Origin: Haematococcus lacustris
Taxonomy: Eukaryota; Chlorophyta; Chlorophyceae; Chlamydomonadales; Haematococcaceae
NCBI GenBank assembly: GCA_030144725.1
Contig: JASKMD010000003.1
Location: 15,516,582 to 15,580,581 of the forward strand
Length of the DNA: 64,000 nt
Direction of reading: 5' to 3'
The notes under the pieces were generated by a model. It saw only the letters and a list, made by a program, of their open reading frames with translations, made no database searches and was not told where the DNA came from. The number at the start of each line of letters is the position of its first letter. Position 1 is the stretch's first letter. The translations under genes were made by a program, and so were the position numbers. This document shows positions 1 through 64,000 of this stretch, piece after piece.

Positions 1-1217
1 ACAAGGCCGGATGCTGGTGACCAGCTGGTATGCCTGGGGCAGGCTGAGGCCTGGGTGGAACCAGTGGAGGTAGGCGATCAGCAGGCCTGGCGCGCGGCCT
101 AGGCCCGCAGTGCAGTGCACGTACACCCTGAGGGGCAAGGCCAGGGGCAGGGTAGCAGGCGGCAGGGTAGCAGGCGGCGGTGGGTGAGAAGGGCTACTCA
201 ACACAGGTAGGGGAGCCAGGTGAGAGGGAGGGAGGGAGGGGGAGGGAGGGGGCTGCAGTGATGCCATACCACACTGGTCATGCACCTGGGCTGGGGTCCA
301 ACAGTGGACAGGCGTCAGGGGGCATGAGGCTGGAGTGGCAGCAACAGGTGGGTGCTAGTGATCAGGTAAGTAGTGGACATTACGCCCTGGCGCCTTTCCC
401 ATGTGCCGTTCATTCTCCATACGTTGCACTGCTGTACTGCACATGCTCTCAAAACTGGCATGGGGCTAATCCCTGTACCATCCTGTGATCCTGTAACCTG
501 CAATGATCCCTGTACCACCACTGCATGCACCTGCTGCCCCTAGCTTGGGGACACACCTGCCCCCATTGGCCAGCGCCTGGTGAAGTGCCTGAGCAGCTGA
601 TGGAAGGACCTTGCGCAGGCTGTGGGGGTCAAAGTCCTTCACAGGGCGGCGTAGGTGTTGGATGCCCAGCTCACTGCAGCGCCGTCGAATTTGGTCTGGA
701 TTCACGCCCCAGTACTGCATATCCTTGTCCTGCTGCAGCTGCACAAGGGGGGCGGAGCAGGCTAGGCAGTGAGGCAAGACACGTGCAGCAGAGCTCACAC
801 CTCTATTGCAGGCAACGTGACCATCAATGGACCAGCGGGCCAGTCAGGGGCATTCAACTGTCACCCAAGCATTGCAGTTCAGCACTGTATTACAACACAT
901 CTGATAGCTATACGTGCATCTTGACATGCATCTTTATGATTGATTGTAACACTGAAACTGTCGGCTACAAAAGTAGGAGAAAACCAAAGGGCCGTCAGAC
1001 GTGCCATTCCAGCCGCAACTGTGTCACTCTCTCCCTCTCTCGTGTGCAACAGCGATGACCGCTGCTGGTCACGGTAGCACTTTATAAGGGATGATAGACA
1101 CCTACCGACAAGATTGCCGTCAGCTGCAGGTCTTCCTTTAACTCCTGAATGTCCCCAGCGTGTCGGGGCTGGGAGCCGCAAAACAAACCCCGGGTGATCT
1201 CGTGGTAGTACAAGCCC
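1..1217 (-). CDS. LSF2: LSF2-like phosphoglucan phosphatase, 3 exons visible, partial
   Basis: Dual-specificity phosphatase of the SEX4/LSF group, which removes phosphate from starch-type glucan in the plastid. Minus-strand exons read 1217-1106, 738-557 and 127-1, with GT-AG introns between. Exon 1106-1217 gives the CGSQP...DIQELKEDLQLTAIL block. Exon 557-738 gives LQQDKDMQYWG, then RRPVKDFDP with the general-acid Asp. Exon 1-127 gives the active-site loop VHCTAGLGRAPG (HCx5R), then QLVTSIRPC at the edge. The RRPxKDFDPxSLR and AGLGRAPG versions match LSF2 better than SEX4, as I remember those families. The C-terminus lies outside the window. The transit-peptide exon should lie to the right, but I cannot find it, and a Fanzor element begins at 1461, so the 5' part may be displaced or lie beyond the element. 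Family call firm; LSF2 rather than another LSF is likely. Confidence 0.85.
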
Positions 1218-1388
1218 CTGCACCAGGACACACCTTGAAAGTGGTGAAGGGGGTGGCTGACAGGATGGCCCAAGAACCACCGCCAGGCAGGGTGGGGCGC
1301 AGCAGCTGGCACAGGTGGGTCAATCCTGAAGCCTAGGGTAGCTGTAGACAGTGGTTGTTTGAGGTAGTAACGGCTACGAATCTTGCAC

Positions 1389-1405
1389 AGGGCTGACTCG
1401 CTGAC
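1389..1405. repeat. 17-bp direct repeat, left copy (Fanzor flank)
   Basis: AGGGCTGACTCGCTGAC occurs here and again at 5081-5097, bracketing a 3.7-kb stretch that contains the Fanzor element. The length fits a target-site duplication, but the conserved Fanzor core ends 56 bp and 133 bp inside these repeats. Confidence 0.6.
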
Positions 1406-1536
1406 TCGCTGGCAACGTAGAACCGTGTATATTACTTGTGACAGAGCACTTGTGTGTTTTCACACATCCGTGTATTTTTCACGGGAAACCCAAGTTGCTA
1501 GAAAAGGCCACCGCCCGTCGCACTGCGCATCGCGTG

Positions 1537-4500
1537 ATGGCTAAGAAGAAGCGGAAGGGTAGGGACAAGAAACAGAAAGGTTCGTGTCCCCAGCCGACTG
1601 AGGGCTACGTGAATTACGCGCTGTGAGATAACCCGTCGCTCCTGTTGGTTCCATCGCAGGGTCTCGTTCCGCCCAAGGCAAGCAACGACAGAATCGTCGG
1701 GACGGCTGGACCACGCGTCGCCGTCAGGTGACGGCCCCGCCTTATGTGTCCCCGCACTGTTTGTGTTGACCTTGTCTTTTGTCTAGGCCTGTCAAAATGG
1801 CCTGTCAAAATGTCAATTGTGCTTGGCTGCAGGTTATCAAGGTCCCCGAGGGCGCAGTGCTGCGCGGCTGCAAGAAGACCAGGCGCAAGCTGCGGGAGCA
1901 CCTCCGGCTGCGGGCTGAAATCCACTCACAGCTCCGCGTCATCGCTTCGCTGTTTGTACTACGCATTTTTCTCACCTGCCTAGTGGGCTACCCCTCCCCG
2001 GGATATGCCAGCGCCCCTCAGCCTCCAGCCGTGCAGCCTCCCCAACCCCCTGATGCTCCCCCCCTACCCCCACTCCCACTGCCAGCAACTGCCCAGCCTG
2101 CCCAGCCTGCCAGCATGGAGTGTGACACTGACTCTGACTCCGAGTCAGACTGTGACTCTGAGCCAGAGCCACAATCTGACTCAGAGTCAGAGTCAGAACC
2201 CGAGCCAGTCACGCAACCCCCCCAAAGGCGCTGCAGCGCCCGCCTGGCAGCCCTTGCACCCGCAGCACCCACAGGCCCTCCCTTGCCCCTTGATTGCGAG
2301 GACCCCCTGATGCTCAGGCAGCTCAAGGACTTCTGCAAGTTCTTCGCCAACCCAAACTTCAAGACATGCTACAACCAGCTGCAGCGGCGCCTTGGGCGCA
2401 ACCGCCACCCCATGCTCATGCCAGCCTTTGAGGACCCCAGCAACCAGGCGCTGCTGGCCAAGCTGCAGGAGCTGGGCAGCACCAAACTGACGGGTTTCCA
2501 CAACACCCTCGACGCACACTCGATGCAGCTGGCGGTGGCCATGCAGCAGCACTACTCCAACCCAGGCAAGTAATGATGGTGACTAGACCCTAGACTTGGA
2601 CCTGGACCTGGACCTGACCTTATACCTGACCTTATACTTGACCTGACCTGACCTGGACCTGACCTTATACCTGACCTTATACTTGACCTGACCTGACCTG
2701 ACCTGACCTGACCTGACCTGACCTGACCTGACCTGACCTGCAGAGCGCATTGTCAAGCTGTACGCCAAGGCAGCCAGGGCCAAGCTAGGCTGGAGCGGGG
2801 AGGAGGCACAGCTGTTCATCAGGATGGCGTGCGGGTATGGCATCAACGCCCACAGCTCGGAGCTGAAGGCAGCAACCCTGGACAAGGGCCATGTGGCGGA
2901 CCTGATAGAGGAGGCCAACACGCACCGTCGCCTACTGGGCATGAAGAAGGAAGGCTCCCTGCAGGACACCCTGCCCCTGCCCTGCCGCATGCGCCATGCA
3001 GTGCATGTGTGCCGGTGGCTAGAGCGGTGGCAGCAGCCCCACAAACCCCCTGTGCCAGGGCAGCCAAAGCGCGGCAAGAGGCGTGGGGTTGGTCTCCGGA
3101 CCCTGACCTGCCCACCCCCCTTCACCCTCACCCCCATGGCCAGGGTGGGGGTGCACTTCGTCAAGGTGGACAGCAGGGTGCTGCATGGGGTGTGCCAGCA
3201 GCTGGGCCTGACCAAGGAAACCCGGGAAGCTTTCACCTCAGAGCCAGCACTGAGCCATCACTGGGCCAGGTGGTTCAACACCAACAAGCTTCGCAACAAG
3301 GGGTTTGCTTTCGAGAGGTTGGTTGACACAGATGGTGTCAGCGTGTGCGTGCACTACACGCGCCCCCTTCCCCCTCCTCTAGCCCCAGCTCCAGCTGCCA
3401 GCAGCACCAGCAGCCGCCCAAGTGCAGCAGCAGCAGCGGCCCATGCAGTGGGGCTCCCCCACATAGGCAGGGGCATAGCTGAGATGCGTGAGTTTGTGTT
3501 TGACCCAGACACACAGATTGGGGTGGGCATCGACCCTGGCGTCACCCAGGCAGTCAGCGCAGCCTCTGGGGTGTGGGATCCAGCAACAGGCCAGCTAAAG
3601 GCAGACCAGCTGCGCCGGTGGAAGCTGACCAAGGGCGAAGTGAAGCATGCCAGCGGCCTGAACAATGCCCGCCGTGACACAGAGCGGTGGCTGGCTCCAA
3701 TTAAGCCCCACCTCCAGCACCTGGCAGCTGCAAGCTCAGCTGGCACCTCCCTGGAGGCCAACCTGAAGCACATCACTGTCGCGCTGGCCACCTGGGACGC
3801 GGTGTGGGAGGTGTACGTGGACCCCAAGTGGGCACGGCAGCGGCTGAGGCTGTACGGAGCCCAGGACCGGGCGCTGGGGCAGTTCTTCAACAAGGTGAGG
3901 GTGGGTGGGTGAGTGAGTAGGTGTGTGGGAGGGAGGGTAAGGGACTGAGAGGTGGCGGTCGGGCATGAAGTGAAAGAGTGCTTGACTGTGCCCTGCCTAA
4001 CCAGGTGTCACCATGTCAGCCACCACATGTGTGCCTTGTGTGCATGGCTGCAGTTGGAGGAGCAGATGGCGGAGCTGGCCATGAAGCGCCACAAGCGTGC
4101 CATGCAGCTGGTGGTGTTCTTTGGAGCAGCTACCATTGGCACTGGGGGTGGGTGGGGTGCTGACGCGGTGCTGCGTGCCTGCCGCAAGGTGGTGTGCAGG
4201 CCCAGGGGCAAAGACCAGGATGGGGGTAGGGTGGTGCTTGTGGATGAGCACCGCACCAGCCGGGTCAGCTCAGCAGTGAATGGCAAGCAGCCCTGTGAGG
4301 TGGAGCTGAACACACTCAGTGCCACCAGGCCTGCAGGCTGGAAGCCCCCAGCAGGGCAGGTGGAAGAGCGCCTGGTGCGTCCAGCCTGGAGCCAGGAACG
4401 TGGCCAGCCAGTGCGGGGCCTGGTGTGGTGCCCGGTAGTGGCCCCCCGCAAGCCCCCACAGGCCCCACGCAGCAGCCAGGCAGCCACACAGCCAGCAGCC

Positions 4501-4824
4501 TCAGAGCCAGGGCCTAGCACTCACCCTCCAGCCAAGCGCAGCAAGTCGGCAGCTGAGCCCACCAAGGGCAAGGGCAAGGGCAAGGTTGCCAAAGCCAAGC
4601 CAGCACCGCAGCCAGGCAGGTGGCTGGACAGGGACTGCAATGCAGCGCTAAACGTGCAACGCATTGGGGAGAGCAGGTGGCGGCCGCTGGAGCTGTGCTT
4701 CTGGCCAGACCAGGGAGCGCTGCCAGCCAAGGGCAAGGAGTACCCTGGCCTGGGCTACAAGCGGCTGCGAGACAAGCCCCCCAAGCCCCAGGAGCAGCAG
4801 CAGCAGCCTGCTGAGGCACAGTAG
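1537..4824 (+). CDS. Fanzor (eukaryotic TnpB-like RuvC nuclease), 4 exons
   Basis: Exons 1537-1622, 1787-2565, 2744-3894 and 4054-4824 join in phase to 2787 nt, 928 aa. Introns 1 and 3 are GT-AG; intron 2 is GC-AG. Order: lysine-rich start (residues 3-14), Pro-rich then Ser/Asp/Glu-rich tract (about 100-175), helical N-terminal half, RuvC-I GIDPG (D552), FFGAATIG (about 694-701), VDEHRTSR (E737, TS at 740-741), RuvC-III DRDCNAA (D866), ELCFW. No acidic residue stands at the classical RuvC-II place in FGAATIG; E737 could be the relocated glutamate reported for Fanzors. The expected C4 zinc finger is degenerate: TSRVSSAV and WCPVV retain one of the usual cysteines. A 60-aa Lys/Pro-rich insert with an NLS-like KRSK precedes RuvC-III. 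Family members are RNA-guided DNA nucleases; activity here is unknown. The exon 1/2 junction is the least certain. Confidence 0.85.
2590..2740 (+). repeat. CCTGA/CTTATA tandem repeat filling Fanzor intron 2
   Basis: Pentamers ACCTG and the longer ACCTTATACCTG variants fill most of the 178-nt intron 2566-2743. The donor is CCCAG|GCAAGT (GC donor) and the acceptor CTGCAG|AG. The same donor and a similar array appear inverted at 33490-33610; the donor also recurs at about 61800. Confidence 0.85.
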
Positions 4825-4947
4825 TGTGTGCCCCCTTTGTTGAGCTGTCATCAGCTTACAATTAGTGCATGTTTTGTCATGCCAACTCTACACATCGCCC
4901 TCGTGGTCAGGCAATATTGTAGGTGGTAGGCGGGCTCATGTGCCATG
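4825..4947 (+). ncRNA. Fanzor 3' tail, candidate guide-RNA (omega-RNA-like) region
   Basis: These 123 nt directly follow the Fanzor stop and are retained almost unchanged in the copy at 12047-12175, after which similarity ends abruptly. TnpB and Fanzor guide RNAs normally come from the 3' end of the gene and run to the element's end, so this is the place to expect one. A small hairpin AGCTG-TCAT-CAGCT lies about 25 nt after the stop; the other copy changes only the loop (TTAT). The coding part is equally conserved, so conservation alone does not prove an RNA. Confidence 0.4.
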
Positions 4948-5080
4948 TGCACTGGGTTTACTCCACACAGCCCAATAACACTGTTTGAGTCAGATCTAGT
5001 TAGTGGCTGCTAGTGGCTGCTAGTGGCACCTAGTAGGTACTTCTGATCCGGCTCAAATGGAGGCCCTAGTGAGGGACAAG

Positions 5081-5097
5081 AGGGCTGACTCGCTGAC
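5081..5097. repeat. 17-bp direct repeat, right copy (Fanzor flank)
   Basis: Exact match to 1389-1405. The bases on either side differ (C...T on the left copy, G...A on the right), so the shared block is exactly 17 bp. Confidence 0.6.
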
Positions 5098-5504
5098 ACC
5101 ACCTTCTATGGTTGTGACACTGCTGACAGCTGCTGACGTGCTCAACCGCGCACCGCGAATAATCGTAGTCGAACACTCTGTCCTTCCATCCCATCGCGTC
5201 CTTCATCTGGCGACTATAGGCATTAGACAACGGGTCGAGGTGCCCCTGCTCAGTTCTAACTTGGGAGGCAGTGGCTGCAGCTACGGGAGGTGCCAACAAC
5301 ATTGCTTCGCGGCCGCGGCCACGACGTGCAGGTAGGGCTTTCTGTGCTAAGCCTGGGCCAGCAGCCGCAGATGTCGCAGAAGGGGCACGTAATGCTTGCT
5401 GCATAGTATGGGCCGTAGGGATCAGAAGCTGCATAATATTTCGTGCGGCTCAAATTCTGCTACCGAATTTTGCGAGTTTACCTTTTGCATGTACCTTTTC
5501 CCAC

Positions 5505-5536
5505 ACCATCGTCGTCGCAAACAAGACGACGATGGT
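5505..5536. repeat. 12-bp perfect hairpin
   Basis: ACCATCGTCGTC and GACGACGATGGT are separated by an 8-nt loop (GCAAACAA). Function unknown. Confidence 0.7.
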
Positions 5537-5750
5537 TCGATGCAGCCCCTTGCCCGATATGGCTACTTGGATGTGCCCATTAGCAACTTGGGCATCAAAC
5601 GCTGTCCACCCGCTTCGTGGTCCACCCGCCCCGTGATGGCTGTGATGCATTAGACTTCTAAGATGACTTCATCAACATCAGTGTGCCCTCGCGCGGTTGG
5701 CGGGCAATATTGGTTGGTATTGGGTTGGTATTGGATGTCTCCTAAGCAAG

Positions 5751-6291
5751 TGCTTCGAAGGCACCCACGCAACTTGCCGGCCGGCACTTGTATTTTATAA
5801 GGTCTTATGGTTGTGACAGCTGCCCCGGATGGTGCAGAATTAGGGCGCGACCGATCATATGACTTGCTGAGGAATTGGGCATATGACTGAATATGATGGC
5901 TTAAAGATGTGATATGTCCGGGTCTGTAGTCAAGAGGATGATGTAGCAGATCGCCACACCACCCCACCTGGGAACCCGAGTGTACAGAGGGTTTGACGTC
6001 CTCCAAACCAGTATCATTCTCAGTTGCAACTAGTAACACTCTTCTACTCTCCGCCAAATTAGATCACGGTTGAGACCGTGGTTGAAACCAGGTTGTGACC
6101 ACGGCAACGAGGTTACGGGGTTTTGCGAGTTTTGGCTTAATTACATTTCATCATATTCCATCATGCTTGATCATATGGGGTCATATCTTGAAGATTACTT
6201 CGGGCGCGCCTTATGCAGAATACATTCACCATCACCACCGTATCGTATTAAAAAGTGCCGGCCGGCAAGTTGCGTGGGTGCCTTCGAAGCA
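5751..6291. mobile_element. Unknown element with perfect 37-bp inverted repeats
   Basis: Positions 5751-5787 and 6255-6291 are exact reverse complements over 37 bp; each arm includes the palindrome GCCGGCCGGC. The 467-bp interior has no clear gene; it holds several CATATGA-type words and a CCGTGGT/ACCACGG hairpin near 6075-6106. The structure suggests a small non-autonomous TIR or foldback element. I find no target duplication and no second copy in the window. Confidence 0.6.
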
Positions 6292-7008
6292 GCTGCTGGT
6301 TACTGCCACAACAAGAGTCCGCGCTTAAGCCATGCCACGCGGGGCTAAAGCAATCGGCCTGCTCCCGGAGCAGTCGGTCGCATGTTCCGGTTTTACATGC
6401 AATAACATCAAAGTTGGGAGGCCCTGACTTTCCGACGTCGCCGTCCTGCCCAGACATCAAGGACAGGCTGCGGGACTGGCTGCGCTGCTCTTAGCTGCTC
6501 CTTTCCCGCGTGACATGTAGCCTCTGTATCGCTGTATTTTATCGATACAAAAAATACGCGTTTGCCCGTGTATTTTCTTGTATTACCTGTATCGATACAC
6601 GTATTACCCATGATTGCATACATGTACGTACATCAGACGCTCACTAGCTATACGACCCTGCACACCAGCTGCTTGGCCTGCGTGAACTTGCACTTGCGTT
6701 GGGTTCGGTGTGCTCTCTGTGTAAATTGCCCTGAACAGTCGCTGCCGCTGAAATCACCACGCTTCTTCTCCGACCACATAAGCAACTGTGCTGCATAAGC
6801 TGCCGCGTGAGGATCTTTGAGTCCCCATTCACTCGTATCATCTCTCTTGAAAATCAGCTATAGTTAGTATAGCCCAAAGTAGGCCATACCTAGGCTGACA
6901 GCCAGGCTTCGTAATTCGTCAGACATGTGGGACTTGTGCTCGGGACTTGACGTCCACATTCCGCGTATCGCTTAGGTAGTCGCCGAACCGTCCTGGCAGG
7001 CAGGCGCG
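6292..7008. other. Upstream region of the exchanger gene
   Basis: No coding frame that I can support. A 12-bp palindrome TGTATCGATACA sits at 6588-6599 within a TGTAT-rich patch (about 6525-6610). The region should contain the exchanger promoter and possibly a 5' exon, but no TATA box or splice pair stands out. Confidence 0.4.
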
Positions 7009-10000
7009 ATGTCATACGACGCACTGCACAAACTGGTCATAGATAGCCTGCCCGAGTGCGACTTGGAGGTGTCTGGGGCATGTTGGACGTCGCCTCCTAG
7101 CAATGACGGGGGAGGCCTCTTCTTGTACAGCGTAGGTTGCTGCAGCTGCTGTCTTATCTACGCCTTAACCACAACATGCAGCACCTTGTGAAGAGTATAA
7201 GACAAGGGAGCTATTTTGCATGTTTGTTACAGGATGACCGTGAAGCGTGCCAAGGAAGTTGGATCCTACTACAGGGGTTTGACCTATTGCCACGAGGGCT
7301 CCTTATCTTTGTCTACTCGTTGGCACTAGTGTGGGTCTTCTTTGGGGTGTCTCTTTGCTCCGGTAAGTCATCTCCAGCAGGATGTGTGGCTCACTGTTGC
7401 TATGATATACAGTCAGTCATTCCAGGTACAGGTTGCCGCCATGTCTCATCTTTTTTACTTTCCTTGCATTCATACATTTCAGACGCTTTCATGGGAGGCA
7501 TCGAGGTCATCACCAGCCGTACCCACAAAGTGAAGAAACGTGACCTGAAGACCGGAGGTCAGAAGTCTTCAGCTGCAAATGCATCCAAAGGCATCTGCCA
7601 ACACCATGTTGTGCTTGCCTGCACTAATGCAGAGGAGTACAGTGAGGAAGTGCCTGTGTGGAACTGGGTCGTGGCAAACATTACACTCATGGCTCTGGGC
7701 ACCTCTGCCCCAGAGATCATGTTGGCGTGAGTCTACAAGCTAGCAGTGTCAAGCTAGAACAACAAAGATGCAGGCTAGCTAAGCATTTAAAGGCTGTAGC
7801 ATCTGGGAACTGGCAGCAGCCAGCCATTAACCTGTCCACCTCTGCTCCTGCAGCACGGTGGAGGCTGTCCTCACCCTGGGGCAGAAGCCAGGAGAGCTGG
7901 GGCCCAGCTGCATTGTAGGCAGCGCCTCCTACAATGTGAGTACTAGGGCTGCAGTGTCTGCTCTGCACCCTGTCATGCCTGCCTCTTGCTGACTTGTGCT
8001 CTGCCATGGTCCCTTGCAGTTCTTCGCCATCACAGCGGTGAGTGCCATGCTGAGGTCAAAGGCCCTGCGGCGCAGGCGCTGTGGCAAACGGAGGTGCCAT
8101 GCAGGGTCATGCAGCAATGGGCACAACACAATTGGCTCACTGCACAAGCTGGTCACTGCAGACGCTGGTATGCACAACAAGGTCCATCTCAGCCAACTCT
8201 GCTTAGATCGTAGAGTCCACGTCTGTATAACTGTATGCCCCTGAGCGCCCGTAATGCAGGTCTGCCACCTCAGCTTGCGGCCAGGGCAATTCAAGAAGAT
8301 TGAGCAGTACCGGGTGTTTGTGACAACTGCCATATGGTCCGTGTGGAGCAATGTGTGGATGCTGCTCGTGTACCAGGTCAGGCGTTGCGCTGCTGCGGCT
8401 AGCCCATCACAATAACATGCAACAGGGTTTACCGTGCAGGTCACCGGACTGTGGGCTGCCCTCTTTACATCCTAGTCTGTGGGCCCCTATGCCAGTTGCA
8501 CCTGCATGACCCAGGACTTGTGTGCAGACAACTTACCTTGGGTGCATGTGCAGGTCATATCGCCTGGTGAGATTGAGCCCTGGGAGGCCTGGTTGACGCT
8601 GGGCCAGTTCCCCGTAAGTCCTCTCTTCCATCGCCTGTCAAGGTTATGATGCACCCACTCCCTGACCAGCTGACCAGTCAGTTGCTGATGTGTTACCTAA
8701 CCTCAACGGCTGCTGCTGCTGCTGCTCCTGCTGCTGCAATAGGTGCTTGTCCTTACTGCTTACATCATGGACAAGCAGCCCTGGAAGTCAAATCAAGTTT
8801 CAGGCACAGACGGAGTCAGGTCAGGCCAGATGTGGGTAACAACCTGACGTTGCGCAACAATTGCACGTTGCAATCAAGGCCAGTGACTTGCCATCCTGTA
8901 TTTTTATGATGCAAGGACACTTGTCTGCCACAGGCACATCAATGTTGCTTCTGAGAACAAGCAGGCGCTGGGACCGAGCCTGATGCAAGAATCCCCATCT
9001 TCTGGGCGCAGACGGTCTGTCCTGCATTATCGCATGCTGGCCCTCAGGAGCATGGCAGGTAGGCCTCTTCCCATGGCTGGAGTCAAGCATGGGTTGCGTG
9101 GGCTGCACCAAACCCTATATGAGCCATGCTTGCCCAGGGGAACCCAAGGCGGTGGACATGCTACGGGCTCTGGAGGCCCCCCACGAGGTCGAGATGTTGT
9201 TCTCGTCCCCAAACATTGGAGGCAGCGTTGCGCCCTCATCACACTGCAAGATTGGGTTTGGCAGCCTGCACTACAGCGTGCTGGAGGCACAGGGGGCTGC
9301 TAGGTGCGCTCTGCCCCACCCACTCCTGCCTTCCATCCTTCATTCCAGATAGTGCTGCTTGACACTTGTGCATGATGTCTGTGTTTTGTTTCTTGCTTCT
9401 GGAGCATGCCTGTAGCATGCCCACAGAGTGTATCAGACTTTGACGCTGGGGACGTGCTCCATGGCGTGCTTGCAGGGTCACTGTCCAGCGGTATGATGGG
9501 GACCTGTCGCAGCCTTGCCGCATCCAGTACTGCACCAAGGATGGCACCGCGGTGTCAGGGCTTGACTATGAGCCCATTGCGGTGGGTGCTCTACGCTGCT
9601 ACCTCCTTCACATCACAGCAGCACGATTGCATCCAAGCGCCTCTTGCAGGGCGTCTTGTACTTCAAACCTGGTCAGACAGAGCTGGAGCTGGTGATCAAG
9701 ATTGTGGACGATGACATGTGAGCTGCTCCGCATCCCCCAAACAACATGCACTCGATAAGCAATGAACACCAACGAACATCTGGACCTGATCACCAATGCG
9801 GTTTGCGGTGCGCTGCAGGTCCGAGCCTGATGTTACATTCTCTGTTGAGCTGCAACAGATAGCCGGGGAAGCAACCTGCATTGTACAGCCCTTGGTGAGC
9901 ATGGTCAGCATCATGTTGCTGCAGTCGCTGACCAGTGCCGGTCACAAGTGGGCCAGGGCGATGACCAGTGGTGCATGGCTTCCTTGAACGTGATTTATGC

Positions 10001-13000
10001 ATGTAGGTGCAAGTGACGATCGTTGATGATGATGACAGCGGCGTGCTGTCCTTTGAGCTGCCGTCCCTAGAGGTATGCCACCGCCATCATCCTTGCATGT
10101 CATGTGTCATCATTGTCATTGGCGATGGTGGGATATACAGGCTCGTGCATCAGGTGCATGCATGCTGACCTTCCCTTCATATGTGTTGTGAGCTGAGCAG
10201 CTGCCCGGTTAATGCCAGCTGCCAGCCAAGGCTGGCATGCTTTGATGGTTGGTGCCAGCTGCCAAGCCAAGGCTGGCATGCTGCCCTGCTTCACTGCAGG
10301 CTGGCATGAAAGACGACTATGTGGACGTGCCCGTCATTCGCCGCAACGGCACTGATGGCCAGGTCTCTGTAGAGTACAGCACTCGTGACGGCACGGCTGT
10401 GGCTGGTAAGTCACACCTCTGGCTCTGAGCTGCAAGGCGCCCTTCAACTCCTTTGCCCTCATGCTTGCAGTTGGTAGTGACTGCACAAGCTATAGAGACA
10501 CTCAATGACATGCTGTGCTGATTGAAATTGCAACTGCCATACAGGCCAGCAGTATGAGGACGTTGTGGGGAACCTGGACTTTGCTAGCGGTCAAAGTAAA
10601 GCTTGCATCCGTGTGCCCCTGACCCATGGTGCGCTGGCTGTTCAGCTGCATGGCTCCACTTTCCATGTTGTCCCAACCCATATGCCATGCCATTCAGCCC
10701 ATGTGACGGCCGCTGCTTTGCATGCGCTGTTGGTATGGTAAGGTCACCGTGTGTGCATACGCGCTGCAGGTGCTGTTACCACTTGTGTTTTCAAACTGGT
10801 GCTTGCAAACCCAATGGGTGGTGCTGTCCTGGGAAGGCGCACCGAGTGCCGCGTCATCATCCTGCCAGGGTCAAAGCTAGCCCCCACTACACCGGTGAGA
10901 CAGGCAGTTCGTGGTGCTGGGAGCGAGACAGCTCAAAGGGCCACTGTGCAGAGCTGAGGGACAGACCGGGTGTGTGCCTGGCTGCCTGCTGTAATGCAGG
11001 ATAGCGCCTCGCAGAGAACACTGCAGAACATGGGGGCGGTTTCAGAGGAGGCCTTTGACCTGCGGCTGGCTTGGTTACAACAGCTAAAAGAAGCTGTCCT
11101 GCCGGAGCTTGATGAGGGTGGGAACATCTGGTGAGTTTTATGCCAACCTGGGCACATCTGCCCGTCCTTGCGTTTGTGTTGCGCCGCCGCGGCAACCATA
11201 GCAGGTTAGGGTCAGGGTAAGCATTGGCATCAGAGGTCATCATGCAGTCCATCCTGCAATACCAATGCCACCATCATGCAACCAACCATCATGCAATGCC
11301 TGTGCCTTTTGCAGGACGGAGGTATTGCTCCATTACGTCAGCATCACTTGGAAGGTGAGTGGGTGCTGTTTCAGAGTGCTGCGCAGAGTCTGCAGCGCAG
11401 CGTGGGGGCGGGGCTGGGGCGTCGAGGCTGGGGGCCTCTTTTAGGTGCCGTGGGGCCTTGCGGCTGGCAGTGCTGGTGCCCTGGGTTCCCATGTGTTGCC
11501 AGCCATCTGATCAAGGGGCTGGTCATCATCAGCTGTGTATCATCACCCTTGACCAGCTTGATGCGCGTGACGAGGTGCTCACAAACATGTCGCTGGGCAC
11601 AACCCGCACTTAGCGGCCTTGCTGGGCGGTAAGGCTTGTGACAATGTTTGAAACTGGCAGTCAAATTTGCAACATTGCACTAATGTGCTGCCAGCATTGC
11701 TGCAACATGCCAGCATAAGTACACGCTGGTGACATGGAAGCTCCTTCTTCTGAAGGCATGCCAGGCATCTATGGCCAGATGGCACAAGCATTTTCCACCC
11801 ACAGGCCTGCATGGCAGCCCCTTTACATGGTCTGCCCCCTTGCCACCACGCGTGTTGTGACTGCAAATGTGTATGGCTACCGTGGTGCGGTTGTTGATGC
11901 ATTGTTTAAGAGCTGTCATGTTCAAGCACTAAATGTGCCCACCACCACCTCTCAACCTACTACCTGCCCCAGCCCCTTCCCACCACTCACACCATGTCAC
12001 AAGCTATGCTAGTCAGACAGTCCTGCATTTGCCTGTACACATGGCCCATGGCACATGAGCCCGCCTACCACCTACAATATTGCCTGACCACGAGGGCGAT
12101 GTGTAGAGTTGGCATGACAAAACATGCACTAATTGTAAGCTGATAACAGCTCAACAAAGGGGGGCACACACTACTGTGCCACAACAGGCTGCTGCTGCTG
12201 CTCCTGGGCCTTGGGGGGCTTGTCTCGCAGCCGCTTGTAGCCCAGGCCAGGGTGCTCCTTGCCCTTGGCTGGCAGCGCTCCCTGGTTTGGCCAGTAGCAC
12301 AGCTCCAGCGGCCGCCACCTGCTCTCCCCAATGCGCTGCATGTTCAATGCTGCATTGCAGTCCCTGTCCAGCCACCTGCCTGGCTGCGGTGCTGGCTTGG
12401 CTTTGGCAGCCTTGCCCTTGCCCTTGCCCTTGTTGGGCTCAGCTGCCGGCTTGCTGCGCTTGGCTGGAGGGGGAGTGCTAGGCCCTGGCTCTGAGGCTGC
12501 TGGCTGTGTGGCTGCCTGGCCGCTGCGTGGGGCCTGTGGGGGCTTGCGGGGGGGGCCACTACCGGGCACCACACCAGGCCCCGCACTGGCTGGCCACGCT
12601 CCTGGCTCCAGGCTGGGCGCACCAGGCGCTCTTCCACCTGCCCTGCTGGGGGCTTCCAGCCTGCAGGCCTCGTGGCACTGAGTTTGTCCAGCTCCACCTC
12701 ACAGGGCTGCTTGCCATTCACTGCTGAGCTGACCCGGCTGGTGCGGTGCTCATCCACAAGCACCACCCTGCCCCGCAGCTGGTCTGGGCCCCTGGGCCTG
12801 CACACCACCTTGCGGCAAGCACGCAACACCGCGTCAGCACCCCAGCCTTACCTTGCCACATCAGGCTCAGGCCACAAACAAAGCCCCAGTGGCTGCCAGC
12901 ACGGCCAGCACCATACACAGCAGTGCCTGCCATGGTGCTGCATGAGTGAGGAGGTCTGTATACCCTTGCACCATGCATGATCCCACCATAGCAGCAGGCA

Positions 13001-14726
13001 CTGTCGACATGGTCTGACTTGCCCCCAACCCACCGCTGCTTGTTGTACCACACCCGGCATGGATGCCCTTCTGTTCTTCACAACCATGCCATGGTGACGA
13101 CCCTGTGCAGCTGTACTCACTGCTCCACCCAGTGATGCCTGTGTGCCTGATTTAACAGGTCGTCCTAGCCATCATCCCTCCTGCTAAGTGGTGGCATGGA
13201 GGGCCCTGCTTCATCTCAGCAGTGGCATTGCTCATCGGGGTTGTGGCCCTCCTCAAAGAGGTGAAATGCATGAAGTGATATGGTCATCCAGTGTACCACG
13301 TGTAGTGCTCTTGGTGCGACATCACATAATGTGCCACATGTAGTGCTCTTGGTGTACGCTGTTGACCAGTGCAATGGTTGTGACTGTGCCAAGAGGTCAG
13401 TGGTTGTGTTGTACACACACATCATTGTTCGCTTGTTCTCTTGCAGCAAGCAGAGCCCAGATGTGCTTGTAGAGAATGACCATGTGTAAATGCTTGCAAC
13501 ACACAATGTGCCATGTGTGGGACCCCTGTCATGTGATGTGACAAGCTTTTCTTCATAAGACGCTGGGGTGTGGTTGCTTGCAGTTTGCGGAGCTGTGGGG
13601 CTGTGCAGTCGGTCTATCATCCCTCATGACGGGCCTCTCCCTAGTGGCAGCGGGTGAGACCCATGCGTTGCTTGCATTGTCACATGGCTAGCTGAGCCAC
13701 TTGCTGCGCATGCTTCATACAGCTGGGCAGCAACATGCTCGAGGCGCTTGGCTGTGGTTCTGAGTTTGCAGGCACATCGCTGCCAGACACACTTGCTTCT
13801 CGCATGGCCGCTATGCATGGTGAGTCCACTTGGTGTAGCTAAGTAGTGCACAGTTACGTGAGCTCCTAGTCAGTCAGCGGGTGTGCAAGGGACGTGTGAC
13901 GAGCACGACGCTTGTGGCATTTGGCGCATCACACACCGTTCACTTGCACCATAGCTTGATTCTGTGATAGTTACATGGCAATGACTCAGCTGCGTTCCCA
14001 TATTGCTCCTGCACTGCAGATGACACTGCCGACGCGGCTATTGGTAACATCACTGCCAGCAACAGTGTCAATGTGCTCCTCGGTCTTGGCTTACCCTGGG
14101 TGATTACATCAATCTACAACCTGGTCAAAGTGAGTAGCTGCAATCGTTTCACAAACCCTGTCTGTAATCAAGGCTAGGTGTGAATTTTTTTAAATGCCGC
14201 TTGTTGTTGTAGTAGCAGTAGTTAGATCACACCAACGACCCACCAGCTTGGTATGGCCGATGTGACATGTGATGATGTCTTGCGGGCCCACATAGAGAGG
14301 TGCTTCGATGACGTTGTTGGACGCAAGTGTCATACTCATTGGAGCAGCCACTCATGGTGCACTGTCATCTGTGTTGCACTCCTGTAGGGGACGCCTTACC
14401 TGGTCTCATCTGGCCCCCTTGGCTTCTCCCTGATTATATTTTGCTCAACTTGTGGCGCTGGTCTTATCGCAATGGCTATCCGGCGCCGACAAGGTGGCGA
14501 GCTGGGTGCCAAGACGCGCTTGGGCCAGTGGATGGTGGCCTTGATGTTCTTGGTATGTGAGCTCCCGAGTGGAAAGCTGCTTTAGACACTACCACAGTTC
14601 CTTGCCATTGTCACTCTCCCCATCATGCAATGAGCTGTGGACTTTTGCTGCTTGCAGAGTGGGTACCTGCTCTTCTTGGTGCTTGCGGGCTTGTATGACT
14701 ACAACCACATCCAGTCCACCTTGTGA
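7009..14726 (+). CDS. Na+/Ca2+ exchanger (NCX/SLC8 type) with Calx-beta domains, 25 exons
   Basis: Membrane antiporter exporting Ca2+ in exchange for Na+. Exons: 7009-7131, 7233-7362, 7483-7726, 7854-7935, 8020-8037 (18 nt), 8260-8376, 8554-8613, 8743-8819, 8934-9058, 9138-9303, 9476-9581, 9650-9717, 9819-9894, 10007-10072, 10300-10405, 10545-10628, 10770-10894, 11000-11130, 11315-11354, 13159-13260, 13584-13653, 13772-13819, 14020-14129, 14388-14552, 14658-14726. All introns are GT-AG and phases agree, giving 2508 nt (835 aa). Alpha-1 repeat [10 protein letters not shown]...GSASYN and alpha-2 repeat [13 protein letters not shown]...[10 protein letters not shown] are both intact. Two Calx-beta domains fill the cytosolic loop (about 9240-10890), the first with the acidic [10 protein letters not shown] segment typical of Ca2+ sensors. 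ATG 7009 is the first in-frame Met; an upstream exon is possible. Canonical NCX occurs in animals and algae but not, as far as I know, in land plants. Confidence 0.9.
10190..10300. repeat. Intron-internal tandem repeat with palindromes
   Basis: In exchanger intron 14, a segment with GCCAGCTGCC(A)AGCC and AAGGCTGGCATGCT is present twice in tandem. Each copy can fold (GCCAGCC/GGCTGGC). No function inferred. Confidence 0.6.
12047..12851 (-). pseudogene. Fanzor copy 2, 5'-truncated fragment in an exchanger intron
   Basis: Antisense to the exchanger, within its 1.8-kb intron 11355-13158. It aligns to copy 1 from the [13 protein letters not shown] region through the stop and ends at the same 3' point as copy 1. 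[13 protein letters not shown] and DRDCNAA are both retained. A run of six C after GTAGTGG in copy 1 is eight C here, shifting the frame between the RGLVWCP block and the Pro/Lys-rich insert, so it cannot encode the full C-terminus. At 12851 similarity stops and unrelated intron sequence begins. The zinc-finger cysteines are missing here too, so that loss predates the split of these copies. Confidence 0.9.
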
Positions 14727-15353
14727 TACTGGTGAAGATGTTAGAGCATGTGAGGCGGCGTGCCTCTTGCTGTTGCCCTCTTTCCGTACACACCAAGGGG
14801 CTGGTGGACCTTCGCACTCTTTGCATATGTATGTAGCTGCTACTACCCAGGCCTTCTGCCTAAGACGGAACCCATGCTCACCTGCTTCACATCACGTGCT
14901 CGACGCATCCTGTCCACCCCGTGCCCCTTGCCACCGCCCCATCCTTGAGCTCCTTTCGAGCATGGCAACGTTTGCTGATGGCCAATGTGTGAAGCTGACT
15001 TGCCATTGACCTGCAATTGACCTGCGATAACAATGGTGCCTGGTAAATGTTGACGATGGAGGAATGTATGTAATAGATAATCAGCGGCCCGATTGCATAA
15101 CTTGGACAGAAGGTGCGAGTCTGAGACAATGCGAGCGACAATGCCCCGGTTCCTCCGCGCATTGTGCAGCCGGTAAGCGGCAAAGCTTGACGTAAGGTTA
15201 GATCCCCCAAAGCCGTGTCTGGCCCCAGCCGTGTCTGCCACGGGACCCCAGCCGTGTCTGCCACGCGACCAGCCCAGGCCCACAGACATGGGACCCCAAG
15301 CAGGCCATGTGATCCAGAGGTTAGTGCGCCCAGCCTGGAGCCATCAGCATATG
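14727..15353. other. 3' flank of the exchanger gene
   Basis: No further coding frame that I can support. TGTAA, the usual polyadenylation signal in chlamydomonad algae, occurs at 15069-15073 and could serve the exchanger mRNA. A short tandem repeat with CCCCAGCCGTGTCTGCCACG lies near 15226-15275. Confidence 0.45.
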
Positions 15354-15521
15354 TAGTAGATAATTGGCGGTCCGAGGGCATTATGCGAAAATAATGGCCG
15401 AGGCCGAGGTGGCGCGGACATACATCCCGAGGCGCAGCCGAGGGATGTATGGTAGCAGAGCCGAGGACGAGACCATTAGTTCGCATAATGCGCGAGGTCA
15501 AGGCGGTTATCTAGTATATTT
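15354..15521. mobile_element. Foldback hairpin element, about 168 bp
   Basis: The ends TAGTAGATAA and TTATCTAGTA are imperfect inverted repeats. Inside them GCATTATGCG pairs with CGCATAATGC, and at the centre CATACATCCC pairs with GGGATGTATG. It is a MITE-sized hairpin. Tandem copies B and C begin exactly at the right-hand central arm. Confidence 0.6.
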
Positions 15522-15660
15522 GAGGTTCCCCAATCCCGTAACCGCCCCCATCCCCCGTTGACCAACACCGTACATCCCGTTGACCAACGCTTTCACCAAC
15601 CCTTCTCAACACAGCCGCTTTATAAAGGCTTCCGGACACTGATTGCGAGAATCGCACTTT

Positions 15661-15791
15661 GCCGCTCGACCATTATCAATTGCCGCTCGACCATTATCAA
15701 AAAGTGCACTTTGCCGCTCGACCATTATGCGTTGCCGCTCGACCATTATGCTTTGCCGCTCGACCATTATGCGTTGCCGGTCGATACATAT
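15661..15791. repeat. Five-copy GCCGCTCGACCATTAT tandem array
   Basis: The 16-bp core GCCGCTCGACCATTAT recurs at 15661, 15682, 15713, 15734 and 15755, with a degenerate sixth copy. It repeats in the other units at about 22025-22155 and 30119-30249. The overlapping reading frames are products of the repeat, not genes. Confidence 0.85.
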
Positions 15792-15882
15792 CGACTGCCT
15801 CAACTAGCCTATAACCTCATCACTCTCCTAAGCGGCTTACTCCGACCTGAAAAACGACGAAAGACGTAGCTTCTAGTCAACA

Positions 15883-15922
15883 TGCCAGCCTGGCACTTAT
15901 AAGTAGACATGCCAGCCTGGCA
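15883..15922. promoter_or_regulatory. Paired 13-bp palindromes TGCCAGCCTGGCA
   Basis: Two copies (15883-15895 and 15910-15922) flank CTTATAAG, itself a palindrome with a TATA-like core. Present in all three tandem units. The symmetry looks like a pair of protein-binding sites, but no transcription unit can be tied to it. Confidence 0.3.
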
Positions 15923-17290
15923 ATATGTTCGATAAGCTATCGCGTAGCGTCGCATGGCTACGTTGAGGTTGCATCAGTAGCGGTAGGAAGTTGTTTTTGA
16001 ATAACTTGCGACTTGCAAGTTGCGACGTGCAAGCCATACATGCAACTAGCACACTCGCGACTTGCGCCTCACTTGCGGAACACGCGGATCTGGCTGCTAG
16101 CACTTTGCGGCCTTGGTAAACTGACCCGAGTTATGGAAAAATATTGACGCCTATATTTTTCCCTACACCTCAAATATCAAGGCGGTATGGGGCCGGATGT
16201 GGCATATGGCTAGGGAGCGGTTCCTCCGCTTAATATTAACTTACCGTACCTATCGATTCCCTATCCCGAACCGTTTTTTGTCCTTGGGAAACCGGGAAAG
16301 AGTAAACAATGTATGTCAAACAATAAGTTGACCTCGACGAAAGGTAGCTAGAATCAGCCCCATCTTCAAGGACACAGACCCCACAGACCCCAACAAGTAC
16401 AGAATGCTTGCTGTGAGCAGTGTGTTGTACCGCCTGCTAACGTCTTGCGGCACGTGCTGACTGCCTGGTGCATGACACACAAAGCTGCCAGCTGAGCAGT
16501 TTGGGTCGGGCGACCCCAACTAACAGAAAATGACAGGAAACTGACCCCTGGTAGTAGGACGGCTGTAACTCTGCACTCACTGCTCCAAATATTATGCTGG
16601 ATGGTTCAACATGTAGCCAACACAGCCAGCTACCTTTCACCCATCCAGAATAATCATGCAGTCAGTGGGCCGTGCACAGCAAAGCATTAAAGCTGGCGAT
16701 TCAAATTTGAGCTGTTGCGGAGCATGCAGTCATCACTACGACCGCCCGCGTCGCTTAGGCTGCTCTACACGAGCATGCGCGTCGGCAGCAGCAGTCGAAT
16801 CTGAAAACGGTTGCGGCATGTGGCAATGAACCCAACAGCCCTGGCCTAAACTTGCCCTTACTTTCAGCCTACCCCTTCCCGGCAAGTGGTGAGAGAGTTC
16901 AAGTACTTAGGCATGCATTTTAATCCCAGCGCCACCCCTGCCTTTGCTGCCACCCATATGAGGGCTGGCATGTTCCTCGCCATGCGCTAGGCATGCAACC
17001 GTGCTAGAGAGTATGGGGTCCTGCATGATCCCTATGCCCTGTGTCACCTCATCAGAGCGTTCGTGCTCCCCTGTATAGCAGCCAGGTATGGGGCACTGCC
17101 TTCCTTGGGCACGGTATGCAGCTCTCAACCCAGTGCAAACACGCATGCTCAGCTTTCTCAGGTTTGCTGCCAGGGTACGTGGCTCAGTGTCAGGCCTGAT
17201 GGTGCTGCATGAGTTGGGGCAGCTGCCCCTCCAGCTTTACTGGCTTAGGGCTGCATGCAAGTTCTGGAACACTGCCAAACTATCCCACAG

Positions 17291-17529
17291 CACTCCTACA
17301 AATTAATCCCTGCATTCTTCCCTGCGTTTTTGGCCAACCTTGTCCGATTGGGCTGAAATTTTGATAGATCGTGTTTTGCAGAAATTAAAACATATTGTCT
17401 TTTGGAAAAAATTTTCAAAAAACAATATGTTTTATTTTCTGCAAAACATCATCTTTCAAATTTTCAGCCCGATCGGAGAAGGTTGGCCAAAAACGCAGGG
17501 AAGAATGCAGGGATTAATTTGTAGGAGTG
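17291..17529. mobile_element. 239-bp MITE, CACTCCTACAAATTA family, unit A
   Basis: Almost the whole element is an inverted repeat whose ends are CACTCCTACAAATTA and its complement. A 2-bp AG duplication flanks it (17289-17290 and 17530-17531). The same termini bound the 2.5-kb foldback element in copy B. It sits inside the LINE fossil and is present at the same site in B (23655-23892) and C (31749-31986), so it is older than the tandem duplication. Confidence 0.85.
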
Positions 17530-18045
17530 AGTGACCTGCTAATGAGGGTCATCAGGGCAGATGTGGAGTTGGCAGGAGGTGCTGGGCCAGCTGGAGTGCT
17601 CAGTTCCAGCTTGCCGCCAGAGAGCTGATGGGGGGTGAGTTCACCTTGAGCCCGGACATGGTCCTAGGCACCAAGGCTATGGAAGTGAAGTGGCTCGAGA
17701 GGTGGGGGAGGCGTTGGGTTGGGTTTGAGGGAGACCCTAGATTGCCTGAGACGGTGCATCGGGAGAGATGTTCGTATGCTGCATGGTTTAAGCATGGGGA
17801 CGGCATTGGCATCAATCAAATGGCACCACACCTGCTGAACAGACAACTCTTTGCAGAAGTTCGCACGAGCTTGACTAGGTTCAGCTTAGGCAACAACGGT
17901 TTGGGGGTGGAGAAGGCTCGGTTTGAGGGGGTAACTTTCATTGATCGCACATGCACAAAAGGCACAGAGGGGGTAGTGGATGACGCCATGCATTTCATCT
18001 TTGAGTGCATTGCCACGAGTTCCATCATTGAAGTGCGTTCCAGAA

Positions 18046-18165
18046 AGTCCCGAACCCCTAGAGGGGGAGGGCGGCCTAGCAGCCTAACGGCTGACGGCTT
18101 AAGCGGTGTAAGCCACATCATCAACGTCATCACCATCCGGAAACCATCCGGAGTTTGCCATGACT
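18046..18165 (+). mobile_element. SINE-like structured insert in the LINE fossil, unit A
   Basis: A 120-bp insert flanked by TTCCAGAA direct repeats (18038-18045, 18166-18173). Its first 80 bp match the independent insertion at 55545-55627, including CCCCTAGAGGGG and two further stem-loops, followed by an ATC-rich tail. Repeated at 24409-24528 and 32503-32622. Confidence 0.7.
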
Positions 18166-18593
18166 TTCCAGAACAATAATGAGAACTTGCATGACTTCAT
18201 GGCCCTGTTCCCAAGTTTTTTTTCTCATTTGCTCGGATTCTCTGCGGTTGGGGCAGTTGAGAGTAACCGCCTCCGTCCGCCCGCCCGTGCTGCGCCTGCA
18301 TGCCTGCACCTGCCCGCCTGTCTAAAAGCAGCGAGGATTCCAGGAGCGTCTCCGGCTTGTTGGCCGAATACATGATGATGTTGTAGTATCCCTGTAGCTT
18401 TGCGGGGAAACTCAGCTAGTCCCGCTAGTCCCGCTAGCGCTATTTGCAGCCTGACTTGCACGACTCCACTGACTTGCACGACGCACTGACTTGCACTGAC
18501 ATTTGCGCTAGCGATGCTTACCGACATCTTCTCCGCCACCACATCCTAACGGGACAACAGCCAGCTTTCCTTACATAGCCCGCTCGAAGTGAA

Positions 18594-19381
18594 GGCCCTA
18601 TTCGCGGTCGCGGTTTTATTGATAGTTTGAATTTATTGAGTATCCAGCGGTTGTCCGTTGGCAACGAACTTCACGCTGGTGGTGGTGGTCGGTGCTTGCA
18701 GCAGCATATGCTTTTGCTACTGGGCGACTGCTACTGTGCGTTTGCTATTGTGCGATTGACACGTCGCGATGGTAGCGATTGGCCATTGCCTGCTATGCCA
18801 TTGTGCGATAGCCACTGTGCGATAGCAGCAATTGCCTCTGTGCGATGGCATGAGTGCGATGGCCACAGCACGACTATTACTACGCGATTGCCACTATGCC
18901 ATTGCCACTGTGCCATTGCCATCGTGCGATTGCCATTGTGTTGTAGCAGCATATTGCGATTGCCACTATGCGGATGTGGGCAATGGGTTCTTGCGCTTGC
19001 TCTGGCGGTCCCGCCATACAAACGCTGCCAAGACGTACGGCTCTAATGCGAGTGGGTGAGCGAAGTGGCTGACGACGACGGCTGACGCGGCGGATACTTC
19101 GCCTAACTACTCGAACTGCAAGGCAGTTGATGGGCAATAGTTCGTATTCATGAAGGCCCTTTCGAAAGGGCGCTAATGAATACGAACTATTGCTCACCAA
19201 CTGCCCAACAGTTGGCATACTTTCTCGCTATTTAGCACCGCGAAGGGCACAGGAGTTGCTCTGCAATAGCGATGCGCGCTCACAAGCCCGAATACGCCAG
19301 TCAGTGAGGCTGGCGGCCAAAAAGTGCAGCGGTTAGGGCAATAAATACGAATTTTTTATTGTTGCGACCGCGAATAGGGCC
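18594..19381. mobile_element. 788-bp non-autonomous TIR element, only in unit A
   Basis: The ends are inverted repeats beginning GGCCCTATTCGCGGTCGC (18 bp), and GAA is duplicated on both sides (18591-18593, 19382-19384). Copies B and C have the uninterrupted site at the equivalent place, which shows it is an insertion made after or during unit duplication. It encodes no transposase: the inside holds a degenerate TGCGATTGCCACTA-type tandem repeat and a strong hairpin at 19122-19205. Superfamily uncertain; a 3-bp duplication would fit PIF/Harbinger or EnSpm. Confidence 0.85.
19122..19205. repeat. Long hairpin inside the 788-bp element
   Basis: About 30-bp arms (28 of 30 positions pair) surround a smaller GCCCTTTCGAAAGGGC palindrome. 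It may be a nested foldback insertion. Confidence 0.65.
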
Positions 19382-19544
19382 GAAGTTAAGTTCAGGGCGG
19401 CAGCCCAAACTGAACACTGCAGCTTTGCATATAGCTCTACAACTAGGGGCTGCTTCGCGAGGCTGAGGGCTGCCATGGCTGTGTCGCGAGGCTGAGGGCT
19501 GCCTTAGCCTGCTCCAGCCCGTCCCGCGAGTGCCTGATTCTCCC

Positions 19545-19643
19545 GACCCAACCGCTGAACCGCCCAGCATTTCAGAATTGCTAGACCTTTTTCTCGACTT
19601 TAGAAAAAAGGGTCAGCAAATTCGAAATGCTCGGCGGTTGGGT
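19545..19643. repeat. Imperfect inverted repeat, unit A
   Basis: GACCCAACCGC...GCATTTC...GCTAGACC on the left pairs with GGTCAGC...GAAATGC...GCGGTTGGGTC on the right. Present also at about 25117-25215 and 33211-33309. No gene in it. Confidence 0.6.
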
Positions 19644-19890
19644 CCGACAGTTGGGTCGCCACGGGTCGTCCATTTGCGCTGCTGAGACGCTCCCCAAGCA
19701 TTTACAGGTGTGCAGGAATATCGTATGGGATCAGACCGCGCATCGCGCCAGCCAGTTTTGCACACGGCCAAAAAGTGCAGCGGTTGAGAGCAAATGGAGC
19801 ATTTGAATTGCTCGAAACTTGGGAACAGGGCCCATGTTGCGCCCATGTGCGCCTTTGTTTGTGCACCTTGCTTGAAAGTGTGTTACAGAA

Positions 19891-19962
19891 AGTTCTGAAC
19901 CCCTAGAGGGGGAGGGCGGCCAAGCAGCCTAACGGCTGACGGCTTAAGCGGTGTAAGCCACC
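19891..19962 (+). repeat. Diverged copy of the SINE-like repeat, unit A
   Basis: Shares CCCCTAGAGGGGG, GCAGCCTAACGGCTG and GGCTTAAGCGGTGTAAGCC with the element at 55545-55627, but with a TCTGAAC start and a CTATCTAATC tail. Repeated at 25463-25534. Confidence 0.7.
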
Positions 19963-20256
19963 TATCTAATCTACCAGTTAGATCTACGTAGATCTACGTT
20001 GATAGGACGATCCCTAAACATACGGCGTGCGTTACAACAACCCTTGAAACTCCTCATGGGTGGGTGCGGTGTAAGCCATCATTCATCAAATCAGCTCAGG
20101 CGTTCCCAACTACCTGAAAACCACCCCCCTGTGATAGGAAGCCCGTATCTCCGCAGTCACTCAGTCAAAAATATATGTAAACAGTGTTTTGAACAGAAGA
20201 GAGACATAGCTACGAGATGGCAGACGCAGCAAAAACTATCTCACTCTCAGCGGTGC

Positions 20257-20709
20257 TCAGTGCCTGCCCAAAGATACACATTTGAATTTATGCGATTTCG
20301 CCACATGCGAGGCGCGCCGCTCTAGCACGCTTCGCCACACTGTTGTGAGGGGCACCTGCAACACGCAGCAACAGTCGGAACATGATTTGATTTTGGCATG
20401 TGGACGCGACGACGGCAGTCGTGACGACTGGATACCACTATTAGCTTTTGGAGCTACTGCTGGCGCTAGTGCATTACCGGCTGCTCTACTACGCTTAAAC
20501 AAGGTGCTAGGTGCAGTACGTGGTGTTGTCTCACCTTGCTTTGCTGCCCTCGACTTGTTAGCTGCAGGTGCCTCACGCTTACGTGACGTGCTTGCCGCTG
20601 CCAGCTGTTGCTGCTGCTGAGGGGGTGCTCCAGCAGGCACAGCCAGCTCAGGGGTGGTGCCTGCAGCTGAAGAATTGCCGGCACTTGGAGAGGGCACGGC
20701 GGCTGACAC
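20257..20709 (-). CDS. Hypothetical Ser/Ala/Gln-rich ORF, unit A
   Basis: A 150-codon frame rich in Ala, Ser and Pro with a five-Gln run and Lys/Arg clusters. It lies 27 bp downstream of the coiled-coil ORF on the same strand and could be its downstream exon or a second ORF of the same element. No recognised domain. The identical frame is present in unit B at 25829-26281. Low complexity makes the coding status doubtful. Confidence 0.3.
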   Translation of the reverse strand: MSAAVPSPSAGNSSAAGTTPELAVPAGAPPQQQQQLAAASTSRKREAPAANKSRAAKQGETTPRTAPSTLFKRSRAAGNALAPAVAPKANSGIQSSRLPSSRPHAKIKSCSDCCCVLQVPLTTVWRSVLERRASHVAKSHKFKCVSLGRH

Positions 20710-20736
20710 CGGTCTCTAGATGCAACCTGACGGTGC

Positions 20737-21363
20737 TCAAGCAGTGGTGAGCATTATAGGGTGCAGTCCTGGCTGCTGGCCTCCCCACAGGCCCTCTTGA
20801 GTTGGAATGAAGATGTCTGTTGGTGAGGGTGCGAGGCCGGCTGGGCTGAGCTGCTCTACCATGCTGTCCATGGGCCGGCCATGGCTGTCCAGCCTTCTAT
20901 AGCCAGCCTCTGCACACCGCCTCAACACCTCCACTGAGACGGGGTGCTGCTCCAAAACCAGCAGCTGCTGCCTCTGCTTGCAGGTGAGTGGGGAGTGGTG
21001 GGGGCGGCGTTTGTGACGGTAGATATGCACTTGCCCTTGGAGGCTGCGTCGAGCAGCCCGTAGGGAGTGGTTGGTAGCTGCCGCTCTGGATGCCACCTGC
21101 TGCAAAGCCGTACGCTCATCCTGCAGGCGTTGGTGTGTTGCCTTCAGGTCGTCTAGGTCGCCCTGCAACCCATCCACGGTGCCCATCAGGGACTGCTCCA
21201 CATCCCGTAGCCGCTGCACCTCAGCCTGCAGGTCACGGTTTGTCGCTTGTGCCCTACTGGCTGCAGCCTTGATGTTGTTAGGGCAATGCCAATTGCCAGC
21301 CCTTGGCGAGTTGTTTAGTGCATTGAGCTGGGCACTATGCGCCTTGCTCATTCTCTTCTTCAT
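20737..21363 (-). CDS. Coiled-coil ORF of an unknown repetitive element, unit A (intact)
   Basis: The frame starts at ATG (complement of 21361-21363) with MKKRMSKAHSAQLNALNN and runs 208 codons. Residues about 40-110 have the heptad-rich look of a coiled coil (DLQAEVQRLRDVEQ, LQGDLDDLKATHQRLQDE). A basic segment HIYRHKRR and a motif LLVLEQHPVSVEVLRRCAEAGYRRL follow. The longer open frame upstream of this Met is a pyrimidine-rich CCTACC-type array, likely leader rather than coding. I do not recognise the family. The ORF is found in copy B (split by a foldback element) and as a fragment at 57986-58321, so it is repetitive and probably belongs to a transposon. Confidence 0.5.
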   Translation of the reverse strand: MKKRMSKAHSAQLNALNNSPRAGNWHCPNNIKAAASRAQATNRDLQAEVQRLRDVEQSLMGTVDGLQGDLDDLKATHQRLQDERTALQQVASRAAATNHSLRAARRSLQGQVHIYRHKRRPHHSPLTCKQRQQLLVLEQHPVSVEVLRRCAEAGYRRLDSHGRPMDSMVEQLSPAGLAPSPTDIFIPTQEGLWGGQQPGLHPIMLTTA

Positions 21364-21379
21364 GGTTAGGGAATGAGAG

Positions 21380-21640
21380 TGGGTGGGTGAGTTGCTGAGC
21401 GGGGCTACGGGTGAAGGAGAGGTAGGGGAGAGTGGGTGGGGAAGGTAGGGGATGAGGCTGAGGTAGGGGAGGCTGAGGTAGGGGAGGTAGGGGAGGTATG
21501 GGAGGTAGGGGAGGTAGGGGTGATGTAGGGGAGGTAGGGGAGAGGAGGGGAGGCTGAGGTAGGGAAGGTAGGCTGAGGTAGGCTGAGGTAGGGAAGGCGG
21601 GTGAAGGAGAGGTAGGGGAGAGGTGGGAGGCGAGGAGAAG
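21380..21640. repeat. GGTAGGGGA purine-rich array, unit A
   Basis: Irregular tandem GGTAGGGGA and GGCTGAGGTAGGG units upstream of the coiled-coil ORF. Copies at about 29474-29734 and 58338-58598. Pyrimidine-rich on the ORF strand. Confidence 0.85.
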
Positions 21641-22698
21641 GAGAGGTAGAAGGGAGGAGGCTGATGGCAAGCTGGGCTGCTGGGAGGACGGGCTACTGGG
21701 AGCTGGGCGGAGTAGACGAGGTTGGGAGATGGTGGGTTAAAATGTGTTGGTGGGGGCCACGTGGCGAAGTTGTAAGCCAAGCTCGGACGTCTCCTAGTGC
21801 ACCGAGGGATGTATGGTAGCAGAGCCGAGGACGAGACCATTAGTTCGCATAATGCGCGAGGTCAAGGCGGTTATCTAGTATATTTGAGGTTCCCCAATCC
21901 CGTAACCGCCCCCATCCCCCGTTGACCAACACCGTACATCCCGTTGACCAACGCTTTCACCAACCCTTCTCAACACAGCCGCTTTATAAAGGCTTCCGGA
22001 CACTGATTGCGAGAATCGCACTTTGCCGCTCGACCATTATCAATTGCCGCTCGACCATTATCAAAAAGTGCACTTTGCCGCTCGACCATTATGCGTTGCC
22101 GCTCGACCATTATGCTTTGCCGCTCGACCATTATGCGTTGCCGGTCGATACATATCGACTGCCTCAACTAGCCTATAACCTCATCACTCTCCTAAGCGGC
22201 TTACTCCGACCTGAAAAACGACGAAAGACGTAGCTTCTAGTCAACATGCCAGCCTGGCACTTATAAGTAGACATGCCAGCCTGGCAATATGTTCGATAAG
22301 CTATCGCGTAGCGTCGCATGGCTACGTTGAGGTTGCATCAGTAGCGGTAGGAAGTTGTTTTTGAATAACTTGCGACTTGCAAGTTGCGACGTGCAAGCCA
22401 TACATGCAACTAGCACACTCGCGACTTGCGCCTCACTTGCGGAACACGCGGATCTGGCTGCTAGCACTTTGCGGCCTTGGTAAACTGACCCGAGTTATGG
22501 AAAAATATTGACGCCTATATTTTTCCCTACACCTCAAATATCAAGGCGGTATGGGGCCGGATGTGGCATATGGCTAGGGAGCGGTTCCTCCGCTTAATAT
22601 TAACTTACCGTACCTATCGATTCCCTATCCCGAACCGTTTTTTGTCCTTGGGAAACCGGGAAAGAGTAAACAATGTATGTCAAACAATAAGTTGACCT

Positions 22699-24603
22699 CG
22701 ACGAAAGGTAGCTAGAATCAGCCCCATCTTCAAGGACACAGACCCCACAGACCCCAACAAGTACAGAATGCTTGCTGTGAGCAGTGTGTTGTACCGCCTG
22801 CTAACGTCTTGCGGCACGTGCTGACTGCCTGGTGCATGACACACAAAGCTGCCAGCTGAGCAGTTTGGGTCGGGCGACCCCAACTAACAGAAAATGACAG
22901 GAAACTGACCCCTGGTAGTAGGACGGCTGTAACTCTGCACTCACTGCTCCAAATATTATGCTGGATGGTTCAACATGTAGCCAACACAGCCAGCTACCTT
23001 TCACCCATCCAGAATAATCATGCAGTCAGTGGGCCGTGCACAGCAAAGCATTAAAGCTGGCGATTCAAATTTGAGCTGTTGCGGAGCATGCAGTCATCAC
23101 TACGACCGCCCGCGTCGCTTAGGCTGCTCTACACGAGCATGCGCGTCGGCAGCAGCAGTCGAATCTGAAAACGGTTGCGGCATGTGGCAATGAACCCAAC
23201 AGCCCTGGCCTAAACTTGCCCTTACTTTCAGCCTACCCCTTCCCGGCAAGTGGTGAGAGAGTTCAAGTACTTAGGCATGCATTTTAATCCCAGCGCCACC
23301 CCTGCCTTTGCTGCCACCCATATGAGGGCTGGCATGTTCCTCGCCATGCGCTAGGCATGCAACCGTGCTAGAGAGTATGGGGTCCTGCATGATCCTTATG
23401 CCCTGTGTCACCTCATCAGAGCGTTCGTGCTCCCCTGTATAGCAGCCAGGTATGGGGCACTGCCTTCCTTGGGCACGGTATGCAGCTCTCAACCCAGTGC
23501 AAACACGCATGCTCAGCTTTCTCAGGTTTGCTGCCAGGGTACGTGGCTCAGTGTCAGGCCTGATGGTGCTGCATGAGTTGGGGCAGCTGCCCCTCCAGCT
23601 TTACTGGCTTAGGGCTGCATGCAAGTTCTGGAACACTGCCAAACTATCCCACAGCACTCCTACAAATTAATCCCTGCATTCTTCCCTGCGTTTTTGGCCA
23701 ACCTTGTCCGATTGGGCTGAAATTTTGATAGATCGTGTTTTGCAGAAATTAAAACATATTGTCTTTTGGAAAAATTTTCAAAAAACAATATGTTTTATTT
23801 TCTGCAAAACATCATCTTTCAAATTTTCAGCCCGATCGGAGAAGGTTGGCCAAAAACGCAGGGAAGAATGCAGGGATTAATTTGTAGGAGTGAGTGACCT
23901 GCTAATGAGGGTCATCAGGGCAGATGTGGAGTTGGCAGGAGGTGCTGGGCCAGCTGGAGTGCTCAGTTCCAGCTTGCCGCCAGAGAGCTGATGGGGGGTG
24001 AGTTCACCTTGAGCCCGGACATGGTCCTAGGCACCAAGGCTATGGAAGTGAAGTGGCTCGAGAGGTGGGGGAGGCGTTGGGTTGGGTTTGAGGGAGACCC
24101 TAGATTGCCTGAGACGGTGCATCGGGAGAGATGTTCGTATGCTGCATGGTTTAAGCATGGGGACGGCATTGGCATCAATCAAATGGCACCACACCTGCTG
24201 AACAGACAACTCTTTGCAGAAGTTCGCACGAGCTTGACTAGGTTCAGCTTAGGCAACAACGGTTTGGGGGTGGAGAAGGCTCGGTTTGAGGGGGTAACTT
24301 TCATTGATCGCACATGCACAAAAGGCACAGAGGGGGTAGTGGATGACGCCATGCATTTCATCTTTGAGTGCATTGCCACGAGTTCCATCATTGAAGTGCG
24401 TTCCAGAAAGTCCCGAACCCCTAGAGGGGGAGGGCGGCCTAGCAGCCTAACGGCTGACGGCTTAAGCGGTGTAAGCCACATCATCAACGTCATCACCATC
24501 CGGAAACCATCCGGAGTTTGCCATGACTTTCCAGAACAATAATGAGAACTTGCATGACTTCATGGCCCTGTTCCCAAGTTTTTTTTCTCATTTGCTCGGA
24601 TTC
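22699..24603 (+). pseudogene. Degenerate LINE reverse transcriptase, unit B
   Basis: Copy of the fossil at 16335-18240, sharing its stops, its MITE (23655-23892) and its SINE-like insert (24409-24528). Confidence 0.75.
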
Positions 24604-25828
24604 TCTGCGGTTGGGGCAGTTGAGAGTAACCGCCTCCGTCCGCCCGCCCGTGCTGCGCCTGCATGCCTGCACCTGCCCGCCTGTCTAAAAGCAGCGAGGA
24701 TTCCAGGAGCGTCTCCGGCTTGTTGGCCGAATACATGATGATGTTGTAGTATCCCTGTAGCTTTGCGGGGAAACTCAGCTAGTCCCGCTAGTCCCGCTAG
24801 CGCTATTTGCAGCCTGACTTGCACGACTCCACTGACTTGCACGACGCACTGACTTGCACTGACATTTGCGCTAGCGATGCTTACCGACATCTTCTCCGCC
24901 ACCACATCCTAACGGGACAACAGCCAGCTTTCCTTACATAGCCCGCTCGAAGTGAAGTTAAGTTCAGGGCGGCAGCCCAAACTGAACACTGCAGCTTTGC
25001 ATATAGCTCTACAACTAGGGGCTGCTTCGCGAGGCTGAGGGCTGCCATGGCTGTGTCGCGAGGCTGAGGGCTGCCTTAGCCTGCTCCAGCCCGTCCCGCG
25101 AGTGCCTGATTCTCCCGACCCAACCGCTGAACCGCCCAGCATTTCAGATTTGCTAGACCTTTTTCTCGACTTTAGAAAAAAGGGTCAGCAAATTCGAAAT
25201 GCTCGGCGGTTGGGTCCGACAGTTGGGTCGCCACGGGTCGTCCATTTGCGCTGCTGAGACGCTCCCCAAGCATTTACAGGTGTGCAGGAATATCGTATGG
25301 GATCAGACCGCGCATCGCGCCAGCCAGTTTTGCACACGGCCAAAAAGTGCAGCGGTTGAGAGCAAATGGAGCATTTGAATTGCTCGAAACTTGGGAACAG
25401 GGCCCATGTTGCGCCCATGTGCGCCTTTGTTTGTGCACCTTGCTTGAAAGTGTGTTACAGAAAGTTCTGAACCCCTAGAGGGGGAGGGCGGCCAAGCAGC
25501 CTAACGGCTGACGGCTTAAGCGGTGTAAGCCACCTATCTAATCTACCAGTTAGATCTACGTAGATCTACGTTGATAGGACGATCCCTAAACATACGGCGT
25601 GCGTTACAACAACCCTTGAAACTCCTCATGGGTGGGTGCGGTGTAAGCCATCATTCATCAAATCAGCTCAGGCGTTCCCAACTACCTGAAAACCACCCCC
25701 CTGTGATAGGAAGCCCGTATCTCCGCAGTCACTCAGTCAAAAATATATGTAAACAGTGTTTTGAACAGAAGAGAGACATAGCTACGAGATGGCAGACGCA
25801 GCAAAAACTATCTCACTCTCAGCGGTGC

Positions 25829-26281
25829 TCAGTGCCTGCCCAAAGATACACATTTGAATTTATGCGATTTCGCCACATGCGAGGCGCGCCGCTCTAGCAC
25901 GCTTCGCCACACTGTTGTGAGGGGCACCTGCAACACGCAGCAACAGTCGGAACATGATTTGATTTTGGCATGTGGACGCGACGACGGCAGTCGTGACGAC
26001 TGGATACCACTATTAGCTTTTGGAGCTACTGCTGGCGCTAGTGCATTACCGGCTGCTCTACTACGCTTAAACAAGGTGCTAGGTGCAGTACGTGGTGTTG
26101 TCTCACCTTGCTTTGCTGCCCTCGACTTGTTAGCTGCAGGTGCCTCACGCTTACGTGACGTGCTTGCCGCTGCCAGCTGTTGCTGCTGCTGAGGGGGTGC
26201 TCCAGCAGGCACAGCCAGCTCAGGGGTGGTGCCTGCAGCTGAAGAATTGCCGGCACTTGGAGAGGGCACGGCGGCTGACAC
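25829..26281 (-). CDS. Hypothetical Ser/Ala/Gln-rich ORF, unit B
   Basis: Identical in translation to the 150-codon frame at 20257-20709; the same doubts apply. Confidence 0.3.
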   Translation of the reverse strand: MSAAVPSPSAGNSSAAGTTPELAVPAGAPPQQQQQLAAASTSRKREAPAANKSRAAKQGETTPRTAPSTLFKRSRAAGNALAPAVAPKANSGIQSSRLPSSRPHAKIKSCSDCCCVLQVPLTTVWRSVLERRASHVAKSHKFKCVSLGRH

Positions 26282-26308
26282 CGGTCTCTAGATGCAACCT
26301 GACGGTGC

Positions 26309-29300
26309 TCAAGCAGTGGTGAGCATTATAGGGTGCAGTCCTGGCTGCTGGCCTCCCCACAGGCCCTCTTGAGTTGGAATGAAGATGTCTGTTGGTGAGG
26401 GTGCGAGGCCGGCTGGGCTGAGCTGCTCTACCATGCTGTCCATGGGCCGGCCATGGCTGTCCAGCCTTCTATAGCCAGCCTCTGCACACCGCCTCAACAC
26501 CTCCACTGAGACGGGGTGCTGCTCCAAAACCAGCAGCTGCTGCCTCTGCTTGCAGGTGAGTGGGGAGTGGTGGGGGCGGCGTTTGTGACGGTAGATATGC
26601 ACTTGCCCTTGGAGGTTGCGTCGAGCAGCCCGTAGGGAGTGGTTGGTAGCTGCCGCTCTGGATGCCACACTCCTACAAATTAGTCCCTGCGTTTTTCCCT
26701 GCGCTTTTGTCAACCTTGTCCAAATGGGCTGAAACTTGGCCAGTTGGTAGCTTGTGCTGTAAGATTTCCATCCCAAAAGGAATCTGGTCAAAAAAATCAA
26801 AGGCGGAGGCTGGGCGGCCCGTGGCGTTCACGCAGGGACGGATGCAGGGATGGAGGGGGGGGCGCAGGGACAAACGCAGGGATGGAAGGGGGGGTGCAGG
26901 GACGAACGCAGGGATGAGCGCAGGGATGAGCGCAGGGATTATGGGCGCAGGGATGAGCGCAGGGATTAACGCAGGGACGAGCGCAGGGATTTTGGGCGCA
27001 GGGACGAGCGCAGGGATAAACGCAGGGACGAGCGCAGGGATGAACGCAGGGACGAGCGCAGGGATTATGGGCGCAGGGACGAGCGCAGGGATTAACGCAG
27101 GGATGAGCGCAGGGATTATGGGCGCAGGGACGAGCGCAGGGATGAGCGCAGGGATTATCGCAGGGATTAACGCAGGGATTAACGCAGGGATTATCGCAGG
27201 GATTAACGCAGGGATTAGCGCAGGGATTAACGCAGGGATTATCGCAGGGATTAACGCAGGGATTAACGCAGGGATTAACGCAGGGATTATCGCAGGGATT
27301 AACGCAGGGATTAACGCAGGGAGTAACGCAGGGATTATCGCAGGGATTAACGCAGGGATTAACGCAGGGATTAACGCAGGGATTAACGCAGGGATTAACG
27401 CAGGGCTCGAGTGCAGGGACGGACGCAGGGCTCGAGTGCAGGGACGGACGCAGGGACGGATGCAGGGGCAGACGCAGGGATTGTAGGAACGTGCATGATG
27501 CTTACAGCAGTGTCTAACACAAGCACAAATTACCTTCTCCGTGTTTGCTACATCCAACTACATACATCACATCCATCTACTGCGATCATTTAGGCTGGAG
27601 TCTGGCTGCTGCATGTCAGCTGGCTCCTGCCTGTAAGCTGGCTGCCACCAAGCTGCTACGGCCTCTTGGCTGCTGATCCTGGCTTGCACCACTGCTCCAT
27701 GGCCACACCACTGCCAAGAGGCTGCTGCACCCCTGCACAACAACAACATGCACACAAGGGGACATGTGCACAAGAGCTGTCACCTTACTGATGAAGGACG
27801 CACCCACGACGCTCATCTGCAATCAGGCAGGCAACACAGGGATCAGGCGACGAGAAACTGGCAAGGCCTGGCTGGTGGCTGCCACAGAGGAGGGCCCGTT
27901 GCACGCTAGTGGTGGTAGGTGCCTTCGGCTGGCAATTGAGCGATGTGCGATGTGTCTTGCCGCCTCGTGGCTTGCAGGTTTGCCGGCTTGCACGCTCGCA
28001 GGCTTGCAGGATCCGGACTGCACTCGTACACTATGCCAGGTGCGATGTCGCAGTGCGGTGCAGCCGCCGTTTTCGTGGTAGCAGTCACGCAGCACCAGTC
28101 GCGCTTCATCTATATAGCGTCACGTTCCACCACATCTGTGTTGCCTGCCTGATTGCAGATGAGCGTCGTGGGTGCGTCCTTCATCAGTAAGGTGACAGCT
28201 CTTGTGCACATGTCCCCTTGTGTGCATGTTGTTGTTGTGCAGGGGTGCAGCAGCCTCTTGGCAGTGGTGTGGCCATGGAGCAGTGGTGCAAGCCAGGATC
28301 AGCAGCCAAGAGGCCGTAGCAGCTTGGTGGCAGCCAGCTTACAGGCAGGAGCCAGCTGACATGCAGCAGCCAGACTCCAGCCTAAATGATCGCAGTAGAT
28401 GGATGTGATGTATGTAGTTGGATGTAGCAAACACGGAGAAGGTAATTTGTGCTTGTGTTAGACACTGCTGTAAGCATCATGCACGTTCCTACAATCCCTG
28501 CGTCTGCCCCTGCATCCGTCCCTGCGTCCGTCCCTGCACTCGAGCCCTGCGTCCGTCCCTGCACTCGAGCCCTGCGTTAATCCCTGCGTTAATCCCTGCG
28601 TTAATCCCTGCGTTAATCCCTGCGTTAATCCCTGCGATAATCCCTGCGTTAATCCCTGCGATAATCCCTTCGTTAATCCCTGCGTTAATCCCTGCGATAA
28701 TCCCTGCGCTCATCCCTGCGCTCGTCCCTGCGCCCATAATCCCTGCGCTCATCCCTGCGTTAATCCCTGCGCTCGTCCCTGCGCCCATAATCCCTGCGCT
28801 CGTCCCTGCGTTCATCCCTGCGCTCGTCCCTGCGTTTATCCCTGCGCTCGTCCCTGCGCCCAAAATCCCTGCGCTCGTCCCTGCGTTAATCCCTGCGCTC
28901 ATCCCTGCGCCCATAATCCCTGCGCTCATCCCTGCGCTCATCCCTGCGTTCGTCCCTGCACCCCCCCTTCCATCCCTGCGTTTGTCCCTGCGCCCCCCCC
29001 TCCATCCCTGCATCCGTCCCTGCGTGAACGCCACGGGCCGCCCAGCCTCCGCCTTTGATTTTTTTGACCTGATTCCTTTTGGGATGGAAATCTTACAGCA
29101 CAAGCTACCAACTGGCCAAGTTTCAGCCCATTTGGACAAGGTTGACAAAAGCGCAGGGAAAAACGCAGGGACTAATTTGTAGGAGTGCACCTGCTGCAAA
29201 GCCGTACGCTCATCCTGCAGGCGTTGGTGTGTTGCCTTCAGGTCGTCTAGGTCGCCCTGCAACCCATCCACGGTGCCCATCAGGGACTGCTCCACATCCC

Positions 29301-29457
29301 GTAGCCGCTGCACCTCAGCCTGCAGGTCACGGTTTGTCGCTTGTGCCCTACTGGCTGCAGCCTTGATGTTGTTAGGGCAATGCCAATTGCCAGCCCTTGG
29401 CGAGTTGTTTAGTGCATTGAGCTGGGCACTATGCGCCTTGCTCATTCTCTTCTTCAT
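26309..29457 (-). pseudogene. Coiled-coil ORF of unit B, split by a foldback element
   Basis: The N-terminal part reads 29457-29188 and the C-terminal part 26667-26309; the 2520-bp foldback element plus a 2-bp duplication separates them. The break falls in the codons after LQDERTALQQV. Both open frames that cross the junctions continue into foldback sequence and give chimeric, non-functional products. Confidence 0.85.
26668..29187. mobile_element. 2520-bp foldback transposon with GCAGGGATTAAC arms
   Basis: The two arms (about 26668-27835 and 28140-29187) are inverted copies around a 300-bp centre. Termini are CACTCCTACAAATTA and complement, the same family as the 239-bp MITE. Target CA is duplicated (26666-26667, 29188-29189), and copy A at about 21090 shows the empty site. 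Most of each arm (26875-27480; 28495-29025) is a tandem array of 12-mers such as GCAGGGATTAAC; the left arm has about 120 bp more repeat than the right. Open frames through the arrays are products of the 12-bp period. No transposase is encoded. Confidence 0.9.
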
Positions 29458-29895
29458 GGTTAGGGAATGAGAGTGGGTGGGTGAGTTGCTGAGCGGGGCT
29501 ACGGGTGAAGGAGAGGTAGGGGAGAGTGGGTGGGGAAGGTAGGGGATGAGGCTGAGGTAGGGGAGGCTGAGGTAGGGGAGGTAGGGGAGGTATGGGAGGT
29601 AGGGGAGGTAGGGGTGATGTAGGGGAGGTAGGGGAGAGGAGGGGAGGCTGAGGTAGGGAAGGTAGGCTGAGGTAGGCTGAGGTAGGGAAGGCGGGTGAAG
29701 GAGAGGTAGGGGAGAGGTGGGAGGCGAGGAGAAGGAGAGGTAGAAGGGAGGAGGCTGATGGCAAGCTGGGCTGCTGGGAGGACGGGCTACTGGGAGCTGG
29801 GCGGAGTAGACGAGGTTGGGAGATGGTGGGTTAAAATGTGTTGGTGGGGGCCACGTGGCGAAGTTGTAAGCCAAGCTCGGACGTCTCCTAGTGCA

Positions 29896-32800
29896 CCGAG
29901 GGATGTATGGTAGCAGAGCCGAGGACGAGACCATTAGTTCGCATAATGCGCGAGGTCAAGGCGGTTATCTAGTATATTTGAGGTTCCCCAATCCCGTAAC
30001 CGCCCCCATCCCCCGTTGACCAACACCGTACATCCCGTTGACCAACGCTTTCACCAACCCTTCTCAACACAGCCGCTTTATAAAGGCTTCCGGACACTGA
30101 TTGCGAGAATCGCACTTTGCCGCTCGACCATTATCAATTGCCGCTCGACCATTATCAAAAAGTGCACTTTGCCGCTCGACCATTATGCGTTGCCGCTCGA
30201 CCATTATGCTTTGCCGCTCGACCATTATGCGTTGCCGGTCGATACATATCGACTGCCTCAACTAGCCTATAACCTCATCACTCTCCTAAGCGGCTTACTC
30301 CGACCTGAAAAACGACGAAAGACGTAGCTTCTAGTCAACATGCCAGCCTGGCACTTATAAGTAGACATGCCAGCCTGGCAATATGTTCGATAAGCTATCG
30401 CGTAGCGTCGCATGGCTACGTTGAGGTTGCATCAGTAGCGGTAGGAAGTTGTTTTTGAATAACTTGCGACTTGCAAGTTGCGACGTGCAAGCCATACATG
30501 CAACTAGCACACTCGCGACTTGCGCCTCACTTGCGGAACACGCGGATCTGGCTGCTAGCACTTTGCGGCCTTGGTAAACTGACCCGAGTTATGGAAAAAT
30601 ATTGACGCCTATATTTTTCCCTACACCTCAAATATCAAGGCGGTATGGGGCCGGATGTGGCATATGGCTAGGGAGCGGTTCCTCCGCTTAATATTAACTT
30701 ACCGTACCTATCGATTCCCTATCCCGAACCGTTTTTTGTCCTTGGGAAACCGGGAAAGAGTAAACAATGTATGTCAAACAATAAGTTGACCTCGACGAAA
30801 GGTAGCTAGAATCAGCCCCATCTTCAAGGACACAGACCCCACAGACCCCAACAAGTACAGAATGCTTGCTGTGAGCAGTGTGTTGTACCGCCTGCTAACG
30901 TCTTGCGGCACGTGCTGACTGCCTGGTGCATGACACACAAAGCTGCCAGCTGAGCAGTTTGGGTCGGGCGACCCCAACTAACAGAAAATGACAGGAAACT
31001 GACCCCTGGTAGTAGGACGGCTGTAACTCTGCACTCACTGCTCCAAATATTATGCTGGATGGTTCAACATGTAGCCAACACAGCCAGCTACCTTTCACCC
31101 ATCCAGAATAATCATGCAGTCAGTGGGCCGTGCACAGCAAAGCATTAAAGCTGGCGATTCAAATTTGAGCTGTTGCGGAGCATGCAGTCATCACTACGAC
31201 CGCCCGCGTCGCTTAGGCTGCTCTACACGAGCATGCGCGTCGGCAGCAGCAGTCGAATCTGAAAACGGTTGCGGCATGTGGCAATGAACCCAACAGCCCT
31301 GGCCTAAACTTGCCCTTACTTTCAGCCTACCCCTTCCCGGCAAGTGGTGAGAGAGTTCAAGTACTTAGGCATGCATTTTAATCCCAGCGCCACCCCTGCC
31401 TTTGCTGCCACCCATATGAGGGCTGGCATGTTCCTCGCCATGCGCTAGGCATGCAACCGTGCTAGAGAGTATGGGGTCCTGCATGATCCCTATGCCCTGT
31501 GTCACCTCATCAGAGCGTTCGTGCTCCCCTGTATAGCAGCCAGGTATGGGGCACTGCCTTCCTTGGGCACGGTATGCAGCTCTCAACCCAGTGCAAACAC
31601 GCATGCTCAGCTTTCTCAGGTTTGCTGCCAGGGTACGTGGCTCAGTGTCAGGCCTGATGGTGCTGCATGAGTTGGGGCAGCTGCCCCTCCAGCTTTACTG
31701 GCTTAGGGCTGCATGCAAGTTCTGGAACACTGCCAAACTATCCCACAGCACTCCTACAAATTAATCCCTGCATTCTTCCCTGCGTTTTTGGCCAACCTTG
31801 TCCGATTGGGCTGAAATTTTGATAGATCGTGTTTTGCAGAAATTAAAACATATTGTCTTTTGGAAAAATTTTCAAAAAACAATATGTTTTATTTTCTGCA
31901 AAACATCATCTTTCAAATTTTCAGCCCGATCGGAGAAGGTTGGCCAAAAACGCAGGGAAGAATGCAGGGATTAATTTGTAGGAGTGAGTGACCTGCTAAT
32001 GAGGGTCATCAGGGCAGATGTGGAGTTGGCAGGAGGTGCTGGGCCAGCTGGAGTGCTCAGTTCCAGCTTGCCGCCAGAGAGCTGATGGGGGGTGAGTTCA
32101 CCTTGAGCCCGGACATGGTCCTAGGCACCAAGGCTATGGAAGTGAAGTGGCTCGAGAGGTGGGGGAGGTGTTGGGTTGGGTTTGAGGGAGACCCTAGATT
32201 GCCTGAGACGGTGCATCGGGAGAGATGTTCGTATGCTGCATGGTTTAAGCATGGGGACGGCATTGGCATCAATCAAATGGCACCACACCTGCTGAACAGA
32301 CAACTCTTTGCAGAAGTTCGCACGAGCTTGACTAGGTTCAGCTTAGGCAACAACGGTTTGGGGGTGGAGAAGGCTCGGTTTGAGGGGGTAACTTTCATTG
32401 ATCGCACATGCACAAAAGGCACAGAGGGGGTAGTGGATGACGCCATGCATTTCATCTTTGAGTGCATTGCCACGAGTTCCATCATTGAAGTGCGTTCCAG
32501 AAAGTCCCGAACCCCTAGAGGGGGAGGGCGGCCTAGCAGCCTAACGGCTGACGGCTTAAGCGGTGTAAGCCACATCATCAACGTCATCACCATCCGGAAA
32601 CCATCCGGAGTTTGCCATGACTTTCCAGAACAATAATGAGAACTTGCATGACTTCATGGCCCTGTTCCCAAGTTTTTTTTCTCATTTGCTCGGATTCTCT
32701 GCGGTTGGGGCAGTTGAGAGTAACCGCCTCCGTCCGCCCGCCCGTGCTGCGCCTGCATGCCTGCACCTGCCCGCCTGTCTAAAAGCAGCGAGGATTCCAG

Positions 32801-33423
32801 GAGCGTCTCCGGCTTGTTGGCCGAATACATGATGATGTTGTAGTATCCCTGTAGCTTTGCGGGGAAACTCAGCTAGTCCCGCTAGTCCCGCTAGCGCTAT
32901 TTGCAGCCTGACTTGCACGACTCCACTGACTTGCACGACGCACTGACTTGCACTGACATTTGCGCTAGCGATGCTTACCGACATCTTCTCCGCCACCACA
33001 TCCTAACGGGACAACAGCCAGCTTTCCTTACATAGCCCGCTCGAAGTGAAGTTAAGTTCAGGGCGGCAGCCCAAACTGAACACTGCAGCTTTGCATATAG
33101 CTCTACAACTAGGGGCTGCTTCGCGAGGCTGAGGGCTGCCATGGCTGTGTCGCGAGGCTGAGGGCTGCCTTAGCCTGCTCCAGCCCGTCCCGCGAGTGCC
33201 TGATTCTCCCGACCCAACCGCTGAACCGCCCAGCATTTCAGAATTGCTAGACCTTTTTCTCGACTTTAGAAAAAAGGGTCAGCAAATTCGAAATGCTCGG
33301 CGGTTGGGTCCGACAGTTGGGTCGCCACGGGTCGTCCATTTGCGCTGCTGAGACGCTCCCCAAGCATTTACAGGTGTGCAGGAATATCGTATGGGATCAG
33401 ACCGCGCATCGCGCCAGCCAGTT
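29896..33423. repeat. Tandem unit, copy C (truncated)
   Basis: Matches copy B up to the GCGCCAGCCAGTTT stretch corresponding to 25330 and then breaks off. At 33424 it joins the interior of a minus-strand Fanzor fragment. It therefore lacks the coiled-coil ORF and its array. Confidence 0.9.
30793..32697 (+). pseudogene. Degenerate LINE reverse transcriptase, unit C
   Basis: Third copy of the same fossil with MITE (31749-31986) and SINE-like insert (32503-32622). A single substitution turns one Arg of the RRW block to Cys. Confidence 0.75.
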
Positions 33424-34230
33424 TGTGCCTCCTCCCCGCTCCAGCCTAGCTTGGCCCTGGCTGCCTTGGCGTACAGCTTGACAATGCGCTCTGCAGGTCA
33501 GGTCAGGTCAGGTCAGGTCAGGTCAGGTCAGGTCAGGTCAGGTCAGGTCAAGTATAAGGTCAGGTATAAGGTCAGGTCCAGGTCCAGGTCCAAGTCTAGG
33601 GTCTAGTCACCATCATTACTTGCCTGGGTTGGAGTAGTGCTGCTGCATGGCCACCGCCAGCTGCATGGAGTGTGCGTCGATGGTGTTGTGGAAACCCGTC
33701 AGTTTGATGCTGCCCAGCTCCTGCAGCTTGGCCAGCAGCGCCTGGTTGTTGGGGTCCTCAAATGCGGACATGAGCATGGGGTGGCGGTTGGGCCCAAGGC
33801 GCCGCTGCAGCTGGTTGTAGCATGTCTTGAAGTTTGGGTTGGCGAAGAACTTGCAGAAGTCCTTGAGCTGCCTGAGCATCAGGGGGTCCTCGCAATCAAG
33901 GGGCAAGGGAGGGCCAGTGGGTGCTGCGGGTGCAAGGGCTGCCAGGCGGGCGCTGCAGCGCCTTTGGGGGGGTTGCGTGATTGGCTCAGGTTCTGACTCT
34001 GACTCTGACTCTGACTCACAGTCAGACTGTGGCTCTGGCTCTGAGCCACAGTCTGACTCGGAGTCAGAGTCAGTGTCAAACTCCATGCTGGCAGGCTGGG
34101 CAGGTGCTGGCTGGGCAGTGGCCCGTGGGGGGAGTGGGGGTAGGGGGGGAGCATCAGGGGGTTGGGGAGGCTGCACGGCTGGAGGCTGAGGGGCGCTGGC
34201 ATATCCCGGGGAGGGGTAGCCAACCAGGCA
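33424..34230 (-). pseudogene. Fanzor copy 3, exon 2 to start of exon 3
   Basis: Reads from 34230 leftward: Pro-rich and Ser/Asp/Glu-rich tract, EDPLMLRQLKDFCKFF block, then HYSNP at the same GC donor as copy 1, the GGTCA/CCTGA intron array (about 33490-33605), and the first 20 or so codons of exon 3 before a sharp break at 33424. Its upstream part lies at 53748-54250, because a Dualen-type retrotransposon sits between. All RuvC sequence is missing, so it cannot encode a nuclease. Confidence 0.9.
34217..34230. repeat. 14-bp target-site duplication of the plus-strand Dualen, left
   Basis: TAGCCAACCAGGCA, identical to 53748-53761 at the other end of the element. Fanzor sequence continues on the far side of both copies. 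Confidence 0.9.
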
Positions 34231-34379
34231 TAACTGTCCTACCTAACTTTCTAAGCGATTTTTCTCTTGCTTGCTTACAGGTCTCCCCAAGCCACTAGCT
34301 ACATCGTGCTCGGCGCAACGCGACGAGCCGAAAGAGCATAGTGAAGTTGGTCAACGTCCAAGGTCGGCGGTACAGGACG

Positions 34380-34962
34380 ATGGTGAAGACGGCTACGGTG
34401 TTTGTGTTTGCTTGCCTGATTGTTCTTCTCCCGGGAAATGTTGCAACCTTTTGGGACCGACTCATAAACGTGGCCGACACGACAGTGGCAACAGGACAGG
34501 ACCCCTTGGGGGCGGTGACCGGCCCTGCGTGGGTCGAGCGTGACATGATAGGATCATTCCCAACTGAGTTCGCACATTTACAAGTATGCAATCGGCTTCA
34601 ATTGACTCGAACGCCTCAAATGGCCTGGATTCCCATAACGTACTCCCGCTCGAGCCTAAATGGCCGAGACGCGGAAATGCCAATGTCTGTATGCCACCAC
34701 CAGGTCGACAACAAAACCCAGGAGACGCAAGCTCTGCAAGACGCCATTAGACAACCAGACAGAAGGCACAGGAACGCTACTTCCCAGCTCGCCAAGAAAG
34801 GTATTTGCTGCATTGACAGAGGTCCGTGCACTAGCCTGAACGAGACTGTGCCTAACGACCACACCTGTGCCCAGTGCTACACCACAAGGAGCAGCAACTG
34901 GCTAGCTACCAGAACCAGGCACCCACACACCCACAGCAACCAATCAGAGGACGAACAGCCCA
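34380..34962 (+). CDS. Dualen polyprotein, N-terminal part (interrupted)
   Basis: First ATG of the element (34380) opens with MVKTATVFVFACLIVLL, a hydrophobic stretch after a Lys that looks like a signal peptide or signal anchor. About 170 residues follow with several Cys and N-x-S/T sites (NAT, NET), ending in SNQSEDEQP. The frame is broken at 34962 by the nested element and resumes in phase at 41715; the intact copy at 63138-63160 shows the two parts joined. No domain recognised. Confidence 0.7.
34950..34962. repeat. 13-bp target-site duplication of the nested Dualen, left
   Basis: GACGAACAGCCCA, repeated at 41702-41714. The uninterrupted site is visible at about 63138-63150, followed directly by ATTACC. 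Confidence 0.9.
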
Positions 34963-37900
34963 GAAGAAGAAAGAAGAAGAAGACTACTCCGGTATTCACC
35001 GGCGTGCATTAAGGGAGGAGCTACCGCCTGGGGCGCGGCCTGCTCCCACCAATCAAGCAGGAAAAGAGGCAACCCCCCTACCCTCCATCCCTCTTAGTAG
35101 CCCTGAGTCTGTAGCTTGTCTTTGCGATGGAGTGGGCTGTCTCCACTGCGTGTCTTGTTAGCTTGTGTAACAGTTTAGTAGTGTTGCCTTGTGAGACCCC
35201 CAAGGCCAGGAGGTGTTGCCGTGTGTGTGCTTCATACGTTATGCCACCTATGCCAAGGAGGATAGGTCTAATCTCAACCATGTGGCCTTCCTTGCGTAAG
35301 GTTTGAGCTAGATTGGTGTGTTGGTTGAGTGCCCTGTCTAATTGATCCGTCCACCTTGAGTCCGAGCAGTACTTGATTTCTATGATGGTGACCCGTTTTG
35401 TGACTTTGCCGCTTTTGCCCGCCTTCGCTTGCGGCGTCACCATGAGTATATCTGGTCTAGTGGTGTTTTTGGTTGCCGCTGTTTTCAGTCCGAGTGCTCG
35501 TAGCGTTGTGTGTAGTGTGTCGTTAGGGAGGTCAAGGTTTTCCTTCGCGCCCTTCTCCCAGCTGCCGGTGTCCGCAAACCGGATGTACCCGCCCAGGGTT
35601 CCCTTGCTGATAGCTTTGACGATGAGGCGGCCGGCCCCGTTGTGCCTTTCTTGCACAAGCGGTAAGGTCTCGCTGCAGCCCGAAAGGAGGTGAGTGGCAC
35701 TGTCGGCTTCCCCGCAAAGTGGGCAACGGTCGTCAGTCGCCCGTTTCCAGCGCAGAGCTAGCTTTTGGTTGTAGAGCCCGCCGGTGCGGTAGAGTAGGGC
35801 AGTTCGTTGTGCGTGGGTGGAGATGTGCGCGTCGGTCATCACTCTTTCGCCCGCGCCTGGTGCTGCGACCTTCGTGATTTCTTGGGACATCAGGTAGTAG
35901 ATGCTGTCTTGGTTGGCAAGGCCAAGCTTGTGTTTGCGGTGCATATGTGCTCGCACGCTTTGGCGGCAATCCGGCAATGGGGCGGGGATTTCGCCTTCGG
36001 CTTCGTTGCTGAGCCAGGTGTTGGTCTCTTTCCGTGTGGTCGGGTGGTAGGCCGGGGTGTTGGCAAGCTCTGGGTGTAGCGCCGCGTGCTTGGCGAGGGC
36101 ATCGGCGCCTTCGTTGCCGATAATTCCCGAGTGGGCCCGGACTTTGTAGAAGTGGATCGTGACGGGGCTATCGATGATAAGGGTAGCGATCGCGGTCAGG
36201 ATGTCGTTGTGCCTGTGTGTGATGAGCGACATCGGGTTAGCGAGGGCTCGGCGGATCTGGTAGATAGAGCAGAGGCTGTCGGTGGCGATGCGTTTGGCCC
36301 CCGCTGTGAGTGCCGCGTGTATCGCCGTGAGTTCCGCCTTGTTAATGGTGTTGCTTTCTGGGTCGTCCAGGGCGACGGTGATGAGGACGTTGGTCTCCGG
36401 GATATAAACCCCCGCCCCGACGCTCGCTGGGGCTGCCCCCGAGGTCTTAATGCAGCTGCCGTCCGAGTACGCGAGCGTGGCCCATTCGGTGATGGCCATC
36501 CGTGGTTGCGTCGTGGAGTGTTGCGTGAGCTGTTGGTGGCTGCGTTGGTGCCCCGCGGTAGGGAGGTCCCTGTCCAACGGCAAGCGCATGTGTTGTTTGT
36601 GGCCGCTGGGGGGTGTGGCCGGCTGGCTTTGATTCGTGGGTCTGTTGTGGATTGGGTGTGTGTCTCGTTGAGGGTGGAGGGCAGTGGCAGTGCTAGCCAG
36701 CCATGCTTGGGGGTTGCCTTTGGTGACGAGTTGTTGTCCGGCTGCATTCCAGATGACGTAGATGTGGAGGGTGGCGTGCTTGCCTGACTTGGTGCAGCTG
36801 GTCTTGGTGGGGGGTATGCTTGCCAGGTGCTGGCAGTATTCTGGGTAGCGTCTTAGGGTGTCGATGTGTTTGGGGTAGGAGATGCCCTTTTTCCCAGGGA
36901 TCAGCACGATGGTGGCCATGGCCTCCTCCTGGGTAGCTGAGTGTATAGCATGGTTGACGCATTTCAGGGCCACCGCATCGTCTGCCGGTACGTTCCATGT
37001 GGATAGCCCAGTGTGGCGTACCAGTAGGCAGTTGTGGTGTGCGCCAAAGGCCGTGTCATTGATGTCAGGGCTCCAGTAGGTAGTAGTTTCCGGTCTAACT
37101 GTGAGTGGATCAGCCCACCTTTGGACGGTGCTAGTGAAGGATCGTGTGGTGTGCAGGGTGGTAAGGGCCCTGTCCTGTGCCACCCTCATGGGGTGGTGGC
37201 TGCTCTGTGTGTCCTGTCTCCTTAGGAGGGCAGCTACTTCTGTGGCCAGGTTGCGTGTGTGTGGTGTGTGTTGTAGCCAAGCGTGTAGGTGTTGGTGTTG
37301 GTCTTTTGTCAGGAGGCCAATCGTGCGACCCGACTCGTCGTGGACCGTGACGTGTTGCACTAGGTCGTGCTGTGGCATGATGGGCTCTCCCGTGCTGAGG
37401 CTCATCGCGGGGGTGGTCATGTGGGGGTGAAGTTGGAGGAAGGTTTCGCACTTGCCCGTCCCGATGATGTCCGTCTGCGGGTTAATGGGGTAGGTGTGGA
37501 AGGTGGCCTTCGAGTGCAGGTTGGTGCACCGGGGTAGCCAGGTGTGCGGGTCCGGTAGGCCCTGTCGGGTGTGGGCCGGCAGGTGCGTGTCGGGCCTCGC
37601 ATGTCTGGCCTCTTGTATCTGCCTGTTCTCCTCGTCGTAGACGCTGCGCTTTGCCATGTAGTCCAGGTGTGCCGTGATGAGCGGCGCCGGTTCAAAGGTG
37701 GGGTGCCAGTGTACTCGTATGAGGTCCGAGTGCGCTGACTGACGCATGGTAGTCTTGAAGTCATTGCTACCAAACTTGCATATAGGGCACAACCAGTAAC
37801 CTGGTTCCTTGTGCCCTGACAGGTGGGCTTCCTCAAGGCAGGCTGGGTGGTAGGCCCTCTTGCAGTTGTGGCACGTTGGGCTGTCTCCTCTTGGTAGCCA

Positions 37901-40900
37901 GCACAGCTCACAAGTGCACACGTCCTTCGCTTCTTCCCTGCTGATGGGTTCTATGTGTGTGGGTGTATAGCCTTCTTCTGCACACAGTGGTAATGCCCAT
38001 CTATCTATGACTGTGGGCTTCCAGTGCACCTTATAGTAGTTTTCCTTATTGATGCCGTCCCATTGCCAGCCATCTATGCTGGTTATGGCCTCTTGGTGGC
38101 CGTACATGGCCCCTAGTATGCAGCCTAGGTTCTTGGGTTTACATCGGCAGGCTTTGTCCACCTTCCAGCTGGACAGGCCTGGGAGGTCAAGGCCTACTAT
38201 GCGCACTACATCTTGCGGGATAGTTTGGGTCTGTCTGCCCTCATTGTTCCGTTTCGTGCCCGCCTTGGGTGGATTGGGCTTCGTTGGGGCCGATTGTGTT
38301 GCCCGTTGCTCTCGTTTCAGCAGTCGTGAGCTCGTCCGAGTGGCCTCATGGGCTGCGGGTGGCGCTGCGGCCCGGTCCGCCGTTGCTGGTTGAGTTGCAT
38401 GTATGACCGCATACGCTTTCATATCCATATAGCGTGTTCTGGTGTCTGGCACTGCGGGTGTGGGCGCAAGTTCCGTGAGGCCCGCGGCCCAGGTTGTGAT
38501 TTTGCGTTGGTCGGGCGGAAGATCGAGCGATGTGTTGCGGCTGTCTCGGATTGCACGCGTTGCGGTCGCGTCTGGGCATGAGGGTTGGGCCGCCATGGCC
38601 GCGAGTTTGTTGAGGGCGATGATGTGCTTCTGCTTGACCTTTTTCCCGTACTGTGATGTGAGCATGCTACCGGTGATGATGTGTGTGTTGCCCTTGCAGC
38701 TGAGCTCAGAAGCGTGCGTGATGCCTAGGCTTCTGAGGCAGGTGATGCTGGCGCTAACGACGTCGTGTGCTTGAGAGCTGCTGGCTTGTGTGATGAGGCG
38801 GCCGAGTGTTTGGCATTCCTCATGGTAGAGAGGTAGCCCCTCTTCCGTGGCCGACAACCCGGATATAGAGGCATAGACTAGCTGCCGTGCCCTAAGGGTA
38901 TGATGAAGGAGGGTGAGCATGCGGTGTCCTTGTGTGCTAGCCTGGGCACTGAGCCATGTGATTTGTTTGTGCAGCATGCTCCTCGATATGTGGGCGTGTG
39001 CCGCATCTGTGGACTGCAGGCTGTGTGTGAGGGCTGTCGTGTTGCGGGCGTGATACTCTTGGGCAGTGGAGCTAATGCCTATGCCTAGTCTGCCAGCGTC
39101 CTCTCTTATGATGGCATTGGGCGTTCCCAGGGGGAGTCTGAGTTTGAGCTTGACGCATTGGTTGATGGACCTATCGTACAGCTCAAGGTCCCCCGGGGTG
39201 CAGGGCACGGCACAGAAGCTGTAGGCTAGGCTGGGTATGATGGCCGTGCGAATGATGTGTATGGCCTGTCTAGCGCTAGCAAAGGAGCGTCTGAGTCTCT
39301 CGAGTTTTTGGCGGAGCTGGGTGATCATAGCGGTGTGTTGTGGTTTCCAGTCCAGCGTCATGGTGATGAGCACACCCAAGTAGGTGAAAGGTGAGGTCGG
39401 GCGGTGGTAGGTGACGGGTTTCCCTTGTAGGCTGACGGTTTGGAGTTGTTGGCGGGCCCGCTTGTCCGCTTCGGCCGCGTTGCTGCACATGCCAGTTTCA
39501 ACCGAGTGATGAAGCGCCGCGGTTGCGAGGGTTTTACTGTGTGAGATGACGAGGTGACCCCAGTCCGAGAAGGCTGAGAGTTTGTCTGCTTGGCATCGGA
39601 GGTTGCGAAGGGTGTTGCATAGTATAGCGATGTCATCTGCATAGTCGATGCTGCTGACGGTGGCGCGTTCCCCGCTGTCGTCTGCTGCTGATTTGAATTT
39701 AAAGCCCCTCGCGCCCACTTGCAGCCACCGCAGGAGGGGTTCGATGTAGATGAGAAATAGGAAGGGCGAGAGGGAGTCGCCTTGTATGGTGCCCCGGTTG
39801 ACGGGTACCGGGTCAGTATGGCCGTACGGGGTTTTAAAGCGCGTTGTGGCGCCCGTGTATAGGTCCTTCACTGCGTCAGTCGCGTCCGTGGGGAAGCCAA
39901 GGTCGTGCATGATCCATAGCAGTTTGTCTTGGCAGGTGGTGTTGAATGCACTGGTGAAGTCGACCAGGAGCGCGTAAATATCTGCCTTGGCCAGTTTAGC
40001 ATCCTCAAGAGCCATGACAAGCATCTGCAGCTGTTGCGTGGTGTTCCTGTGGGAGCGGAACCCAGCCTGGTTCTTGCTGAGCATCCCATTAGCTTCAGCA
40101 TACTCAGACAGCGTCTTGGTAATGAGGCTGGTCCATAGCTTATAAACGGTGTTGGCTAGGCCCACTGGCCTGTAGGAGTTAAGGTCCGTTTCTTGCCCTT
40201 TGTCCTTGTAGAGCAGGCATGTGTCACTGGTCTTCCACGTGGTTGGTGTGCAGCCGGTGGCCCACATGATGATGAACAGCTGGTGGATGGTGTCCCTCAT
40301 CTCCCATGGCAGCATCTTGATGATTTCGTTTTCCACACCGTCTGGTCCCGGTGCCTTGCCTCCTGCCAGCCTGCTGAGGCATTCTTGGAAGCCTGCCTTG
40401 TCCATGATGGCTGTGTGCAGCCAGTGTATGTTTTGGCATGCGTGCATTGCGAAGGCGTCGTCTGCTTTGGCGCGAGCCCACGGGTAGTTTCGTGTCTGTG
40501 TGTTAGTGTAGTTGCCAGTCTTGGGGGCCGGGGCCGATAGCTTCTGCCCGTATGCGGCGGTTATTATCCGGTTTAGGTCGGCAGGGGCGGTGCATATGGT
40601 CTTGGTTTCAGAATCGGCTAGCGCCTGCAGGCCTCTGTGGTCGGTGCGGGACGGGCGTAGGATACGTTTGTTAGCCTTCTTGGGCTGGGTGCTTATCAGT
40701 TGTTGCATTCTGACACGAGCTTGTGCGATGGCGAGTGCAGAGTCATCGTCATCGAGTTGGTGGATTTGGTCGCGGTACGTATTGGTCAGTTGGGCGAGCG
40801 CGGCCTGCACGTGATTTTCAGTTGGGTCTTCATCCTGTCGCGCTTGCACCGCGTCCCTGATCTCATCGTTTATCGCATCTGTCCCTGAAATGAGTTCGTC

Positions 40901-41701
40901 GATTGTCGGGTGCACGTTGGTTTGCTTAAAGAGGGAGTTAGCCTTCCGGCTGAGGTCTCTAGTGGTCTTAAGTTTTCTGCCCAGTGCCAGTCTAATCCTG
41001 CACATGGTCCTGCGTTGGTAGTGTTGGCCTCCCCTCGTGAGGGTCTTAGTGTTGCATGTCTTTATAGCTGCTGTCCTGCAGGTTTGTAGGAGGTGTGTAA
41101 GCATGGTGGCTGCTGTGTCTACAGCTTCCCTGGCCGGGCGTCCTGCCACTGATGTCAGACGTTGTGGTTGTTGAGGGTTGGTCTTGCCCAGTGTAGCCAG
41201 GTGGTGGGTGGCCTCTGTGTATATGGGGGCTAAGAAGGCTGTCAGTTCCGCATGCAATTGTGGGACGCCTGAGCTGGGTTGTTGCACTGCCAGGCGGTAG
41301 GCTTCCCTGTCCTTATTGGTAATGGGGGTGGTGAGGAGAGTGTGGCTATGTTTCGGTAGTTTGTGTGGGGCTGCCAGGTCTAGGCCCAGGCGGGCTGTAT
41401 TCAGTGTGGCAGTGAGTGGTCTGTGGTCGCTCAGATAGACGTTGGTATCGACGTGCGTGCGGTGCTCAGGTCCGTGTCTTGCGTCGCGTGTTAGGATAGC
41501 GTCGATGCGGCTGGTGCAGTGCGGTTGCTGGTAGGTCCAGGCCCGGTCGCCGGGATCAGCTTCCTTCAGGTGCATTTCAGTGGCGAACCCCCTCATCATG
41601 CTGTCTTGTGTGTATTCGGTGTGCTCGGAACGATCCTCTGTTTTCATCGTGGCGTTAATATCTCCCGCCAGGATGAGTGAGCCGGGCAGATGGCCCGTGG
41701 C
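34963..41701 (-). mobile_element. 5'-truncated Dualen relative, nested, minus strand
   Basis: A 6.7-kb insertion with a 13-bp target duplication. Its 3' end (left side) carries the same CCGG-type hairpin and TTC tail as the plus-strand element. Its 5' end is cut inside the AP endonuclease domain, just before the LILAGDINA motif, the usual result of incomplete reverse transcription. It differs from the plus-strand element by many substitutions, so it came from another source copy. Confidence 0.92.
35078..41701 (-). CDS. Dualen polyprotein, 5'-truncated but open: partial APE, RT, PHD, RNase H, CCHC, RLE
   Basis: About 2200 codons remain open without a stop. From the right: end of the AP endonuclease (GDINAT, SRIDAIL, SDHRPL), RT with GGKAPGPDGVENEI, LLVDFTSAFN and YADD (39632-39643), PHD finger C4HC3 (about 37780-37915), RNase H with AYSDGSC and AELTAIHA (about 36060-36480), CCHC knuckle CPLCGEADSATHLLSGC (about 35670-35725), and the RPD...EIKYC restriction-like endonuclease core (about 35365-35465). 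The apparent N-terminal 20 residues upstream of 41701 are host sequence read antisense, so no native start exists; it can be expressed only by fusion. The 2A motif, Josephin domains and repeats are absent because of truncation. Confidence 0.9.
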   Translation of the reverse strand, partial: ATGHLPGSLILAGDINATMKTEDRSEHTEYTQDSMMRGFATEMHLKEADPGDRAWTYQQPHCTSRIDAILTRDARHGPEHRTHVDTNVYLSDHRPLTATLNTARLGLDLAAPHKLPKHSHTLLTTPITNKDREAYRLAVQQPSSGVPQLHAELTAFLAPIYTEATHHLATLGKTNPQQPQRLTSVAGRPAREAVDTAATMLTHLLQTCRTAAIKTCNTKTLTRGGQHYQRRTMCRIRLALGRKLKTTRDLSRKANSLFKQTNVHPTIDELISGTDAINDEIRDAVQARQDEDPTENHVQAALAQLTNTYRDQIHQLDDDDSALAIAQARVRMQQLISTQPKKANKRILRPSRTDHRGLQALADSETKTICTAPADLNRIITAAYGQKLSAPAPKTGNYTNTQTRNYPWARAKADDAFAMHACQNIHWLHTAIMDKAGFQECLSRLAGGKAPGPDGVENEIIKMLPWEMRDTIHQLFIIMWATGCTPTTWKTSDTCLLYKDKGQETDLNSYRPVGLANTVYKLWTSLITKTLSEYAEANGMLSKNQAGFRSHRNTTQQLQMLVMALEDAKLAKADIYALLVDFTSAFNTTCQDKLLWIMHDLGFPTDATDAVKDLYTGATTRFKTPYGHTDPVPVNRGTIQGDSLSPFLFLIYIEPLLRWLQVGARGFKFKSAADDSGERATVSSIDYADDIAILCNTLRNLRCQADKLSAFSDWGHLVISHSKTLATAALHHSVETGMCSNAAEADKRARQQLQTVSLQGKPVTYHRPTSPFTYLGVLITMTLDWKPQHTAMITQLRQKLERLRRSFASARQAIHIIRTAIIPSLAYSFCAVPCTPGDLELYDRSINQCVKLKLRLPLGTPNAIIREDAGRLGIGISSTAQEYHARNTTALTHSLQSTDAAHAHISRSMLHKQITWLSAQASTQGHRMLTLLHHTLRARQLVYASISGLSATEEGLPLYHEECQTLGRLITQASSSQAHDVVSASITCLRSLGITHASELSCKGNTHIITGSMLTSQYGKKVKQKHIIALNKLAAMAAQPSCPDATATRAIRDSRNTSLDLPPDQRKITTWAAGLTELAPTPAVPDTRTRYMDMKAYAVIHATQPATADRAAAPPAAHEATRTSSRLLKREQRATQSAPTKPNPPKAGTKRNNEGRQTQTIPQDVVRIVGLDLPGLSSWKVDKACRCKPKNLGCILGAMYGHQEAITSIDGWQWDGINKENYYKVHWKPTVIDRWALPLCAEEGYTPTHIEPISREEAKDVCTCELCWLPRGDSPTCHNCKRAYHPACLEEAHLSGHKEPGYWLCPICKFGSNDFKTTMRQSAHSDLIRVHWHPTFEPAPLITAHLDYMAKRSVYDEENRQIQEARHARPDTHLPAHTRQGLPDPHTWLPRCTNLHSKATFHTYPINPQTDIIGTGKCETFLQLHPHMTTPAMSLSTGEPIMPQHDLVQHVTVHDESGRTIGLLTKDQHQHLHAWLQHTPHTRNLATEVAALLRRQDTQSSHHPMRVAQDRALTTLHTTRSFTSTVQRWADPLTVRPETTTYWSPDINDTAFGAHHNCLLVRHTGLSTWNVPADDAVALKCVNHAIHSATQEEAMATIVLIPGKKGISYPKHIDTLRRYPEYCQHLASIPPTKTSCTKSGKHATLHIYVIWNAAGQQLVTKGNPQAWLASTATALHPQRDTHPIHNRPTNQSQPATPPSGHKQHMRLPLDRDLPTAGHQRSHQQLTQHSTTQPRMAITEWATLAYSDGSCIKTSGAAPASVGAGVYIPETNVLITVALDDPESNTINKAELTAIHAALTAGAKRIATDSLCSIYQIRRALANPMSLITHRHNDILTAIATLIIDSPVTIHFYKVRAHSGIIGNEGADALAKHAALHPELANTPAYHPTTRKETNTWLSNEAEGEIPAPLPDCRQSVRAHMHRKHKLGLANQDSIYYLMSQEITKVAAPGAGERVMTDAHISTHAQRTALLYRTGGLYNQKLALRWKRATDDRCPLCGEADSATHLLSGCSETLPLVQERHNGAGRLIVKAISKGTLGGYIRFADTGSWEKGAKENLDLPNDTLHTTLRALGLKTAATKNTTRPDILMVTPQAKAGKSGKVTKRVTIIEIKYCSDSRWTDQLDRALNQHTNLAQTLRKEGHMVEIRPILLGIGGITYEAHTRQHLLALGVSQGNTTKLLHKLTRHAVETAHSIAKTSYRLRATKRDGG

Positions 41702-41714
41702 GACGAACAGCCCA
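41702..41714. repeat. 13-bp target-site duplication of the nested Dualen, right
   Basis: GACGAACAGCCCA, identical to 34950-34962; the plus-strand element resumes immediately after. Confidence 0.9.
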
Positions 41715-44700
41715 ATTACCAGCCCAGGCCGCTGCGGGAGTCTACCTTGCATGCTTTACATGCTGGCCTGCTGCCCTGCACCAGGCACCCACACACCCAC
41801 AACAACCAAACAGAGGATGAACAGCCCCCTGACCAGCCCAGGCCGCTGCGGGGGACTACCTTACCTGCTTCCCATGCTGACCTGCTGCCCCGCACAGATA
41901 TGCATGTCACAGAGATGCCAACTGACCATGCTGACATGCAGGCTGACAATAGACATGGCGCCCAGCCCCACCACCACCTGCCAGCCCTGACCGCTACAGC
42001 CTTGCATGACCAGCTGGCTGTCACAGAGATGCCAACTGACCATGCTGACATGCAGGCTGACAATAGACATGGCGCCCAGCCCCACCACCACCTGCCAGCC
42101 CTGACCTCTACACCCTTGCATGACCAGCTGGCTGTCACAGAAATGCCAACTGACCATGCTGACATGCAGGCTGACGATAGACATGGCGCCCAGCCCCACC
42201 ACCACCTGCCAGCCCTGACTGCCACAGCCTTGCATGACCAGCTGGCTGTCACAGAGATGCCAACTGACCATGCTGACATGCAGGCTGACAATAGACATGG
42301 CGCCCAGCCCCACCACCACCTGCCAGCCCTGACCTCTAAACCCTTGCATGACCAGCTGGCTGTCACAGAGATGCCAACTGACCATGCTGACATGCAGGCT
42401 GACAATAGACATGGCGCCCAGCCCCACCACCACCTGCCAGCCCTGACCGCTACAGCCTTGCATGACCAGCTGGCTGTCACAGAGATGCCAACTGACCATC
42501 CTGACATGCAGGCTGACAATAGACATGGCGCCCAGCCCCACCACCACCTGCCAGCCCTGACCGCTACAGCCTTGCATGACCAGCTGGCTGTCACAGAGAT
42601 GCCAACTGACCATCCTGACATGCAGGCTGACAATAGACATGGCGCCCAGCCCCACCACCACCTGCCAGCCCTGACCGCTACAGCCTTGCATGACCAGCTG
42701 GCTGTCACAGAGATGCCAACTGACCATGCTGACATGCAGGCTGACAATAGACATGGCGCCCAGCCCCACCACCACCTGCCAGCCCTGACCGCTACAGCCT
42801 TGCATGACCAGCTGGCTGTCACAGAGATGCCAACTGACCATGCTGACATGCAGACTGACAATAGACATGGCGCCCAGCCCCACCACCACCTGCCAGCCCT
42901 GACCGCTACAGCCTTGCATGACCAGCTGGCTGTCACAGAGATGCCAACTGACCATCCTGACATGCAGGCTGACAATAGACATGGCGCCCAGCCCCACCAC
43001 CACCTGCCAGCCCTGACCGCTACAGCCTTGCATGACCAGCTGGCTGTCACAGAGATGCCAACTGACCATCCTGACATGCAGGCTGACAATAGACATGGCG
43101 CCCAGCCCCACCACCACCTGCCAGCCCTGACCGCTACAACCTTGCATGACCAGCTGGCTGTCACAGAGATGCCAACTGACCATGCTGACATGCAGGCTAA
43201 CAATAGACATGGCGCCCAGCCCCACCACCACCTGCCAGCCCTGACCGCTACAGCCTTGCATGACCAGCTGGCTGTCACAGAGATGCCAACTGACCATCCT
43301 GACATGCAGGCTGACAATAGACATGGCGCCCAGCCCCACCACCACCTGCCAGCCCTGACCGCTACAGCCTTGCATGACCAGCTGGCTGTCACAGAGGTGC
43401 CAACTGACCGTCCTGACATGCAGGCTAACAATAGACATGGCGCCCAGCCCCACCACCACCTGCCAGCCCTGACCTCTACACCCTTGCATGACCAGCTGGC
43501 TGTCACAGAGATGCCAACTGACCATGCTGACATGCAGGCTGACAATAGACATGGCGCCCAGCCCCACCACCACCTGCCAGCCCTGACCGCTACAGCCTTG
43601 CATGACCAGCTGGCTGTCACAGAGATGCCAACTGACCATGCTGACATGCAGGCTGACAATAGACATGGCGCCCAGCCCCACCACCACCTGCCAGCCCTGA
43701 CCGCTACAGCCTTGCATGACCAGCTGGCTGTCACAGAGATGCCAACTGACCATCCTGACATGCAGGCTGACAATAGACATGGCGCCCAGCCCCACCACCA
43801 CCTGCCAGCCCTGACCGCTACAGCCTTGCATGACCAGCTGGCTGTCACAGAGATGCCAACTGACCATCCTGACATGCAGGCTGACAATAGACATGGCGCC
43901 CAGCCCCACCACCACCTGCCAGCCCTGACCGCTACAACCTTGCATGACCAGCTGGCTGTCACAGAGATGCCAACTGACCATGCTGACATGCAGGCTAACA
44001 ATAGACATGGCGCCCAGCCCCACCACCACCTGCCAGCCCTGACCGCTACAGCCTTGCATGACCAGCTGGCTGTCACAGAGATGCCAACTGACCATCCTGA
44101 CATGCAGGCTGACAATAGACATGGCGCCCAGCCCCACCACCACCTGCCAGCCCTGACCGCTACAGCCTTGCATGACCAGCTGGCTGTCACAGAGGTGCCA
44201 ACTGACCGTCCTGACATGCAGGCTAACAATAGACATGGCGCCCAGCCCCACCACCACTTGCCAGCCCTGACCTCTACACCCTTGCATGACCAGCTGGCTG
44301 ACACAGAGATGTCAACTGACCATGATGACACGCAGGCTGACAATAGACATGGCGCCCAGCCCCACCACCACCTGCTTGTGAACTGTAAGGGGGCCCTCCA
44401 CATTGTTGCCAATTTGCAACCCCCCATGGGACATGCGGATTGGGAACCCCTTCACAACACCCAGACATGCCCTATGATAGACATCGTCACCATGGGCATT
44501 ATCATGTGGATAATGATACGAGCTGGGCGTCACCACCCCCAGCCACCCACCAAAACAGAGTCTCACAAACGCATGAGAAAACAACGCAAGAATCTTACTA
44601 AACTACAAGCCACGGCCCACACCACTGCCTACAACTGGCTACACAATATAGATGGCACCAGCAGCGGGTGGGTAACCATAGGACACCTGGCCCACCAGAC

Positions 44701-47700
44701 CCACACCTACCTAACGGGAAGGACTAACAACAAAACCTATACCATAAACCAGTACAACACAACCATCCAGGCATACATGACCTTCCGTATTAACACGCAC
44801 ACGACCTACACCACCGACAACATTAAGAGGTTGACCATGGGAGCCATTAACTACCTCACACACATCGGCTGGCTGCTCATGGCAGCAGGTGACATAGAAC
44901 CAAACCCTGGCCCTGAGGGACCCTACTTTGAGAAACAAGTAGCCCACCATTGCCAAATCCATGCCCTGAACATGGTAGTAGGACACCCATGGTTAAGTAA
45001 CCAAGACCTGGCCAACTTCCACACTTCGGAACTCAACGCGCGACAAGGCGACCAGATGTGGGCGCTAGCCAGAGACGAACAAGGCGCGTGCAACGACACA
45101 GTCGTTAACCTCTACCTGACATCACACTACGGCCTCAGCACACACACAGTGGCGCAACTTAAAACTGGAAGGGACTGGTCGACCCGCCACCTCGACGCCC
45201 TAGCCGAAACCCACGGCATCACCGCCTTCCTGTGCAAAGCCCCCGCCCATAGCATGGCGATCAGGAAACACAACGATATATGGTACCTCCTTGACTCCGA
45301 AGCGACGACCCCTACACCGCTGCGGGTCACCGGCAATCGCGCGTACCATGCAGCCTGCGAGATACAAACTATTACCACTATCTCGCACCCCACAGCACCT
45401 ATGACAGCGGCCCGCACCAGGGCAAGGCTTGGGCCTATCATCAGCACCTCAAACCACACCTTCACAACGGCAGCGGCATGCATCGGGGCAAGGCCAGGGC
45501 CCACCAACCCCCGGAAAACACATAGGCCCTACTGGGAAAGCCAACACAAGAAGTGCTGCTTGGTGCACGCCATTAACATGGCCATGGGAGAACCAATGAT
45601 TAACCCCGAAGACGTCATCACCCACTGCAAAACACTAGACACGCACATCCAAGACCTGGCCACCAAGGCAAGGCAAGAGCATAAGCCAATCCCACTACAA
45701 AACAATCTCCCACACATCTACCACGACCAAGGCAACTTTACCATATCCACCATCAACCACTACCTATACCACTACCATAAAGACCTACACCTATGCCCAA
45801 CAACACAGGAACTACCCCACGGCAGCATCACTCAAGAGCTCCTCACTGGGACCACCGGCAAGCCGGACAGCCACACCAACACAGTAGCTGCCATCCTTTT
45901 CACCGACAACCACGCCACCACCATCCGCCACATGGACAACGCCTGGCACTGGCTGGACTCGGAACGGGACCACCCACAGCGGCTGGACACCCCGGCAGCC
46001 TGGAGTCAGCTGCATGGCAGGCTTGTCCAAATCAGAAAAGGGACCGCGCAAAACACCAACCTCATTGAGCCCTTATGCTGGCTGGCTGACCCGACCACCC
46101 GCGCCACAACGGAGCAACTGGAACAACACCTACGCACCACCTATGTGGACCTCACGAACTTAGGCCGGGATACACCCGCACACAGCCCCCATGCAGATCG
46201 GCCAACACCCAGAACCGACACTTCACAACAAACGAGCACCAAGCGCAAAGACACGCCACGAGAGGATGCCCACCCACCGGCTAAGCCCACCCAGCAGCCG
46301 CCAAACCGCCAAGCAGCACCCACGGTTACCCTTCCCACCACGCAACGCAACACTACACGGCCCGCATCATCACGTCCCACCAGTTGCAGCACCATACGGC
46401 GACCCAAACCCAGGGCTCTGCCTAGAGACACGCACACGCAGACGTCAATGTACCAATACCTCAATGTAGCCCCCACCCTGCCCCCTACCGCCTACCAAAC
46501 AGCTAACCCACCTGAAGACACAACAGCCCAAAGCCAACGCAATACCCTCCCAAGCCAGATGCCACAGCCCACACCTAGCCGGACAACCATCACCCTCACT
46601 ACCTTCAACGTCAGAGGCCTCCACAGGTCCAGAAAAGATGTCCTACACCTAGTGCACACGCACAGCCCGGACATTCTGATTCTCACTGAGACTATGACCC
46701 AACCAAAGAGCAACAACCCCAGCTGCGGATGGCTAAAACGAGTTATGCCCAACTATATTGTCCACCGCCACCGAGGCCACAGCGAGGTACTCATAGGCAT
46801 CAAACACGACCTTGCTATCCAGACGCATGCCACTATGCTACCGCCGTGCACAGACGCGGAAGTAAACACTCGATGCGTGATCCTGACCCTACGCCAGCAC
46901 AAATGCGAAGAGCTTACCATCGTAGCCACGTACTGGCCCTCAGGAGACAACGACGACGCGATCCCGTTGCGAGAGAAAATGCAGGAACACATACGAACAA
47001 CCACAGAACGCGCTCCCGGATCACTCATTCTGGCGGGAGACATCAACGCCACGATGAGAAAAGAAGATCGATACGGACACACCGAGTATACACAAGACCG
47101 CATGATGAGGAAGTTCGCCGATATGCTGCTCCTGTCCGAGGCCGACCCCGGGGACCGGGCCTGGACCTACCAACAACCACACTGCAACAGCCGCATCGAC
47201 GCCATCCTGACGCGCGATGCTCGACACGGATCAGAGCACCGCACGCACGTCGACACGCACGCGTACCTCAGTGACCACAGACCACTCACCGCCACCCTAA
47301 CCACAGCCAGACTGGGCATAAACCTAGCAGCCATACGTACACCCCAGAAGCAATGCCATACCGTCCTCACCACCCCCATCACCAACAACGACAGGGAAGC
47401 CTACCGCCTAGCTGTGCAACAGCCCAGCTCAGGCGCCCCACAGCTACATGCACGACTGACAGCCTACCTGGCACCTATGTACACAGAAGCCACCCACTTC
47501 CTGGCCACGCTAGACAAGGCAAACCCACACCATCCACAACGTCTAGCACAAGTGGCAGGTCTCACAGCCAGGGAGGCTGTGGACACCGCATCTACTATGC
47601 TTACTACCCTCCTGGAAACCTGCAGGAGGACTGCCATGCAGACATGCAACACTAAGACCCTAACCAGAGGAGGGCAACACTACCAACGCAGAACCATGTG

Positions 47701-50700
47701 CAGGATCAGACTGGCACTAGGGGAAAAGCTCAAGACTACTAGGAACCTCTGCCGGCAGGCAAGACTGCTATTCAAACAAAACGGCTCCCACCCGACGATT
47801 GGAGATCTCATCCCAGAGACGGACACGACCAACGCAGAGGTGAGGGAGGCGGTACAAGCGCGCCAGGGAGATGACCCAACCGAGGATCACGTGCCGGCCG
47901 CACTCGCCAAGCTAACCAACTCCTACCGCGACCAAATACACCAGCTGGACGACGACGACTCCGCTCTCGCCATCGCGCAAGCCAGAGTCAGAATGCAACA
48001 ACTCATCAGCACCCAGCCTAAGAAAGCTAACAAACACATTCTTCGCCCGTCCCGCACCGACCACAAGGGCCTGCAAGCGCTATCGGATCCCGACACAACG
48101 AAGACCTGCACAGCCCCGGCCGACCTCAACCGGATTATCACCGCCGCCTACGGACAGAAGCTGACGCCGCCAAACCCGAAGACCGGCCATTACACCAACA
48201 CGCTGACCAGAAACTATCCCTGGGCCCGCCCCAAAGCCGACGACCCCTTCACGTTGCACACCTGCAAAAATATACATTGGCTGCACACAGCCATCATGGA
48301 CAAAGCAGGCTTTCAAGAATGCCTCAGCAGGCTGGCAGGAGGCAAAGCACCAGGGCCAGACGGCATTGAGAACGAGATCATCAAGATGTTGCCATGGGAG
48401 ATGAGGGACACTATCCACCAGCTGTTCATCATCATGTGGGCCACTGGCTGCACACCCACAACATGGAAAACCAGTGACACCTGCCTGCTTTACAAGGACA
48501 AGGGCCAGGAAACTGATCTCAATGCCTACAGACCTGTAGGGCTGGCAAACACTATCTACAAGCTTTGGACCAGTCTCATCACCAAGACACTGTACGAATA
48601 TGCAGAAGCCAACGGGATGCTCAGCAACTGCCAAGCTGGTTTCCGGTCCCACAGAGACACCACCCAGCAGCTACAGATGCTAGTCATGGCTCTTGAAGAT
48701 GCTAAACTGGCCAAGACAGATATTTACGCGCTCCTTGTCGACTTTACCAGCGCGTTCAACACCACCTGCCAGGACAAACTACTATGGATCATGCACGACC
48801 TAGGCTTCCCCACGGACGCTACCGACGCTGTAAAGGACCTATACACGGGCGCCACAACGCGCTTCAAAATTCCCTACGGCCACACCGACCCCGTACCCGT
48901 CGACCGGGGCACCATCCAGGGAGACTCGCTCTCACCCTTCCTGTTCCTCATCTATATCGAACCTCTCCTACGCTGGCTCCAAGTAGGAGCGAGGGGGTAC
49001 AAGTTTACATCAGAGACAACCGACAGCGCCGGGCGATTTACAATTGGTAGCATCGACTACGCGGATGACATCGCTATCCTATGCAACTCGATCAGCAATC
49101 TACGCTGCCAGGCAGACAAGCTCTTCGCCTACTCCGATTGGGGCCACCTCATCATATCACACAGCAAAACCCTCGCCACAGCCGCACTCCACAAGGCACA
49201 CCAGTCCGGCAGGTGCAGCACACTAGCGGACGCGGAAAAGCAAGCCCGCAGGGAATTGCAACACGTGCGGCTGCAAGGAAAGCCGGTCACCTACCTCCCC
49301 CCAACCGCACCCTTCGCCTACCTAGGAGTCCTGCTCACCATGACACTCAATTGGAAACCACAACACATGGCCATGGCGGCACAACTCAAACAAAAGCTGG
49401 AGAGACTACGGCGCTCCTTTGCCAGCGCTAGACAAGCCATCCACATCATCAAGACAGCCATCATTCCCAGCCTGGCCTACAGCTTCTGCGTAGTCCCGTG
49501 CACACCAGGAGACCTAGACCTATACGACAGAGCAGTCAACCAATGCGTCAAGAAAAAGTTGAGGCTACCGTTAGGCACAACCAATGCCGTCATCAGGGAG
49601 GACATAGACAAGCTCGGCCTAGGCATCAGCTCCACAGCCCAGGAGTATCATGCAAGGAACACCACAGCCCTCATACATAGCCTCCAATCTGCGGACGACA
49701 CACATGCCCACACAACCAGGAGCATGCTCCACAAACAAATCACTTGGCTCTACGCTCAAGCTGCCAAGCATGGACACCGCATGATCAATATGCTGCAACA
49801 CACCCTTCGTGCCAGGCAACTCCTCCATGCGACCACAGCCCAGCTCAAGGCCACACACCAAGGAGAAGAACTGTACCCTAAGGAAACCAAACTACTTGGG
49901 CAGCTCATCACACAGGACAACAGCCCCCTCCCACATGACATAGTCAACGCAAGCATCACATGCCTCAAGAGCCTTGGTATCAAGCATGCTTCCGAGCTCC
50001 AACAAGCCATTGCCGACGACACATACATCATATCAGGAAAGATGCTAAAGAACCGCTTCGGCAACAAGGTCAAGCAAAAACACTACATCGCCCTCAACAA
50101 GCTGGCGGCCATGGCGTCCCGGGATAAGTGCCCGACCGCGACTGAAGCTAAAGCCATCGCAGATAAACGTGACACCACCATGGACCTGACAGCTGCACAA
50201 AGAAAGATAAAACACTGGGCCGCGGGACTAACAGAACTCGCACCCATCGGAGCCGAAGAGGACACTACGCACCGCTACGCTGACATCAGGGCCTTCACGG
50301 TAGCCAAGCTGCCACCCACACAGCCACCCGCACAAGAACCCATTGCGGAGCGTGCCCAACCACCCGACGACACCCTACGGCGCAGCTCTAGGGTTAGGAA
50401 CAAACCCCCAAAGCCATCACCCGCGACCCCACAACCCAAACCACCGCCCAAGATCGGCAGTAAGAGACAAGCAGACGACAGACACATCCAGACCATACCA
50501 GAGGATGTGATACACATACCCATCATGACCCTAGATAGCCTCCCCAGCTGGAAAGCTAATGCCGCGTGCGAACGCAGTGCCAAGGAACTAGGGATCACGC
50601 TAGGAGCCATGTATGATCACCAAGAATCCATCACCAAGATCGATGGATGGCACTGGAATGGCATAAACAAAGAAAGCTACAACAACGTGCATTGGGGACC

Positions 50701-53632
50701 CACCATTATAGAGAAATGGGCACTCCAGATGTGCAAGGAAGAAGGCTACACGCCCATGCACACAGAAGACATCAGCAGGGCAGATGCCAAACATGTATGC
50801 ACTTGTGAACTATGCTGGGAACCAAGAGGAGAGAGCCCTATGTGTAACAACTGCATGAGAGCCTACCACCCAGCCTGCCTAGCTCAGACAGGCCTACCTG
50901 GGATGACGGCTGACAAACACTGGCTCTGCCCCGTCTGCGCACACGGCCCCGACGATGTCATAGACGACATGAGAAAATCAGCGGCAACTGACCTGATGAA
51001 GGTCCACTGGCACCCCACCACTGAACCTAAGGCGCTCATCCAAGCGCACATAGACTACACCGCCAAGCAAAAGGAGTACGACGCGGAGAACAATAGGAGG
51101 CAAGGGACGGGACGCCCACCACCCGACGCGGGCCTCCCAGGTCACACCCGGCAGGGCCTACCCGACCCCCACACATGGATGCCCCGCTGTATCGACCTGC
51201 ACTCAAAGGCCACCTTCCAAGTCTCGCCCGTGAACCCGCAGACTGACATCGTAGGAACGGGGAGATGCGAAACCACCATCCAGCAACACGCCCACATCAC
51301 CACACCAGCCACGAGTGAAGGGAGCCAGGGACCCACCCTGCCCCAATACAGCCTCCCCACACATGTGATAGCCCACGACGAGGCAGGACGCACAGTGGGC
51401 CTGATCACTAAAAGCAAACAGCAAGACCTCGCCACGTGGCTGCAACACACCCCACACCTAAGGGATCATGCCACCGAGCTGGTAGCCCTCCTCCGTAGGC
51501 ACGACACACAAAACACCCCCCAACCCATTCAAGCAGCACAAGACAAAGCCATCTCTACCCTCTACAACACTCACCACTTCCCTAGCACGGTCCAGAGATG
51601 GGCTAACCCACTCACAGTCAGGGCTGAAACCACAACATACTGGAGCCCGGACATCAATGACACAGCCTATGGGGCACACCACAACTGCCTCCTTGTCAGA
51701 CACACAGGGCTCTCCACATGGAACGTGCCAGCAGAGGATGCCATAGCCCTGAAATGCATCAGACATGCCATACACTCTGCCACACAAGAGGAGGCTATGG
51801 CCACCATCCCGCTCATACCTTGCAAGAAAGGCATCTCGTACCCCAAACACATAGACATGTTGAGAAGCTACCCAGAGTACTGCCAACACATAGCCACCAT
51901 TCCTCTCAACAAACCCAACGCAGCCGCCAAGTCAGACAAGCATGCCAAGCTCATCACCTACATCGTTTGGAACCAGGCTAGGCAACAGCTCGTCACCCAT
52001 GGGAACCCACAGGGCTGGCTGGCCAACACAGCCACTGCACTCCACCCACGACTAAGGACACATCCGGCTCTGGCAAAGCCCTCACAACACAACCAGCCCA
52101 CCCCGCTGCCAAGCGGCAACCACAAACACCGTGGCCTACCAGCAGACCATGAGCTCCCCTCCACGGGGCATACACGCCAAACTAACCAGCCTGCCTTCCA
52201 GCCCACCACCCACACACACAGAGCCATACCAGAGTGGAAGAAGGTGACATACACGGATGGAAGCTGCATCAAAGGCACCGAGGGAGCATCAGTGGGAGCA
52301 GGCGTGTACACGCCGGCCAGCGACGCTCGGATCACCATTGCCCTAACCGGCGACACCACCATCAATAGAGCAGAGCTCATAGCTATTCTCTCAGCGCTGC
52401 AGGCAGGAGCCAAGCGCATCGCCACCGACAGCCTCTGCTCACTCTACCAGATACGTAGGGCGCTCGCCAACCCGATGTCGCTCCGCACGCACCGCCACAA
52501 AGACATACTGGCAAAGATAGCAACTATGTTGACTAACAGCCAGGACACGGTACACTTCTTCAAAGTCCGCGCCCACTCCGGCATCATCGGGAACGAGGGA
52601 GCTGATGCACTGGCCAAGCACGCAGCGAGGCACCCAGAGCAAGCCACAACGCCGGGCCCCTGCCCGCCCAGGCACACCGAGCAACACGCGTGGCTGAGCA
52701 CAACAAGTGAACTCAACGTCACCACCCCGATGCCGGACTGCCGCCACAGTGTACGCGCGCACATGAGCAACAAACATAAACTCGGCCTCGCCAACCAAGA
52801 GAGCATCTACTACCAGATGTCACGGGAAATCACCAAGGCAGCGGCGAAAGGCTCCTGCGAAAGAGTGATGACCGACGCGGGCATCCCAACAGAGGCGCAG
52901 AGGACCGCCCTACTCTATCGGACGGGCGGGCTCTACAACCAGAAACTGGCAATGCGCTGGGGAAAGGCGGCGGATGACCGGTGCCCGCTATGCAGGGAGG
53001 CCGACAGCGCGACACACCTACTCTCGGGCTGCAGCCGCACCGCAGCCCTAGTACAGGAACGACATAACGGGGCGGGGCGCCTGATCACGAAAGCTATCAG
53101 CAAGGGAGCCCAAGGAGGGTGCATCAAGTTCGCGGACATCGGCAGCCACGAACGAGGCGAGACGGAAGGCATCGATTTACCCAGCGCCACGCTACGCAAG
53201 GCCCTAGAAGTCCTGAGCCTCTCAGCCAGGGACACCAACACGACCACCCGCCCGGACATCATCATGATCAACAACACGAAGAAAAGGAAGCAGGGATCGA
53301 ACGAGTCAACCAAACACGTCACCCTGCTGGAAATCAAGTACTGCGCTGACTCGAGATGGGCCGATCAGCTAGACAACGCTACCACACAACACGCTGCCAT
53401 GGCAGAAGCCATCATCGCAGCAGGACACACGGTCTCAGTTAGACCCATCCTGCTGGGAATAGGCGGCATCACTTACAACACACATACCAAGCTACACATG
53501 GAAGCCATAGGCATCACGCAAACCAACACCACTAAACTGCTAAATAAGCTGACTAGACATGCGGTCATAAGCTCACATAGCATAGCCAGAACCAGCTACA
53601 GACTCAGGGCAGGTGTCAAGGATGGGGGCTGA
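41715..53632 (+). CDS. Dualen polyprotein, main part: repeats, 2A, two Josephin-like, APE, RT, PHD, RNase H, CCHC, RLE
   Basis: A single open frame of 3972 codons, in phase with 34380-34962. Order by DNA position: His-rich 38-aa repeats (41906-44373), hydrophobic MGIIMWIMI (about 44490-44520), 2A motif (44891-44914), Josephin-like 1 (C at 44951, H 45248, D 45293), Josephin-like 2 (C 45557, H 45911, D 45956), AP endonuclease (N in TFNVRG 46607, E 46688, D of GDIN 47039, SDH 47270-47278), RT (GGKAPGPDG about 48340; D 48740; YADD 49058-49069), PHD (50798-50940), RNase H (D 52256, E 52373, D 52427, D 52604), CCHC CX2CX7HX4C (52982-53032), RLE core RPD 53249-53257 and EIK 53330-53338. It should drive target-primed reverse transcription. 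Dual endonucleases define Dualen; the twin proteases, PHD and 2A are what I add from sequence. Confidence 0.92.
41906..44373 (+). repeat. 114-bp (38-aa) in-frame tandem repeat array, 21.6 copies
   Basis: Period 114 bp starting at each GTCACAGAG. The consensus protein unit begins VTEMPTDHADMQADNRHGAQ and ends HDQLA, with a PHHH cluster. Variants (HAD/HPD, ATAL/ATTL/STPL, QADN/QANN, VPTDRPD) recur in the same order in units 9-14 and 16-21, so a block was duplicated. Because the period is a multiple of three, antisense and shifted frames are also open over 2.4 kb; they are not genes. Confidence 0.95.
44891..44914 (+). other. 2A ribosome-skipping motif (GDIEPNPGP)
   Basis: Codons for D-I-E-P-N-P-G-P match the 2A consensus D(V/I)ExNPGP exactly, preceded by a hydrophobic stretch (WLLMAAG) as is usual. 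Skipping would fall between Gly (44909-44911) and Pro (44912-44914), about 37 codons before the first Josephin-like Cys, and would release the repeat-bearing N-terminal product from the enzyme polyprotein. Confidence 0.85.
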
Positions 53633-53747
53633 AGGGTTTCTTCACATCCAGGTTAGGCGGTGGGAGCAAGCCGCGCCCCAGGCGGAAGCTCCTCCCTTAA
53701 TACACGCCGGCTCCGCCGGAGTAGTCTTCTTCTTCTTCTTCTTCTTC
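53633..53747 (+). other. Dualen 3' UTR with hairpin and TTC tail
   Basis: The distal part includes GCTCCTCCCTTAAT, a CCGGC-TCC-GCCGG hairpin, GAGTAGTC and about seven TTC units. The nested element's 3' end (34963-35077) shares these features with an altered loop, so this is the conserved end that the reverse transcriptase would recognise. Confidence 0.75.
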
Positions 53748-54250
53748 TAGCCAACCAGGCAGGTGAGAAAAATGTGCAAGACTAACAGTGAAGCGATGAA
53801 GCGGAGCTGGGAGTGGATTTCAGCCCGCAGCCGGAGGTGCTCGCGCAGCTTGCGCCTGGTCTTCTTGCAGCCGCGCAGCACTGCGCCCTTGGGGACCTTG
53901 ATGACCTGCAGCCAAGCAAAGTTGTCATTTTGACAGGCCAAGACAAAAGACAAGGTCAACACAAACAGTGCGGGGACACATAAGGCGGGGCCGTCACCTG
54001 ACGGCGACGCGTGGTCCAACCATCCCGACGATTCTGTCGTTGCTTGCCTTGGGCGGAACGAGACGCTGCGATGGAACCAACAGGAGCGACGGGTTATCTC
54101 ACAGCGCGTAATTCACGTCTAGAGCTCACGTCACGGCTGGGGACACGCACCTTTCTGTTTCTTGTCGCTACCCTTCCGCTTCTTCTTAGCCATCACGCGA
54201 TGCGCAGTGCGACGGGCGGTGGCCTTTTCTAGCAACTTGGGTTTCCCGTG
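53748..54250 (-). pseudogene. Fanzor copy 3, exon 1 and start of exon 2
   Basis: Reads leftward from about 54250: MAKKKRK start near 54192, intron, then IKVPKGAVLRGCKKTRRKLREHLRLRAEIHSQLR, ending at the Dualen target site TAGCCAACCAGGCA. It continues on the far side of the Dualen at 34230. Compared with copy 1 the first exon has changed downstream of KKQK, introducing a TGA unless a GTGCGT donor is used there, and the copy 1 acceptor TAG is TTG. Together with 33424-34230 it forms one disrupted gene. Confidence 0.88.
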
Positions 54251-54371
54251 AAAATTACACGGTTGTGTGAGAATATCTTACAGCACCGCGGCCCTGCATC
54301 TTACAGTACCGTGACGGAGAAAACTACAGACCCTGCCACATCACTCACTCTGCCACAGACTTTGCCACATC

Positions 54372-54860
54372 TATTCAGCCCTAGCCTTTCTTTCAGCCTA
54401 CCCCTTTCCGGGAAGACGTCACTTTATTGTTGCCCCCGCACTTGACATTTCTCCATCTCTGCACCCATTGCCCTCTTCCCACCCCTCCCCAGCTCCCACA
54501 CTGTCACACTTCCTATGATGGGCACTCGTGAGTCGTGAATGAAGCCACCCATCTAGCCCCCTCCACCCCTACTCCTACTCGCCTTCACACCTCAGTGGAT
54601 GAGGTAAGTAGCTGTGTGGCCCATTGGAGCACGCAGTCATGCAGCTCCCCACTGCTAGATGAGGGGCTCAAGTGAGGTTGCGCCCCCGGCTCCTCTGCCT
54701 TCCCACCTGTCTGCTGCGCACCCGGCCTCTGGCCTGCCTGGCACGAAGGCAGCAGCTCCATGCCCAGCCACTCTCCACCCAAGGGCTCCCCAGCAACTGG
54801 CAGGCATTGCACTTCGCTCGCTGGTCCTGGCACTAAGCCAATCCGCATGGTAGGGGATGG
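54372..54860. repeat. Duplicated segment, copy 1 (dispersed 150-bp repeat plus 3' end of the low-complexity gene)
   Basis: Begins with CTTTCTTTCAGCCTACCCC, runs through a non-coding 150-bp repeat to GATGGGCACTCGTGAGTC, then continues into a copy of the 3' end of the gene at 56108-57918 (54585-54860). Counterpart at 55885-56385. The first part alone recurs at 61585-61747. The frame at 54585-54926 is a truncated duplicate and not an independent gene. Confidence 0.75.
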
Positions 54861-55270
54861 TGCTGCACTCTGCCACATCAGGATCAGGCTTGATTTGCAC
54901 TGACTTGCACGACGCACTCGACGCATTTGCGCTTGCGATGCTTACCACCATCATCCCCGCCACCAATCCAGCTAACGGGACAATAGCGTCCTTGTTTTTC
55001 TTGTTTTGCAATCTGACAGCCCAAACTACAGCCAGCTTTTCTTACGTAGCCTGCTCAGAGTAAACATTCACAACAGCCCATACCTGGCGCGGTTACTTTG
55101 CGCATAAAACTATGACAAAACTGATGGCCTAGTCGGGGCCAAGGCCTCGCCTTTTACGATCGCCTAAAACGACCCGCGACTCCATTATCTACTACTTAAG
55201 CGACTTACTAGTGTTAAACGCCTACTTAAACTAAATAAGAAACCGCTCCTTATCCAGCAAAACTCGACGA
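54861..55270. other. Intergenic, no gene seen
   Basis: Contains short matches to the tandem units (TGACTTGCACGACGCACT, CCAGCTTTTCTTACGTAGCC, related to about 18480-18590), suggesting a diverged remnant of that repeat. Nothing coding. Confidence 0.45.
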
Positions 55271-55798
55271 ACTAAACTATATCCACCCACCCAAACATGT
55301 GGTAACCGCATGATACCTACGTGGCTTGTGAGTATCATGCCGGCCCCCCACCTCCCATACTTGTCGCCCCCCTCTTCCCATACCTGTCGCTCCCTACTTC
55401 CCATACCTGTCGCCCAATGAGGATCACGGTTGTACCGTTAGAGGGCCTGGAAACTGTAAGGTGTAGCCTAACAGCAAGCACCTTAGTGCGATGAAAGGGT
55501 GCCCACACTAACAGACGTTGGTTGGGGCCTACAAATGCTTTCCAAAACGTCCCGAACCCCTAGAGGGGGAGGGCGGCCTAGCAGCCTAACGGCTGACGGC
55601 TTAAGCGGTGTAAGCCACATCATCATCACAAATGCTTTCCAAGCCATGCTACGGCATAGCTGGCAGCCAAGAATGGCTACAATTGCACAACGACGCTTGC
55701 CACTCTGCCTACCACATGCTCTCCTTAAAACAAAGCTGCGTTGCTGTGGTTGCGGAACAACCTGTGGATGCGTTTATGAAGGCGTTGCTCTACTGCCG
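55271..55798. repeat. Duplicated non-coding segment, copy 1
   Basis: Shares CTAAACTATATCCACC, CCCCCCACCTCCCATACTTG and CTACAAATGCTTTCCA blocks with 59791-59852 plus 61130-61505. Copy 1 has gained an 83-bp SINE-like insert; copy 2 has gained a hAT-like element. Each serves as the empty-site control for the other. Confidence 0.85.
55545..55627 (+). mobile_element. 83-bp SINE-like element with three stem-loops and ATC tail
   Basis: Flanked by a 14-bp duplication ACAAATGCTTTCCA (55531-55544, 55628-55641); the empty site is at about 61340-61353. Three hairpins follow each other: CCCC-TAGA-GGGG (55557-55568), CAGCC-TAAC-GGCTG (55582-55595) and GGCTTA-AGCGGTG-TAAGCC (55598-55616), then CACATCATCATC. 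Long target duplication plus a simple 3' tail indicate retroposition by a LINE. I see no polymerase III A or B box, so it may be a 3'-end fragment of a longer element. Confidence 0.8.
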
Positions 55799-55884
55799 TG
55801 CTCTTGAGACTGTCATCAGCCCCCTTGTCCCTCACTAGGGCTTCCATTTCAGCCGAACCACCAGAAAACACTAGTGGCCACTTC

Positions 55885-56385
55885 TTTCTTTCAGCCTACC
55901 CCTTTCCGGCAAGTTGTCAATTTATTGCTGCCCCCGCACTTGACATTTCTCCATCTCTGCACCCAATGCCCTCTTCCCACCTTTCCCCAGTTCCCACACT
56001 CTCACACTTCCCATGATGGGCACTCGTGAGTCACATCAGGCTCAGGCCACAAACAAAGCCCCGAAGCCACCCTTCCAGCCCCCTCCCACCCCTTCTCCTA
56101 CCCGCCTTCACACCTCAGTGGATGAGGTCAGTAGCTGTGTGGCCCATTGGAGCACGCAGTCATGCAGCTCCCCACTGCTAGACGAGGGGCTCAAGTGAGG
56201 ATGTGCCCCAGGCTCCTCTGCCTTCCCACCTGCCTGCTGCACACATGGCCTCTGGCCTGCCTGGCACACAGGCAGCAGCTCCACGCCCAGCCACTCTTCA
56301 CTCAAGGGCTCGCCAAGAACTGGCAGGCATTGCACTTCGCTCGCTGGTCCTGGCACTAAGCCAATCCGCATGGTAGGGGATGGTG
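55885..56385. repeat. Duplicated segment, copy 2
   Basis: Counterpart of 54372-54860. Within it a stretch ACATCAGGCTCAGGCCACAAACAAAGCCCC (56034-56063) also occurs at 12859-12888 in the exchanger intron, a further short dispersed repeat. Confidence 0.7.
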
Positions 56386-57918
56386 TTGCGCTGTGCCATG
56401 GGCTGGTGCTAGGGCTAGGAATGGCGGCTGGGTGCAGAGCCACCTGAGCTCCTGATCCTGTTGTGTGAGCCATGGGCTTGGTGGGCCCGGGCGAGGGTGT
56501 GGGTGCAGCGCGGTTGAGAGGCAACAGGGTGAGAGGGGCGCGCGGCAGGGAGGAGGTTGGAGGGGCCGCCTGGCCAGCACCCAGCCTGGGGAGTGGACTG
56601 CTTGCAATGTGGGAGGGCGGGGAGGGTCCTGGGGGCCGAGCCCCGCCTGCAGACCTGCTGGCTCTGTCAGTCCGGCTCGAGGGAGTCATGCTCTGGACCC
56701 CCTCGATATGTTGGCTGCCTGCTGCTGACCTAGGCAGAGCGTGATCAATGGATGACTGAATGCAGCTGCCTAAGCTGGATGGGGGCCTGCTGGTCACTGT
56801 GGCTGTTGAGGCTGGAGCCATGATGGCCCCAGCCATGCTGCTGAGGGGCAGCAGCGACGTGGCAGTCAGGTTGTGGGGTCCGGGCGGCCCACTCGTGGCA
56901 TCTACTACAGCTGAGCTAGTGAGCGATGTTGTCTGACCTGTTGCATGAGTTGAGAGGCTGCCCAAAGCCCTGGCTGCTGGGTGGCTTGGATACAAGGGAA
57001 TCCCAGGGGGCCCCAAGCTTGAGCCTTCACCACCACCGTTGCCTCCGCTGACAGCTGCTGGAGCGGCATCGGCCCAAGGATGCAGGGCCGGCAAGCTCGA
57101 CAGAGGGCTGGGCAGGGATGTGAATGGCAGCTGGCCCAGGCCCAGCCCCAGACCCAGACCCAGGCTGCTGCCCCACACACCACCTCCCATGCTGGAACTC
57201 TGCTTTATTCTTGGGGAGGGGAGGGCCAAGGCACCACCTGCCCTGCATAGCTCCGGCATAGCCTCCGCCCCACCAGCCACAGCCCCTGCCCTTGCTGCAC
57301 TGGGGCTGACGGCATTCCAGTCACCGCTCTGGACTGCTGGCCCTGCCGCCCACAAGCTGCTGCCACCGCTCCACAGCCCCAGGGAGGGTCGCAGGAACCC
57401 CCCTCCCCCTCCCCCACCCTCCCCTCCCCCTCCTGCACTGCCAGATCTATACGTAGGAGCCAGAAGGTCAGCCACCCATGCCATGCCAAGCCCCTCCTGA
57501 CCAGGTGGTGCCAGAAGGGAAGGTGCATACTCAGGCAGCTGAGTGGGCGGGGAAGGGCTGCTTGCCTGCAGCAGCCTGTCCAGCAGGGAGCATTGGTTGG
57601 GGGCCACCAGCAGCTGGTTAGGCTGGGGACAGGGGCTGGGCAAGGCCCTGCCCTGCTGCTGGGAGCGTGGCATCAGTGGCACAAACCCACCATCCAGCTG
57701 TGGGCAGGTCAATGCAGCAGCCACGCTGGGGCCCCCCTCCCCCTCTGCCACACCATCAGGCCAGGGCAGTGCAGCGACAGGGGACCCACCAGGTGAAAGT
57801 AAGGAGGCAGGCAGCCGAAGCTGTGCCGCCTCCCCCTGCCCAGCCGCAGCCATGTCAGGCAGGTGGGTCAGCGGGGGGACCCCGTCAGCATGATGGTCGC
57901 CATAGTGACGCAGAAGAG
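56108..57918 (-). CDS. Low-complexity Ser/Pro/Gly/Ala-rich protein, last exon
   Basis: The open frame runs from a plausible acceptor (CTTCCAG at 57925-57919) to a TGA at 56108-56110, about 600 codons. In-frame residues LLRHYGDHHADGVPPLTHLPD precede the first Met at 57853, so the exon probably continues from an upstream one. Composition is dominated by Ser, Pro, Gly, Ala and Leu with a (GL)n run and poly-Gly. No domain recognised; it could be the disordered tail of a regulatory protein. Upstream exons are not found, because a fragment of the coiled-coil repeat begins at 57986. The 3' end has been duplicated to 54585-54860. Coding is supported by length in GC-rich DNA, but low complexity weakens the case. 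Confidence 0.45.
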
Positions 57919-57985
57919 CTGGAAGGGAGGAGCGGTCAGCACTGGCTGAGGTAGCTGCATGGGAGGGTGGGTCAGGGGTCAGGGG

Positions 57986-58321
57986 TTAGGGCCCTTGGAG
58001 GCTGCGTCGAGCAGCCCGTAGGGAGTGGTTGGTAGCTGCCGCTCTGGATGCCACCTGCTGCAAAGCCGTACGCTCATCCTGCAGGCGTTGGTGTGTTGCC
58101 TTCAGGTCGTCTAGGTCGCCCTGCAACCCATCCACGGTGCCCATCAGGGACTGCTCCACATCCCGTAGCCGCTGCACCTCAGCCTGCAGGTCACGGTTTG
58201 TCGCTTGTGCCCTACTGGCTGCAGCCTTGATGTTGTTAGGGCAATGCCAATTGCCAGCCCTTGGCGAGTTGTTTAGTGCATTGAGCTGGGCACTATGCGC
58301 CTTGCTCATTCTCTTCTTCAT
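57986..58321 (-). pseudogene. Coiled-coil ORF fragment, copy D
   Basis: N-terminal 112 codons of the ORF seen at 20737-21363, from MKKRMSK to RRSLQG, then unrelated sequence with a stop. The accompanying GGTAGGGGA array (58338-58598) and upstream block to about 58759 are also present. Here GTGCAC at the right edge continues into different DNA (CTGTAGCC) instead of the unit-B hairpin. Confidence 0.85.
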
Positions 58322-58759
58322 GGTTAGGGAATGAGAGTGGGTGGGTGAGTTGCTGAGCGGGGCTACGGGTGAAGGAGAGGTAGGGGAGAGTGGGTGGGGA
58401 AGGTAGGGGATGAGGCTGAGGTAGGGGAGGCTGAGGTAGGGGAGGTAGGGGAGGTATGGGAGGTAGGGGAGGTAGGGGTGATGTAGGGGAGGTAGGGGAG
58501 AGGAGGGGAGGCTGAGGTAGGGAAGGTAGGCTGAGGTAGGCTGAGGTAGGGAAGGCGGGTGAAGGAGAGGTAGGGGAGAGGTGGGAGGCGAGGAGAAGGA
58601 GAGGTAGAAGGGAGGAGGCTGATGGCAAGCTGGGCTGCTGGGAGGACGGGCTACTGGGAGCTGGGCGGAGTAGACGAGGTTGGGAGATGGTGGGTTAAAA
58701 TGTGTTGGTGGGGGCCACGTGGCGAAGTTGTAAGCCAAGCTCGGACGTCTCCTAGTGCA

Positions 58760-59790
58760 CCTGTAGCCATCAACATGTGTACCTTGTAAGGGGTCAATCT
58801 TGTCACATACAGACCCAATGATTGAGTTGCATAGTGCCACGGACGCGTCATTGAGTATGCTATAACAAATCCGAGTGAGGCCAGGCTGTTTGTTCAATGG
58901 TGCAAAACATAAAGCGGATAATAGCTGTAGGGGGTGACTAGTCCCTACTGTGCCGCCCACCATTACAGCGATATAGCGCTGCCACACTCGGATTCGTGTT
59001 TTGTCACATCCTCGCCAAGCGACCTGCACCATCAAGAAGCTCGCGCAGCCATGTTTGCCGGACTTCGGTGGTGTGTGCCACCGACATGTTGTGCATCGCT
59101 AACGGATAGCCAAGGACGTAGCTTACCAATGTAGCTAACCACGGTCTGTGATTGAGACACATCCGGGGTCACATGTGTCTGCCAGCATCGAATGACTCCG
59201 ATGGCAATGCCAGTATTACATTAAACGCGCATTACCGCATTGCAGCAGACGCAGCAAACGTTACATGACATGATGGAGTAGATGGGCTGCAGTGGCATGA
59301 AGATTACCAACCCCATGTTGGGAACGCCTGAGCCACAGGCACCAATGCATAAAGCATCTTTTGCAACCTGCAATGTGCAAATTGCACCTGGCAGCAGGTT
59401 TGAACAGTTGTGGGCAGTGCGAGTCACGTGGTTCCACCCGTGGCGGAACGGAAGCCCCTTTGGAGGGGGAGGAATGTAAAGTGCGCACCTCTGGAGGTGA
59501 TTGTCGCTTCGCGTCGTCTGGGCTGTCTCGTGAATGCGAGCCGTCGCGGGACGCGGGTTACACGTGTAGTGTGAGACTTGGCAGGTCACGACTAGCGAAC
59601 ATTGCGTTCGTGAGTACAACTGGTTCGATTCCAGGGAACCCCGTTCTAAGCTCTAGCCATTCTCGCAGTACACCGTTGTAACCCAACACCCTAGTCGGAA
59701 GTAATTGGGACCGGCCTTCGAGCTTGTGTCAAAATGTCATCTGTCGTTTCGTCCCCGTACGTTCAAACTCTGACCCAAGAACTATACAGA
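58760..59790. other. Intergenic, no gene recognised
   Basis: A minus-strand frame (58760-59035) fused to the repeat leader gives a protein-like but unrecognised sequence. GGTTCGATTCC at 59622-59632 matches the polymerase III B box, but no matching A box or full tRNA fold could be built, so only a possible SINE remnant is suggested. Confidence 0.35.
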
Positions 59791-59852
59791 CTAAACTATA
59801 TCCACCAACCCAAACATGTGGTAGCCGCATTGATACCTACATAGCCTATGAG

Positions 59853-61129
59853 TAGGGTTGGCCAGAACCGTAGCGGCGTATATTCGTAGGTACGTATATA
59901 CAGTATATACGTAGCGTACCCCGACCACCGTGTATCCGTAGGCAGCCGTAGGTACGTCGGTTGACCGTACAATACCGTAGGTTTGACCGTAGTTTTCACG
60001 CTTGAAGCAAAATCGTGCAAAATCGGCAAAATCGCGAGATTGCAAAGGACGCAGGACGCACAAGTCACCGTTACTGCCGGTGTGGCCGTAACCGTGGGTC
60101 ATATATAAGTCGCTGCGATACCCGATGGCATTCGTTGCGTTGGATGATGCATACGAGAGATGTGGCGACCGTATAAGTGCTAGCCGAGCTCACAGCCATG
60201 AAGCCAAGCCCAGCCCAGCCCAGCCCAGCCCAGCCCAGCCCAGCCCAGCCCAGCCCAGCCCAGCCCAGCCCAGCCCAGCCCAGCCCAGCCCAGCCCAGCC
60301 CAGCCCAGCCCAGCCCAGCCCAGCCCAGCCCAGCCCAGCCCAGCCCAGCCCAGCCCAGCCCAGCCCAGCCCAGCCCAGCCCAGCCCAGCCCAGCCCAGCC
60401 CAGCCCAGCCCAGCCCAGCCCAGCCCAGCCCAGCCCAGCCCAGCCCAGCCCAGCCCAGCCCAGCCCAGCCCAGCCCAGCCCAGCCCAGCCCAGCCCAGCC
60501 CAGCCCAGCCCAGCCCAGCCCAGCCCAGCCCAGCCCAGCCCAGCCCAGCCGAGCCCAGCCCAGCCCAGCCCAGCCCAGCCCAGCCCAGCCCAGCCCAGCC
60601 CAGCCCAGCCCAGCCCAGCCCAGCCCAGCCCAGCCCAGCCCAGCCCAGCCCAGCCCCGTGCTGTCACAGAGGTGGAGGAGGAGGAGGAGGAGGTGGTGAT
60701 GTTGTAGAGAAAGCTAGCACGAGGGGATTAAACCATGCACACATGGTTAACAGACTAGGAGCACATGGCCACACATGCGTGGCACACATGATTGGTCGAG
60801 TAGGAGCCCATGGCTGACTACACAACTGCACCCACGGCTGCCACACGAGGGGTTTGGACACATGCTTGGCGCACAGAGTAGAAGCACATTGCTAACGGCA
60901 TGCATGGCTGGCTGGCATATAGATGTGTCATGACACTGCTATTGGTTGAGATTCTGAACATGCTTACCCCTAGCGGGCGTTTCTATAGTTGTTGTGCACC
61001 AAACTACATACTCACTTTCGCAAAATGATGACCCTGCCCCTACGGAATACCCTACGGAACTACGAATACAGTAAATACGTATGTATATACCGTCTTTCTA
61101 GCCGCCACATACGGATCTGGCCAACCCTA
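59853..61129. mobile_element. hAT-like non-autonomous element, 1277 bp
   Basis: Ends are TAGGGTTGGCCAGA(A/T)CCGTA inverted repeats, with an 8-bp flanking duplication CCTATGAG (59845-59852) and CCTTTGAG (61130-61137), 7 of 8 identical. TAGGG ends and 8-bp duplications fit the hAT superfamily. The segment at 55271-55798 supplies the unoccupied site. Subterminal DNA is full of CCGTAGG and TACGTATATAC words. No transposase frame; the centre is a CAGCC microsatellite. Confidence 0.8.
60208..60655. repeat. CAGCC pentanucleotide array, about 90 copies
   Basis: Nearly pure CAGCC for 450 bp with one GAGCC variant near 60550. Sits inside the hAT-like element and is followed by a short GGA run. The long Pro/Ala/Gln/Ser and Gly/Trp/Ala/Leu frames on both strands are products of the repeat. 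Confidence 0.97.
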
Positions 61130-61584
61130 CCTTTGAGTATCATGCCGGCCCCCCACCTCCCATACTTGTCGGCCCCCTCTTCCCATATCTGTCGCCCCGT
61201 CTTCCCATACCTGTCGCACTATGAGGATCACGGCAGTACCGCTAGAGGACATGGAAACCGTCAGGTGTACCCTAACAGCAAGCACCTTTGTGCCATGAAA
61301 GGGGTGCCCACACCAGCAGACGCGTTGGTTGGGGCCTACAAATGCTTTCCAAGCCATGCTACGGCATAGCTGGCAGCCAAGAATGGCTACAATTGCACAA
61401 AGGCGCTTGCCACTCTGCCTACCACCTGCTCTCCTCAAAATAAAGCTGCGTTGCTGTGGTTGCGAAACAACCTGTGGATGTGTTTATGTAGGCGTTGCTC
61501 CACTATCATCAGCCCATCCTGCACCCACGTCACCCTTGTGACTGCTGCTCTCTGGCTCGCACCAGAGCAACAACACACGCGGGA
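61130..61584. repeat. Duplicated non-coding segment, copy 2 (right part)
   Basis: Continues the segment begun at 59791-59852 and matches 55310-55798, including the unoccupied ACAAATGCTTTCCA site near 61340. No gene seen. Confidence 0.8.
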
Positions 61585-61744
61585 CATCTATTCAGCCCTG
61601 GCCTTTCTTTCAGCCTACCCCTTTCCGGGAAGACGTCACTTTATTGCTGCCCCCGCAATTGACATTTCTCCATCTCTGCACCCAATGCCCTCTTCCCACC
61701 CCTCTCCGGTTACCACACTCTCAAACTTCCCATGATGGGCGCTC

Positions 61745-62418
61745 GTGTCCAAGTCCAGTCGCAGTCCAAGTCCAGGTCCAAGTCCAGGGTCAAGTCTCCA
61801 CCATTACTTGCCTGGGTTGGAGTAGTGCTGCTGCATGGCCACCGCCAGCTGCATGGAGTGTGCGTCGATGGTGTTGTGGAAACCCGTCAGTTTGATGCTG
61901 CCCAGCTCCTGCAGCTTGGCCAGCAGCGCCTGGTTGTTGGGGTCCTCAAATGCGGACATGAGCATGGGGTGGCGGTTGGGCCCAAGGCGCCGCTGCAGCT
62001 GGTTGTAGCATGTCTTGAAGTTTGGGTTGGCGAAGAACTTGCAGAAGTCCTTGAGCTGCCTGAGCATCAGGGGGTCCTCGCAATCAAGGGGCAAGGGAGG
62101 GCCAGTGGGTGCTGCGGGTGCAAGGGCTGCCAGGCGGGCGCTGCAGCGCCTTTGGGGGGGTTGCGTGATTGGCTCAGGTTCTGACTCTGACTCTGACTCT
62201 GACTCACAGTCAGACTGTGGCTCTGGCTCTGAGCCACAGTCTGACTCGGAGTCAGAGTCAGTGTCAAACTCCATGCTGGCAGGCTGGGCAGGTGCTGGCT
62301 GGGCAGTGGCCCGTGGGGGGAGTGGGGGTAGGGGGGGAGCATCAGGGGGTTGGGGAGGCTGCACGGCTGGAGGCTGAGGGGCGCTGGCATATCCCGGGGA
62401 GGGGTAGCCAACCAGGCA
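61745..62418 (-). pseudogene. Fanzor copy 4, exon 2 fragment
   Basis: Matches 33570-34230: the same exon 2 residues with the same differences from copy 1 (for example MEFDTDSDSESDCGS), the same GC donor, and part of the intron repeat in an altered GTCCAAGTCCAG form. It ends at the TAGCCAACCAGGCA junction (62405-62418) with Dualen sequence. It is a duplicate of the copy 3 locus, or a second insertion at the same site. Confidence 0.9.
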
Positions 62419-62567
62419 TAACTGTCCTACCTAACTTTCTAAGCGATTTTTCTCTTGCTTGCTTACAGGTCTCCCCAAGCCACTAGCTACATCGTGCTCG
62501 GCGCAACGCGACGAGCCGAAAGAGCATAGTGAAGTTGGTCAACGTCCAAGGTCGGCGGTACAGGACG

Positions 62568-64000
62568 ATGGTGAAGACGGCTACGGTGTTTGTGTTTGCT
62601 TGCCTGATTGTTCTTCTCCCGGGAAATGTTGCAACCTTTTGGGACCGACTCATAAACGTGGCCGACACGACAGTGGCAACAGGACAGGACCCCTTGGGGG
62701 CGGTGACCGGCCCTGCGTGGGTCGAGCGTGACATGATAGGATCATTCCCAACTGAGTTCGCACATTTACAAGTATGCAATCGGCTTCAATTGACTCGAAC
62801 GCCTCAAATGGCCTGGATTCCCATAACGTACTCCCGCTCGAGCCTAAATGGCCGAGACGCGGAAATGCCAATGTCTGTATGCCACCACCAGGTCGACAAC
62901 AAAACCCAGGAGACGCAAGCTCTGCAAGACGCCATTAGACAACCAGACAGAAGGCACAGGAACGCTACTTCCCAGCTCGCCAAGAAAGGTATTTGCTGCA
63001 TTGACAGAGGTCCGTGCACTAGCCTGAACGAGACTGTGCCTAACGACCACACCTGTGCCCAGTGCTACACCACAAGGAGCAGCAACTGGCTAGCTACCAG
63101 AACCAGGCACCCACACACCCACAGCAACCAATCAGAGGACGAACAGCCCAATTACCAGCCCAGGCCGCTGCGGGAGTCTACCTTGCATGCTTTACATGCT
63201 GGCCTGCTGCCCTGCACCAGGCACCCACACACCCACAACAACCAAACAGAGGATGAACAGCCCCCTGACCAGCCCAGGCCGCTGCGGGGGACTACCTTAC
63301 CTGCTTCCCATGCTGACCTGCTGCCCCGCACAGATATGCATGTCACAGAGATGCCAACTGACCATGCTGACATGCAGGCTGACAATAGACATGGCGCCCA
63401 GCCCCACCACCACCTGCCAGCCCTGACCGCTACAGCCTTGCATGACCAGCTGGCTGTCACAGAGATGCCAACTGACCATGCTGACATGCAGGCTGACAAT
63501 AGACATGGCGCCCAGCCCCACCACCACCTGCCAGCCCTGACCGCTACAGCCTTGCATGACCAGCTGGCTGTCACAGAGATGCCAACTGACCATGCTGACA
63601 TGCAGGCTGACAATAGACATGGCGCCCAGCCCCACCACCACCTGCCAGCCCTGACCGCTACAGCCTTGCATGACCAGCTGGCTGTCACAGAGATGCCAAC
63701 TGACCATCCTGACATGCAGGCTGACAATAGACATGGCGCCCAGCCCCACCACCACCTGCCAGCCCTGACCGCTACAGCCTTGCATGACCAGCTGGCTGTC
63801 ACAGAGATGCCAACTGACCATCCTGACATGCAGGCTGACAATAGACATGGCGCCCAGCCCCACCACCACCTGCCAGCCCTGACCGCTACAACCTTGCATG
63901 ACCAGCTGGCTGTCACAGAGATGCCAACTGACCATGCTGACATGCAGGCTAACAATAGACATGGCGCCCAGCCCCACCACCACCTGCCAGCCCTGACCGC
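62568..64000 (+). CDS. Dualen polyprotein, uninterrupted N-terminus, partial
   Basis: The frame starts at the equivalent ATG (MVKTATVF...) and remains open through SNQSEDEQP|NYQPRPLRE and 5.8 units of the 114-bp repeat (63342-64000) to the edge. The unit order (HAD, HAD, HAD, HPD, HPD/ATTL, HAD/QANN) resembles units 8-12 of the other copy and lacks its SKPL and STPL units, so the array length or order differs between copies. Confidence 0.85.
   Translation, partial: MVKTATVFVFACLIVLLPGNVATFWDRLINVADTTVATGQDPLGAVTGPAWVERDMIGSFPTEFAHLQVCNRLQLTRTPQMAWIPITYSRSSLNGRDAEMPMSVCHHQVDNKTQETQALQDAIRQPDRRHRNATSQLAKKGICCIDRGPCTSLNETVPNDHTCAQCYTTRSSNWLATRTRHPHTHSNQSEDEQPNYQPRPLRESTLHALHAGLLPCTRHPHTHNNQTEDEQPPDQPRPLRGTTLPASHADLLPRTDMHVTEMPTDHADMQADNRHGAQPHHHLPALTATALHDQLAVTEMPTDHADMQADNRHGAQPHHHLPALTATALHDQLAVTEMPTDHADMQADNRHGAQPHHHLPALTATALHDQLAVTEMPTDHPDMQADNRHGAQPHHHLPALTATALHDQLAVTEMPTDHPDMQADNRHGAQPHHHLPALTATTLHDQLAVTEMPTDHADMQANNRHGAQPHHHLPALT
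63342..64000 (+). repeat. 114-bp tandem repeat array, second copy, partial
   Basis: Same 38-aa unit as 41906-44373, 5.8 units visible before the edge. Confidence 0.95.

Follow-up and report, generated by a model that had tools for sequence, protein, structure and literature searches.

The question that this locus of Haematococcus lacustris raises is whether a coding stretch of almost 20 kb belongs to a single retrotransposon and, if so, of which kind it is and what its many domains might do. The window, i.e., the whole 64-kb stretch of DNA analysed (15516582-15580581), comes from a host genome of 307.9 Mb in 597 contigs. A preliminary description had placed one giant element at 34231..53747, with a restored frame of about 4166 codons. 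Self-comparison and direct reading of the window agree with that span: 34231-53747 (+) is exactly one element, called A here, bounded by 14-bp target-site duplications (Table 1). The final A of the 5' duplication copy may be the first base of element A. The same host repeat without the insertion, an empty site, is found at 1460-2700 with 92-93% identity.

Table 1. Features of element A and its surroundings (positions in the window).
Feature	Position	Strand	Basis
14-bp target-site duplication TAGCCAACCAGGCA, 5' copy	34217-34230	+	self-comparison, direct reading
Element A 5' part: 5' end, leader, ATG, hydrophobic N-terminus	34231-34962	+	
13-bp target-site duplication of B, GACGAACAGCCCA, first copy	34950-34962	+	
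Element B, nested in A	34963-41701	-	
Element A stop-to-stop frame, 3983 aa, overlapping the end of B by its initial residues	41681-53632	+	
13-bp target-site duplication of B, GACGAACAGCCCA, second copy	41702-41714	+	
114-bp (38-aa) coding tandem repeat, 21.7 copies	41905-44375	+	
2A motif GDIEPNPGP, P0001 residues 1070-1078	44888-44914	+	
Josephin-like domain 1, Cys/His/Asp kept	44915-45352	+	Pfam, alignment
Josephin-like domain 2, Cys/His/Asp kept	45524-45991	+	Pfam, alignment
APE (exo_endo_phos) endonuclease	46595-47299	+	Pfam in P0007 and P0070, motifs in A
Reverse transcriptase (RT), YADD	48278-49327	+	
PHD finger	50792-50947	+	below Pfam cut-off in A
PCIF1/CAPAM-like methyltransferase fold, with NVPA in place of NPPF	51260-52048	+	
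RNase H	52232-52639	+	
CCHC knuckle, then RHN	52973-53080	+	
Restriction-like endonuclease (RLE; RPD..EIK)	53246-53515	+	
3' terminal hairpin CCGGC-TCC-GCCGG	53707-53719	+	
(TTC)7 3' tail	53727-53747	+	
14-bp target-site duplication TAGCCAACCAGGCA, 3' copy	53748-53761	+	
Copy C: 5' part of same element, same flank, ended by window border	62419-64000	+	

Element A is interrupted in its 5' part by a second element, B, lying on the opposite strand, which shares 70% amino acid identity with A and is 5'-truncated within its APE. Copy C has no insert where A carries B and is probably a segmental duplicate of A that predates the arrival of B. An alternative, the insertion of A and C as two events at one favoured site, was dropped: their flanks agree at 99.2% and their element sequences at 100%, for which segmental duplication is the simpler account, and a site preference is disfavoured by the 30 distinct flanks found among the copies. 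Rfam gave no match anywhere in the 64-kb window, and Pfam, run on seven other ORFs of the window, gave a sub-threshold coiled coil in two and no match in five.

The reading phase of A is preserved across the B insert, and coordinate arithmetic from ATG 34380 to the last codon yields 4166 codons, the figure given in the preliminary description. The stop-to-stop frame of element B (35078-41755) encodes 2225 aa. Three other full-length copies were read in the same 308-Mb genome, two of which are open: K2 (12,296 bp) has one uninterrupted frame of 4040 aa and K3 (12,425 bp) one of 4077 aa. In K1 (12,574 bp) the frame is broken into 2205 + 1941 aa. The element is about 12.3-12.8 kb long, A being 12.8 kb. 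K1, K2 and K3 have the start MVKTA in common, and the database protein P0007 (4340 aa), which starts MVKTATVFVFACLIV, shares the start of K2 and K3. Among 72 database matches to frame residues 2200-3983, 66 are H. lacustris proteins, with an identity of at most 97%. The encoded parts follow the order hydrophobic N-terminus, 38-aa repeats, 2A, two Josephin-like domains, APE, RT, PHD, PCIF1-like domain, RNase H, CCHC and RLE.

Such a frame might be an artefact of separate genes, assembly joins or fused gene models. A itself is interrupted, Gypsy or Copia domains are joined to many of the gene models in the database, and the order is colinear in only 56 of the 88 Haematococcus database proteins (30 carry all eight domains), counts that are disturbed by fused gene models and by the drift of the Josephin HMM described below. 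Nevertheless, K2 and K3, at other loci, have the frame uninterrupted, and the domains found stand in the same order in all 49 metagenome relatives (PCIF1-like domain in 47, RLE in 47, PHD in 38, APE in 33, Josephin in 18, all eight in 14), many of whose contigs are short and on which the HMMs were themselves trained. An artefact, which we regarded as having next to no likelihood, is refuted as the explanation of the giant frame.

The leader of element A comprises 149 nt, with no ATG upstream of ATG 34380, and the N-terminus that follows is hydrophobic, MVKTATVFVFACLIVLLPG, as indicated by its hydropathy peak only. The 38-aa period of the repeats recurs in divergent copies. On the opposite strand, two frames are likewise open through the repeat array, and 31 of the 35 changes among its unit variants are non-synonymous, which could suggest that the N-terminal repeat part is an untranslated leader minisatellite and that translation begins near the 2A motif or the Josephin domains. 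Substitution counts within the array carry no information, as several units have the same variants. Against an untranslated leader, K2 and K3 run from MVKTA in one frame to the stop and P0007 starts likewise, the leader of A is free of ATG, the 38-aa period is seen again in divergent copies, and the dN/dS before the 2A motif is 0.31-0.34. We consider an untranslated repeat region improbable and retain the reading of the repeats as coding.

The motif GDIEPNPGP stands directly before the first Josephin domain. Its spacer residues vary among copies and relatives (DIEPNPGP, DIEENPGP, DVEANPGP and others) around a constant DxExNPGP. The strict 2A motif was found in 32 of the 88 Haematococcus database proteins and in 2 of the 49 metagenome relatives, many of these sequences being cut or badly modelled; 2A is not universal among the relatives. 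Downstream of it, Pfam recognized Josephin in two stretches (whole-protein E 4.7e-18). Among 35 proteins, with gaps counted as misses, the first domain retains its catalytic Cys in 34, His in 31 and Asp in 30, and the second domain in 31, 35 and 34, respectively. The protease slot differs between relatives: P0105 carries instead an Ulp1 (C48) protease (1.3e-22). Our first Josephin HMM drifted, matching also Haematococcus proteins in their RNase H region, and therefore the Haematococcus Josephin counts and a list of proteins missing 2A were discarded.

The APE lies upstream of the RT and its motifs are intact. The RNase H (PF00075, 1.3e-18) shows the D-E-D-D motifs, and the C-terminal RLE is present with its CCHC knuckle; as read from the sequence, the catalytic residues of A are intact. 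All the parts listed in the preliminary description, i.e., APE, RT, RNase H, CCHC, RPD..EIK, PHD, two Josephin-like domains, 2A and repeats, have been recovered here. The HMM search that it proposed was borne out on A itself for RNase H and Josephin, but not for the APE, which the whole-protein Pfam scan did not reach, nor for the PHD finger, which remained below threshold. Both were recovered through relatives and profiles: PF03372 matched the sister protein P0007 (1.2e-11), relative P0070 also has a Pfam match for APE, and PF00628 (PHD) was matched by 10 of the 21 members of A2. Candidate chromodomain-like WEP segments adjoin the PHD finger.

The PCIF1-like domain had been overlooked in the preliminary description. 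Pfam missed PCIF1 on A alone, and relatives, profiles and folds were needed to find it. The best fold matches are six PCIF1 entries (6iry and five others), over 210-218 residues, and FASPL and FG stretches align between the domain and PCIF1. The methyltransferase fold is thus shared with PCIF1/CAPAM, whereas the catalytic NPPF is replaced in all 49 aligned rows, NPEY being commonest (14/49) and NVPA standing in A and B. The domain of A also differs in its location within a retrotransposon polyprotein and in that the Pfam list of A contains no WW domain. Absence of a family from the VIA-align lists was not counted as its exclusion. In a literature search by title and start of abstract, with most subscription papers outside its scope, none of the works listed dealt with the addition of PHD and PCIF1 or on a cap-methyltransferase fold in a retrotransposon polyprotein.

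Between A and B, the dN/dS ratio is 0.18 over 2189 codons, with 0.07 for RT, 0.11 for CCHC, 0.12 for RNase H, 0.16 for the APE part, 0.17 for the PCIF1-like domain, 0.22 for PHD, 0.24 for RLE and at most 0.40 for the linkers. In the comparison of A with K2 and K3, it is 0.17 and 0.28 for Josephin, 0.13-0.14 for APE, 0.33-0.34 for the part before the 2A motif, and 0.57 for the PCIF1-like domain, the last resting on very few changes (dS 0.023). By these ratios, purifying selection acts on the element, APE and RLE each included. The dS between A and K2/K3 is about 0.9 in APE and about 0.6 in PHD, and 0.02-0.14 in RT, PCIF1-like domain, RNase H and RLE; on these values, A and K2/K3 are mosaics.

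A and B share the same 3' ending, a hairpin followed by (TTC)n. The hairpin of B, CCGGT-GAAT-ACCGG, has one compensated pair relative to that of A, and the folding energies are unexceptional (z -0.65 and -1.56). The motif CCGGAGTAGTCTTCTTC occurs only at the 3' ends of A and B, with 0.01 occurrences expected by chance. A search with the 3' end returned 1840 candidates, of which 40 scored as 3' ends at 96-100% identity, besides two pieces that matched less well (75 and 85%). The best 30 of these 40 were fetched; all 30 end in a (TTC)4-10 tail, and their 30 flanks are distinct. The 5' end returned 41 candidates, and the start is common to 29 of the best 30 fetched, a choice that favours complete 5' ends; of the 11 unfetched matches, four start further into the query (at 27, 38, 33 and 137), one covers only bases 1-134 and one only 1-47. 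Once L067 (no 5' motif) and three duplicate flanks had been set aside from the 30 loci, 26 distinct copies remained; 24 of them have A two positions ahead of AACTG, compared with an A content of 18% in the flanks (binomial p 5e-16). Duplications of 10-14 bp were found in six of the seven distinct 5'/3' pairs. The pair L062/L015, tried as one copy, shows no duplication and probably joins two elements. Since 41 candidates at the 5' end face 1840 at the 3' end, many copies or related subfamilies probably lack the 5' end, and the majority of all copies or relatives may be 5'-truncated. The pattern is that of target-primed reverse transcription with no preference for a site, and complete copies have a defined start, at A.

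To which lineage does this element belong? In a tree of 39 RTs, the 24 family rows, with Pleodorina and Cymbomonas, grouped in a single clade (100/99), outside which lay three rows of R2, one of L1 and 11 others; the tree is unrooted (a midpoint root serves for drawing), several outgroup rows are long and the deep joins are weak. The database relatives were taken from the best 120 of 197 and the best 120 of 157 matches, and the remainder may include Chlamydomonas Dualen. The viral_contigs scan gave 59 pattern matches, with no relative among them. The Dualen/RandI non-LTR retrotransposons were reportedly described by Kojima and Fujiwara in 2005, and the full Dualen set comprises APE, RT, RNase H, RLE and a cysteine protease. 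A cysteine protease, compared here at the level of class, is present in both A (Josephin) and Dualen.

The RT of A is closer to R2 than to L1, both against solved structures (4.8e-22 versus 8.7e-13) and by profile (5.8e-53 versus 6.1e-29), and its C-terminus is R2-like, so that an R2-type RLE lineage might have taken up APE, RNase H and protease independently, its two endonucleases having arisen separately from those of Dualen. However, published Dualen has the same set, and a protein of Pleodorina that combines Josephin, APE and RT falls inside the family RT clade. R2 (Bombyx, Taeniopygia and Platysternon; 8gh6, 9nl3, 9nl2) inserts site-specifically in 28S rDNA and is not known to carry an APE, an RNase H, a PHD finger, or a PCIF1 or Josephin part, whereas the 30 fetched copies of this family all have different flanks and the window contains no Rfam match. 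L1 has an APE and is not known to have an RLE, whereas A carries an RLE. Odon is said to have described in 2013 2A-bearing non-LTR retrotransposons, of APE type according to the title; A likewise bears a 2A, at the border of the N-terminal part and the enzymes, but it has APE and RLE. In one study, Dualen was present in every Chlamydomonas-related species (PMC8226300), which also speaks against an independent origin from R2, an origin that we judge very unlikely.

Dualen/RandI is mentioned in PMC4640811, PMC3636483, PMC8226300 and PMC3747384, and both endonucleases and RNase H are on record for Dualen in the literature. A short non-A 3' repeat is listed for eight of eight green-algal RandI families (PMC3747384, Table 3). 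NeSL/Utopia elements, as described in passages of PMC4640811, resemble A in an N-terminal cysteine protease of the ubiquitin-like-protease type and a C-terminal RLE, but their protease is Ulp1 and no APE is named, whereas A has Josephin, though its relative P0105 has Ulp1. With Dualen/RandI, element A shares an APE before the RT, an RLE after it, RNase H, a cysteine protease, short non-A 3' repeats and a green-algal host. We therefore support the previous proposal of a Dualen-type element with two endonucleases: A is very probably a non-LTR retrotransposon of the Dualen/RandI kind, of about 12.3-12.8 kb, with a single giant polyprotein as its product and target-primed reverse transcription as its mode of movement, the name resting on domain structure and not on RT placement against published Dualen sequences. 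Beyond the parts described for Dualen, A contains a Josephin pair behind a 2A, an N-terminus of 38-aa repeats, and PHD and PCIF1-like domains between RT and RNase H, some of which published Dualen entries may share.

In the proposed mechanism, the 5'-terminal A would be the transcription start, and translation of the capped RNA would run through one frame. The 2A would release an ORF1-like N-terminal protein (hydrophobic start and 38-aa repeats) from the enzyme part starting at the first Josephin domain, and the Josephin pair could act as a deubiquitinase or in polyprotein processing. The PHD finger may bind chromatin, and the PCIF1-derived domain may bind the element's own capped RNA, probably without methyltransferase activity. 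The first-strand nick would be the work of one endonuclease and the second-strand nick that of the other; the RT would start copying the RNA at its hairpin and UUC tail, and removal of the RNA would fall to RNase H.

Animal PCIF1 methylates the adenosine next to the cap, and that the element RNA apparently begins with A fits this target, which is suggestive at most. The domain could then be an active m6A/m6Am writer on element RNA or target DNA rather than a binding module, as its fold matches, its retention in 47 of 49 relatives and the initial A of the copies would allow, but the catalytic NPPF is found in none of the aligned rows, and we regard a writer as unlikely. As a binding module, the domain admits a more specific reading, which we offer tentatively and hold to be rather doubtful: the clade captured a PCIF1/CAPAM gene, early since elements of both Haematococcus and Cymbomonas have the domain, the catalytic motif became blunted, and the clade now reads with this domain the m7GpppA-capped 5' end of its own RNA. 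It would so pick capped transcripts in cis and help some insertions to reach the precise 5' A, while the PHD finger tethers the complex to chromatin and the two endonucleases share the first- and second-strand cuts. The far larger number of 3' than 5' candidates lowers the likelihood of such cap reading.

This family represents an exceptionally domain-rich single-protein retrotransposon whose copies are recent, as indicated by the 40 near-identical 3' ends, and two of the three full-length copies read are fully open. It makes an old question testable, namely what leads an element to retain APE alongside RLE, both of them under purifying selection. It also points to a way in which some LINEs may select their own RNA, partly through recognition of its capped 5' end.

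Two other genomic copies of the element with uninterrupted frames, K2 and K3 (loci L071-L074), proved to be mosaics when compared with positions 46595-53632 of element A, the Dualen/RandI-kind retrotransposon. Divergence from A is old in their Josephin, APE and PHD parts (dS ~0.6-1.1), while RT, the methyltransferase fold PCIF1L, RNase H and RLE are almost the same. It looks as if recombination or template switching among subfamilies had produced this pattern.

The protease slot, filled in A by the Josephin pair, varies between clade members. Residues 661-779 of P0105 form a Ulp1 (C48) protease, and in P0072 an OTU-like stretch was noted by eye upstream of residue 523. Another clade member, P0151, is filed in the database as an Agrobacterium MAG protein, probably owing to eukaryotic contamination. 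The metagenomic P0075 (4104 aa) is a distant giant protein with the order APE, RT, PHD, RNase H, and its RT is nearer L1 than R2; it may represent another dual-endonuclease lineage. An RPD..E stretch was seen by eye at its C-terminus.

Segments of the hW.P...W.L and VdW.PtWEP type flank the PHD finger of A and may be chromodomain-like.

Features in and around elements A and C
Feature	Position	Remark
3.2-kb block, copy 1	15434-18594	copies 99.9% near-identical (window self-comparison)
3.2-kb block, copy 2	21799-24957
3.2-kb block, copy 3	29893-33051
5' end of A	34231-34281 (+)	CTAAC, pyrimidine tract, TTACAG
PHD-flanking segment	50627-50743 (+)
PHD-flanking segment	50993-51052 (+)
AGCCC pentamer array	60202-60656	91 copies, 99% matches
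5' end of C	62419-62469 (+)	as for A

The segmental 3.2-kb block, further copies of which reach as far as 33428, near A, is a recent local amplification adjoining this element. The initial 50 nt of A and of C, the 5' part of the same element, resemble a splice acceptor, and with such an end the element could capture upstream host exons.
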